From contig JAINUG010000229.1 in assembly GCA_029706075.1 (NCBI GenBank), positions 672,001-736,000 of the forward strand: DNA of 64,000 bases, written 5' to 3'. This stretch comes from Aldrovandia affinis. Its lineage: Eukaryota > Chordata > Actinopteri > Notacanthiformes > Halosauridae. The position numbers and the translations under genes are program-made. The notes below the pieces were generated by a model. That model searched no databases and was not told the origin of the DNA. It was given only the letters and a program-made list of their open reading frames with translations. Below are positions 1-64,000 of this stretch, one piece after another. Each line of letters opens with the position of its first letter. The first letter of the stretch is position 1.

Positions 1-201
1 TTAACATCTATAATAAATGCCCAGCAGCTTTTCCAAATGCAGTGTCAGTCCACCTGAGCTGTGGATTAAATGTGTGTATAGCGGCTAACTTATACAGAAT
101 GTGTCCATGTCTCTCAGCAGGCCAGCATTTTGTGGACTCGTCGACAGAGTCGATATGGTGACACCCATTCTAAAATTAAAATCTACATTTTTGAATGTGC
201 C

Positions 202-338
202 CTGCGATGGATTGGCGACCTGTCCAGGGTGTATTCCTGCCTCTCGCCCGGAACGCATGCTGGGATAGGCTCCAGCCCCCCCCCGCGACCCTGACTAGGA
301 ATAAGCGGCTTAGATAATGGATGGATGGATGGATGGAT
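202..338 (+). mobile_element. 3' tail of an RTE/Rex3-like LINE (or SINE derived from it)
   Basis: The stretch reads through the well-known teleost repeat text about 'tggcgacctgtccagggtg' and 'gggataggctccagc' and ends in a (GGAT)n run. Rex3/RTE retrotransposons of fish end in short GATG-type repeats, so the sense strand is plus. Only the non-coding tail is present; no reverse transcriptase is visible upstream. Family assignment is from memory of the consensus. Confidence 0.7.
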
Positions 339-489
339 TTTTTAATGTTGGGGACTCGCTTCACATTTCCACCACAGATACTAATAATTGTGCTGTATTT
401 AATCTATAGCAATTTATTTTGTTTCCTCTCTATGAAGCTTTTAATGGATTAGGCCAAAGCTGTGTAGTAAATGTTTTCAGTTTTTAAAA

Positions 490-562
490 AAAACACTCTC
501 TCTCTCTCTGTCGCTCTCTCTCTACCCTTTCTATCTTTCTCTCTGTCTCTCTCTCCCTCTCA
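490..562. repeat. CT-rich microsatellite
   Basis: Imperfect (CT)n with TCTG interruptions follows an A-run. Between about 563 and 1446 I see no gene, RNA or recognisable repeat; the short open frames there have no domain features. Confidence 0.85.
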
Positions 563-1446
563 GTTCCTGCAAGAGCCCAATCTGCTGGTAAGTTAATATT
601 GTTTTAAACTGCAGAATGACAGGTGGCTCACAAGACCACTATTATAATGTTTGTGTTAGAACCATAACATGGACTTTTCCCATAAGTTCACCCCCCTCAC
701 CCCACTCTGTTCACCCCGCTCCTGCCTTTAAGAAATGTCAACAGATTATCCACAATACCGTGAAAACGTAAAACATCAAGCAGAAATTAATTGTATGATA
801 GTTACACAGGAAAGAGAGTTTGGGGGAAAAGGTGCATTTTCGCATTGCGGGAGTGGTGACGTAAGCCCCCAAACGTCCCCCACATACCCAGCACTAGTTG
901 CCATGGGAGCTGAGCAACTGTATGTGTCATCAAAGTTGAGTCCAGGGAGGATTGCTGAGGGTTAAGATTTAAAAAACTATCTCGTTGTGCAGATAGTTTA
1001 TTAATCTCTCCACCCCTAGCAGACGCATTCACAACCTATGTCAGTGTGTGAAGCCGCTCAGAGTGAAAACGTACTCCTAACTGTGGGAAAATTCCACAAA
1101 CTGTGGAAAGAAGTAAGAATGGCAGCTATGTATAAATATTCTTTAGCATTAAAGAAGCACTCTTAACAACAATAATAAAACGATACAAATGGCTACAATG
1201 TCAGAATTGAAAACAGCCTTTTGGTTGATATCCTATCCAGTGTACGAAATGACCAATGGCTCTTGGGGGGTCCCCCAGATTTGTCATTAATGTGCCTGCA
1301 CACGCACACGCACGTATGTGCACGCACGCACACGTTTGTTTGTTTGTCTTGTGACTATATGGCCACATTGAAACAAATTACCAATTGTTTTCTTGAAATG
1401 TAACAGGTTTATTAGTCAGGCAGATATGTCTGAACAGTTGAAACAG

Positions 1447-1676
1447 GTGGCAGTGTTAGCATAATGGTTAAGGAGCTGGGCTTGTAATGCAAAGGTTGAA
1501 GGTTCGATTCCCAGGTGGGGCACTGCCGTTGTACCCTTGAGCAAGGTACTTAACCTGAATTGCTTCAGTAAAATATCCAGCTGTATAAATGGATTTTTAT
1601 GTAAAGAAATGTAAACTGTGGAAGTCGCTCCGGATAAGAGCGTCTGCTAAATGCCTAAAATGTAAATGTAAAATGT
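1447..1676 (+). mobile_element. tRNA-derived SINE with L2-like tail
   Basis: A Pol III A box (TAGCATAATGG, from 1457) and a perfect B box (GGTTCGATTCC, 1501-1511) lie at normal spacing in a tRNA-like head. The body follows, then a tail containing GATAAGAGCGTCTGCTAAATG-type text that is shared with fish L2 LINEs and probably used for mobilisation. It ends in AAATGTAAATG-like repeats. The same body occurs truncated and inverted at 27697-27800 and 57315-57439. Confidence 0.88.
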
Positions 1677-2026
1677 TGAAATTTAAATTTAAATAAAAAC
1701 CAAAAAAACACCAGACCGGAGCAGAGGAAGGGTTATATTCCAACACAAGCGTAAATTCTAAATACATTTAAATGAAGGACTATAGTAAATTGACCAAATT
1801 TGCATAGATGAACATAACTTAGCAACGGTACACTAGCTGCCATTCAAACGCTCGTGATGCAACCCGGGTGATGCAACCTGGTCACATTTTGGCAGCCGGG
1901 CACATTTTGGCCTGACAGAACCCACAGACCTTAATGAATTCTTGAAGACCGTTTCTATCGGTTGGTTGTATATAGTTATAATGTCCTGTTTGACTCGCAT
2001 TTGTTAAAACATGTTAAAATAAAGAT

Positions 2027-2070
2027 GGGACCCCCCCAAGCTTTAAAATGTATTTCTTATGGGGGGTCCC
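2027..2070. other. Short near-perfect inverted repeat
   Basis: GGGACCCCCCCA and TGGGGGGTCCC flank about 21 bases and could form a hairpin. No function is implied. The rest of 1680-2090 shows no gene. Confidence 0.5.
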
Positions 2071-2094
2071 AGATCAACCCAGACCCCCCTCATT

Positions 2095-4226
2095 TCAATC
2101 AATCAATCAATCTTTATTTTTGTATTTACATTTACAAACAGGTTGTCACACAGCGCTTCACAATTGGCATTTTCCAGAGGGAATCAAAAAATTGCCCAAA
2201 AAAGGGCAGCATAACTAATTAGGTGAGTGGCACAGGGAGCACACAGCCATGAGGGCACTCAGAGACCATCCCACCACATCATCAGCAGTCCTGATAGGGG
2301 CGGATCATCACTTATGATTGGTGACAGTAAGGATATCTCATTGCACCAGAAGGCTCTATTGCTACGCCCCCTCCACATCTGCACCTAATGACTATAAGAG
2401 AGACTAAAGAGATGTGTTTTTAACCTAGACTTGAAAATTGAGACCGTGTCTGACTCCTTCACAGAGATGGGTAGACTGTTCCACAGTAAAGGAGCTCTAT
2501 AGGAGAAAGCTCTGCCACCTGCTGTATTTTTTGATATTCTAGGGCAGGGGTGGCCAACCAGTCAGAGACTAAGAGCCACATTTTTTACTGTGTTACCGCA
2601 AAGAGCCACATCACCGGGGGGGGTGTGCTACACGCGAAATAAAACCTGTTCATTTATTTCGCGGACCGGGGAGGGGGGGAGGGGGGCGGTGCTACACGCG
2701 AAATAAAACCGGACACCAGTTCATTTGGCTGGTGGGGGGTGGGGGTGGTAAGAGGAATAAAAAAAAATTGCGCCCCTCCTAATTTTAAACCCGGTGCATG
2801 AAACCAGTCCGTGGTGCAAAAAAGGTTTTGCGAGCGGTGCGCGTTTGACGAAAATACCGTATTGAACTCAAGCGAAGCGAACACGCACATAAAAAAAAAA
2901 AACACAAACTTCGATATGAACGTAAGAGCCGCATGAAACCAGGCAAAGAGCCGCATGCGGCTAGGGAGCCGCGGGTTGGCCACCCCTGTTCTAGGGACTA
3001 CCAAATTGCCTGCATCTTGTGAGTGAAGCGAACGTGGGGGATTGTACGGATGAAGTAGATCCGTCAAGTAAGAGGGTGCAAGTCCATGCAACACCTTATA
3101 AATTAAGAGAAGTACCTTATAGTCTACACGATAGTTTATAGGAAGCCAGTGAAGTGACGCCAGCACAGGACTAATGTGCTCATATTTCTTTGTTCTAGTC
3201 AGGATCCTTGCAGCAGCATTCTGTACGAGTTGTAGGCTCCTGAGTGAGGTATTGGAACAGCCAGACAGTAATGCATTGCAATAATCTAATCTAGATGTAA
3301 CAAAGGCATGTACCAATTTTTCTGCATCTATTAATGACAGGAAGCCCCTAATTTTGGCAATATTCCTCAGGTGAAAAAAGGCTATTCTGGAAATGTTTTT
3401 GATGTGACTATCAAATGAGAGACCAGGATCTATAGTAACACCAAGGTCTTTTACCACCAAACTTGCAGCAACAGAGCAACCATCCAGATTAAGAGATAAC
3501 CCTCTTCTGAGGTTTTTGGGCCCCAAGACCAACATCTCTGTTTTAACAGTATTCAACAATAGAAAATTATCTGACATCCAGTCTTTTATGTCTTTAAAAC
3601 AGGCCTCCAACTGTTCAAATTGTCCTTCGCCAGGTTTCATTGATAGGTATAATTGTGTGTCATCTGCGTAGCAGTGAAAATGTATGCCATGTTTACGAAT
3701 GACATCACCAAGTGGCAACATGTAAAGGAGAACAATAATGGCCCCAAAACAGAACCTTGAGGGACACCATATTCCACCTTGATGAGAGCAGAGGGCTCAT
3801 CATTTAACTGCACAAATTGATACCTATCTGACAGGTAGGATTTAAACCAGGAGAGTGCCTGTCCACGCAGTCCAACTAGGTTTTCAAGTCTGCTCAGAAG
3901 AGTTTGGTGGTCTATTGTGTCAAACGCAGCACTTAAGTCCAAGAGCACAAGAATAGAGACACATCCACGGTCAGCTGATATCAGTAAGTCATTGACAACT
4001 TTAATAAGAGCAGTCTCAGTGCTATAGTGTTGCCTAAATCCTGACTGAAAAGTTTCATAGATGTCATTTGATGTCAGGAATGAAGTCAGTCTCTGAGCTA
4101 CAGCTTTCTCTAGACTTTTTGAGAGAAAAGAAAGATTAGAAATTGGCCTGTAGTTACTGAGATTTTCTGGGTCAAGGTTTGGTTTCTTTAAAAGTGGCTT
4201 AATTACTGCCACTTTTTGAGAATTTC
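2095..4226 (-). mobile_element. L2-clade LINE copy, 5' truncated, inverted
   Basis: Read on the minus strand this is the reverse transcriptase half of an L2-type non-LTR retrotransposon plus its 3' UTR, ending in (ATTG)n at 2095-2113. RT motifs are visible: [25 protein letters not shown] with the first catalytic Asp, [13 protein letters not shown] and the YADD active-site box. A frameshift near 3710 separates the block ending PLLFS from the block starting [12 protein letters not shown], so no intact protein is made. The 3' part is split by a hAT element at 2545-2988. The 5' end stops in a GT microsatellite at 4226. It is the same subfamily as the copies at 17850, 40014 and 54493. It lies just outside the segmental duplication. 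Confidence 0.9.
2545..2988. mobile_element. Non-autonomous hAT element inside the L2 copy
   Basis: The ends are perfect 15-bp inverted repeats: CAGGGGTGGCCAACC at 2545 and its reverse complement ending at 2988. They are flanked by an exact 8-bp target duplication TTCTAGGG (2537-2544 and 2989-2996), which is the hAT signature. Length is 444 bp with no transposase. Internally, a motif near GCTACACGCGAAATAAAACC is repeated (about 2627 and 2690), and AGAGCCGCATGCGGCT lies near the right end. It interrupts the 3' part of the L2, so it is younger than that insertion. Confidence 0.93.
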
Positions 4227-4418
4227 AACCACTTGTGTGTGTGTGTGTGTGTGTGAGTGTCTGTGGGGGAGAGTGTGTGTGTCTGTGTGTGTGTGTGTGT
4301 GAGTGTCTGTCGGGGAGAATGTGTGTGTGTGTGGGGGAGGGTGTGTGTGTCTGTGGGGGAGAGTGTATGTGTGTGTGTGTGTGTGTCTGTGGGGGAGGGT
4401 GTGTGTGTGTGTCTGGGG

Positions 4419-4455
<37 letters not shown>

Positions 4456-4473
4456 GAATGTGTGTGTGGGGGA

Positions 4474-4509
<36 letters not shown>

Positions 4510-4594
4510 TGTGGGGGTGTGTGTGTGTGTGTGTGTGTGTGTGTCTCTGTGGGGGAGTTGGTGTGTGTGTGAGTGAGTGTGGGTGGGGGAGAGA

Positions 4595-4625
<31 letters not shown>

Positions 4626-4690
4626 TCTCTGTGGGAGAGAGTGTGTGTGTGTGTGTGTGTGTGAGTGAGTGAGTGTGTGTGTCTGTGGGG
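4227..4690. repeat. Long GT microsatellite with GGGGGAG interruptions
   Basis: About 460 bp of (GT)n on the plus strand is broken by GTGGGGGAG-type units. It begins exactly where the inverted L2 copy stops. The long open frames on both strands here are low-complexity artefacts. Confidence 0.95.
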
Positions 4691-4818
4691 GAGAGGGGAG
4701 CTTGAACCGACAAGCGCAAAAAGTGTCCCTGTGCGGGAAAAACTGTCTTGCCTCCGAGGAGGAGCGGCGGGCTCGTGGGGGAGGGGAAATTAGTTCACAG
4801 AAATATAGAGAGTATAAC

Positions 4819-4857
4819 TAACAAACAAACAAACAAACAAACAAACAAACAAACAAA

Positions 4858-4898
<41 letters not shown>

Positions 4899-4935
4899 TC
4901 TCTCTAACACATACACACACACACATATATTCTTT
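4819..4935. repeat. (AAAC)n then (CA)n microsatellite
   Basis: Tandem ACAA units run into (AC)n just upstream of the TRIM-A first visible exon. A pyrimidine tract with AG follows at 4931-4940 and another at 4961-4969. Either could be a splice acceptor, so an upstream exon is possible. Confidence 0.9.
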
Positions 4936-4983
4936 TTCAGAATTAATTGACCTAATCTCTGTCTCTTAGTCTCTTTGAGTAAA

Positions 4984-7900
4984 ATGGCTGAAGCTGGAGA
5001 TGTGGCGTGTGATGTCTGCACTGGGAGAAAGCACAAAGCCGTCAAGTCCTGTCTGGTGTGTGTGGCCTCTTACTGTGAACCTCACCTCAAGCTTCACAAT
5101 GAGCTCAACCCAGGGAAGAGACACAAGCTGATCGATGCCACTGGACACCTGCAGGAGAAGGTCTGCTCTCATCATGACAAACTGCTGGAGGTTTACTGTC
5201 GTACCGATCAGCAGTGTATCTGTCATCAGTGTGCGATGGATGAACACAGAGGCCACGATACAGTCTCAGCTGCAGCAGGAAGGACTGAGAAACAGGTAAG
5301 AACTGTAACTCTGTAGTAGCAGGTCTCCTACACATAACACTTACACTTTTTACAGTGGTGATAGTGACAACCTTGGTTTATTGCTTCAACATGTATACTT
5401 ATGAACTGTGCTTCACTGATTTAATTTATTTTGTAGTATTTTATAAATGTGGAAATAAATTGAAAAAGGAAGTGACGTTTTTAGGTCATAAGTTCAGTGA
5501 CAAAGCAGTAAGAGCAGGAAATGAACACAAGCCAGCTCTCTGTGACAGCTCTGTTCCCCCCTCACCCCCCCGTTCACTCCCTGAATGAGAATCAACATGG
5601 TGTGTGTGATACAGTTTCATGGTTAATTATAGTGTCATTTTTAATACTTCTACAGAAGTATAATTTAACAGATGTGAATGTATTGCAAGATGATATAATA
5701 AGGAAAAACCATCTGTCCACAGAACCAGCTGGAAGTGACACAGAGGAAATCCCAGCAGAGAATCCAGGAGAGAGAGAAGGCGCTGCTGGATCTGAGACAG
5801 GCTGCGGATTCACTCACGGTGGGTACTGACCAGAGGAGAACACAACAGCTGGCTGCTGGATGGAAGAGCCATTTCAGGGCTCAGTCAGGGCTCTCCCCCA
5901 GTCAGCCAGTGAGGAGCCCAGTGTTGGGCCACTTTCCAGCCCTGTGGGGCTCAATCCCACTGAGCCACACTGTGGGGAACAGGCTGTCTGGGGCCCCAGT
6001 AAGAGCTGAGTGAAAGGCCTAGTTAAAATGTACAGCCCTCCTCTCTGTGTGTCTCCTGACAGCGCTCTGCACAAGCAGCAGTGAAGGACAGCGAGAGGAT
6101 CTTTACTGAGCTGATCCGCTACCTTGAGAGAAGGCGCTCTGAGGTGAAGGAGCTGATCAGAGATCAGGAGAAGGCTGCAGTGAGTCGGGATAAAGGACTC
6201 ATAGAGCAGCTGGAGCAGGAGATTGCTGAGCTCAGGAGGAGAGACGCTGAGCTGGAGCAGCTTTCACACACAGAGGATCACATCCATTTCCTCCAGGTAA
6301 CATCACTGGCTCTCTCACAATCTGCACTGTGTACATACATGGTGAGGTGTGTTCCTTATTTACAAAGATCTGCTCCTGGCATCTCCACAGGAATGTGTAT
6401 TGAGACTGTTTGGTTCTCTGTCTGTCTGTCTGTCTGTCTGTCTGTAGAGCTGTCAGTCTGTCTGTGACCCTCCTGGACCTGGAGACCTACCCAGAATCAC
6501 TGTCAATCTACACGTCTCCTTTGAGGCTTTGAGGAAACATGTCTCTGAACTGAAAGAGCGACTAGAGGACATCTGCAAGGGGGAATTCGTCAAGATCTCT
6601 CAAACAGGTGATAACAGCAGAAATAGTTTTCTTAATTTTATGTCATCTTTAACATTTAGGAATTATATTAAGCAGTTTCGTCATTTTGTGATAAGGGATA
6701 TTCCTCAGCGCTGGCAGGATGTTTTAGCAGAATTCTGCATGCAGGGTTTCAGCTGGAGCTTTGCCCCATTCAGTGTAGTCTTGTTGACTGGGTGAACCCC
6801 ATTCCACACTTCCATACAACACAATAAGCTTGATAATACTGGATTTAAAAAAAAAAAAAAATTCTAATTCTAATAAGTATACTGTGTTTAATCTATGGCA
6901 CCTTATTTTTTGTCCTCTCTATGAAGCTTTTAATGGATTAAAACGGATTTTCATCCCAAGGTAGTGGTAACTCAGTTTGAGTTTTCTGGTCTGTTCATTG
7001 CACCTCCTTCTTCCTGCTCTCTGTCTGCTCGCCATGGCAACCAGGGAAATGAGCAACATTGTTACAGTTTCAAACCCTCAGATCCAACTGTCACTGCTGT
7101 TTAAAAGCAAACTGCCAAAACTACTGAGCCTCCAGCGCTCAGCACCATATATTCCTCACACTTTCATTTCATTTGTTATTAACCCTGGATGAGCTCAGTT
7201 TGCATTTACCTGCATTTTATTGGTTAAAGTATCTTCCCATTTCTCCAGGAAATATGATAGAAAGTTCATTTTTAGGAGCTCATCTTTCTTGTGATCTCTC
7301 TACAGTGAAAGAAGTCCATATTCTAGAGCCCAGGACCAGAGAGGACTTCTTACAATGTGAGTATGTAATTAAAACTAAATTAAAACAATTTTAAACATTT
7401 AAAAAAATATATTTAATTGAAACGTGTGTAAAATGTGTAAGAGATGTAATGTGATGCTTATGATCAGTGAGCTCTCTTCTCTCCTTCTTCTCCTCCATCA
7501 GATTCCTGTCAGCTCACACTGGACCCCAAGACAGCGCATAGACTCCTCCATCTGTCTGAGGGGAACAGAGAGGTGACATGGGTGAGACTCAGCCAGTCAT
7601 ATACTGATCACCCAGAGAGATTGAGCAACTGGGACCAAGTGCTGTGCAGAGAGGGTCTGTCTGGGTGCTCTTACTGGGAGGCTGAGTGGAAGGGGAGGAG
7701 GGGGGGGGTTTATATAGCAGTCTCATATAAAGTGATCAGCAGGAAAGGATGGGATGTTGTTCACAGTGCTCTGGGACATAATGACAAGTCCTGGAGTTTG
7801 GCCTGCTCTCCTTTCAGTTGCTCTTTCTGGCACAATAAAGAGCAGACTGTACTCCCTGCCCGCCCCTCCTCCAGAATAGGAGTGTATCTGGATCACGGGG

Positions 7901-8037
7901 CAGGTACTCTGTCCTTCTACAACGTCTCTGACACAATGACCCTCCTCCACAGAGTCCAGACCACATTCACTCAGCCCCTCTATCCTGGGTTTGTGTTTGA
8001 TTATGGCTCTTCTGTAAAACTGTGTGATCTGGGATGA
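4984..8037 (+). CDS. TRIM-A: RING-less B-box / coiled-coil / PRY-SPRY protein
   Basis: Six exons join in one open frame of about 462 residues: 4984-5295, 5723-5818 (96 bp), 6063-6296 (234 bp), 6448-6607, 7306-7356 and 7502-8037. All have AG/GT borders, and the 96/234-bp pair is classic for TRIM genes. Exon 1 gives a B-box 1-like zinc site (CDVC, CLVC, then C/H ligands) and a B-box 2 (CSHHDKLLEVYC, CICHQC, DEHRGHD). Exons 2-3 give the coiled coil. The last two exons give PRY (LDPKTA) and SPRY with YWEAEW, LDHGAGTLSF and a C-terminal VKLCDLG. Family members act as immune regulators or ubiquitin/ISG15 ligases, with the B30.2 domain binding targets. No RING is visible, either lost (as in TRIM16) or on an exon outside the visible frame. 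Upstream DNA is L2 and microsatellite. I chose ATG 4984 because it directly precedes the B-box in frame; the frame stays open upstream to the AG at 4969. Closest family: fish TRIM16/TRIM25/finTRIM-like. Confidence 0.85.
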
Positions 8038-8304
8038 GGGAGAGAGAAATCAAAGAGGGGAAAACTCTCCAAAGAGACAAAATGTTTGAAAGAAAATAAA
8101 CAACATGCTTAAAATGATTAAACAAATGAATTAATAAAACATTTTAAAAATATGATATAAATATAAAGTGCATTTCCTTTTATCAATAAGTTCCAAAAAG
8201 TCTTTTTGGGGGGGATGTGTGTTTGTGGTGAGGAGTGATTTTCTCTTAAGGAACTTCCTGTAGGGTCAGGTGAAACTAGAGAAACCAAAGACACGCTGAG
8301 AGAG

Positions 8305-8355
<51 letters not shown>

Positions 8356-9981
8356 ACACACACACACACACACACACTCACACTCTCACACACACACATA
8401 CTTACTTAGGCCACCTTTGGGGACACCCAATTCTGAATGAGTTAGAAAGAAAATAACAGCTGGACTGCAGTCCAGTGGATGTCAGTATTATGAAAATCAC
8501 TTGATATTTTTGGTAGAAGCTTTTTTTGTTAGTATGAAATTTTGCCTTGAAATTGGGCACAAGTATTTTTAAAGTCATTTTTGGGGTCACAGCTGTGTAC
8601 ACAGACACACAAACTAATGAAAGCCACCTTAGGTGTCTTAAATTTATTTTGGGGACAAGTCCAATTTAAGCTTATGATATTAATTTTCTTTCTACACTTC
8701 TATAGCTCATGTTTAATATTGAATTAACATATATTGTGATATCAGTTAGGCATTAGTGAACCAGGAAGCCAAATGTATAAATTATATATAATCATCTGAA
8801 TGTACTTACAAAATGACTTGGGCAATAAATCATCGCTGGTACTAGGTAGTATGAATCAAATTAGAAAAATAAGGCATACTTACAAAATTGGCTGGCCAAG
8901 ACTAGGTTCTTACAGCAACTCACGTCACTGCTCACAACTCAAGACACATCAACTTGCTCTTGTGTTCACAACCATATTCAAACAAGGGAGTAGGACTATA
9001 GTCCTAACATTTTACTATCAGGAGTGGCACGAATCCTCCCTTCATTTAAGAGACTTAAGAGACTTGCCTTTCATTTCTGCCTTAAAGCGGGAGCAACAGG
9101 ATGGGCTGTGCTTTTCCACAGTCTAATTGTGTAATAGTTATGAACAGAATTCCCAATGCAAGTATACACTTCACATTTCTATTTTAAGAGCTTTTTGAAA
9201 AAGTAAGGCTGAAAAAAGCCCAATCCTCAAAGTCTACATCAACCGCGTCGGAAAAGCACGAGTCAGATCAACACGTCATAGAGAGAACGGAAGAGGGGAT
9301 TATGGCGTGACACTGTACTGAAATGCACTGAGCGTATAGCAACGACAATATTCTACACTCTTAGAAATAACTTTATTTGATTAATAGTAACGGTAATACA
9401 ACATTCTGGTGGAATAAATTGTTGGGACAAAGGATGAATTATACATTCTAACTCAAAATCCATATTTGTTTATGAAAAAAGACAAATGCATTGGTGAAGA
9501 ACACTCACCCTGTTGACCTCCATTACTGCAGAGACTCGGGGTTTTGGACGAGCGACACCAGTGTCTGGAGCACCAGGGGCGCGAGCATTAAAACCAGCTT
9601 TCCACTGCTCGCCATCCGTAGTCGGTCGTCGGTCGGTATAAAGTGGACACGCCTGGGGTTCCCTTAACCCAGTCTGCTCGCTTGATACTGGCACAGCGAT
9701 CCCCTGGACACGGTCGGTAACTGGCCAGCTAGCTGCTATAACTAGCAGGCTAGCAGCTAGCTCCAGATCGTGTTCCATCTATTACAGCACATAAATTGCA
9801 TTGTGGGTAGATTTATGAAGATTTGGCAGATTCTTGAGTTATGTTTTTAAACTTCAAATATGCATATGTGTTTTCAAATAAATATGATCACAAACTTACT
9901 ATGATATAGTTAGGGGGTATTTGAGAGACATGTGTCATCACTTTTGCAAGGTAAATTCGCTGGTGCCTACACTATACTATT
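8038..9981. other. Intergenic stretch with CA microsatellite, no gene recognised
   Basis: After the TRIM-A stop there is A/T-rich sequence, a (CA)n array at about 8307-8399, and then 1.5 kb without recognisable coding, RNA or transposon features. A GC-richer patch at 9500-9770 contains a TATAAAG-like string, but no gene could be attached to it. The open frame at 8800-9126 recurs in unit B only because the whole DNA is duplicated. Confidence 0.7.
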
Positions 9982-10033
9982 CAACTGTATGGAACAACTG
10001 TATGGAACAACTGCATGGAACAACTGCATGGAA
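9982..10033. repeat. Four tandem 13-bp units
   Basis: CAACTGTATGGAA is repeated four times, the last two with C for T (CAACTGCATGGAA). It recurs in unit B near 32675. Confidence 0.9.
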
Positions 10034-10383
10034 ACAGACACCAGATTAAATGCCTTGTGAATTGTGCTTTACTCACTCACAATATTCTGCAACAACGTAC
10101 AGTAAATATCATCTGAACATTTTAACCAACATTGATGTGGCTTTTTTTTCTTGTTTGTTTAAAAAAAAGAAAGATGTTTAACAAACATATTGGGCATGAT
10201 TTACCTATAAGCGTGGGAGTCAGCATTCTAGTCTAGTCAAGGGCGGGAAAATCACTCGCTACTACAGCCTGTCATCTAGCGTTGGGAATTACACCTGCCC
10301 AGAATGAATAATGATGGTTAGTTTTGTGATAACAATGCAGACGTGTAAATATTTTTGTTTGCTGATTAAATGCGCTATGTAAT

Positions 10384-10592
10384 TAAGCAAAATGTTAAGA
10401 TTATGGGAAATTGATTTAAATAAAAACATTTAAAACTGCTTTTAAGCATTATGCTTTTCCAACTGTTTTACTTTCCCACAAAGTTTTAAGATTGCTTCTT
10501 AAAACGAATTTTGAAAACAAAACCATTTTAATGAAAGCCATTTTAATTGTTTATATTTAAATTAATTTCCCATAATCTTAACATTTTGCTTA
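10384..10592. repeat. Inverted repeat with 38-bp arms (MITE-like stem-loop)
   Basis: The left arm (10384-10421, containing AAAATGTTAAGATTATGGGA) is the reverse complement of the right arm (10555-10592) with one mismatch. The roughly 130-bp loop is A/T rich. It sits directly before the minisatellite at 10610, and unit B has the same arrangement at about 33070-33292. It could be a MITE or a simple palindrome. Confidence 0.75.
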
Positions 10593-10609
10593 CTTGCTTA
10601 CTTAGAGTG

Positions 10610-11547
10610 CGGTTCTGTGTGGCTCAGTAGGTAGAGCATGGTTCTGTGTGGCTCAGTAGGTAGAGCGTGGTTCTGTGTGGCTCAGGAGGTAGAGCGTGGT
10701 TCTGTGTGTCTCAGTAGGTAGAGCGTGGTTCTGTGTGGCTCAGTAGGTAGATTGTGGTTCTGTGTGGCTCAGTAGGTAGAGCATGGTTCTGTGTGGCTCA
10801 GTAGGTAGAGCGTGGTTCTGTGTGGCTCAGGAGGTAGAGCGTGGTTCTGTGTGGCTCAGTAGGTAGAGTGTGGTTCTGTGTGGCTCAGTAGGTAGAGCAT
10901 GGTTCTGTGTGGCTCAGTAGGTAGAGCATGGTTCTGTGTGGCTCAGTAGGTAGAGCATGGTTCTGTGTGTCTCAGTGGGTAGAGCGTGGTTCTGTGTGGC
11001 TCAGGAGGTAGAGCGTGGTTCTGTGTGGCTCAGTAGGTAGAGTGTGGTTCTGTGTGTCTCAGGAGGTAGAGCATGGTTCTGTGTGGCTCAGGAGGTAGAG
11101 CGTGGTTCTGTGTGGCTCAGTAGGTAGAGTGTGGTTCTGTGTGTCTCAGGAGGTAGAGCATGGTTCTGTGTGGCTCAGGAGGTAGAGCGTGGTTCTGTGT
11201 GGCTCAGTAGGTACAGTGTGGTTCTGTGTGGCTCAGTAGGTAGAGCATGGTTCTGTGTGGCTCAGTAGGTAGAGTGTGGTTCTGTGTGTCTCAGGAGGTA
11301 GAGCATGGTTCTGTGTGGCTCAGTAGGTAGAGCGTGGTTCTGTGTGGCTCAGTAGGTAGAGTGTGGTTCTGTGTGTCTCAGGAGGTAGAGCATGGTTCTG
11401 TGTGGCTCAGTAGGTAGAGCGTGGTTCTGTGTGGCTCAGTAGGTAGAGTGTGGTTCTGTGTGTCTCAGTAGGTAGAGCGTGGTTCTGTGTGGCTCAGTAG
11501 GTAGAGCGTGGTTCTGTGTGGCTCAGTAGGTAGAGCGTGGTTCTGTG
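10610..11547 (+). repeat. About 29-bp minisatellite made of SINE A-box heads
   Basis: Roughly 33 copies of a unit reading GGTTCTGTGTGGCTCAGTA then GGTAGAGCRT. The TGGCTCAGTAGG core fits the Pol III A-box consensus TRGCNNAGYNGG exactly. Unit variants include GTCTCAGGAGG and GAGTGT endings. The last unit runs into a complete SINE head with a B box at 11592, so the array is an expansion of the 5' tRNA-like part of that SINE. Confidence 0.93.
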
Positions 11548-11695
11548 TGGCTCAGTAGGTAGAGCATGGCCTTGACAAGGCTTAGGTTGTGGGTTCAATT
11601 CCCACTGTGACCACATATACAGAAAAATGTATGCATTCACTACTGTAAGTTGCTTTGGATAAAAGCGTCTGCTAAATGGCGCATATATATATATA
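11548..11695 (+). mobile_element. tRNA-derived SINE that seeds the minisatellite
   Basis: The A box TGGCTCAGTAGG (11548-11559) and B box GGTTCAATTCC (11592-11602) are 44 bp apart in a tRNA-Ala/Lys-like head. A short body follows, then an L2-like tail (GGATAAAAGCGTCTGCTAAATG) and an (AT)n run. The family differs from the SINE at 1447 in its head but shares the tail. Confidence 0.87.
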
Positions 11696-12004
11696 TATCT
11701 CTTTTAAGAACTGACTGTCAGTGTGTGAGACACTGACAGTAAATAATATAAAGAATAGTTTGTGAGAGTGTGTGATTGTGAGTGAGTGTGAGACCGACTG
11801 TGTGTGTGGGTGTGGGAGAGAAGAGGAGGGGAGAACATACACTCACACTGTGCCTGTTACATATATAGAAAATGTATTGAAATCCTGTTATTAGCAGCAC
11901 ATGTGATGTGCGCTGGCGCCATTAGCTGGACGAAAAAAGGAACTGCATGCTGGCTTTTGCCCCAAGTTCCAAACGGCACAATTTATGCTTGTAAAAGGCC
12001 ACCA

Positions 12005-13500
12005 AATCTCTATTTTATTTATTTATTTATTTCTGTAGCACCTTCCCAGCAACACAGCACAAAGTGGGATTAAAATAAAAGACAAAAATAGACAGAGCAT
12101 AAAACAAACGAGAATATAAAATAATAGAAACTCAGGTTAAAAGGTTGTAACAGCAAGTGTGTAAAAGTATGTTTTTAAAAGGGTTTTAAAGGAGGACACT
12201 GAAACAGCTGTTCTAATATCTACTGGAAGGCTGTTTGATAGAGAAAGCTCTCGGTCACCTTTAGTTTTCAGCCTAGACTCCGGAACAGCCAGCAGTGCCT
12301 TATCAGATGATCCGAGTGGCCGTCTGCTATGGTAAGGTGACAGTAGCTCAGTGATATATTCTGGTGCCGAACCATGCCTTGCTTTGTAAGTAATTAATAA
12401 CATTTTTAAATCAATTCTAAACTCAACTGGGAGCCAGTGCAAAGAAGCCAAGATTGGGGTAAAGTGAGATCTCCTATTTGTCCTGGGTAGCAGCCTAGCC
12501 GCTGAGTTTTGCCCTAATTGGAGCCGGGCCAGAGTTTGACGGCTCAAACATGTATATAGGCAATTACAATAATCTAACCTAGAGGAAATAAAAGCATATA
12601 TAATTTTCTCAGTGTCTTTACACGACAAGAATGACCTAAATAGTTCTTAGCTGGTGACAGCATGACTGAACTAACTTTTTTGTATGTTGGTTAAAATTGA
12701 GATGGGGATCAAAAATCACACCATGGATTCTCGAAGTAGGCTTTACATTAGAAACAAAAGCCAAGATTCAACTGGATTTGATTGGAGCCAAACTGTATTT
12801 GATTGGAGACCAAGAATCAGTGCTTCAGTTAAAAGCATGAATTAACTTCTCAGCATCCTGTTGAGTTAAAAAAGCGTCTGTACTTCTTAGGTGGACAAAT
12901 GCTGTTTTGGTCACCTTGTTTATGTTTATGTAGGTTTTAAAACTTAAATCAGAATCTAAAATTACACATAGACTTGTTACTTCCAATTTATTCTGATAAC
13001 CTAACCTATTAGAAAGTGCATCCCTTTTGGCTTTGGGGCCAACTAATAGTATTTCTGTCTTCATTTAGTTTTAGAACATTATTGCTCATCCATTGATTAA
13101 TTGCAGACAGACCGGTAGTCAGCTCAACAGAATTGTATAATTGTGTATCATCAGCATAGCTATGAAAATGAACATTGTGTTCTCTGGTGATATTGCCGAG
13201 GGGTAGCATGTATAGTGAAAAATGAAGGGGACCCAGACAACTTCCTTGTGCAACACCAAAGGATATGTCATATTTCTCTGACACAGGATCTCCAAGACTA
13301 ATATAAAATTGTCTCTCTGTAATATATGTTCAGAGCACATTCAGAGAGACCAACCCAGTTTTCTAGACGATTGATTAGAATGCTGTGGTCAATTGTGTTG
13401 AATGCAGTGCTCAAAGAGAGAATAAGAACTGAGACCTTGTTTGCAGCAACAAGAGTCTTTTTCTCCATGTCTGTTCAGCTGTTCTACAGTCTCTTTTATG
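12005..13500 (-). mobile_element. Degenerate L2/Rex1-group LINE copy
   Basis: On the minus strand, pieces of a reverse transcriptase occur in different frames: [30 protein letters not shown], then the thumb and C-terminal region with [27 protein letters not shown] and AVPESRLKTKGDRE. It ends in (AAAT)n on the minus strand at 12005-12034. Several frameshifts and a GVPQG to GVAQG change show it is dead. It is a different subfamily from the L2 at 17850. Confidence 0.85.
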
Positions 13501-13876
13501 TATTTATCCCAGTTTAGTGGCCAATTACACCCTCAATTTATTTCGATTGACTCTTCCCAGACGAGTCCGCCTCTATGAGGCAAGACAATTCTCATTCGCC
13601 TCCTTCGAGATGGAATTCGCCCACCCACGTTCTGGAGACACCCTTACGTGCTTCACGGTGAACTCGAGCCAGCCTAAAGTGAAATAACTTTAGTAACTTA
13701 ATTTAATTAAGTGAATCCTTAAATAGTTACCACTATCATTAGTAAATCTGCTCCAAAGTATCTTAATCATAACTTTTATATTTCATACCAGGAACCAATT
13801 TAGTTGCCTTTCTTTGTACTTCTTCCAACATCTCCTATGTCTTTCTTAGAGTGTGGTTCCCAGAAAGTCTCTCTCT

Positions 13877-13907
13877 CACACACACACACACACACACCTC
13901 TCTCTCT

Positions 13908-13985
<78 letters not shown>
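13877..13985. repeat. CA microsatellite
   Basis: (CA)n with two CTCTCTCT interruptions. Between 13500 and 14546 nothing else is recognisable apart from a (CT) run at about 14518-14540. Confidence 0.95.
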
Positions 13986-13986
<1 letters not shown>

Positions 13987-14547
13987 TAGTGGCTATCTTT
14001 TGAAACAAACTTTTAGTCACTGCCCTAGCATGAGTGAAATAGTATCAATGCACCTGTCTTCCTGTGCTTGTAGCTTGTAGCGTTATCGCCGACGTAGACA
14101 CACAGGCTCCGGAGCTGAGTAACAAAAGCAAGCAACAAAGTATCCGGATGGCCGTGTAGTGATGTAGTGTGTATATCCAAGTTCCAAAAAGGTGTATAAA
14201 AAAAGGCGATTCAAATGTTTCAATTAGAAAAGTGCAAACAAACAAAAGATGCGAGTGATTCAGTGTGTTTGAAAAACGATATTGCTTCCACGCTTACTAG
14301 GACGCTCTTTCCCAACAAAAAACACACTTCCTTATATTGTGTCAAATATCAATATACGGGTTTCTGTTGTAATTCTTGCAGATTTTGAGGGGATTGTTTG
14401 TTGCTGTTTCGGTCGTTGAGATTATTGGGATTGTGTTTTCTATTGTTGATTGTGTTTTGCCGTTTGTCATCGGAAAGGATAAATGGATTTGCTCTTAAAT
14501 TTAATAAAATGGCAATTTCTCTCTCTCTCTCTCTCTCCCTCTTAATT

Positions 14548-15129
14548 GTCATTAACCCTGGATGAGCTCAGTTTGCATTTCCCTGCATTTTATTGGTTAA
14601 AATATCTTCCCTTTTCTCCAGGAAAAACTTCATCTTTAGGAGCTCATCTTTCTTGTGATCTCTCTACAGTGGAAGAAGTCCATATTCTAGAGCCCAGGAC
14701 CAGAGAGGACTTCTTACAATGTGAGTCTGTAATTCAAACTAAGTTAAAACAATAAGGCAACATGAGAATAGGTGAAAATGTTGGGTGAAAATACACACTG
14801 TGTGAAGACAGTTACTAAGAATGATATGTTAAAAAACAATGATACAAAGGGAAAGAAAATAACAAGTACAACAAAAATAAGAAAATATTTAATTTAAACG
14901 TGTGTAAGAGATGTAATGTGATTATTATGATTACTGAGCTCTCTTCTCTCCTTCTCCTCCATCAGATTCCTGTCAGCTCACACTGGACCCCAAGACAGCG
15001 TGTAGACGCCTCCGTCTGTCATATCCTGATCACCCAGAGAGATTCGACCGCTGGGCCGAAGTGCTGTGCAGAGAGGGTCTGTCTGGATGTTCTTACTGGG
15101 AGGCTGAGTGGAGTGGGGGCGTTTATATA
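14548..15129 (+). pseudogene. TRIM 3' fragment (PRY and start of SPRY)
   Basis: This copies the end of a TRIM gene. It includes intron text matching TRIM-A from about 7180, a 51-bp PRY exon (14670-14720, AG/GT bordered) and the beginning of the last exon (from 14966: SCQLTLDPKTACRRLRLS, then YPDHPERF, YWEAEWSGGVYI). Relative to TRIM-A about 15 residues are missing between LRLS and YPDH, without loss of frame. Coding stops abruptly at 15129, where a Tc1-type element is inserted after TA. No 5' exons are present. It predates the segmental duplication because unit B has the same fragment with the same Tc1 junction. Confidence 0.85.
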
Positions 15130-15740
15130 CAGTCAGATCCATAAGTATTTGGACAGTGACACAATTTTCATCATTTTGGCTCTGTACGCCAGCACAATGG
15201 ATTTGAAATGAAACAATCAAGATGTGCTTTAAGTGTAGACTTTCAGCTTTAATTTAAGGGGTTTGTCAAAAATATTGTATGAACCATGTAGGAATTACAA
15301 CCATTTGTATACATAGCCCCCCAATTTTAGGGGCTCAAAAGTAATTGGACAAACTAACATAATCGTAAATTAAATTTTCATTTTTAATACTTGGTTGCAA
15401 ATCCTTTGCAGTCAATGACTGCCTGAAGTCTGGAACCCATAGACATCACCAGACGCTGGGTTTCTTCCCTGGTGATGCTCTGCCAGGCCTTTACTGCCAC
15501 TGTCTTCAGTTCCTGCTTGTTCTTCAGGTCAGGTGATTGACTTGGCCATTGCAGAACATTCCACTTCTTTGCCTTAAAAAAGTATTGGGTTGCTTTCGCA
15601 GTATGCTTCGGGTCATTGTCCATCAGCACTGTGAAGCGCCGTCCAATGAGTTTTGAAGCATTTGGCAGATAATATAGCCCTATACACTTCAGAATTCATC
15701 CTGCTGCTTTTGTCAGCAGTCACATCATCAATAAATAGGA
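15130..15740 (-). mobile_element. Tc1-like transposon relic
   Basis: It starts at a TA with a terminal sequence CAGTCAGATCCATAAGTATT. On the minus strand it encodes scraps of a Tc1 transposase: [36 protein letters not shown] with the second catalytic Asp region, WNVLQWPSQSPDL, and a C-terminal VIDCKGFATKY. The stretch that normally carries the catalytic Glu (NPIEHxW region) is deleted between SPDL and KNKQELKT. No matching right terminus is visible. It truncates the TRIM fragment. Confidence 0.85.
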
Positions 15741-16480
15741 CTAAAAACATTTCAAACAATAAAAGAATCATTGAAAGTTCCAAATCACCACTCAACATAA
15801 TTATCTTCCACAAAATGAATAATATAATAGGCCCTTATGAATGAAAAGAAAACGGAAGTTCTGCAATTAGCCCTCTGCTTACTGTAAACCACTTGATAAT
15901 GAATAAACTGAAACTCTGCACGTTGTTAACGGTTATTATAGTCTTGTTTCTCCATGCCGTGAAATACACTGTCAGTGGGCGTGTTCAGGACGTTGCTTGA
16001 ACAACCACCTCACTCTGCGCTGTGCTGTTGTTTAGGGCGATGGGGGAGATCTTGGCTGGTTTTCTGTCAGCATATAAAAGGAAGCCCGCTCTGCTCAGCT
16101 CCATGTGGTTACCTGGCACAATAGGTCTGTTCCTGTCCAGCACAGGGCATACGTAACGTAAAACAAACAATACAAAACAAAACAAACGAACGATTTCCAA
16201 ATATAAGTCAAACTAGCAAATGTAAAAATGCAATCTATGTGTAAAAACACGCTTTTTAGATTTTTACCCTCAGTTAAAGGGTTAATGGCTGTGACATAGT
16301 TTTCAGATAGCAAAGAGTTCACGCGCCTCAAACTCCACCTCCTTAAACAAACACTTTCACTTTCACATCCACAGCCTCTGAATAACGTTGCACAAGCACA
16401 GACACCATTTTGTGGGGTGGATTGAGAACTTCTACACACCTCGATTCCTGGGAACAGAAGGGTGAAACAGGTATGTTGAG

Positions 16481-16542
<62 letters not shown>

Positions 16543-16840
16543 CACACACACACACACACACACACTCTCTCTCTCTCTAAGCAGTAACATACAGTTACAC
16601 AGTGGTAGTTATAGTTCAGCAAATAACAATTTAGCGAATTGGCACAGTGGACCTTTAGAACAAAACACACCTGGACACTTATAATGCAAAAGTGTTGATG
16701 TTATATCTGTGTGGAATTCACAAAGGTTCCCTTTGCCTTGAAACAGGGGTACACTACAGTAAACAGCCTGGGTGCTCTACTGCCAAAAAGGACTCGTGAC
16801 TTTGTCCCGTAGTCCCAGGAGTGGGTAGGGAAGGCAGAGG
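15741..16840. other. Non-coding stretch with CA microsatellite
   Basis: No gene or transposon was recognised. It contains a (CA)n array at about 16483-16565 followed by (CT)n. A matching stretch with small differences lies at 38300-39387 in unit B. Confidence 0.7.
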
Positions 16841-17139
16841 CAGAGGCGTAGCGTGGGGGGTGCAAGTGGTGCGGTCGCACCAGGCGCAAGATTTTGAGGG
16901 GCGCAAAATTTAAGAAAACGTTAAAAAAACAACCTTTTTTGCACCGTGGACCGGTTCCGAGGGGCGCAATTATTTCCTCGCGCACCCCCCGTGCAGGGTG
17001 TTCCGAGGGGCGCAATTATTTTGTCCGCGAAATACATAAACTGGTCTCAGCTTTTTCGCGTAGCACCCCCCGTCGACAGAAAATGGGGCGCCGTTTACGT
17101 GGCTCGCACCGGGTGCTGGCAACCCACGCTACGCCACTG
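16841..17139. mobile_element. hAT-type MITE
   Basis: The termini CAGAGGCGTAGCGTGGG (left) and the reverse complement of CAGTGGCGTAGCGTGGG (right) form imperfect inverted repeats. An exact 8-bp duplication GGCAGAGG flanks them (16833-16840 and 17140-17147). Length is 299 bp, with no transposase. The internal motif GGGGCGCAATTATTT occurs twice. The unit B copy at 39388-39677 has the same flanks. Confidence 0.9.
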
Positions 17140-17846
17140 GGCAGAGGCACCCCAGATATAAAACATGAAAATACATCACCTAATGTTTCAGAATATGGGC
17201 ATGGTATGGTATGGATATGAACTAAAGGAATCATTGAAACTGCGTGTTTTAATCCCCTAGCCCTGGCGCACTTTAGCACAACGTCTGAACAATAGAAACG
17301 TGTATATTTCTCTGGATCTGTTCTTGTTGGTGATGTTCCCCTCGTGTTAAGCGGTGTGAGAGTCATTTCCCCTTTCTAAACTGCATTTAGTATTTTGGGG
17401 CATTTACACACCCGTGGCAACAGCTTTTTATGACTTGGTTAACCCTTCTAAAATGGCCATGTCGCCGCCGACAATATTTTACATGCGTCATTTTCATTGC
17501 TGTAATTCCTGAATTATATGCGCAATAGAACAAAATCCAACCGTTCCTGAAAGCAGAGAAGCTGCTCTGTCTAACCATTTAGGGTTATTATGGTAGTTCA
17601 CCAAAAAAAAAAAGGACACAGCTCACAGAGTCGGAGGAGAGCTGAGGAGATTTGAAGAGAGAAGCGGCATTTAATTAGGGCTGAAAGGTGACAGTTTTTC
17701 ACAATTGCTATCAACCTTTTTTCAGTTCTGTAGTCACATTTCCAAAACTCTTAACACAGTTAGCACAACTTCAGTCTCTGTGGGCTATACAATTAACACA
17801 TTTCTTGTTCATTTGACACAAAATGCATAGTTAACACATTTTAAAT
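17140..17846. other. Non-coding stretch before the L2, no gene seen
   Basis: No protein domain or RNA gene was recognised. Part of it may be L2 5' UTR. Positions 17385-18106 are the part that falls into the N gap in unit B. Confidence 0.6.
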
Positions 17847-18428
17847 GTGTTTAAACGGGGACATAGTTGTCGGCCTAAGCCGGCCGTACACCACCCAACT
17901 CACGTTTCAAATAGATTCACACCTATTGAGGAAAAAGAGAAAGCTCTTATCATTGGCGATTCCATACTTCGAAACGTGAGAATAGCGTCTCCGGCGACCA
18001 TAGTCAATTGTATTCCGGGGGCTAGAGCTACCGACATTGAATCAAATTTAAAAGCGCTGGCTAAAAGTAAACGTAGATTTTCTACAATTGTTATCCACGT
18101 CAGCGCTAATGATGTCCTGTTGAGGCAATCGGAGATCACTAAAACAAATTTTGTCTCGTTGTGTAAATTGGCAAACGAGATGTGTCGGGAAGTAATAGTC
18201 TCTGGTCCCCTCCCAGCTCGTAGAAGTGACGAAATCTACAGTAGATTAACGTCGCTAAATCGCTGGCTGACTGAGTGGTGTACATCAAATAGCATAGGGT
18301 TTGTTAATAATTGGCCTACGTTTTGGGGAGAGCCTGGTTTACTGAAGAGAGACGGACTCCACCCGAGCTGGAGGGGTGCTCTTCTTTTATCTAATAACAT
18401 AGGCCATAGTCTGAATCGGCGAAATTGA
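17847..18428 (+). pseudogene. L2 ORF1 with SGNH-esterase domain (open here, element dead)
   Basis: The 193-residue open frame carries the SGNH hydrolase blocks: IIGDSILRNVR (block I, catalytic Ser), the block II/III-like region GARATDIES and HVSANDVLL, and RDGLHPSWRG (block V, Asp-x-x-His). CR1/L2-type LINEs are known to carry an esterase-like ORF1, here upstream of the endonuclease/RT ORF2. The start is uncertain and the 5' end of ORF1 may be missing. A spacer of about 1 kb (18430-19490) without coding signs separates it from ORF2. In unit B its first half is hidden by the assembly gap. Confidence 0.82.
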
Positions 18429-21400
18429 CATTCAAGAGCTACAGCCAGGCAGCAGACAGACGGTCTTAAACAATTGTCTGCAAGTTTCCCTGAGCTCGTG
18501 ACTAGTTTCCACCCCAGTTCCCACATAATTGAGACTGTGTTATGTTTTTGAGTATCTGTTCTGTTGTTTTTGTACTTTGTTTATTTTTCATCAGTCCTTA
18601 TTTATTATTCTTTATTCTGTTTTGCATTTTCACCGTTCTGTCACGTTCTGGTCCCTGTCTGTCTTTGTTCCGTTTATTTTGAGATCCACTCCTTGTCTTG
18701 TCATACACTTCAGGAAGTTAAACATTTCGGGTTTTCTCCGTCTTCGCTTATTATCTCGTTTTCTTCCTTCTTACTTTCTAGATTGCACTTTGTATATATT
18801 AGTTAGATGTATATAGTACTAATCTACTAACGTTAGGGATTTAGATTAAGTTACTAACATTACTAATCACTAATTATCTCACGCTTCTGACTATCGCTGT
18901 CATTCTCTTATTATCCTATCCCTGATTAGCTTTTCACTTTCCCTTTCATTCACACGCAGCTTCTCTCTTTGCGTTCCTCCCCTTTAACTATGCACGTGTC
19001 TGCCTGATCTCCCAGGTCGTTTATTGTCTATATGTTTGTATGCTTCCCAGTCCGTGTCTTGCGTTTCCCCTCGTTATTAGATTAACGATTCCCAATGTTT
19101 ACACCTGTGTTCCTATCTCTCTCTCCTCCCAGTCACACCTGATTCCCATTGTGTTTTCCTTCCCTGCCTGTATATTAGTTCAGTGTTTATGTTCACTCTT
19201 TGTCAGTATGTTGATCTTTATTCCCTGAGCCTATTTTTCTTAAAGCCAGAGTTTATTGAATTTTCCGAGACACCCCTTCTGTTGACTACCCCGAGCCTGT
19301 CTAGCGATTCTGTTTGTTTGCCTATCTGCCTACCTGTTTGACTTTTTGGACTGCCTTTTTGGACTACTCTCTGCCTTGTGTTTTTGTACCTTCGATTATC
19401 TGATTCCTGGTTTTGATCCCTGCTTCCTATTAAACTACTCTTTTGCCTTATCCTGATCTGCGTCTGGGTCCTTATCCGAGTCGTCACAGACTGTGTCTGT
19501 TCCACGTAGAGAAAACCGTAGTCTATTGAAACTTAAACCCTCTCGTGGGATTTTTTCTAATAATCTGATAAGGATCAACACGAACCATCCTAATGCAAAT
19601 GCTAAACCTAATTTCGATAGAACTCTCCTTAAAATTGGGTTGCTAAATATAAGATCACTAGCTCCTAAAGCTGCCCTTGTGAACGAACTGATCACTGATT
19701 ATAAACTTGACATTTGAAGTTTGACGGAGACTTGGCTTAGACCTGATGAATACATAGCATTAAATGAATCTACCCCAGTTGGATACTCTGGTTGTCACAA
19801 TCCTCGACAGTCAGGCAGAGGTGGTGGCGTGGCTGTTATTTTTGACACTAGACTACGCCTTACTAAGAAATCTTTAAACACATTCTCTTCATTTGAAGTG
19901 CTTTCCCTGGGCTCCATACAGACTAATGTAGATAATAGATCTATATTTATTTCTGGTATTTTATACTAGTTACTATCTACAGACCCCTGGACCCTATGCT
20001 GCTTTCCTCTCAGAGTTTTCTGACTTTTTATCAAACCTAGCAGTTATGCTCTATGGCAGATAGAGTTGTGATTATAGGCGACTTTAATATTCATGTTGAT
20101 AATGGAAACGTTTCTCTAGTGAAGGCTTTTGCTTCTATTCTTGACTCCGTTGGTTTTGTCCAAAATGTGTCTGGGCCGACTCATTGTCATCAACGTACAC
20201 TGAACTTAGCTTTATCCTATGGTATTAGCATTAGCAATCTAGTTGTCTCTCCTCATAATCCTGTGCTCTCTGACCATTTCCTTATTACGTTTGAAAATCA
20301 TGCTACCACTGCTATTAGATCAAAACCAGTGTTCTACTTTAGTCGCTCCCTAACTTCCTCTATGATACCTAACTTTGTCAGCCTGTTCCAGAATCATTTA
20401 CTGTTAATCAGGATCCCACTAGTCTACAATCTCTTGATCAGCTGACGGACAATCTAAATTACACCCTGCGCAACACTCTTGATGTTGTTGCGCCTCTCAA
20501 AAAAAAAAACTAGCCAAAAGAAGCTTGCACCATGGTATACTGACCACACACGTGCTCTTAACAAGCTTCTACTTAAGTTGGAATGTAAGTGGCGATCCAC
20601 TAAATTAGAAGTATTTTATTCTGCCAGGAAAGACAGTCTTTTACAGTACAAAAATGCTCTCTCCTCCGCAAGGTCAACCTATTTGTCTGATCTGATTGAG
20701 CATAATAAGAATAATCCAAAATTGACAAAGAACCAGACTGAAACCAATGCTAAGCCTCCGGCAGCTTATAATAGTAATGATTTCATGAGCGTTTTCTCTG
20801 AAGATTGAGAAAATTAGAGATTAAATTACTAAAATGGCACCTTCTGCTGTAGCGGACACTGATCAGAAAGCACAGGCTTACCAGGACAGGGGTCCTATGG
20901 CTACTCTTGAGTTTTTAGTGCTCTGGAGTGGACTGAATTTTCTAAATGGGTTATGTCCTCCAAACCATCTACTTGCCAATTAGACCCAATCCCAACAAAA
21001 CTTGTTAAAGAACTTCTTCCTGTTATGGGGCAATCCATGCTAGACATTATTAATCTGTCTCTTTCATCAAGCTATATACCAAATTCTCAAAAAGTGGCAG
21101 TACTTAAGCCACTTTTAAAGAAACCAAACCTTGACCCAGAAAATCTCAGGAACTACAGACCAATTTATAATCTTTCTTTTCTTTCAAAAATTCTAGAGAA
21201 AGCTGTAGCTCAGAGACTGACTTCATTCCTGACATCAAATGACATCTATGAAACTTTTCAGTCAGGATTTAGGCAACACTATAGCACTGAGACTGCTCTT
21301 ATTAAAGTTGTCAATGACTTACTGATATCAGCTGACTGTGGATGCGTCTCTATTCTTGTGCTTTTGGACTTAAGTGCTGCGTTTGACACAATAGACCACC

Positions 21401-22145
21401 AAACTCTTCTGAGCAGACTTGAAAACCTAGTTGGACTGCGTGAGACAGGCACTCTCTGGTTTAAATCCTACCTGTCAGATAGGTATCAATTTGTGCAGTT
21501 AAATGATGAGCCCTCTGCTCTCATCAAGGTGGAATATAGTGTCCCTCAAGGTTCTGTTTTGGGGCCATTATTGTTCTCCCACCATGTTGCCACTTGGTGA
21601 TGTCATTCGTAAACATGGCGTACATTTTCACTGCTCTTCAGATGACACACAATTATACCTATCAATGAAACCTGGCGAAGGACAATTCAACAGTTGGAGG
21701 CCTGTTTTAAAGACATAAAAGACTGGATGTCAGATAATTTTCTATTGTTGAATACTGATAAAACAGAGATGTTGGTCTTGGGGCCCAAAACCCTCAGAAG
21801 AGAGTTATCTGATTTATCTCTTAATCTGGATGGTTGCTCTGTTGCTGCAAGTTTTGGTGGTAAAAGACCTTGGTGTTACTATAGATCCTGGTCTCTCATT
21901 TGATAGTCACATCAAAAACATTTCCAGAGTAGCCTTTTTTCACTTGAGGAATATTGCCAAAATTAGGGTCTTCCTGTCATTAATAGATGCAGAAAAATTG
22001 GTACATGCCTTTGTTACATCTAGATTAGATCATTGCAATGCATTACTGTCTGGCTGTTCCAATACCTCACTCAGGAGCCTACAACTCGTACAGAATGCTG
22101 CTGCAAGGATCCTGACTAGAACAAAGAAGTATGAGCACATTAGTA
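17850..22145 (+). mobile_element. L2-clade LINE, unit A copy (nearly full, inactive)
   Basis: Order: ORF1 esterase (17847-18428), inter-ORF spacer, APE endonuclease (19493-20300: LLNIRSL, TETWL, IIGDFNIHVD, LSDHFLI), then reverse transcriptase (20953-22140: [38 protein letters not shown]). Lesions include a TGA at 19715-19717 (intact in unit B), several frameshifts, and YADD changed to SSDD near 21636. The 3' end is missing: coding stops at 22145 in a CA microsatellite at a point shared with unit B, so this truncation predates the duplication. Confidence 0.92.
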
Positions 22146-22196
22146 TAAACACACACACACACACACACACACACAGTCGCACACATACACGCACAG

Positions 22197-22247
<51 letters not shown>

Positions 22248-22255
22248 ACACACAG
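22146..22255. repeat. CA microsatellite replacing the L2 3' end
   Basis: (CA)n, with GTCGCACACATACACGCACAGT in the middle, starts immediately after the L2 text GAGCACATTAGTATAAA. The same junction is found in unit B at about 45530. Confidence 0.93.
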
Positions 22256-23445
22256 TATGTAGTATTAAATGTATGACATTACATTATTGTTACCTCATTA
22301 CTATTTGAAAATGTCAGCTAATGTACGATAAATCTCGAATTGACTGTTTACAGATCCCAATGGTTTGTTACAGCATATGGTGACCATGTGATTTGGTACA
22401 GTGAAATATTTATATGCAAATAACTAATACATGTTTTGAAATATGATACTGATTCACAGAAAATATCTATTTAATCTGATTTCAGTCATTAAACATGTGT
22501 TTAGCTTTAAAAAAAAATTATTAAGGAGTTTTTATGAATGTAAATATCTGTAATTTAGCAATTGCCACAACGGTGAAGATATATTAAAAAAAAGTTAAAT
22601 TCTGTCCTGAAATTGAAGATGGAATGATGAAAGATTAAAATTTGTATGAATTTACAGTTCAGTACAGTACAGTACATTTTGTTCTGTGGTTTGTTGGAAT
22701 GGATGATTATTATGTTATTATGACAGAGAGAAGGGCATTGGGCGTGGAGGGTTCTGGAGTGGCAGACATGGAGACTGGGCGTGTATCCTCCCATCACAGT
22801 GAGTTCTTTGTTTCTGTCGATCAAACAATTTTTTTACATTTCATATAACCCCTTGTATACAATTCCCACAGAATGGGAAATACAATAAGTAATACTTATA
22901 TTTGCAAATACTGTATTTGGTATTTATTCTTCATTGAGCAGCCTGTAAATATGAACAAATAAAATGTAAGTATTACAGATATGTGTTCTTTTATGGGTTG
23001 TACTGGAAAAGATACATAATGTCTCAATGATAGTTGAGTAAAACAGTTTTTTCCTGTTACCTGAAGAGATTCAATCGAGTGGCCAAGGAAAAAGCCAGCA
23101 ACAATACGTGTATCTGTGAAATATTTTTTGAGATGGTTTGTTTCATTATGCTTATAGGCTTAAGCTTTTGGTAAATATTGTATACAGTAAAACCAAATTA
23201 GACTTATGCGATAATCTATTCTTCACTTACACTCTTATACTGTATCACCTGATATAAAAGTGCATCCTCACCATTTGCTTCTTCTTGTAACCCTTCAGTA
23301 TTGTGTTTGATATGCCTTTAATCAATGAATAATGTTTAATTAGGCCTATAAACTCCTATGTACATACATGACTTTGATGATTAGATGTTTCAAAGTTCAG
23401 CATTGCATAATGAAAATAACGTCCTTACTGTAATGTACTATAATA

Positions 23446-25038
<1,593 letters not shown>

Positions 25039-26176
25039 TAACTAATATAGTCGTCTCATATTAAATAAATAAATTAATGTTGTGCTATTGCTGTTGAACA
25101 ATTAGGAAAAACACTGTTTGGTGACTCATGTACAGGGATGATCAAAATCTCGAATTATTATAATGGGGTTGTTTCGGGTGCCCAAGGGACGGGACAGTCA
25201 GTTAGCCAGAGGAGGCCGAGTGGAGAGATCTGGCTGGGGTGTATGTCAGGATCAGAGTCTGGAGGTAGGAGGGATCAGTACCCTTAGCCTCTGATATGCC
25301 AGCACCAGTGTTTTGTATTTAATTCGGGCTGCTATCGGAAGCCAGTGAAGTGTGGTGTGTAGTGGAGTCATAAGTGTGAATTTCAGTAGCTTGAAAACCA
25401 GACACACTTTTTTCATATTAAGTATTTAATTTTTGTCTGCAAGGTTTCCAAGCTGAATGAAATGTTATGAGTTGTCCCTAATGAGGAATATATTGTGCTC
25501 TTTCTCTCTGACAGGAGGAACACCGTCTCTCAGAGCTGAGGATTGTGCTGCTGGGGGAGAGCGAGTGGGAAGAGTTCAGCAGGAAACACCATCCTGGGCA
25601 GAGAGAGTTTGAGTCTGGAATAAGAACTGCACAGTGTGTGAAGAGACAGGGTGAAGTAGCTGGGAGTCTGGTCACTGTGGTCGACACACCAGGCTGGTGG
25701 AGAAACTGGTCTGTGAAGGACACTCAAGAGCTGGATAAACAGGAGATTGTGCGCAGTGTGTCTCTGTGTCCCCAGGACCCTACGCTCTCTTCCTCGTCAT
25801 TGATGTGAGCTCATCATTCACAGAGTCAGACAGGAGACCAGTGGAGGAACACCTGGAGCTTCTCAGTGAGAGAGTCTGGAGACACACTATAGTGCTGTTC
25901 ACCAGGGGAGACTGTCTGGGAGACACAACCATAGAGCAGCACATTGAGACTGAAGGGAAGGCCCTCCAGTGGCTTGTAGAGAAATGTGGGAACAGGTATC
26001 ATGTTCTCAACAATGAGAACAGGGGTGATGGCACTCAGGTCACAGAGCTGCTGGAGAAGATACAGGAGACAGTGGCCAGGAACAAAAGTGGTCACTTCAC
26101 CATAGAAGAGAGTGATGAGGGTTTTAAGAGTGGTTTAAAAGAGAGAAAGTGGATGAAAAGCAGCTGAAACAGAAGT

Positions 26177-26290
26177 TTGAGGAGGAATGGAGAAGAAGAG
26201 AGGAGGAATGGAGAAGAAGAGAGGAGGAATGGAGAAGAAGAGAGGAGGAATGGAGAAGAAGAGGAGGAATGGAGAAGAAGAGAGGAGGAG
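26177..26290 (+). repeat. 21-bp coding minisatellite in the GIMAP-A tail
   Basis: About five units of GAGGAGGAATGGAGAAGAAGA encode RREEEW in the original GIMAP frame, giving a charged coiled coil. Fish GIMAPs often carry such tails. GIMAP-B has lost the whole block. Confidence 0.88.
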
Positions 26291-26728
26291 CTGATAGAGA
26301 GGATGGCGACGGTTGGGGTCGATTCAGAGACAGAGGGATCCACTCTGCCAGGCAGGAAGAGGAGGAACAGCCTTGAATTATTACCCCCTTCTAGTGAGTT
26401 CTATTCATAACCTTTTACAGTACAGATTCTATTTTTACAGTTTAGCTGCACATTAAAAGTCCATCACCTCTCCTCAACTCTTTGAGAACACAACTGAACA
26501 ATGTACAGAGTATTTACAACATGACTGTTCTAACTGTGGTGTGCATACACTTTGTACACCTTTTTAATCATGTGCTAATGTGGTATACAAGTCAGCTTAG
26601 CAAACATATATTACATGTACATAAGTAATTTGTTTCATTTACTTTGGGTGAAAAGTATTCATCTGGTTTTCTTATTAAAGTCAAGCTGAATTACACAGAC
26701 AGATTTAGTTTTACAATAGAGAACTCAA

Positions 26729-26920
26729 GGGGCCTCGGGTGGCATAGCAGTAAAGGAACTGCCCGAGTGCAGGTTGCCCACTGCGGTGAGGTTCGATCCC
26801 GGCTGCGCCAGCCCAGCTAAAATAATAATCTCGGAGAGCGGTTCATTGCCGGAAGTGGCTTGTCCCGTAGATGCAGGCGGTGGGCTCCTGGGGGAGGAAA
26901 ACAGGAAAATCTGAAAAACA
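26729..26920 (+). mobile_element. tRNA-derived SINE, unit A copy (shortened)
   Basis: The head GGGTGGCATAGCAGTAAAGG holds a degraded A box; the B box GGTTCGATCCC is at 26790-26800. The body (TTCATTG, AAGTGGCTTGTCCCGTAGAT) matches the longer unit B copy at 50447-50706, but the 3' half has internal deletions. Confidence 0.85.
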
Positions 26921-26979
26921 ACAGAGAACACAAGAAAAGACTCTTAGCTATCTTAGAGAATACAGTGTGGTTGACCTGG

Positions 26980-27696
26980 GGCCTGTCTCATGAAGGAAGT
27001 TCAACATAGTCATGTTATCTCTGCGTTAGCTGGCTACACAAAGCCTAACAAAGGCAATTACGGCTAACCTGTCTCACGATGGTGGTTATGAACTCGCTCT
27101 GTCAACCCTGGTTTTGCTGATCGAGCACGTGAACACAAAAGGGCGGCGTTTGTAACACAGCCAATCACATGCAACATGGAGAGATCAAGAGCACTGTTTC
27201 ACAAAGCAGGATTGGTGGGTTAGCGAGCTAACTTTGGGCTTAACCCTGGGTTTTCAGTCTCACAACTGTGGCTCAGGGCTGCGGTGATGGGAATGTGAGT
27301 GCGATCTATTGCACCAATCACTCAAGAATCGTATGAGAAAATTACACCCCCCTTCTTAACATGCAACAGTACATTTGATTCATTATTGATAGCTACACAC
27401 ATAACTATATAAACTGTATGTTTGCACAGGTTCTCGCATCACCAACAGAATACGTATATGTACGGTGGCTAGAAAACGTAGGGCAATACATACAGTTTGC
27501 TGCACAGTGATCACATGGCTTGAGGTTGCATTTGTGACATGCGGCTCTAGAAGCTTGCAAAATCTGTATTCCTCCGTGGAGAATCTTTATCTCTGATATT
27601 AAAAACTATTACGCAATTCTCTAGGATTGGTGAGGCCATTTTCAGAGAGCTGATTGGTGAGGGGTGGGATTATTATAGGATTGGATCCGTTAGCCT
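26980..27696. repeat. Spacer shared with 56619-57310, no gene seen
   Basis: The interval begins GGGCCTGTCTCATGAAGGAA and contains GCTGATCGAGCACGTGAACA. Nearly the same sequence precedes TRIM-C. Some of it resembles teleost MITE sequence, but I could not define both ends. No coding potential was recognised. Confidence 0.65.
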
Positions 27697-27800
27697 ACAT
27701 TTACATATTCATATCCAGAGCGACTTACAGTTTACATTTTGTTTACATACAATCCATTTATACAGCTGGATATTTTACTAAAGCAATTCAGGTTAAGTGC
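27697..27800 (-). mobile_element. SINE 3' fragment, inverted
   Basis: This is the reverse complement of the body and tail of the SINE at 1447 (ATATCCAGAGCGACTTACAG, then TACAGCTGGATATTTTACT). The tRNA head is missing. It abuts TRIM exon 4 sequence at about 27801, as at 57440. Confidence 0.8.
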
Positions 27801-27865
27801 CAGAATCACTGTCAATCCACGCGTCTCTTTTGATGCTTTGAGGGAAACAAGTCTCTGAACTGAAA

Positions 27866-30738
27866 AGACACAAGTCGATCGATGCCACTGGACACCTGCA
27901 GAGAAGGTCTGCTCATCATGACAAACTGCTGGAGGTTTACTGTCGCATCGTATCAGCAGTGTATCTGTCATCAAAGGAAGGGATGAACACAGAGGCCAAT
28001 GTATACAGTCTCAGCTGCAGCAGGAAGGACTGAGAAACAGGTAAGAACTGTAACTTGTAGTAGCAGGTCTCCTACACATAACACTTACACTTTTTACAGT
28101 GGTGATAGTGACAACCTTTGGTTTATTACCAACATGTATATTTATGAACTGTAGCTCACTGATTTAACATTTTTGTAGTATTTGCAAATGTGAAATAAAT
28201 TGAAAAAGGAAGTGACGTTTTTAGGTCATAAGTTCAGTGACAAAGCAGTAAGAGCAGGAAATGAACACAAGCCACAGTCTCTTCTAGTGACAGCCTGCCC
28301 CCCCGACTCGCCCCACTCCCGAAACGAGAACCACCGGCGTGTGTGATAAGGTTTCATGGTTAATTATAGTGTCATTTTTAATACTTCTGCAAAGTATAAT
28401 TTAACAAATGTGAATGTATTGCAAGATGATATAATAAGGAAAAACCATCTGTCCACAGAACCAGCCCGATGACACAGAGGAAATCCCAACAGAGAATCCA
28501 GGAGAGAGAAGGCGCTGCTGGATCTGAGACAGGCTGCGGATTCACTCACACGGTGGGTACTGACCAGAGGAGAACACAACAGCTGGCTGCTGGATGGAAA
28601 AACCATTTCAGGGCTCAGTCAGGGCTCTCCCAGTCAGCCAGTGAGGAGCCCAGTGTTGGGCCACTTTTCAGCCCTGTGAGGCTCAATCACTGAGCCACAC
28701 TGTGGGAACAGGCTGTCTGGGGCCCCAGTAAGGAAACTGGTGAAAGGCCTGAATTAAAATGCCCGCAGCCCTCCTCTCTGTGTGTCTCTGACGCGCTCTG
28801 CACAAGCAGCAGTGAAGGACAGCGGAGGATCTTTACTGAGCTGATCCGCTGCAGCTTGGGAGAAGGCGCTCTGAGGTGAAGAGGCTGATCAGAGATCAGG
28901 AGAAGGCTGCAGTGAGTCGGGATAAAGGACTCCTTAGAGCAGCTGGAGCAGGAGATTGCTGAGCTCAGGAGAGGCTGAGCTGGAGCAGCTTTCACACAGA
29001 GGATCACATCCATTTCCTCAGGTAACATCACTGGCTCTCTCTCAATCTGCACTGTGTACATACATGGTGAGGTGTGTTCCTTATTTACAGATCTGCTCCT
29101 GGCATCTCCACAGGAATGTGTGAGACTGTTTGGTTCTCTGTCTGTCTGTCTGTCTGTCTGTCTGTAGAGCTGTCAGTCTGTCTGTGACCCTCCTGGACCT
29201 GGAGACCTACCCAAGTCACTGTCAATCTACGTCTCCCTTTGAAACTTTGAGAAACATGTCTCTGAACTGAAAAGCGACTAGAGGACATCTGCAAGGGAAT
29301 TAAGTCAAGATCTCTCAAACAGGTGATAACAGCAGAAATAGTTTTTCTTAATTTTATGTCATCTTTAACATTTAGGAATTATATTAAGCAGTTTCGTCAT
29401 TTTTGTGATAAGGGATATTCCTCAGCGCTGGCAGGATGTTTTTGCAGAATTCTGCATGCGGGTTTCAGCTGGAGCTTTGCCCCATTCAGTGTAGTCTTGT
29501 TGACTGGGTGAACCCCCATTCCACACTTCCATACAACACAATAAGCTTGATAATACTGGATTTAAAAAAAAAAAATTCTAATTCTAATAAGTATACTGTG
29601 TTTAATCTATGGCACCTTATTTTTGTCCTCTCTATGAAGCTTTTAATGGATTAAAACGGATTTTTCATCCAAGGTAGTAGTAACTCAGTTTGAGTTTTCT
29701 GGTCTGTTCATTGCCTCCTTCTTCCTGCTCTCTGTCTGCTCGCCATGGCAGCCAGGAAATGAGCAACATTGTTACAGTTTCAAACCCTCAGATCAACTGT
29801 CACTGCTGTTTAAGCAAACTGCCAAAACTACTGAGCCTCCAGTGTCATACCATATATAATACTCACACTTTCATTTCATTTGTTATTAACCCTGGATGAG
29901 CTCAGTTTGCATTTACCTGCATTTTATTGGTTAAAGTATCTTCCCATTTCTCCAGGAAATATGATAGAAAATTCATTTTAGGAGCTCATCTTTCTTGTGA
30001 TCTCTCTACAGTGAAAAAAGTCCATATTCTAGAGCCCAGGACCAGAGAGGACTTCTTACAATGTGAGTATGTAATTAAAACTAATTAAAAACAATTTTTA
30101 AACATTTAAAAAATATATTTAATTAAAGCGTGTGTAAAATGTGTAGAGATGTAATGTGATGCTTATGATCAGTGAGCTCTCTTCTCTCCTTCTTCTCCTC
30201 ATCAGATTCCTGTCAGCTCACACTGGACCCCAAGACAGCGCATAGACTCCTCCATCTGTCTGAGGGGAACAGAGAGGTGACATGGGTGAACTCAGCCATC
30301 ATATACTGATCACCCAGAGAGATTGAGCAACTGGGACCAAGTGCATGTGCAGAGAGGGTCTGTCTGGGTGTCTTACTGGGAGGCTGAGTGGAAGGGGAGG
30401 AGGAGGGGGTTTATATAGCAGTCTCATATAAAGTGATCAGCAGGAAAGGATGGGATGTTGTTCACAGTGCTCTGGACATAATGACAAGTCCTGGAGTTTG
30501 GCCTGCTCTCCTTTCAGTTGCTCTTTCTGGCACAATAAAGAGCACACTGTACTCCCCTGCCCGCCCCTCCTCCAGAATAGGAGTGTATCTGGATCACGGG
30601 GCAGGTACTCTGTCCTTCTACAACGTCTCTGACACAATGACCCTCCTCCACAGAGTCAGACCACATTCACTCAGCCCCCTCTATCCTGGGTTTGTGTTTG
30701 ATTATGGCTCTTCTGTAAAACTGTGTGATCTGGGATGA
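27866..30738 (+). pseudogene. TRIM-B: 5'-truncated, frameshifted TRIM copy
   Basis: Counterparts of all TRIM-A exons can be placed: 27866-28040 (second half of exon 1), 28459-28552, about 28791-29021, 29168-29321, 30012-30062 and 30206-30738. The first half of exon 1 (B-box 1) is absent because the duplication breakpoint lies within it. Small indels break B-box 2, the coiled coil (94 instead of 96 bp; the acceptor AG of the 234-bp exon is lost) and the middle of SPRY. The SPRY ends LDHGAGTLSF and VKLCDLG are preserved. Some indels could be assembly error, but the 5' truncation is structural. Confidence 0.85.
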
Positions 30739-30997
30739 GGAGAAGAAATCAAAAGGGGAAAACTCTCCAAGAGACAAAATGTTTGAAAGAAAATAAACAA
30801 CATGCTTAAAATGATTAAACAAATGAATTAATAAAACATTTTAAAAAATATGATATAAATATAAAGTGCATTTCCTTTTATCAATAAGTTCAAAAAGTCT
30901 TTTTGGGGGATGTGTGTTTGTGGTGAGGAGTGATTTTCTCTTAAGGAACTTCCTGTAGGGTCAGGTGAAACTAGAGAAACCAAAGACACGCTGAGAG

Positions 30998-31048
<51 letters not shown>

Positions 31049-33069
31049 ACACACTAACACACACACACACTCACACTCTCACACACACACACATACTTAC
31101 TTAGGCCACCTTTGGGGACACCCAATTCTGAATGAGTTAGAAAGAAAATAACAGCTGGACTGCAGTCCAGTGGATGTCAGTATTATGAAAATCACTTGAT
31201 ATTTTTGTAGAAGCTTTTTTGTTAGTATGAAATTTTGCCTTGAAATTGGGCACAAGTATTTTTAAAGTCATTTTTGGGGTCACAGCTGTGTACACACACA
31301 CACAAACTAATGAAAGCCACCTTAGGTGTCTTAAATTTATTTTGGGGACAAGTCCAATTTAAGCTTATGATATTAATTTTCTTTCTACACTTCTATAGCT
31401 CATGTTTAATATTGAATTAACATATATATTGTGATATCAGTTAGGCATTAGTGAACCAGGAAGCCAAATGTATAAATTATATATAATCATCTGAATGTAC
31501 TTACAAAATGACTTGGGCAATAAATCATCGCTGGTACTAGGTAGTATCAATCAAATTAGAAAAATAAGGCATACTTACAAAATTGGCTGGCCAAGACTAG
31601 GTTCTTACAGCAACTCACGTCACTGCTCACAACTCAAGACACATCAACTTGCTCTTGTGTTCACAACCATATTCAAACAAGGGAGTAGGACTATAGTCCT
31701 AACATTTTACTATCAGGAGTGGCACGAATCCTCCCTTCATTTAAGAGACTTAAGAGACTTGCCTTTCATTTCTGCCTTAAGCGGGAGCAACAGGATGGGC
31801 TGTGCTTTTCCACAGTCTAATTGTGTAATAGTTATGAACAGAATTCCCAATGCAAGTATACACTTCACATTTCTATTTTAAGAGCTTTTTGAAAAAGTAA
31901 GGCCGAAAAAAGCCCAATCCTCAAAGTCTACATCAACCGCGTCGGAAAAGCACGAGTCAGATCAACACGTCATAGAGAACGGAAGAGGGGATTATGGCGT
32001 GACACTGTACTGAAATGCACTGAGCGTATAACGACAATATTCTACACTCTTAGAAATAACTTTATTTGATTAATAGTAACGGTAATACAACATTCTGGTG
32101 GAATAAATTGTTGGGACAAAGGATGAATTATACATTCTAACTCAAAATCCATATTTGTTTATGAAAAAAAGACAAATGCATTGGTGAAGAACACTCACCC
32201 TGTTGACCTCCATTACTGCAGAGACTCGGGGTTTTGGACGAGCGACACCAGTGTCTGGAGCACCAGGGACGCGAGCATTAAAACCAGCTTTCCACTGCTC
32301 GTAGCCGTCGTAGTCGGTCGGTATAAAGTGGACACGCCTGGGGTTCCCTTAACCCAGTCTGCTCGCTTGATACTGGCACAGCGATCCCCTGGACACGATC
32401 GGTAACTGGCCAGCTAGCTGCTATAACTAGCAGGCTAGCAGTTAGCAGAGCTAGCTCAGATCGTGTTCCATCTATTACAGCACATAAATTGCATTGTGGG
32501 TAGATTTATGAAGATTTGGCAGATTCTTGAGTTATGTTTTTAAACTTCAAATATGCATATGTGTTTTCAAATAAATATGATCACAAACTTACTATGATAT
32601 AGTTAGGGGGTATTTGAGAGACATGTGTCATCACTTTTGCAAGGTAAATTCGCTGGTGCCTACACTATACTATTCAACTGTATGGAACAACTGTATGGAA
32701 CAACTGCATGGAACAACTGCATGGAAACAGACACCAGATTAAATGCCTTGTGAATTGTGCTTTACTCACTCACAATATTCTGCAACAACGTACAGTAAAT
32801 ATCATCTGAACATTTTAACCAACATTGATGTGGCTTTTTTTTCTTGTTTGTTTAAAAAAAAGAAAGATGTTTAACAAACATATTGGGCATGATTTACCTA
32901 TAAGCGTGGGAGTCAGCATTCTAGTCTAGTCAAGGGCGGGAAAATCACTGCTACTACAGCCTGTCATCTAGCGTTGGGAATTACACCTGCCCAGAATGAA
33001 TAATGATGGTTAGTTTTGTGATAACAATGCAGGCGTGTAAATATTTTTGTTTGCTGATTAAATGCGCTA
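30739..33069. other. Unit B counterpart of 8038-10383, no gene
   Basis: This matches unit A closely. It has a CA array at about 31000-31093 and the 13-bp tandem repeat near 32675-32727. No coding or RNA feature was recognised. Confidence 0.7.
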
Positions 33070-33292
33070 TGTAATTAAGCAAAATGTTAAGATTATGGGA
33101 AATTGATTTAAATAAAAACATTTAAAACTGCTTTTAAGCATTATGCTTTTCAACTGTTTTACTTTCCCCAAAGTTTTAAGATTGCTTCTTAAAACGAATT
33201 TTGAAAACAAAACCATTTTTAATGAAAAAGCCATTTTAATTGTTTATATTTAAATTAATTTCCCATAATCTTAACATTTTGCTTACTTGCTT
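33070..33292. repeat. Inverted repeat, unit B copy
   Basis: The arms (AAAATGTTAAGATTATGGGA and complement) match 10384-10592, and the minisatellite again follows directly. Confidence 0.7.
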
Positions 33293-33299
33293 ACTTAGA

Positions 33300-34227
33300 G
33301 TGCGGTTCTGTGTGCTCAGTAGGTAGAGCATGGTTCTGTGGCTCAGTAGGTAGAGCGTGGTTCTGTGTGGCTCAGGAGGTAGAGCGTGGTTCTGTGTGGC
33401 TCAGTAGGTAGAGCGTGGTTCTGTGTGGCTCAGTAGGTAGATTGTGGTTCTGTGTGGCTCAGTAGGTAAAGTATGGTTCTGTGTGGCTCAGTAGGTAGAG
33501 CGTGGTTCTGTGTGGCTCAGGAGGTAGAGCGTGGTTCTGTGTGGCTCAGTAGGTAGAGTGTGGTTCTGTGTGGCTCAGTAGGTAGAGCATGGTTCTGTGT
33601 GGCTCAGTAGGTAAAGTGTGGTTCTGTGTGGCTCAGTAGGTAGAGCATGGTTCTGTGTGTCTCAGTGGGTAGGCGTGGTTCTGTGTGGCTCCAGAGGTAG
33701 AGCGTGGTTCTGTGTGGCTCAGTAGGTAGAGTGTGGTTCTGTGTGTCTCAGGAGGTAGAGCATGGTTCTGTGTGGCTCAGGAGGTAGAGCGTGGTTCTGT
33801 GTGGCTGGCTCAGTAGGTAAAGTGTGGTTCTGTGTGTCTCAGGAGGTAGAGCATGGTTCTGTGTGGCTCAGGAGGTAGGCGTGGTTCTGTGTGGCTCAGT
33901 AGGTACAGTGTGTGGTTCTGTGTGGCTCAGTAGGTAGAGCATGGTTCTGTGGCTCAGTAGGTAGAGTGTGGTTCTGTGTGTCTCAGGAGGTAGGCATGGT
34001 TCTGTGTGGCTCAGTAGGTAGAGCGTGGTTCTGTGGCTCAGTAGGTGAGTGGTTCTGTGTGTCTCAGGAGGTAGAGCATGGTTCTGTGTGGCTCAGTAGG
34101 TAGAGCGTGGTTCTGTGTGGCTCAGTAGGTAGAGTGTGGTTCTGTGTGTCTCAGTAGGTAGAGTGGTTCTGTGTGGCTCAGTAGGTAGAGCGTGGTTCTG
34201 TGTGGCTCAGTAGGTAGAGCGTGGTTC
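33300..34227 (+). repeat. SINE A-box minisatellite, unit B copy
   Basis: Same 29-bp unit as at 10610, about 32 copies, with more length variation between units (for example GGTAGGCGTGG and a GGCTGGCTCAG unit). It ends in the same SINE. Confidence 0.92.
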
Positions 34228-34376
34228 TGTGTGGCTCAGTAGGTAGAGCATGGCCTTGACAAGGCTTAGGTTGTGGGTTTCAATTCCCACTGTGACCACA
34301 TATACAGAAAAATGTATGCATTCACTACTGTAAGTTGCTTTGGATAAAGCGTCTGCTAAATGGCGCATATATATAT
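34228..34376 (+). mobile_element. tRNA-derived SINE, unit B copy
   Basis: The A box TGGCTCAGTAGG is followed by the B box GGTTTCAATTCCC, with one extra T compared with unit A. An L2-like tail and (AT)n follow. Confidence 0.82.
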
Positions 34377-34694
34377 ATCTCTTTTAAGAACTGACTGTCA
34401 GTGTGTGAGACACTGACAGTAAATAATATAAGAATAGTTTGTGAGAGTGTGTGATTGTGAGTGAGTGTGAGACCGACTGTGTGTGTGGGTGTGGGAGAGA
34501 AGAGGAGGGGAGAACATACACTCACACTGTGCCTGTTACATATATAGAAAATGTATTGAAATCCTGTTATTAGCAGCACATGTGATGTGCGCTGGCGCCA
34601 TTAGCTGGACGAAAAAAAGACTGCATGCTGGCTTTTGCCCCAAGTTCCAAACGGCACAATTTATGCTTGTAAAAGGCCACCAAATCTCTATTTT

Positions 34695-36170
34695 TTATTT
34701 TATTTATTTATTTCTGTAGCACCTTCCCAGCAACACAGCACAAAGTGGGATTAAAATAAAAGACAAAAAATAGACAGAGCATAAAACAAACGAGAATATA
34801 AAATAATAGAAACTCAGGTTAAAAGGTTGTAACAGCAAGTGTGTAAAAGTATGTTTTTAAAAGGGTTTTAAAGGAGGACACTGAAACAGCTGTTCTAATA
34901 TCTACCTGGAAGGCTGTTTGATAGAAAGCTCTCACCTTTAGTTTTCAGCCTAGACTCAGACAGCCAGCAGTGCCTTATCAGATGATCAGTGGCCGTCTGC
35001 TATGGTAAGGTGACAGTAGCTCAGTGATATATTCTGGTGCCGAACCATGCCTTGCTTTGTAAGTAATTAATAACATTTTTAAATCAATTCTAAAAACTCA
35101 ACTGGGAGCCAGTGCAAAGAAGCCAAGATTGGGGTAAAGTGAGATCTCCTATTTGTCCTGGGTAGCAGCCTAGCCGCTGAGTTTTGCCCTAGTGGAACCG
35201 GGCCAGAGTTGGCTCAAACATGTATATAGGCAATTACAATAATCTAACCTAGAGGAAATAAAAGCATATAATTTTCTCAGTGTCTTTACCACGACAAGAA
35301 TGACCTAAATAGTTCTTAGCTGGTGACAGCATGAAAGCTGAACTAACTTTTGTATGTTGGTTAAAATTGAGATGGGGTTAAAAAATCACACCATGGATTC
35401 TCGAAGTAGGCTTTACATTGAAACAAAAGCCAAGATTCAACTGGATTTGATTGGAGCCAAACTAACATTTGATTGGAGACCAGAATCAGTGCTTCAGTTA
35501 AAAGCATGAATTAACTTCTCAGCATCTGTTGAGTTAAAAGCGTCTGTACTTCTTGGGTGGACAAATGCTGTTTTGGTCACCTTGTTTATGTTTATGTAGG
35601 TTTAAAACTTAAATCAGTCTAAGAGTACATAGACTTGTTACTTCCAATTTATTCTGATAACTAACATTGAAAGTGTCCTTTTGGCTTTGGGGCAACTAAT
35701 AGTATTTCTGTCTATTTAGATTTTAAGACATGTGCTAATATTGTTTAATTGCGTGAATGACTGACTAAATCAACTCAAATTGTAAATGTATTATAATAAT
35801 ACTAACCTACGAAATGAGCAGTATTAGTTTCCTCTCAGCAAGTACATAAAGGGTATATATGCAATTGAAATAAGTTGAGACAACTGCAACAAGTTATGTA
35901 TGTTTTTACCGATGTTTGGGTCTCTTGAAATTTAATAACAAATTATCTCACCGCAATATATTAAATTTAAACCATTCAGAGATATTAGTCACCTGACATT
36001 ATTAAAATGCTGTGGCCATTATTGTTAAATGCAATTATCAAAGAGAATAAAACCTGAAGCATTTTGTTTTGCAGCAACAAGAGTCTTCTCATGTCCATTA
36101 GCCATTTAGTCTACATGCATCAGTGTGTGTGCCAGTACACCTGTTTAACTGGGGTATTTCTTTAGACAAG
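34695..36170 (-). mobile_element. Degenerate L2/Rex1-group LINE, unit B copy
   Basis: It is homologous to 12005-13500. The 3' half (34700-35650) aligns readily. From about 35690 to 36170 the match becomes poor, with many substitutions, unlike its surroundings. No long open frame remains. Confidence 0.78.
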
Positions 36171-36493
36171 TCGCCTCACCTTGAGCAAGACAATTCTCAT
36201 TCGCCTCCTTCGAGATGGAATTACTTACACGTTCTGGAGACACCCTTACGTGCTTCACGGTGAACTCGAGAGCCAGCCTAAAGAAGTGAAATAACTAGTA
36301 ACTTAATTTAATTAAGTGAATCCTTAAATAGTTACCACTATCATTAGTAAATCTGTAAAGTATCTTAATCATAACTTTATATTTCATACCAGGAACCAAT
36401 TAGTTGCCTTTCTTTGTACTTCTTCCAACATCTCCTATGTCTTTCTTAGAGTGTGGTTCCTGAAAGTCTCTCTCTCTCACACACACACACACC

Positions 36494-36572
<79 letters not shown>

Positions 36573-37135
36573 CAGTGGCTATCTTTTGAAACAAACTTTT
36601 AGTCACTGCCCTAGCATGAGTGAAATAGTATCCAATGCACCTGTCTTCCTGTGCTTGCGGCTTGTAGCGTTATCGCCGGCGTAGACACACAGGCTCCGGG
36701 CTGAGTAACAAGCAAGCAACAAAGTATCCGGATGGCCGTGTAGTGATGTGGTAGTAATATATCAAGTTCAAAAGGTGTATAAAAAAGCGATTCAAATGTT
36801 TCAATTAGAAAAGTGCAAACAAACAAAAGATGCGAGTGATTCAGTGTGTTTGAAAAAGCAGTGCTTCCACGCTTACTAGGACGCTCTTTCCCAACAAAAA
36901 CACTTCCTTATATTGTGTCAAATATCAATATACGGGTTTTCTGTTGTAATTCTTGCAGATTTTGAGGATTGTTTGTTGCTGTTTCGGTCGTTGGGATTAT
37001 TGGGATTGTGTTTTCTATTGTTGATTGTGTTTTTGCCGTTTGTCATCGGAAAGGATAAATGGATTTGCTCTTAAATTTAATAAAATGGCAATTTCTCTCT
37101 CTCTCTCTCCCTCTTAATTGTCATTAACCCTGGAT
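36171..37135. other. Unit B counterpart of 13500-14547, CA microsatellite
   Basis: It holds a (CA)n array at about 36478-36570. No gene was recognised. Confidence 0.7.
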
Positions 37136-37690
37136 GAAGCTCAGTTTGCATTTCCCTGCATTTTGTTGGTTAAAATATCTTCCTTTTCTCAGGGAAAAAC
37201 TTCATCTTTAGGAGCTCATCTCTTGTGATCTCTACAGTGGAAGAAGTCCATATTCTAGAGCCCAGGACCAGAGAGGACTTCTTTAATGTGAATCTGTAAT
37301 TCAAACTAAGTTAAAACAATAAGGCAACATGAGAATAGGTGAAAAATGTTGGAATTTGAAATACACTGTGTGAAGACAGTTACTAAGAATGATATGTTTA
37401 AAAGAAACAATGATACAAAGGGAAAGAAAATAACAAGTACAACAAAAATAGAAAATATTTAATTTAACGTGTGTAAGAGATGTAATGTGATTATTATGAT
37501 TACCAGAGCTCTCTTCTCTCCTTCTCCTCCATCAGATTCCTGTCGCTCACTGGGCCCAAGACAGCGTGTAGGCGCCTCCGTCTGTCATATCCTGATCACC
37601 CAGAGATTCGACCGCTGGGCAGTGCTGTGCAGAGAGGGTCTGTCTGGATGTTCTTACTGGGAGGCTGAGTGGAGTGGGGGCGTTTATATA
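37136..37690 (+). pseudogene. TRIM 3' fragment, unit B copy
   Basis: It holds the PRY exon near 37238-37287 (donor changed to GTGAAT) and the start of the SPRY exon near 37536-37690, cut by the same Tc1 relic. It has extra small deletions compared with 14548-15129. Confidence 0.82.
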
Positions 37691-38310
37691 CAGTCCAGAT
37701 CCATAAGTATTTGGACAGTGACACAATTTTCATCATTTTGGCTCTGTGCGCCCAGCACAATGGTTGAAATGAAACAATCAAGATGTGCTTTAGAGGTATA
37801 GACTTTCAGCTTTAATTTAGGGGTTTGTCAAAAATATTGCTTATGAACCATGTAGGAATTACAGCCATTTGTATACATAGCCCCCCCAATTTTAGGGGCT
37901 CAAAAGTAATTGGACAGGCTTCTTTTAATCGTAAATTAAATTTTCATTTTTAATACTTGGTTGCAAATCCTTTGCAGTCAATGACTGCCTGAAGTCTGGA
38001 AAATAACCCATAGACATCACCAGACGCTGGGTTTCTTCCTGGTGATGCTCTGCCAGGCCTTTTACTGCCACTGTCTTCAGTTCCTGCTTGTTCTTCAGGT
38101 CAGGTGATTGGATTTGATATTGCAGAACATTCCACTTCTTTGCCTTAAAAAGTATTAAGAAAGCTTTCGCAGTATGCTTCGGTCATTGTCCATCAGCACT
38201 GTGAAGCGCCGGCCCAATGAGTTTTGAAGCATTTGGCAGATAATATAGCCCTATACACTTCAGAATTCATCCTGCTGCTTTTGTCAGCAGTCACATCATC
38301 AATAAATAGG
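37691..38310 (-). mobile_element. Tc1-like relic, unit B copy
   Basis: Same terminus (CAGATCCATAAGTATTTGG) and the same minus-strand transposase scraps as 15130-15740, with further indels. Confidence 0.82.
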
Positions 38311-39039
38311 ACTAAAACATTTCAAACAATAAAAGAATCATTGAAAGTTCCAAATCAACACTCAACATAATTATCTTCCACAAAATGAATAATATAATAG
38401 GCCCTTATGAATGAAAAGAAAACGAAGTTCTGCAATTAGCCCCTCTGCTTACTGTAAACCACTTGATAATGAATAAACTGAAACCTGCACGTTGTTAACG
38501 TCATTATAGTCTTGTTTCTCCATGCCGTGAAATACACTGTCAGTGGGCGTGTTCAGGACGTTGCTTGAACAACCACCTCACTCTGCGCTGTGCTGTTGTT
38601 TAGGCGATGGGGAGATCTTGCTGGTTTTCTGTCAGCATATAGTGAAGCCTGCTCTGCTCAGCTCCATGTGGTTACCTGGCACAATAGGTCTGTTCCTGTC
38701 CAGCACAGGGCATACGTAACGTAAAACAAACAATACAAACAAAACAAACGAACGATTTCCAAATATAAGTCAAACTAGCAAATGTAAAATGCACCTATGT
38801 GTAAAAACACGCTTTTTAGATTTTTACCTCAGTTAAAGGTTAATGGCTGTGACATAGTTTTTCAGATAGCAAAGAGTTCACGCGCTCAAACTCCACCTCC
38901 TTAAACAAACACTTTCACTTTCACATCCACAGCCTTCTGGAATAACGCGTTAACAAGCACAGACACCATTTTATGGGGTGGATTGAGAACTTCTACACAC
39001 CTCGATTCCTGGAACAGAGCAGAAACAGGTATGTTGGAG

Positions 39040-39103
<64 letters not shown>

Positions 39104-39387
39104 AACACACACACACACACACACTCTCTCTCTCTCTAAGCAGTAACATACAGTTACATCAGTGGTAGTTATAGTTCAGCAACAATACTTAGCGAATTGG
39201 CACAGTGGACCTTAGAACAACACACCTGGACACTTATAATGCAAAAGTGTTGATGTTATATCTGTGTGGAATCTTACAAAGGTTCCCTTGCCTTGAAACA
39301 AAGATCTAAACAGCCTGGGTGCTCTACTGCCAAAAGGACTCGTGACTTTGTCCCGTAGTCCCAGGAGTGGGGTAGGGAAGGCAGAGG
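38311..39387. other. Unit B counterpart of 15741-16840
   Basis: Non-coding, with a (CA)n array at about 39041-39122. No gene was recognised. Confidence 0.7.
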
Positions 39388-39677
39388 CAGAGGCGTAGCG
39401 TGGTATGGTGCGTCGCACCAGGCGCAAGATTTTGAGGGGCGCAAAATTTAAGAAAACGTTAAAAACAAAACCTTTTTTGCACCGTGGGACCGGTTCCGGA
39501 GGGGCGCAATTATTTCCTCGCGCACCCCCGTGCAGGTGTCTCGAGGGGCGCAATTATTTCGTCCGCGAAATACATAAACTGGTCTCAGCTTTTTCGCGTA
39601 GCACCCCCCGTCGACAGAAAATGGGGCGCCGTTTACGTGGCTCGCACCGGGTGCTGGCAACCCACGCTACGCCATCG
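39388..39677. mobile_element. hAT-type MITE, unit B copy
   Basis: Same termini and same 8-bp flanks (GGCAGAGG at 39380-39387 and 39678-39685) as 16841-17139. It therefore inserted before the segmental duplication. Confidence 0.88.
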
Positions 39678-39913
39678 GGCAGAGGCACTTATATAAACAT
39701 GAAATACATCACCTAATGTTTCAGAATATGGGCATGGTATGGCGTGGATATGAACAAAGGAATATTGAAACTGCGTGTTTTAATCCCCAGCCCTGGCGCA
39801 CTTTAGCACAACGTCTGAACAATAGAAACGTGTATATTTCTCTCTGATCTGTTCTGTTGGTGATGTTCCCCTCGTGTTAAGCGGTGTGAGAGTCATTTCC
39901 CTTTCTAAACTGC

Positions 39914-40013
39914 NNNNNNNNNNNNNNNNNNNNNNNNNNNNNNNNNNNNNNNNNNNNNNNNNNNNNNNNNNNNNNNNNNNNNNNNNNNNNNNNNNNNNNN
40001 NNNNNNNNNNNNN
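39914..40013. other. Assembly gap (100 N)
   Basis: Exactly 100 N. Flanks align to 17384 and 18107 in unit A, so the real missing length is probably near 722 bp. The gap hides the first half of the L2 ORF1. Confidence 0.97.
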
Positions 40014-40930
40014 TAATGATGTCCTGTTGAGGCAATCGGAGATCACTAAAACAAATTTTGTCTCGTTGTGTAAATTGGCAAACGAGATGTGTCGGGGAAG
40101 TAATAGTCTCTGGTCCCCTCCCAGCTCGTAGAAGTGACGAAATCTACAGTAGATTAACGTCGCTAAATCGCTGGCTGACTGAGTGGTGTACATCAAATAG
40201 CATAGGGTTTGTTAATAATTGGCCTACGTTTTGGGGAGAGCCTGGTTTACTGAAGAGAGACGGACTCCACCCGAGCTGGAGGGTGCTCTTCTTTATCTAA
40301 TAACATAGGCCATAGTCTGAATCGCGAAATTGACATTCAGAGCTACAGCCAGGCAGCAGACAGACGGTCTTAAACAATTGTCTGCAAGTTTCCCTGAGCT
40401 CGTGACTAGTTTCCACCCCAGTTCCCACATAATTGAGACTGTGTTATGTTTTTGAGTATCTGTTCTGTTGTTTTTGTACTTTGTTTATTTTTCATCAGTC
40501 CTTATTTATTATTCTTTATTCTGTTTTGCATTTTCACCGTTCTGTCACGTTCTGGTCTGTCTTTGTTCCGTTTATTTTGAGATCCACTCCTTGTCTTGTC
40601 ATGCACTTCGGGAAGTTAAACATTTCGGGTTTTCTCCGTCTTCGCTTATTATCTCGTTTTCTTCCTTCTTACTTTCTAGATTGCACTTTGTATACATTAG
40701 TTAGATGTATATAGTACTAATCTACTAACGTTAGGGATTTAGATTAAGTTACTAACATTACTAATCACTAATTATCTCACGCTTCTGACTATCGCTGTCA
40801 TTCTCTTATTATCGTATCCCTGTTAGCTTTTCACTTTCCCTTCATTCGCACGCAGCTTCTCTCTTTGCGTTCCTCCCCTTTAACTATGCACGTGTCTGCC
40901 TGATCTCCCAGGTCGTTTATTGTCTATATG

Positions 40931-42398
40931 CAGGGTTGGGAGGGTTACTTTGTAAATGTAATTAGTGCCTGATTACTGATTACACGGCTCTGAAAGTAAT
41001 CCGATACGAATACAGTTACATGTCTCAAAAGGTAACGTAATCAGATTACTTTTTAGAATACTTTTGGATTACTTACTTTTTCCATCACAGATGGGTATGT
41101 TTTGGGGTACAGGAGACATTGGGACGCTGTTATATAGCCAAAGGTGGTGCTACTTAATACTAAAAAGGGTGCTCAAACTTTTGCACACGCCATGTTCACT
41201 TTTATTTGATTAGTAATACATTTAAATAGTTATTATGCATTACACTTTGAAAAAGTATGTCATGTTCAACTTTCCACTGTGTTGAGGTCAGGTCAGCTTC
41301 TGTTCATTTAATAATAAATACTAATAAATTTGAGATGTCAATTTAGCTAAATATATGCAACATTGTATCTGCATTTTTGTTGTAATCGTCGTCATTAACA
41401 TGTTATGGAATTAGAATGGACAGATTCAAAATTAATCATAATAAAAAGCAAAGGGATATTGAAAGGCAAGTTCTTTTACTGTTTTGATGGCTCATCATGA
41501 GCATAACTCAAACACAGCATCTAAAACAATGTAATAACTTTTGAAACTTTTTGGCACTGGAATAACAGCGACTTGTAAGGGATATGGCTTAGAAAAGTGC
41601 CAGTGTTGGCGGGCTGTGTAGCGGCGAATGCTCGGGCAGTGCATAACGTAATTGACGTATAGTAGAGTACAATTGTCTACCAAATTGGGAGAAAACTGGG
41701 AAAAATAAAAAGAATAAAATAAAATGTCATCGTTTCAACAATAAAGAAAGCAGTATAAAATTAGCAGAGCAGTTAATGCGATGCCTCAAACCGTAGGCTA
41801 AGGTCAGGTAACAGCAAATTACTGCAGAACTGTGTTCATTAAACTGAAGGTTAGCTAACGTCGACTTACTCCAAGTGCTTTTTAAGATTGAAGTCGAGTC
41901 CTTTGATGCCGACAGTATCTTTATTCCTGGAAGACACAAGGTACACTGGACCGACAGATTTTTCCCATGTTCTTCTTTAAACTGGAAATTGTGTCGATAA
42001 CACCACAAACTAAAAGCTGACTTTTCTTCCATCTTGTCCCTATCAATGTTTGTCTGAGCGTGGGTGCGCGCTTTTTTTAAACGCATTTTTTTTAACGCAG
42101 TTTTTTGGTTCTGTGCAGCGGCTGTAGTTTTCGTGAGCTGTGTGATGATAATAATGAAGGCGTGATAATTTCATGCTGTAACTTTAGTAATGAATATCAG
42201 CTCATTAATGTTTGTAAGGAAAACTTTCCACCAAGAATTCCAAGAAGTAATCCAAAATGTATTCACTTCAGGTTTATTAAAGTAACTGTATTCAGATTAC
42301 TCGTTTTTCAAATGTAACGCGAGCTGAATACAGTTACTTGATTTTTGTATTCTGATTACGTAACGCCGTTACATGTATTCCGTTACAACCCAACCCTG
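40931..42398 (-). mobile_element. hAT element with BED zinc-finger remnant
   Basis: The ends CAGGGTTGGG and CCCAACCCTG are inverted, with an exact 8-bp duplication TCTATATG (40923-40930, 42399-42406). Unit A carries the single empty site at 19027-19034. On the minus strand, an open frame at 41727-42086 has a BED-finger-like start (FSLWCYRHNF, then NLSVQCTLCLPGIK). That is typical of hAT transposase N-termini, but the catalytic domain is absent. It is a 1468-bp deletion derivative. Confidence 0.92.
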
Positions 42399-44209
42399 TC
42401 TATATGTTTGTATGTTTCCCAGTCCGTGTCTTGCGTTTCCCCTCGTTATTAGATTAACGATTCCCAATGTTTACACCTGTGTTCCTATCTCTCTCTCCTC
42501 CCAGTCACACCTGATTCCCATTGTGTTTTCCTTCCCTGCCTGTATATTAGTTCAGTGTTTATGTTCACTCTTTGTCAGTACGTTGATCTTTATTCCCTGA
42601 GCCTATTTTTCTTAAAGCCAGAGTTTATTGAATTTTCCGAGACACCCCTTCTGTTGACTACCCCGAGCCTGCCTAGCGATTCTGTTTGTTTGCCTATCTG
42701 CCTACCTGTTTGACTTTTTGGACTGCCTTTTTGGACTACTCTCTGCCTTGTGTTTTTGTACCTTCGATTATCTGATTCCTGGTTTTGATCCCTGCTTCCT
42801 ATTAAACTACTCTTTTGCCTTATCCTGATCTGCGTCTGGGTCCTTATCCGAGTCGTCACAGACTGTGTCTGTTCCACGTAGAGAAAACCGTAGTCTATTG
42901 AAACTCAAACCCTCTCGTGGGATTTTTTCTAATAATCTGATAAGGATCAACACAAACCATCCTAATGCAAATGCTAAACCTAATTTCGATAGAACTCTCC
43001 TTAAAATTGGGTTGCTAAATATAAGATCACTAGCTCCTAAAGCTGCCCTTGTGAACGAACTGATCACTGATTATAAACTTGACATTTTAAGTTTGACGGA
43101 GACTTGGCTTAGACCTGATGAATACATAGCATTAAATTAATCTACCCCAGTTGGATACTCTGGTTGTCACAATCCTCGACAGTCAGGCAGAGGTGGCGGC
43201 GTGGCTGTTATTTTTGACACTAGACTACACCTTACTAAGAAATCTATAAACATATTCTCTTCATTTGAAGTGTTTTCCCTGGGCTCCATACAAACTAATG
43301 TAGATAATAGATCTATATTTATTTCGTATTTTATACTAGTTACTATCTACAGACCCCCTGGACCCTATGCTGCTTTCCTCTCAGAGTTTTCTGACTTTTT
43401 ATCAAACCTAGCAGTTATGCTCTATGGCAGATAGAGTTGTGATTATAGGCGACTTTAATATTCATGTTGATAATGGAAACGTTTCTCTAGTGAAGGCTTT
43501 TGCTTCTATTCTTGACTCCGTTGGTTTTGTCCAAAATGTGTCTGGGCCGACTCATTGTCATCAACGTACACTGGACTTAGCTTTATCCTATGGTATTAGC
43601 ATTAGCAATCTAGTTGTCTCTCCTCATAATCCTGTGCTCTCTGACCATTTCCTTATTACGTTTGAAAATCATGCTACCACTGCTATTAGATCAAAACCAG
43701 TGTTCTACTTTAGTCGCTCCCTAACTTCCTCTATGATACCTAACTTTGTCAGCCTGTTCCAAGAATCATTTACTGTTAATCACGATCCCACTAGTCTACA
43801 ATCTCTTGATCAGCTGACGGACAATCTAAATTACACCCTGCGCAACACTCTTGATGTTGTTGCGCCTCTCAAAAAGAAAAAAACTAGCCAAAAGAAGCTT
43901 GCACCATGGTATACTGACCACACACGTGCTGTTAAACAAGCTTCTCGCAAGTTGGAATGTAAGTGGCGATCCACTAAATTAGAAGTATTTTATTCTGCCA
44001 GGAAAGACAGTCTTTTACAGTACAAAAATGCTCTCTCCTCCGCAAGGTCAACCTATTTGTCTGATCTGATTGAGCATAATAAGAATAATCCAAAATTGAC
44101 AAAGAACCAGACTGAAACCAATGCTAAGCCTCCGGCAGCTTATAATAGTAATGATTTCATGAACGTTTTCTCTGAGAAGATTGAGAAAATTAGAGATTAA
44201 ATTACTAAA

Positions 44210-45530
44210 ATGGCACCTTCTGCTGTAGCGGACACTGATCAGAAAGCACAGGCTTACCAAGACAGGGGTCCTATGGCTACTCTTGAGTTTTTTAGTGCTC
44301 TGGAGTGGACTGAATTTTCTAAATGGGTTATGTCCTCCAAACCATCTACTTGCCAATTAGACCCAATCCCAACAAAACTTGTTAGAGAACTTCTTCCTGT
44401 TATGGGGCAATCCATGCTAGACATTATTAATCTGTCTCTTTCATCAAGCTATATACCAAATTCTCAAAAAGTGGCAGTAATTAAGCCACTTTTAAAGAAA
44501 CCAAACCTTGACCCAGAAAATCTCAGGAACTACAGACCAATTTATAATCTTTCTTTTCTTTCAAAAATTCTAGAGAAAGCTGTAGCTCAGAGACTGACTT
44601 CATTCCTGATATCAAATGACGTCTATGAAACCTTTCAGTCAGGATTTAGGCAACACTATAGCACTGAGACTGCTCTTATTAAAGTTGTCAATGACTTACT
44701 GATATCAGCTGACTGTGGATGCGTCTCTATTCTTGTGCTTTTGGACTTAAGTGCTGCGTTTGACACAATAGACCACCAAACTCTTCTGAGCAGACTTGAA
44801 AACCTAGTTGGACTGCGTAGACAGGCACTCTCCTGGTTTAAATCCTACCTGTCAGATAGGTATCAATTTGTGCAGTTAAATGATGAGCCCTCTGCTCTCA
44901 TCAAGGTGGAATATGGTGTCCCTCAAGGTTCTGTTTTGGGGCCATTATTGTTCTCCCTTTACATGTTGCCACTTGGTGATGTCATTCGTAAACATGGCGT
45001 ACATTTTCACTGCTACGCAGATGACACACAATTATACCTATCAATGAAACCTGGCGAAGGACAATTCGAACAGTTGGAGGCCTGTTTTAAAGACATAAAA
45101 GACTGGATGTCAGATAATTTTCTATTGTTGAATACTGATAAAACAGAGATGTTGGTCTTGGGGCCCAAAAACCTCAGAAGAGAGTTATCTGATTTATCTC
45201 TTAATCTGGATGGTTGCTCTGTTGCTGCAAGTTTGGTGGTAAAATACCTTGGTGTTACTATAGATCCTGGTCTCTCATTTGATAGTCACATCAAAAACAT
45301 TTCCAGAGTAGCCTTTTTTCACTTGAGGAATATTGCCAAAATTAGGGGCTTCCTGTCATTAATAGATGCAGAAAAATTGGTACATGCCTTTGTTATATCT
45401 AGATTAGATCATTGCAATGCATTACTGTCTGGCTGTTCCAATACCTCACTCAGGAGCCTACAACTCGTACAGAATGCTGCTGCAAGGATCCTGACTAGAA
45501 CAAAGAAGTATGAGCACATTAGTATAAACA
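44210..45530 (+). pseudogene. L2 reverse transcriptase frame, best preserved copy
   Basis: About 440 residues stay open through the RT palm and fingers: [30 protein letters not shown] (first Asp), [22 protein letters not shown] (active-site pair), then the thumb region to [20 protein letters not shown]. The frame runs on into THTH from the CA array, which replaces the normal C-terminus ([16 protein letters not shown] in the copy at 54493). It is separated from its endonuclease by stops, so it is not functional as an element. Confidence 0.85.
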
Positions 45531-45605
45531 CACACACACACACACACACACACAGTCGCACACATACACGCACAGTCACACACACACACACACACACACA
45601 CACCA
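45531..45605. repeat. CA microsatellite at the L2 break
   Basis: Same structure as 22146-22255 but shorter. Unique sequence matching 22256-22345 follows up to 45710. Confidence 0.93.
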
Positions 45606-45704
45606 CACACAGTATGTAGTATTAAATGTATGACATTACATTATTGTTACCTCATTACTATTTGAAAATGTCAGCTAATGTACGATAAATCTCGAATTGA
45701 CTGT

Positions 45705-46646
45705 TTACAGGAGGAGGGTTACGACAACTGGGGCGGTGAAGCTGGGCTCTCCCACTATATCGCCTTCAAGTTGATTGTATGTCCGCACTCGAGCTGCAGC
45801 CACTTTAACATCCATGTCTGCTTGCATCATTTTCAACTTTGCTTTTTCCTCCTCAAGCTGCATTTCGACTTCAGCTTGCCTCTGTTTCATTTGCACCATC
45901 ATTTGTGACTCACAGAGTTTCCACTCACTTTCCAGCTTACTGAGTCTAGCTTGCTGCGCCTGTATCTCTTGCATAGACTTTGCTTGTTCCAATTTAGCCG
46001 CAAGCTCTGCCTCTGCATCGGCTCGCTTACTAGAAGCTTTGCTGATAACAGACAAGTTGTCTATTTTTTCAGAAATTACACTTTCTGTGTTAGTGCCACC
46101 AAAGATAGATTGATATTCGTCACGATTTAGAGTCATTCGCACTCTTTCTTTTTCAACTTCCGCTTTAAAGGTCTTCTGGTCTAGACCTACTTCCAGTCGT
46201 TTACTCACAACATCACCTATCTCTGTAGTCAGTGTGTTACAAGCGTCCATTTTTTGGACCACGTCTGCAGTGTTAAGAGAATTGCGTTGGAGTGGCTCAT
46301 AATTTTGAATTACACGGTCATATCCACGTTGAATTTCTTTGTTCATTTTCTCAAGATCTTCCTCCTGACAGAATTTCTTAAGTCTTGTTCTAGACTCTCT
46401 TGCTATTTTCTTCCAGGATTCATAAGCTTTCAGAAATGCCTTTAAATGCTTTTTCGCTTGTTCTTCACGCATTTGTTTGCCCTTATCCGTTTGTTGCCGC
46501 TGGCGACTACCAGAGGCAGTTTCCTTGTCAGCAGGGTTTTCATCCTCTTCATCTGGTGAAGGTTCTACCTCAGGGCCTAAGTCACTCTCATTTGTGGCTT
46601 TTCCCTTTTCTCCGGACACTGACATTTTTATATCTCTATTTGCCAA
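45705..46646 (-). pseudogene. Gag-like coiled-coil ORF of an LTR element
   Basis: A 313-residue frame, rich in Glu, Lys and Gln. It begins with an acidic low-complexity region, then a helical segment (KAFLKAYESWKKIARESR), and a long predicted coiled coil (about residues 205-295: AEAELAAKLEQAKSMQEIQA.., MQLEEEKAKLKMMQADMDVK). It resembles the N-terminal helical part of fish BEL/Pao-type polyproteins; that assignment is inference. No protease, RT or integrase follows, because the frame stops right at the junction with unit sequence (45711). It lies downstream, in its own direction, of an LTR-like block at 47162-47881. Confidence 0.6.
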
Positions 46647-47881
46647 TTAATATGTGAATTTAAATCACTAAAACTAGATGGCTGTGGCCTTAAGACTCCT
46701 ACTCACTTTAATCATTAAATAGGCTATTAGGCTCCCAAGATCTCAAAACATTTTAAATAGCCTAATCAAAGAGAGCTTGGGCAAAACTATGCAAAAATTA
46801 AGATGAATTAAGTTTCAGGCTTTTATCATATGCTACAAGTTCAGATCAAACCATTAATAAACATGAAACATGAGAAAACCATCATAGCAGTTCAATAGGC
46901 AAACATATAATAACCATCTCAACATTTAAAAAATCACTTCTTTCACTAAACAAGAGCATAGGCTAATTTGTATCAATCTCAGCGAGTAGCAGTTCAGTTC
47001 ATTTTGTTAATGTTGATCAGAGTCTCTCACCGCGCAGTCTCTGTTTAAATGGCTGTCAATGTACAACCTAGCCTGCATGCGTGGACCAAACGAAGGCAGG
47101 GTTGTTGACACGGAGACAGCACTGCTTGGCAGGAGACCCAGACGTAGCGTCGAGTTTTCACTGTTGCAGCCCTTGGTTCCAATTCACAGAGTCTCGACTG
47201 ATGCATAAGGATTTCTTTATTAAAGTTAGTTTTGTGTTGCCATCCTTAGCACCGTGAAAACTAAAAACGAATATAAACAAACAAACGAACATTTCACACT
47301 GGTTTCCACAGTACCGCAAACAATCATTGAATAAAATTAGTATCAAAACGACCATGATTACACAAACATAAAATCATTCATACACGCATTTCAATTCACA
47401 AAGGTTACAATCTGAATCAATAAACAACCATGCATACCTCGCTGCGCTCTCCAAGGAATGCAAACATGATGGTCCTTTCTTCCAATATTAAATACACGCT
47501 CAAGCGATACAAAGTATCCAATCCTGCTGCCGCTCGCTCAAAGTCGCATCGAGATACAAAGTATCAAATATTCCTGCCGGCTCCTTTAACAGGCGCTCAA
47601 AATCGCATCGAGATACAAAGTATCAAACATTCCTGCCGGCTTCATTAACAGGTGCTTGCCTATGGGGCGACCACAGGAACAAATTGGTGAAGGCCTACTG
47701 GCTTCGAATTGGCCAATAGAATCCTGGTAAATTCCCACACATTTCAAGGCATACAAGTCATCGTCATCATCATAAATGTCAAAATATAGTAACACAAAGC
47801 ATATTATCAAATCATTTGCATAAATAATATTTATCGATACCCCATGACACAGATGCAAATCTTAAAGTGGTCCTTTACACA
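45711..47881 (-). mobile_element. Truncated LTR-retroelement fragment, unit B only
   Basis: In unit A the sequence reads straight from TGTTTACAG into ATCCCAATGGTTTG; in unit B about 2.17 kb lies between these parts. Its minus strand starts TGTGTAAAGG. A candidate LTR spans 47162-47881, with TG/CA ends and AATAAA at 47216-47221. A leader and the gag-like frame follow, then a truncation. I see no 3' LTR and no clear primer site. There is also an internal repeat around 47515-47650 (TCGCATCGAGATACAAAGTA twice). Confidence 0.65.
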
Positions 47882-48238
47882 ATGGTTTGTTACAGCATAT
47901 GGTGACCATGTGATTTGGTACAGTGAAATATTTATATGCAAATAACTAATAAATGTTTTGAAATATGATACTGATTCACAGAAAATATCTATTTAATCTG
48001 ATTTCAGTCATTAAACATGTGTTTAGCTTTTTAAAAAATTATTAAGGAGTTTTTATGAATGTAAATATCTGTAATTTAGCAATTGCCACAACGGTGAAGA
48101 TATATTAAAAAAGTTAAATCCTGTCCTGAAATTGAAGATGGAATGATGAAAGATTAAAATTTTTATGAATTTACAGTTCAGTACAGTACAGTACATTTTG
48201 TTCTATGGTTTGTTGAAATGGATGATTATTATGTTATT

Positions 48239-50110
48239 ATGACAGAGAGAAGGGCATTGGGCATGGAGGGTTCTGGAGTGGCAGACACGGAGACTGGGCG
48301 TGTATCCTCCCATCACAGTGAGTTCTTTGTTTCTGTCGATCAAACAATTTTTTTACATTTCATATAACCCCTTGTATACAATTCCCACAGAATGGGAAAT
48401 ACAATAACTAATACTTATATTTGCAAATACTGTATTTGGTATTTATTCTTCATTGAGCAGCCTGTAAATATGAACAAATAAAATGTAAGTATTACAGATA
48501 TGTGTTCTTTTATGGGTTGTACTGGAAAAGATACATAATGTCTCAATGATAGTTGAGTAAAACAGTTTTTTCCTGTTACCTGAAGAGATTCAATCGAGTG
48601 GCCAAGGAAAAAGCCAGCAACAATATGTGTATCTGTGAAATATTTTTTGAGATGGTTTGTTTCATTATGCTTATAGGCTTAAGCTTTGTTGGTAAATATT
48701 GTATACAGTAAAACCAAATTATACTTATGCGATAATCTATTCTTCACTTACACTCTTATACTGTATCACCTGATATAAAGTGCATCCTCACCATTTGCTT
48801 CTTCTTGTAACCCTTCAGTATTGTGTTTGATATGCCTTTAATCAATGAATAATGTTTAATTAGGCCTATAAACTCCTATGTACATACATGACTTTGATGA
48901 TTAGATGTTTCAAAGTTCAGCATTGCATAATGCAAATAACGTCCTTACTGTAATGTACTATAGTAAATAATATAGTCTCATATTAAATAAATAAATTAAT
49001 GTTGTGCTATTGCTGTTAAACAATTAGGAAAACACTGTTTGGTGACTCATGTACAGGGATGATCAAAATCTCAAATTATTATAATGGGGTTGTTTCCGGG
49101 TGCCCAAAGGGACGGGACAGCCAATTAACCAGAGGAGGCCGAGTGGAGAGATCTGGCTGGGGTGTATGTCAGGATCAGAGTCTGGAGGTAGGAGGGATCA
49201 GTACCCTTAGCCTCCTGAAATGCCAGCACCAGTGTTTTGTATTTAATTTGGGCTGCTATCGGAAGTCAGTGAAGTGTGGTGTGTAGTGGAGTCATAAGTA
49301 TGAATTTCAGTAGCTTGAAAACCAGACACACTTTTTCATATTAAGTATAGAATTTTTGTCTGCAAGGTTTCCAAGCTGAATGAAATGTTATGAGTTGTCC
49401 CCTAATGAGGAATATATTGTGTTCTTTCTCTCTGACAGGGGAGGAACACCGTCTCTCAGAGCTGAGGATTGTGCTGCTGGGGAGGAGAGAGAGTGGGAAG
49501 AGTTCAGCAGGAAACACCATCCTGGGCAGAGAGGAGTTTGAGTCTGGAATAAGAACTGCACAGTGTGTGAAGAGACAGGGTGAAGTAGCTGGGAGGCAGG
49601 TCACTGTGGTCGACACACCAGGCTGGTGGAGCACCTCGTCTGTGAAGGAGACTCAAGAGCTGGATAAACAGGAGATTGTGCGCAGTGTGTCTCTGTGTCC
49701 CCCAGGACCCTACGCTCTCTTCCTGGTCATTGATGTGAGCTCATCATTCACAGAGACACACAGGAGATCAGTGGAGGAACACCTGGAGCTTCTCAGTGAG
49801 AGAGTCTGGAGACACACTATAGTGCTGTTCACCAGGGGAGACTGGCTGGGAGACACAACCATTGAGCAGCACATTGAGACTGAAGGGAAGGCCCTCCGGT
49901 GGCTTGTAGAGAAATGTGGGAACAGGTATCATGTTCTCAACAATGAGAACAGGGGTGATGGCACTCAGGTCACAGAGCTGCTGGAGAAGATAGAGGAGAC
50001 AGTGGCCAGGAACAGAAGTGGTCACTTCACCATAGAAGGGAGTGATGAGGGGTTTAAAGGAGAGAAAGTGGGGAAGAGGAGGAACAGCATGGAGTACGAC
50101 CCCCCTAATA
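48239..50110 (+). CDS. GIMAP-B: GIMAP-family (AIG1-type) GTPase, probably incomplete 3' end
   Basis: Exon 1 (48239-48317, GT donor) and exon 2 (49439-50110, AG acceptor, GT donor) join in phase to give about 250 residues. From residue 35 the AIG1 domain shows G1 GRRESGKSS (41-49), G3 DTPGWW (85-90), the GIMAP box LCPPGPYALFLVID (112-125) and G4 TRGDW (158-162); HVLNN near residue 195 may be G5. GIMAPs bind GTP on endomembranes and act in lymphocyte survival and immune defence. Earlier in-frame ATG codons exist (48218). Exon 2 ends in phase 1 after DPPN, so a further exon is expected but not seen; read-through stops at 50172. Compared with GIMAP-A it lacks the RREEEW coiled-coil tail. It is the only intact GIMAP here. 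Confidence 0.82.
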
Positions 50111-50446
50111 GTGAGTTCTATTCATTATCTTCTACAGTACAGATTTTATTTTACAGTTTAGCTGCACATTAAAAGTCCATCACCTCTCCTCCACTCTTTG
50201 AGAACACAACTGAACAATGTACAGAGTATACAACATGACTGTTCTAACTGTAGTGTGCATACACTTTGTACACCTTTTTAATCATGTGCTAATGTGGTAT
50301 ACAAGTCAGCTTAGCAAACATATATTACATGTACATAAGTAATTTGTTTCAGTTACTTTGGGTGAAAAGTATTCATCTGGTTTTCTTATTAAAGTCAAGC
50401 TGAATAACACAGACAGATTTAGTATTACAATAGAGAACTCAAGGGG

Positions 50447-50706
50447 CCTCGGGTGGCGTAACGGTAAAGGAACTCACCCGGAGTGCAGGTTGCCCACTGC
50501 GGTCGGGGTTCGATCCCCGGCTGCGCCAGCCCAGGTAAAAATAATAATAGGTGAGTTCCGTCTCGGAGGAACCGGTTCATTGTCGGCCTCGGGGAAGTGG
50601 CTTGTCCCGTAGATGCGGGCAGCGGGCTCCTGGGGGAGGGTGAATTGAGTAAATAGAGGGTACAACTGGCCACCCAATTGGGAGAAAAACAGGGGAAAAT
50701 CTGAAA
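50447..50706 (+). mobile_element. tRNA-derived SINE, unit B copy
   Basis: A box TGGCGTAACGG (50454-50464) and B box GGTTCGATCCC (50507-50517), followed by a body with GTGGCTTGTCCCGTAGATGC and CACCCAATTGGGAGAAAAAC. It is longer and better preserved than 26729-26920. Confidence 0.88.
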
Positions 50707-50805
50707 AACAGACAATGGAGAACACAAGAGAAAGACTCTTAGCTATCTTAGAGAATACAGTGTGGTTGACCTGGGGCCTGTCTCATGAAGGAAGTTCAAC
50801 ATAGT

Positions 50806-52790
50806 CATAACATAACATAACGTAACATAAGGGGAAGACGAGAACAGGCCATTCAGCCCAACACTGCTCGTCCATTCCTACCACTAATCTGCTCACAATG
50901 CTTAGTTTACCCAAAGGCTAGAGTGTCTAACACTGGATCGAGCCTGGCCTTGAATACCCCTAGTGTCTCAGCCTCCACTACATGTCCAGGCAAGCTATTC
51001 AGTGCATTGATCACTCTCTGTGTGAAAAAATATTTCCTAGTGTCCGTGTGAAATTTACCCTTTGTCAGTTTCCATTTATGCCCCCTCGTTCTGCTAACCG
51101 AACTCAACTTGAATAATTCACTTTGTTAATTCCTTTAATACATTTAAAAGCCTCAATCAAATCTCCCCTAAGTCTCCTTTTACTAAGCTTGAACAGTCCA
51201 AGCATCTCTAGCCTTTCCTCATAACACTTGTCTTTTATGCCTGGAATCAGTCTTTGGACCTTTTCCAGGGCATCTATATCTTTTTTGTAATGCGGTCCCC
51301 AGAACTGCACACAATATTCCAAGTGTGGCCTAACAAAGGGATTGTATAGGGTGCGTATGATCTCCTTCGATTTGTACTCAATACTCTTGGCTATGTATCC
51401 CAGCATCCTGTTGGCTTTTTTAACTGCTACCGCACATTGACCAGTCCCTGACAAGCTTTGATTAACTAGTACTCCTAGGTCTTTTTCTACGTGTGCACAT
51501 TCTAGTTTTCTACCTCCCATAAAATAATCCTGTCCTATGTTTTTATTCCCCATATGTAGAACTTTACATTTAGTTGTATTACATTTCATTTGCCAGGTTT
51601 CTGCCCATTTCTGGATTCTATTCAGATCGTCTTGGATTACTTTAGTAGATTCCTGACTATTTGCTAAGCCTCCCAGTTTTGTATCATCTGCAAATTTAAC
51701 TAATGTACTTTCAATATCCATATCAATGTCATTTATGTAAATGATAAAGAGCAGTGGTCCCAGCACCGATCCCTGCGGGACTCCACTTCCCACTATACCC
51801 TCCTCGGATAAGATCCCGCCTATTACTACCCTTTGTGTTCTATCCAGTAACCAGTTCGAACCCACTCTAAAATGCCACCTGTAATTCCTACTGCTCTCAT
51901 TTTGATAATGAGTTTGTCATGTGGCACCTTATCAAATGCTTTTTGGAAATCTAAGTATATAATATCATACGCCTTTCTCTCATCCAGACACTTGGTTGCT
52001 TCCTCAAAAAATGTCAGCAGATTTGTCAGACATGACCTACCCTTGCAAAAACCATGCTGGCTATCCCTAAGGATGTTGTAATTTTTTTGAAATACTTCTA
52101 GTTTATCTTTAATAATAGATTCTAATATTTTGCATATGATGCAAGTTAAACTAATAGGCCTATAGTTTCCTGGATCAGTACAGTCCCCTTTCTTATATAT
52201 TGGTACCACAATACCCTGTTTCCAGTCATTTGGTACTTCACCAGTCTTTAAAGACAGTCTAAAAATACTTGCCAGTGGTTTAAAAATGATCTCGCTTAAC
52301 TCCTTTAGTACCCTGGGGTATATGCCATCCGGGCCGGCTGCCTTATTAGTCTTTAATTTATGTAATTTATCCAATACTTCCATATCCCCTATCCGCTAAG
52401 ACTTTCTGAGTAATGAATATGCCTTCCGGCCTATTAGCAGCCTCTTCTCTGGTAAAGCTCTCTACAAAACAGCCATTTAGAGCATCTGCAATATCCTGAT
52501 TTTTACAGAGCAGTGCCCCGTCTTTGTTTTTAATTCCCTTAATCTCCTCTTTGACTTTTCTTTTCCTACTACAGTATTGAAAGAAACGCTTAGGGTTACT
52601 TTTAGAATTTTCTGCAATTTGCCTTTCGTAGATCCTTTTGGCTACCCTTAGTTCTTTTTTCACACGCACACGACAATATTCAGCCTTATTACTCTCGGTA
52701 CTGTCGTTTTTATATATCTTAAACAGTTTTTTCTTCTCCCTTGATATGCCATCAATAGTTTGGTCAGTATCATATGCAGCTTGTAAATAG
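50806..52790 (-). mobile_element. CR1-clade LINE, 5' truncated, inverted
   Basis: On the minus strand the RT reads NKAAGPDGIYPRVLKEL, GNYRPISLTCIICKILE, LDFQKAFDKVPHDKL (first Asp), [31 protein letters not shown] (active site FADD) and KDLGVLVNQSLS, then a C-terminal YCVQFWGPHYKKDIDALEKVQ and LGLFKLSKRRLRGDLIEAFK, as in CR1. Three frames are used (breaks near 52380 and 51850), so it is inactive. It ends in (TTATG)n at 50806-50832. It inserted next to the text GTTCAACATAGTCAT, which is continuous with GTTATCTCTGC in unit A. Confidence 0.9.
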
Positions 52791-53224
52791 ATCTACAAAC
52801 ACACAAGTTAAAAATAGTAAATTTTTCTGCTGTCACAAAAGTTGTGAAAGCACACACTAAACTATAGTGACGAATTGTTTTGCCAATGTGCGTTTGTTCA
52901 TCAAGGTCTTGGTTATGTAAGGGTGTGAAAATAGTTTAGCACATCTGAGATCTAAATAGCTAAAAACCTGTTTTTATCAGAACTGGTCACATTTATTTCA
53001 GGCTGTGGGAGGGCTAAATGCTAAATACCTGAATATTCATTATTCATTGTCCACACCTCTAAGATCTGTCAGATGGGCCATCTCTCTCTCAAAGGCCATC
53101 AGAGTAAGCAAGTCAGTGAGCCATGCAGAGCCATTCATGTTTTTTTCATTTTGGAAGATGTATTTAAAACAGAACACAAACTACAGTAGGATATACAGGG
53201 GAATGCCACATATTACAAGTCATA
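52791..53224. other. A/T-rich stretch, no gene recognised
   Basis: No domain, RNA or repeat family was recognised between the CR1 5' break and the tandem repeat. Confidence 0.6.
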
Positions 53225-54492
53225 CAGCCTAACAATAATGCACATAATATCCTCCTGAGACCCAAGGACAAAAGGGTCTTCCAATTAAACTTTTTGCGAT
53301 TTCATGCCTCTTTAGAGTTAAAACAACAACTCACAATTTAGATTTTAAATGGCTAAGCAATATTTGAGTTACCATTGCTCCTTTCACGACAAGCGCTTCT
53401 TGTGGCAGCAGCCATTTTGGCTCTCAATTTGTTACGTTGAAACACGCGGAATATGTAGTCACAAGACGCGGAATTCATATATTGAATATATATATACGAG
53501 TATTTGATATTTTGTCCTCGTCGCTTTCCATCAATGCTCTCAAACACTGCAGCGCAGAAAATCTTTCCATCTTGAATAAAATTGTATGTCTGTATAAAAT
53601 CTTGCTTCAAATTGTCAGCCTAACAATAATGCACATAATATCCTCCTGAGACCCAAGGAAAAAAAGGGTCTTCCAATTCAACTTTTTTTGTGATTTCATG
53701 CCTCTTTAGAGTTAAAACAACAACTCACAATTTAGATTTTAAATGGCTAAGCAATATTTGAGTTACCATTTCTCCTTTCACGACAAGCGCTTCTTGTGGC
53801 AGCAGCCATTTTGGCTCTTCAGGAAGAGGTTTATGTTAGAATATGTTTAGCGTCACAAGACGCGGAATTCATATATTTTCACGAGTATTTGAAAACAAGC
53901 GAAATAAAATAAATATCAGCATAGACTGTTGCTGGCAGATTGCAAGCGTAAAAACAGACAAGATGCTACATACGATTTTTAAATTCGAAAATTTATAATG
54001 CTGTCTCTCTTCATCTGAATCCTCTTCAGTATCAGGACATGACTAGTTGTTGTCCTCGTCGCTTTCCATCAATGCTCTCAGACACTGCAGCGCAGAAAAT
54101 CTTTCCATCTTGAATAAAATTGTATGTCCGTATAAAATCTTGCTTCAAATTGTCGGGACAGTTTGTGTTGTTTACGCCAGCGTTTTCACACATGGCCCCA
54201 CGCCCCTCCCCACGCACCTCCCCGAAACTAGCACCTAGTTACCATGTCAATAGAAGGGGGACGTTACTAAAAGGTAAAAAACAGAGTAAAAAGCAAGGTT
54301 TACTTTTGGTCTAATTAACCTAATTTAAAAAATCCCATTTGATTTGCCAGTGCTCAAATCGGAAAGTCGCGATTCTAAGGTTTCTGTCAATGTTTTTGTC
54401 GCGTGTGTATGATAAAGTATCGCGAAGTTAGAAATAGTAATATACTTTTATTGCTGCTGGGAGCGTCACCGCTCCCGTCGACCTCAGGGGGT
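53225..54492. repeat. Tandemly duplicated, partly deleted unclassified (piggyBac-like?) element
   Basis: A unit starting CAGCCTAACAATAATGCACA occurs at 53225 and again at 53616. Both continue through about 190 nearly identical bases (CCTCCTGAGACCCAAGG.., CGACAAGCGCTTCTTGTGGC). A second shared part (TCGTCGCTTTCCATCAATGC.., to ATTGTC) lies at 53514-53615 and 54056-54155. The first unit lacks about 150 bp between the shared parts. The array ends GACCTCAGGGGG then TTAA at 54492, where L2 sequence begins. The ends and the TTAA suggest a piggyBac-type non-autonomous element, but this is inference. Confidence 0.7.
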
Positions 54493-56340
54493 TAAGCCAC
54501 TTTTAAAGAAACCAAACCTTGACCCAGAAAATCTCAGTAACTACAGGCCAATTTCTAATCTTTCTTTTCTCTCAAAAATTCTAGAGAAAGCTGTAGCTCA
54601 GAGACTGACTTCGTTCCTGACATCAAATTACATCTATGACACTTTTCAGTCAGGATTTAGGCAACACTATAGCACTGAGACTGCTCTTATTAAAGTTGTC
54701 AATGACTTACTGATATCAGCTGACCGTGGATGCGTCTCTATTCTTGTGCTTTTGGACTTAAGTGCTGCGTTTGACACAATAGACCACCAAACTCTTCTGA
54801 GCAGACTTGAAAACCCAGTTGGACTGCGTGGACAGGCACTCTCCTGGTTTAAATCCTACCTATCAGATAGGTATCAATTTGTGCAGTTAAATGATGAGCC
54901 CTCTGCTCTCATCAAGGTGGAATATGGTGTCCCTCAAGGTTCTGTTTTGGGGCCATTATTGTTCTCCCTTTACATGTTGCCACTTGGTGATGTCATTCGT
55001 AAACATGGCGTACATTTTCACTGCTACGCAGCTGACACACAATTATACCTATCAATGAAACCTGGCGAAGGACAATTCGAACAGTTGGAGGCCTGTTTTA
55101 AAGACATAAAAGACTGGATGTCAGATAATTTTTTATTGTTGAATACTGATAAAACAGAGATATTGGTCTTGGGGCCCAAAAACCTCAGAAGAGGGTTATC
55201 TGGTTTATCTCTTCATCTGGATGGTTGCTCTGTTGCTGCCAGTTTGGTGGTAAAAGACCTTGGTGTTACTATAGATCCTGGTCTCTCATTTGATAGTCAC
55301 ATCAAAAACATTTCCAGAGTAGCCTTTTTTCACCTGAGGAATATTGCCAAAATTAGGGTCTTCCTGTCATTAATAGATGCAGAAAAATTGGTACATGCCT
55401 TTGTTACATCTAGATTAGATTATTGCAATGCATTACTGTCTGGTTGTTCCAATGCCTCACTCAGGAGCCTACAACTCGTACAGAATGCTGCTGCAAGGAT
55501 CCTGACTAGAACAAAGAAATATGAACACATTAGTCCTGTGTTAGCGTCACTTCACTGGCTTCCTATAAACTATCGTGTAGACTATAAGGTACTCCTCTTA
55601 ACTTATAAGGTGTTGCATGGACTTGCACCCTCTTACTTGACGGATCTACTTCATCCGTCCACCCCCCACGTTCACTTCGCTCACAAGATGCAGGCAACTT
55701 GGTAGTTCCTAGAATATCAAAAAATACAGCAGGTGGCAGAGCTTTCTCCTATAGAGCTCCTTTACTGTGGAACAGTCTACCCATCTCTGTGAAGGAGTCA
55801 GACACGGTCTCAATTTTCAAGTCTAGGTTAAAAACACATCTCTTTAGTCTCTCTTATAGTCATTAGGTGCAGATGTGGAGGGGGCGTAGCAATAGAGCCT
55901 TCTGGTGCAATGAGCTATCCTTACTGTCACCATTCATAAGTGATGATCCGCCCCTATCAGGACTGCTGATGATGTGGTGGGATGGTCTCTGAGTGCCCTC
56001 ATGGCTGTGTGCTCCCTGTGCCACTCACCTAATTAGTTATGCTGCCCTAGATTACTTCTGCTGGTGCAAAAGCGTTATCACTACTCTTCCCCCTGATCCG
56101 GTGTGATATTTATCATAGTCATAATTGCACCTTTCCTCATTGATCATTGATAGAAAGAAAAAAGCGAGCGAGAGGTCTAAAAACTATGTGGCTCCACTCT
56201 CTCTGTATGCCTGACTGCCCAAACTAATTAACCCCCAAAACATTCTCCCGCCAGAATAGCAAAGGGAAAGTTAAAAGGTGTAGGACACCTACTGGCTATT
56301 ACAAATACTGCATTTAGGCTCCTACAGATTGATTGATTGA
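54493..56340 (+). mobile_element. L2-clade LINE copy, 5' truncated, 3' end complete
   Basis: It begins at TTAAGCCACTTTTAAAG inside the RT coding region and reads through [12 protein letters not shown] and [19 protein letters not shown]. The active site is YAAD instead of YADD (GCT for GAT near 55030), a direct knockout. The thumb and C-terminal region [20 protein letters not shown] is present. A frameshift near 55660 breaks the last part (SRAFSYRAPLLWNSLPIS in another frame). The 3' UTR ends in (GATT)n at about 56327-56337. This copy supplies the 3' end missing from unit A and B copies. Confidence 0.92.
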
Positions 56341-57314
56341 AAACATAGACATTTCAGACTACTGTTTCTACTATACCTCTCCCGCTCTCCCTCACTCCCT
56401 TCCATCCCAAGCCACACTTGCTAAAATGTTGTTTAATCAAGACTTTATTGATGCTTTCACTGTTATATGTAGTCTTGACAGACTCCATCTGGGCAGTCTG
56501 CACCACCCTACCCATTTTGCTCTCTATCCTCCCTACCCCCCGAGTCTCTAGTTTAAATAATCCTGCGCTACCCTAAGCATACGCTGCCCCAGAGCGTAGG
56601 TACCCATCCGGTTGGTATGGTATCTCTGCTTTAGCTGGCTACACAAAGCCTAACAAAGGCAATTACGGCTAACCTGTCTCACGACAGTGGTTATCAACTC
56701 GCTCTGTCAACCCTGGTTTTGCTGATCGAGCACGTGAACACAAAAGAGGCGGCGTTTGTAACACAGCCAATCACATGCAACATGGAGAGATCCAGAGCAC
56801 TGTTTAACGAAGCAGGATTGGTGGGTTAGGGAGCTAACTTTGGGCTTAACCCTGGGTTCTCGGTCTCATGTCCGTGGCTCACCCAGGGCTGCGGGTGATG
56901 GGAATGTGAGTGCGATCTATTGCACCAATCACTCGGGAATCATATGAGAAAATTACACCGCACTTAATATGCAACAGTACATTTTATTCATTATTGATAG
57001 CTACACACGTATAACTATATAAACTGTATGTTTGCACAGGTTCTCGCATCACCAACAGAATACGTATATGTACCGGTGGCTAGAAAACGTAGGGCAATAC
57101 ATACAGTTTGCTGCACAGTGATAGCATGGCTTTGAGGAGTTGCATTTGTGACATGCGGCTCTAGAAGCTTGCAAAGATACAATATTCCCTCCGCAGAGAA
57201 TCTTTATCTCTGATATTTAAAAAACTATTACGCAATTCTCTAGGATTGGTGAGGCCATTTTCCAGAGAGCTGATTGGTGAGGGGGTGGGATTATTATAGG
57301 ATTGGATCCGTTAG
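56341..57314. repeat. Unknown 0.28 kb, then spacer shared with 26980-27696
   Basis: I recognise nothing in 56341-56618. From TATCTCTGCTTTAGCTGGCT (56619) the sequence matches the spacer before TRIM-B with few differences. It is non-coding. Confidence 0.7.
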
Positions 57315-57439
57315 CCTACATTTACATATTAGGCATTTAGCAGATGCTCTTATCCAGAGCGACTTACACAGTTTACATTTCTTTACATACAATCCATTTA
57401 TACAGCTGGATATTTTACTGAAGCAATTCAGGTTAAGTG
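57315..57439 (-). mobile_element. SINE 3' fragment adjoining TRIM-C exon 4
   Basis: Reverse complement of the body and tail of the SINE at 1447: AGGCATTTAGCAGATGCTCT, TATCCAGAGCGACTTACAC, then TACAGCTGGATATTTTACTG. It ends exactly where homology to TRIM-A exon 4 begins (AGAATCACTGTCAATCCAC), so it marks the loss of the 5' part of that exon. Confidence 0.85.
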
Positions 57440-59384
57440 CCAGAATCACTGTCAATCCACACGTCTCTTTTGAGGCTGTGAGGAAACATGTCTCTGAACT
57501 GAAAGAGCGACTGGAGGACGTCTGCAAGGGGGAATTAGTCAAGATCTCTCAAACAGGTGATAGCAGCAGAAATAGTTTTATTAATTTTATGTCATGTAGG
57601 CCCTTTAACATTTAGGAATTATATTAAGCAGTTTCATCATTTTGTGATAAGGGATATTCCTCAGCGCTGGCAGGATGTTTTAGCAGAATTCTGCATGCAG
57701 GGTTTCAGCTGGAGCTTTGCCCCATTCAGTGTAGTCTTGTTGACTGAGTGAACCCCATTCCTCACTTCCATACACAATACGCTTGATAATATTGGCAAAA
57801 CATTTTTTTAAATTTTTTTGACCAAATTCTAATAAGTATACTGTGTTTAATCTATGGCACCTTATTTTGTATCCTCTCTATGGTAGTGGTAACTCAGTAT
57901 GGGTTTCCTGGTCTGTTCATTGCACCTCCTTCTTCCTGCTCTCTGTCTGCTCGCCATGGCAACCAGGGAAATGAGCAACATTGTTGCAGTTTCAAACCCT
58001 CAGATCCAACTGCCACTGCTGTTTAAAAGCAAACTGCCAAAACTACTGAGCCTCCAGCGCTCAGCACCATATATTCCTCACACTTTCATTTCATATTGTT
58101 ATTAACCCTGGATGAGCCCAGTTTGCATTTACCTGCATTTTATTGGTTAAAGTATCTTCCCATTTCTCCAGGAAATATTATAGAAAGTTCATTTTTAGGA
58201 GCTCATCTTTCTTGTGATCTCTACAGTGAAAGAAGTCCATATTCCAGATCCCACGACCAAAGAGGACTTCTTACAATGTGAGTCTGTAATTAAAACTAAA
58301 TTAAAACAATTTTAAACATTTTTTTTTTTTTACATTTTTAAACAAAAATAAGAGCTAAGTGTGTGAATGAAAGAAAATATTTAATTGAAACGTGTAAAAT
58401 GTGTAAGAGATGTAATGTGATGTTTATGATCACTGAGCTCTCTTCTCTCCTTCTCCTCCTCCATCAGATTCCTGTCAGCTCACACTGGACCCCAACACAG
58501 CGCATAGACTCCTCCGTCTGTCTGAGGGGAACAGAGAGGTGACATGGGAGGGACAGGTCCAGTCATATCCTGATCACCCACAGAGATTCAGCAACTGGCC
58601 CCAAGTGCTGTGCAGACAGGGTCTGTCTGGACGCTCTTACTGGGAGGCTGAGTGGAGTATGGGGGGGTGGGGTATGGTGGCGGTGGCGGTGGGGGGGGTA
58701 ATGGCAGTGGCGATGGGGGGTATGGCGGTGGCGATGGGGGGTATGGCGGTGGCGATGGGGGGTATGGCGAGGCGGTGGGGGTATGGTGAGGGGTATGGCG
58801 GTGCCGGTGGGGGGTATGGTGAGGGGTATGGCGGGGCCGGTGGGGGGTATGGTGAGGGGTATGGCGGGGCCGGTGGGGGGTATGGTGAGGGGTGTGGCGG
58901 GGCCGGTGGGGGGTATGGCGGTGGCGATGGGGGGTATGGCGGGGCCGGTGGGGGGTATGGTGGGGGGTATGGTGGGGGGTATGGCGGCGGCGGTGGGGGG
59001 GATGGCGGCGGCGGCGGTGGCGGTGGCGGCGGGGTTGACGGCGTGGAGGGGGAGGGGGTTCATATAGCAGTCTCATATAAAGAGATCAGCAGGAAAGGAG
59101 AGGGTGGTGACTGTAAACTGGGAGGTAATGACAAGTCCTGGAGTTTGATCTGCACTCCTTCCAGGTGCTATTTCATGCACAATAAAGAGGAGACTGAACT
59201 CCCTGCCCCCCCCTCCTCCAGAATAGGAGTGTATCTGGATCACGGGGCAGGAACTCTGTCCTTCTACAGCGTCTCTGACACAATGACCCTCCTCCACAGA
59301 GTCCAGACCACATTCACTCAGCCCCTCTATCCTGGGTTTGGGGTTTATTCTGGCTATTCTGTAAAACTGTGTGATCTGGGATGA
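57440..59384 (+). CDS. TRIM-C: 5'-truncated TRIM copy with Gly-rich insert in SPRY
   Basis: Three exons remain and all are open and correctly bordered: 57440-57556 (end of exon 4, RITVNPHVSFEAVRKHVSEL), 58227-58277 (51-bp PRY exon) and 58468-59384. The last exon encodes SCQLTLDPNTAHRLLRLS, YWEAEW, then 133 extra residues (58659-59057, repeats of GGMAVAM and GYGEGYGGAGG). The normal SPRY continues with VHIAVSYKEISRKG, LDHGAGTLSF and ends VKLCDLG. The insert keeps frame. B-boxes and most of the coiled coil are missing upstream, replaced by a SINE fragment, so this is either a pseudogene whose frame has not yet broken or a gene using an unseen 5' exon. Most of its sequence is close to TRIM-A. 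Confidence 0.65.
58659..59057 (+). repeat. In-frame G-rich coding minisatellite (399 bp)
   Basis: First, 21-bp units around ATGGGGGGTATGGCGGTGGC; then 33-bp units encoding GYGEGYGGAGG (about four); then irregular GGC/GGT runs. Strong strand bias: G on the coding strand, hence the proline-rich frames on the other strand. Likely seeded by the G-rich codons that TRIM-A has at the same place (GGGGAGGAGGGGGGG). Confidence 0.92.
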
Positions 59385-59404
59385 GGGAGAGAGAAATCAA
59401 AGAG

Positions 59405-59514
59405 TACACACACACACACACACGCACGCTCACACACTCACACACACACACACACCTGCACCTACACACTCTCATACACACACACACTCACACTCTGACA
59501 CATGCTCACACACA

Positions 59515-59546
<32 letters not shown>

Positions 59547-59668
59547 TACTCTGACACACACACATACACACTCTTACACACACTCTTATGCATTTTAGTG
59601 TTTGAGTGTGCATGCGTATGTATGTATGTGTGTGTGTGTGTGCGTGTATGCATTTTTGTGTTTGAGTG

Positions 59669-59699
<31 letters not shown>

Positions 59700-59800
59700 G
59701 CATGCATGTTTGTGTGTGTATATGTGTGTGTACATACAGCCCTGGTATTTAAAGGTGTGTGTATATGTGTGTGTATGTGTATGCGTGTGTTTTACTCTGA
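59405..59800. repeat. CA array followed by TG array
   Basis: (CA)n with CTCACACT interruptions to about 59590, then (TG)n with GTATG and TTTGAGTGTG interruptions. The two halves are roughly complementary, so they could pair as a large imperfect hairpin. Confidence 0.92.
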
Positions 59801-59904
59801 GACATGAGACACACCCAGTCATAGGGCAGCCTGTCCCTCCATGCACTGGGTTAACTCACCTACAGGTGACTGCCAAAATGCCCTTTATTTAGCTACCATA
59901 GAAG

Positions 59905-60022
59905 AAGTGTCAGTCACTCTGAAAGAGGGGTGATTGTTGGGGCACGTTTGGCAGGAGCTTCAGTGATGAAGATTGCTCAACTTGCTGATGTTTCACGAGG
60001 AACAGTGTCTAAGGTGATTGGC
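59905..60022 (+). mobile_element. Tc1-like transposase N-terminal scrap
   Basis: One frame reads ERGVIVGARLAGASVMKIAQ then LADVSRGTVSKV, the helix-turn-helix of a Tc1-type transposase. No ends or catalytic domain follow. Confidence 0.75.
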
Positions 60023-62394
60023 TAAAGCAGGGTGTAGGAGCCATTTATGGACTTGCGGGTTTGTGTGGAAATTAATTATGAAAATGCTTACAAAATATTC
60101 ACATTTAAGTTATTACAAATATTAGATTTATTTTGGGATTATTATGATGCATTATGTTTATGCCTTTAATATGTTTATGCAATTTAACCTGCCTTTATGC
60201 TTATAGGTATTTGCGTATAGCTGATACTTCCCCTTTAAGACACTCACCTTTCCTGGTGATGTCATATTTACCTGTGTGTCTTACCTGGATGTTAGGGCTG
60301 TTCCTGTGGGAGGGGGGAACCGGGGAAGCTAAAAGGTTTTCCAGCGCATATCCGCATTGTGCCCGCATGGCTTTGATTTGTTTGTTTGTTTCAAAGAGAA
60401 ATGAGTGAATAAATGATTCTTTTATTTTTGGATCGGAACTCTTTCATTTAAGAATGCATGTGAACTAACGGCTATCCCTGGTCTGAAGTGACTATTACGA
60501 AATAAGAATTTGGAATTTGCGAATACGAAGTCACTACACCGGGGTCTCCAACACGTCACACTTTCTTCTGTATGATGAAGATCCGGGAATGGATTTGAAT
60601 TCTCAGCTGTTACAATTTCTGTGCAATGCTAATCATAAGGACCTAAAATGTGATAACATTTTACTTCAAGTGAAGTCCCGTAGACCTGTCATTCTCGACT
60701 CACCGATATGGGGATGGCTATTGACACAAAACCACACAGAAAGTAGAAACAAATCTGTTGTATCAATTTTCTTTTCTTTTCTTGGTCTGGTTTTGGAGAA
60801 TATAATGTATGTTTCTCAATAGTGTATGTCAGACACTTATTTCAATCATGATTTTTATTATTTAAAAGAACAATTTTGTACAATAAATCAGGGACTTAAT
60901 ATGGGCTGTTTATGTGGACATCTGTAGAATGTATGCAACACACCCAGGGAAGATTTCAGATTAAGATTATTTCATAAAGCACACTGAATTTGAGGCAGGT
61001 CCATTTTTGTTGTAGGTGCAATGCATCATGTCATTTTCTAACGTCTTCCTTACTTCCTCATGTAGAGAATGAATGCCTGTTAAATAGAGCATCAACAATA
61101 AATTGTATAATTTAGTTTCACACTTTTTAATGTGTTTAAATATCAGCAGATATCAGATTGTTTTTTCTACGGGATGTTAGTTTAATCTCTACAAATATCT
61201 TGTGCTATATTGAAATTATATCAGTAAAGATTAATTACATTTTTAAACTGAATTAAACCACACGCACACGCGCACGCACAAACACACACCACACACCACA
61301 CGCCACACACACACACACACACACACACGTAACCTATTCAATTAAATTCGATTCTAGGCAGCAGAGGATATTAAACGGACGCCATGATAAAATTATACAC
61401 ATTTGGGACTGAATGTACAATTTGGTAGGAAACTTAAAATAAAGACGTAGACCTCCACATGCTTATTGAAAAAAGTATTGTACACTGACTCCTCCTTGTG
61501 AACAAAGCGTTGCCATTTTGAACCGTGGAAACACATTTCAAAAAGAGGCCAAACTCTGATAAATACAGAAGAAACATGCTCTCATAGGCAGCCTTTAGGA
61601 ATATGAGCAGCAGGGATGAGGACGCCTAAAGGCTAACACGCTACTGCACCGGGCTATCTTCCCATCAAATGTCACATTCAAACTTCCCTACTTTGTTTCA
61701 TGAATTACATTACAATCGGTAGTTTGTCATGTGTAGGTTTCGTAGTTCTTGGTATGCACTCATTCGTATATTCATTTAGGTTCATCAGGTAAAAGTCTAC
61801 TTAACAACAGAACTGCGTGCATTATTTGAAGAAATGCATGCAAATGTTGGAGGAATTGTGCATGTTATTTGGCAGGCAATGGCCTTTTGCTGGGCGCTTA
61901 ATGAATGTATTTTCACCAACTGCTCAGTTCTCAAAATAAGTAGGCCTAAAACAATTTAAACGTAACTTTTCCGCATAGTAATCTGCAAATGTCAAAAACA
62001 AACTCTAAACTGATGAGTACGAATAACACAAATAAAAACCGATAATAGGACCCAATTCATTTTACCTGAAAATAACACAATCATCAAAGTCTTCTTTAAT
62101 TACTTATCTATAGCCTACACGTTTTATCGTTCATTTAAACAATCGCCGAACTCTTCGCTGCTCGGTATTGGAAAGATAACAGGCAATCAAAACCATGGAC
62201 ATGAACCATGAACGTATTTCTCAGGGAACTTTTACGTTATGATTTTTGCCACAAAACTCCAAAGCCTACAGTATATCATCATTATCATAGCCTAATAGCG
62301 TAGAGCATTTTCTTTCTCACGGTTTAGTCCATTTAGACACAGAACAGAGTGTGTACACAGAATGTTCCCGGTAACAGACAGACCTGAACCACAC
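60023..62394. other. Unannotated stretch; weak kinase-like motif and CA repeat
   Basis: No gene could be established. An open frame at 60517-60822 contains NHKDLKCDNILLQ, close to protein-kinase subdomain VIb (HRDLKxxN), but the expected DFG and other subdomains are absent. A (CA)n array lies at 61262-61328. The remainder is A/T-rich without recognisable features. Confidence 0.55.
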
Positions 62395-62672
62395 AGAACC
62401 ACGCTCTACCTACTGAGCCACACAGAACCACGCTCTACCTACTGAGCCACACAGAACCACGCTCTACCTACTGAGACACACAGAACCACGCTCTACCTAC
62501 TGAGCCACACAGAACCACGCTCTACCTACTGAGCCACACAGAACCACGCTCTACCTACTGAGCCACACAGAACCACGCTCTACATACTGAGCCACACAGA
62601 ACCACGCTCTACCTACTGAACCACACTCTACCTACTGAGACACACAGAACCACGCTCTACCTACTGAGACAC
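62395..62672 (-). repeat. SINE A-box minisatellite, third array (inverted)
   Basis: About ten units of GCTCTACCTACTGAGCCACA plus CAGAACCAC, the reverse complement of the unit at 10610. It lies outside the segmental duplication. Confidence 0.92.
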
Positions 62673-62734
62673 ACATAATCTGTTTGATTGCTCCTGTACC
62701 GATCTCTTGCTCTAGGTGTGATTATTCTCGCCAT

Positions 62735-62795
62735 TTTAAAGTCACTCTGTTGGAAGGTCCTCTGGATAAGAGTGTCTTTATGAATGCCTAAAATA
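62735..62795 (+). mobile_element. Degenerate SINE/L2 tail
   Basis: CTCTGGATAAGAGTGTCTTT then ATGAATGCCTAAAAT resembles the tail GGATAAGAGCGTCTGCTAAATG. The orientation is opposite to the adjacent minisatellite. Confidence 0.5.
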
Positions 62796-62837
62796 TAACC
62801 GTATCCTGCCATGGCACAGTGTAGCCCATTAAAAACA

Positions 62838-62947
<110 letters not shown>

Positions 62948-62954
62948 CCGGTAC

Positions 62955-63085
62955 CGCAGCCGGTCGGACTGGACGTTAGGGTTGGAGAGAGCCCTCTTCA
63001 GCTCCTTCACCGTCTCCTCCGAGCCCAGATAGGGCATGCTGACCCGGTTCCGCCCTGTGCCGTAAACACGCACACAAAAGCGCAT
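62955..63085 (-). CDS. Candidate first coding exon of an unknown gene
   Basis: On the minus strand ATG at 63085 opens [19 protein letters not shown], then [20 protein letters not shown] and SDRLR up to a possible GT donor at 62954. Codon use is GC-rich in third positions, unlike the flanks. The alternating hydrophobic strand followed by a Glu/Lys helix looks like the start of a ubiquitin-like or other beta-grasp fold, but I do not recognise the family. The (GA)n array would lie in the first intron. The rest of the gene would be to the left, where I see no matching exon. Confidence 0.4.
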
Positions 63086-63279
63086 TTACACACTGCATTT
63101 AAATCGCTGGCGGCCGATAGACGGCACAAGGCACGCGACGTGTACTGCACTAGTCAGAGAACATGCCCGGTTAGAGACTAGATCATGTATCGAGCTAACC
63201 AGCTCGCCCACAACCTCCCCGACCGAGCAATCCGAACTGGCTAGCGAGTTAAAGATGTTCGCCATATTTTATGCATGGG

Positions 63280-63840
63280 GACCCGTTTATTCGGATTCCG
63301 GAGAATTTGTCCCAAATAAACGCTGTTATCGGATTATGAGAAATCCGATAAACACACCCAGTTGTTTGCCCAATCTTCCGTTTTATTCCGCGCAAGTATA
63401 CTGTTAATCTGATTTATTTCAGGTTTTTTTTTTTACATCTGCGCATGTGCACAAATGTTAAACACGCCGGATGCATTTAAACGGCGAGCGGCAGCACTAA
63501 GACTCACTTTTGGAGCGAAGCCGAAACAAATTTAATGCTCAACGAAATGAAAAATATGAACGTCCTTCATCTCCTAGATGGGAGAAAATATAGAAATGGT
63601 GACATATTTCAGAAGGTGTCTGCGAAAATGGCCTTGTGTACTTGTAAGAACACGTTCCAAGTGTGCAAAGAAAGTTTTACGACATGTACTTGGAAAGAAA
63701 TCCAACTAATTGACTGAATCATGTAAACCAAGTTTTTTCCGATTATCGCATTACTGAAGTGCATGTAAACGCGTCAATCAGATTATTGCCATTAGTTGAT
63801 TATTCCCAGTTATCGGATTATTGTGTGCCTGTAAACGTAC
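63280..63840 (+). mobile_element. Probable DNA transposon with MYB/SANT-like fragment
   Basis: The flanks share motifs in both directions (ATCGGATTATGAGAAATCCG near 63330; TTATCGGATTATTGTGTGCC near 63807; TGTAAACG text), as in teleost MITEs. Between them, 63535-63717 encodes LLDGRKYRNGDIFQKVSAKM and FQVCKESF, similar to MYB/SANT-like accessory proteins of Harbinger elements. The usual Trp residues are mostly missing. The element ends were not defined. Confidence 0.45.
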
Positions 63841-64000
63841 TCATTGTTACGGGTTATTGCGGACTTGTTTCTGTGTATAAACGCAGGTCCACTTCTACTG
63901 CTGCTCTTAAGTCCACACCTGCACAGCATACTCACCTGTCCTGGTCTACCTGCCATCAAGCAAACCTGAGCTACAAAAGTACTGATTTAGGCGAGTTTGT
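63841..64000. other. Right end, nothing recognised
   Basis: No feature was recognised in the last 160 bases. Confidence 0.6.

Follow-up and report, generated by a model that had tools for sequence, protein, structure and literature searches.

This study analyzed a 64,000-nucleotide stretch of the genome of Aldrovandia affinis (contig JAINUG010000229.1, positions 672,001 to 736,000; hereafter the window), in which the TRIM copies TRIM-A, TRIM-B, and TRIM-C and an AIG1 (GIMAP) exon are located. The features of the TRIM-C locus are listed in Table 1, together with the site in TRIM-A that corresponds to the repeat array of TRIM-C.

Table 1. Features of the TRIM-C locus and the corresponding turn of TRIM-A (positions in the window)
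Feature	Position	Strand	Remarks
Turn of TRIM-A, counterpart of the array	7690..7713	+	24 nt
AIG1 (GIMAP) GTPase exon, open	49384..50172	+	GTGAGT donor-like site after 50110, phase 1
DNA between the GIMAP and SPRY blocks	50808..56618	+	about 5.8 kb
Block common to the 5'-truncated copies L041, L049, L056, and L057	56619..59404	+	
Dispersed repeat adjoining the truncation point	57317..57441	+	second copy at 1545-1670, minus strand
TRIM exon 3, 3' part	57440..57556	+	first 43 nt and original splice acceptor absent
Exon 4, linker	58227..58277	+	51 nt, phase 1 at both ends
Last exon, PRY-SPRY (B30.2) with insert	58468..59384	+	both halves open
Expanded G-rich turn (minisatellite)	58656..59063	+	408 nt = 136 codons, in frame
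Lone 19-bp unit	58764..58782	+	from splitting at ATGG; moves the array register by one base
AC microsatellite at the end of family homology	59406..59583	+	

Other parts of the window are also repetitive. The TRIM-A region with its repeats (5115-16565) recurs about 22.6 kb further on, at 27862-39124; the TRIM part of the recurrence shows 94% identity and many single-base losses, a gap of 100 N follows at 39914-40013, and the segment is either a duplicate with poor polishing or a falsely duplicated haplotype. Three arrays (10603-11569, 33296-34253, and 62384-62675) consist of a 29-bp minisatellite, two with about 33 copies each and the third given as the reverse complement. Immediately after the turn, the same additional sequence, perhaps a mobile element, interrupts the family SPRY exons at 15094 and 37655 and that of copy L132.

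The final exon of TRIM-C was found to keep one open frame from 58437 to its stop at 59384 (315 amino acids), with the array included between the last codon of YWEAEW on the 5' side and the Ile codon of IAVSYK on the 3' side. Pfam profiles matched the sequence flanking the array for PRY (5.4e-22, 77.6 bits, cut-off 27.5) and SPRY (1.3e-12, 48.4 bits, cut-off 26.3), and with both above their cut-offs, a B30.2 domain is present in TRIM-C. An initial inspection of the letters alone (the sequence-only reading) had proposed an in-frame repeat inside this domain, which these results confirm; the 399 bp that it delimited at 58659-59057 form the core of the full 408-nt insert. Minisatellites consist of tandem units of about 10-60 bp, and the array, with periods of 21 and 33 bp, is one of them (Tandem Repeats Finder reported 21, 33, and 66 among other periods). 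Splitting the array at ATGG yielded 22 internal units, 21 of which have lengths divisible by three. The remaining one, the 19-bp unit, separates 37 MAVAMGG-like residues, rich in Ala, Val, and Met (30% Gly), from 99 GGYGEGYGGAG-like residues (65% Gly); the label glycine-rich, previously given to the whole repeat, therefore suits the later residues but not the first 37. The 19-bp unit shifts the register, and the array as a whole is in frame only with this unit.

The array was found only at the TRIM-C locus in the genome. A search with its 24-bp unit at up to three mismatches returned eight matches, six of them inside the array, and the reversed-pattern control returned three. No second allele of the locus was present among the 40 scored matches (of 305 candidates) to the first half of the TRIM-C exon, which, itself aside, were at most 95% identical. 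One non-overlapping G-quadruplex motif was counted in the array, and such motifs are present in 20 of the 102 short turns of the family described below.

The open frame through the array tells little about TRIM-C. Over 58657-59062, the SPRY frame contains no stop, the other two plus-strand frames contain one and five, and on the minus strand, two frames are free of stops and the third has a single stop at the edge. In 2000 dinucleotide shuffles of the array, one given frame remained open in 6.5%, before the one-third chance of a suitable length, and for an array of near-identical units, this figure is even milder. Because unit lengths are multiples of three, whole-unit gains and losses need no selection to keep the frame. 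The open frame was considered as a sign of selection on TRIM-C and was rejected.

We examined the same turn across the family by searching the genome (1,222,302,279 bases in 2576 contigs) for the exon core TACTGGGAGGCTGAGTGG, which was found at 258 places when one mismatch was allowed; the reversed pattern, used as a control, yielded none. A sample of 115 distinct exon copies was assembled from 100 listed of the 258 core places, first-half matches, and the window; the copy on C1000 was left out, its turn being cut by the contig end. Eight copies in which the end of the turn was unrecognisable were dropped before the frame count. Among the 107 that remained, the turn measured 14-34 nt in 102, and these short turns are 63% G and comprise 91 distinct sequences. 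Long turns were found in L118 (132 nt), L119 (135 nt), L078 (176 nt), and TRIM-C, the turn of which is the longest among the copies sampled. The 65-nt turn of L101 is ambiguous, is not G-rich past its start, and may be misread; it was included in the overall frame count and excluded from the breakdown by G run. Because the TRIM-A turn at the same place contains GGGGAGGAGGGGGGGGG, the family holds a seed for the array.

Both the length and the sequence of the turn vary strongly between family copies, and its lengths keep the frame in 68 of the 107 copies as opposed to one third by chance (p=2e-10, which is optimistic since the copies are related). These results uphold the earlier idea of a variable site in the B30.2 domain. 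The frame was kept in 28/38 copies with a longest G run of at most 5, in 33/44 at 6-8, and in 7/24 at 9 or more, that is, in 61/82 at up to 8 and 7/24 beyond (p=9e-5, again optimistic for related copies). Long pure G runs are thus near the chance level and interrupted runs well above it, and sequencing error may contribute to the low value at runs of 9 or more. On contigs shorter than about 120 kb, 39/68 turns kept the frame, and on larger contigs, 29/38 (p=0.06, likewise optimistic); part of the frame breaks could stem from such error. These lengths give the turn the appearance of a slippage hotspot on which frame acts as a filter. Selective filtering is nevertheless not proven, because copies with both exon halves intact (40/56) differ little from the rest (28/51; p=0.11, also optimistic for related copies).

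The long turns occupy at least three places on the tree, and this placement indicates that large expansions of the turn arose at least three times. L118 and its sister L119 (support 0.987) lie on the same contig, each with the turn in frame and the frame broken downstream; in L078, the turn breaks the frame and stops are present. TRIM-C groups with TRIM-A and TRIM-B (weakly, 0.339) and with L116 (0.892), all three of which have short turns, and the turns of its six nearest relatives by identity measure 17-23 nt. An exact-flank pattern search for further turns of 42-102 nt found none, and the same search for 102-162 nt found only L118 and L119.

The sequence-only reading had treated TRIM-C as a three-exon TRIM gene, and an intact gene of this kind was not supported. 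Homology to TRIM-A begins only at 57440, within exon 3, of which 73% is left; the B-box, CC1, and CC2 exons of TRIM-A have no match in 53500-59500, and no RING finger was among the Pfam hits in four scanned frames. No Met codon lies between the upstream in-frame stop (57271) and the array. At the other end, homology to the truncated copies stops at or before 59404. An AATAAA lies 58 nt after the stop in TRIM-A, whereas the first one after the TRIM-C stop is at 60408; TRIM-C has lost the family 3' end, AATAAA included. A stand-alone three-exon gene was rejected on this evidence. Among 20 other copies examined upstream, five carry the same exon 3 truncation (L041, L049, L051, L056, and L057), and eight have a B-box exon within the fetched stretch.

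Upstream of TRIM-C, the AIG1 exon matched its profile over 49384-50169 at 3.3e-43 in an open frame. The DNA that separates it from the TRIM block holds frames resembling reverse transcriptase by eye and is absent from L041, L049, L056, and L057, where the sequences matching 50807 and 56619 are adjacent. We paired the best 150 of 460 AIG1 candidates with the listed SPRY places, matching 10 contigs by hand. Among these places, all 11 AIG1-SPRY pairs within 25 kb were on the same strand, and AIG1 was upstream in nine; the pair on C2127, 77 kb apart and on opposite strands, fell outside the 25-kb limit. SPRY exons and an upstream AIG1/GIMAP block constitute a recurrent unit in the assembly, which the earlier inspection did not foresee. 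For L118, an open AIG1 exon is likewise present 4.6 kb upstream; both long in-frame copies with upstream sequence examined, TRIM-C and L118, lie downstream of one. The GIMAP tails have a 21-bp coding repeat of their own (EEEWRRR type), seen at 26179-26289 and in L041, L049, L051, L134, L136, L137, and L138; its number varies between tails, and it is lost at the TRIM-C locus.

This arrangement would allow an expressed GIMAP-B30.2 chimera, in which splicing would join the AIG1 exon (49384-50110) to TRIM exon 4 and then to the SPRY exon, and the protein would carry a flexible insert of 136 residues in its recognition domain. Both a start motif and a donor were located in 10 tails, and eight of these (the TRIM-C locus, L041, L049, L051, L134, L136, L137, and L138) end in phase 1 without stops, at eight different lengths; the other two are that of the B locus, with a stop, and that of L056, in phase 0. 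Exon 4 begins in phase 1, and when AIG1 exon, exon 4, and SPRY exon are joined by script, the frame stays open as far as the SPRY stop. Four of the eight sequences have a common stop some 60 nt past the donor, and the other four differ; this was counted for the chimera, but the shared stop could be the plain end of the GIMAP gene. The common orientation is also expected under tandem duplication. In L049, L051, L056, and L057, the acceptor of exon 4 has been lost, and L041 yielded no exon 4; because this exon is damaged or undetected in each of the five other truncated copies, we gave the chimera lower weight. In addition, the donor is missing in L057 and was not found in L139, the loose start motif has many further matches without a donor, some probably by chance, and no first exon with a start codon was found. 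The stretch of about 2.6-2.9 kb above the tails of L041, L049, and L057 contains no AIG1 core; on C163, the contig of L049, there is one 10.7 kb above the SPRY exon. On balance, we regard an expressed chimera as unlikely, although it fares best among the alternatives.

For investigating selection, pairwise dN/dS was determined for 42 copies with open exon halves. The median was 1.50 over 814 pairs of other copies (5-95%: 0.63-4.4) and 2.14 for TRIM-C against them. Between TRIM-C and TRIM-A, amino-acid changes were found at 43/389 sites, compared with 3/115 for silent changes and 42/816 for the upstream, mostly intron sequence (p=0.005 and 0.0003). Because such an excess is unexpected in a long-dead copy, it speaks against a long-dead state of TRIM-C; against L010 and L011, the excess was not significant. 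Introns could be compared in 19 of the 42 copies (169 comparable pairs), and their divergence exceeded dN in 135 pairs and was exceeded by it in 34, with distant introns aligning badly. In the 36 pairs with intron divergence below 0.12, the medians were 0.114 for dN, 0.049 for dS, and 0.074 for introns. Changes private to single copies numbered 186 amino-acid to 44 silent, which is near neutral (p=0.18), and those private to TRIM-C, 5 to 0. These findings suggest older diversifying selection in the family, without demonstrable constraint on TRIM-C.

The ratios above one would be expected if the long turn were a selected hypervariable recognition loop of a working gene, contacting ligands, and changes in the length of loop V1 matter in TRIM5alpha, according to PMC4546234. 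The intron comparison and the near-neutral private changes argue against this possibility, as do the missing TRIM 5' exons and start codon of TRIM-C and the repetitive nature of an insert found nowhere else. Structure prediction, which the initial reading had suggested, placed the short turn between two strands, and for TRIM-C, modeled with TRIM-A, strands at residues 57-62 and 198-203 flanked the insert in a model of low confidence (mean pLDDT 47.7; 41.6 for TRIM-A alone, likewise poor). The pLDDT was below 50 over residues 64-77 and 101-195 of this poor model, which also counts against a ligand-contacting loop. Strand alternation in a B30.2 sandwich would place the turn and loop V1 on one and the same face. 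We consider a selected loop at TRIM-C highly unlikely. Least credible of all is an assembly or sequencing error that made or altered the array in the G-rich tract: TRIM-B in the same window has many one-base losses, often in homopolymers, and small contigs kept the frame less often, but the array is long, ordered, found only at TRIM-C, and open on both flanks.

We therefore favor, as the probable explanation, a slippage-prone, frame-filtered turn in the family, with the long insert of TRIM-C tolerated or neutral in a rearranged copy. The B30.2 exon of this TRIM16-like multigene family has a G-rich codon run at the turn between the YWEAEW and IAVSYK strands; the run would slip and expand often, and frame-breaking lengths would be removed by selection from copies still in use. 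In TRIM-C, the run would have been enlarged through slippage and unequal exchange to units of 21 and 33 bp. The copy itself is a rearranged fragment composed of a GIMAP exon, inserted DNA, and truncated TRIM exons 3-5; a working TRIM protein is probably not made from it, and the insert would be tolerated or neutral on this account. Between the two options first proposed, a recognition loop or a neutral expansion in a dead copy, the latter fits TRIM-C better. Counting against this explanation, both SPRY halves of TRIM-C are open, and of the other three long turns, two keep the frame.

The family resembles several known systems. Among solved structures, TRIM16 was the best TRIM match of the TRIM-A SPRY (9e-29; TRIM25, 1.9e-22), and TRIM-A shares with it a B-box, a TRIM coiled coil, and a PRY-SPRY, a second B-box-like match being below the cut-off. 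Unlike TRIM16, the present family has hundreds of near-identical exon copies and a hypervariable G-rich turn, and TRIM-C has no N-terminal TRIM exons. The finTRIM (ftr) genes likewise form a large fish TRIM family with B30.2 diversity, which is under positive selection and found mostly in loop 1, the link from strand 2 to strand 3; substitutions are described in their variable loops, and the available part of that report describes no length expansion at this turn (PMC2657112). In TRIM5alpha of Old World monkeys, loop V1 of the B30.2 domain is longer by 2 or 20 residues through in-frame insertions, and restriction was tested (PMC4546234). The likeness to TRIM-C lies in the in-frame lengthening of a loop, whereas TRIM-C involves another turn and 136 residues and is known from sequence alone. 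In zebrafish, B30.2 exons are joined to an immune NTPase family in about 400 NLR-B30.2 genes, according to PMC5041008; an immune NTPase accompanies B30.2 here as well, as an AIG1/GIMAP neighbor, with fusion unproven. A literature search combining 'SPRY domain', minisatellite, and glycine-rich found no paper.

If AIG1 and SPRY were transcribed as one gene, the architecture would be one not seen among the papers listed in the literature searches, PMC8195603 included. A fish lineage could then have evolved GIMAP-B30.2 genes, in which an AIG1 GTPase switch would be combined with a fast-evolving TRIM recognition domain and the slippage-prone G-rich turn would serve as an inherent source of length variation, a suggestion that we regard as unlikely. 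The favored explanation, slippage filtered by frame, bears on how B30.2 loops acquire new lengths. A change in loop length affects the target range of TRIM5alpha, as indicated in PMC4546234, and the origin of new lengths is rarely visible. The hundreds of near-identical exon copies in this genome constitute a natural experiment on turn length, in which the length of the uninterrupted G run goes with loss of frame and large expansions are repeated at one turn.
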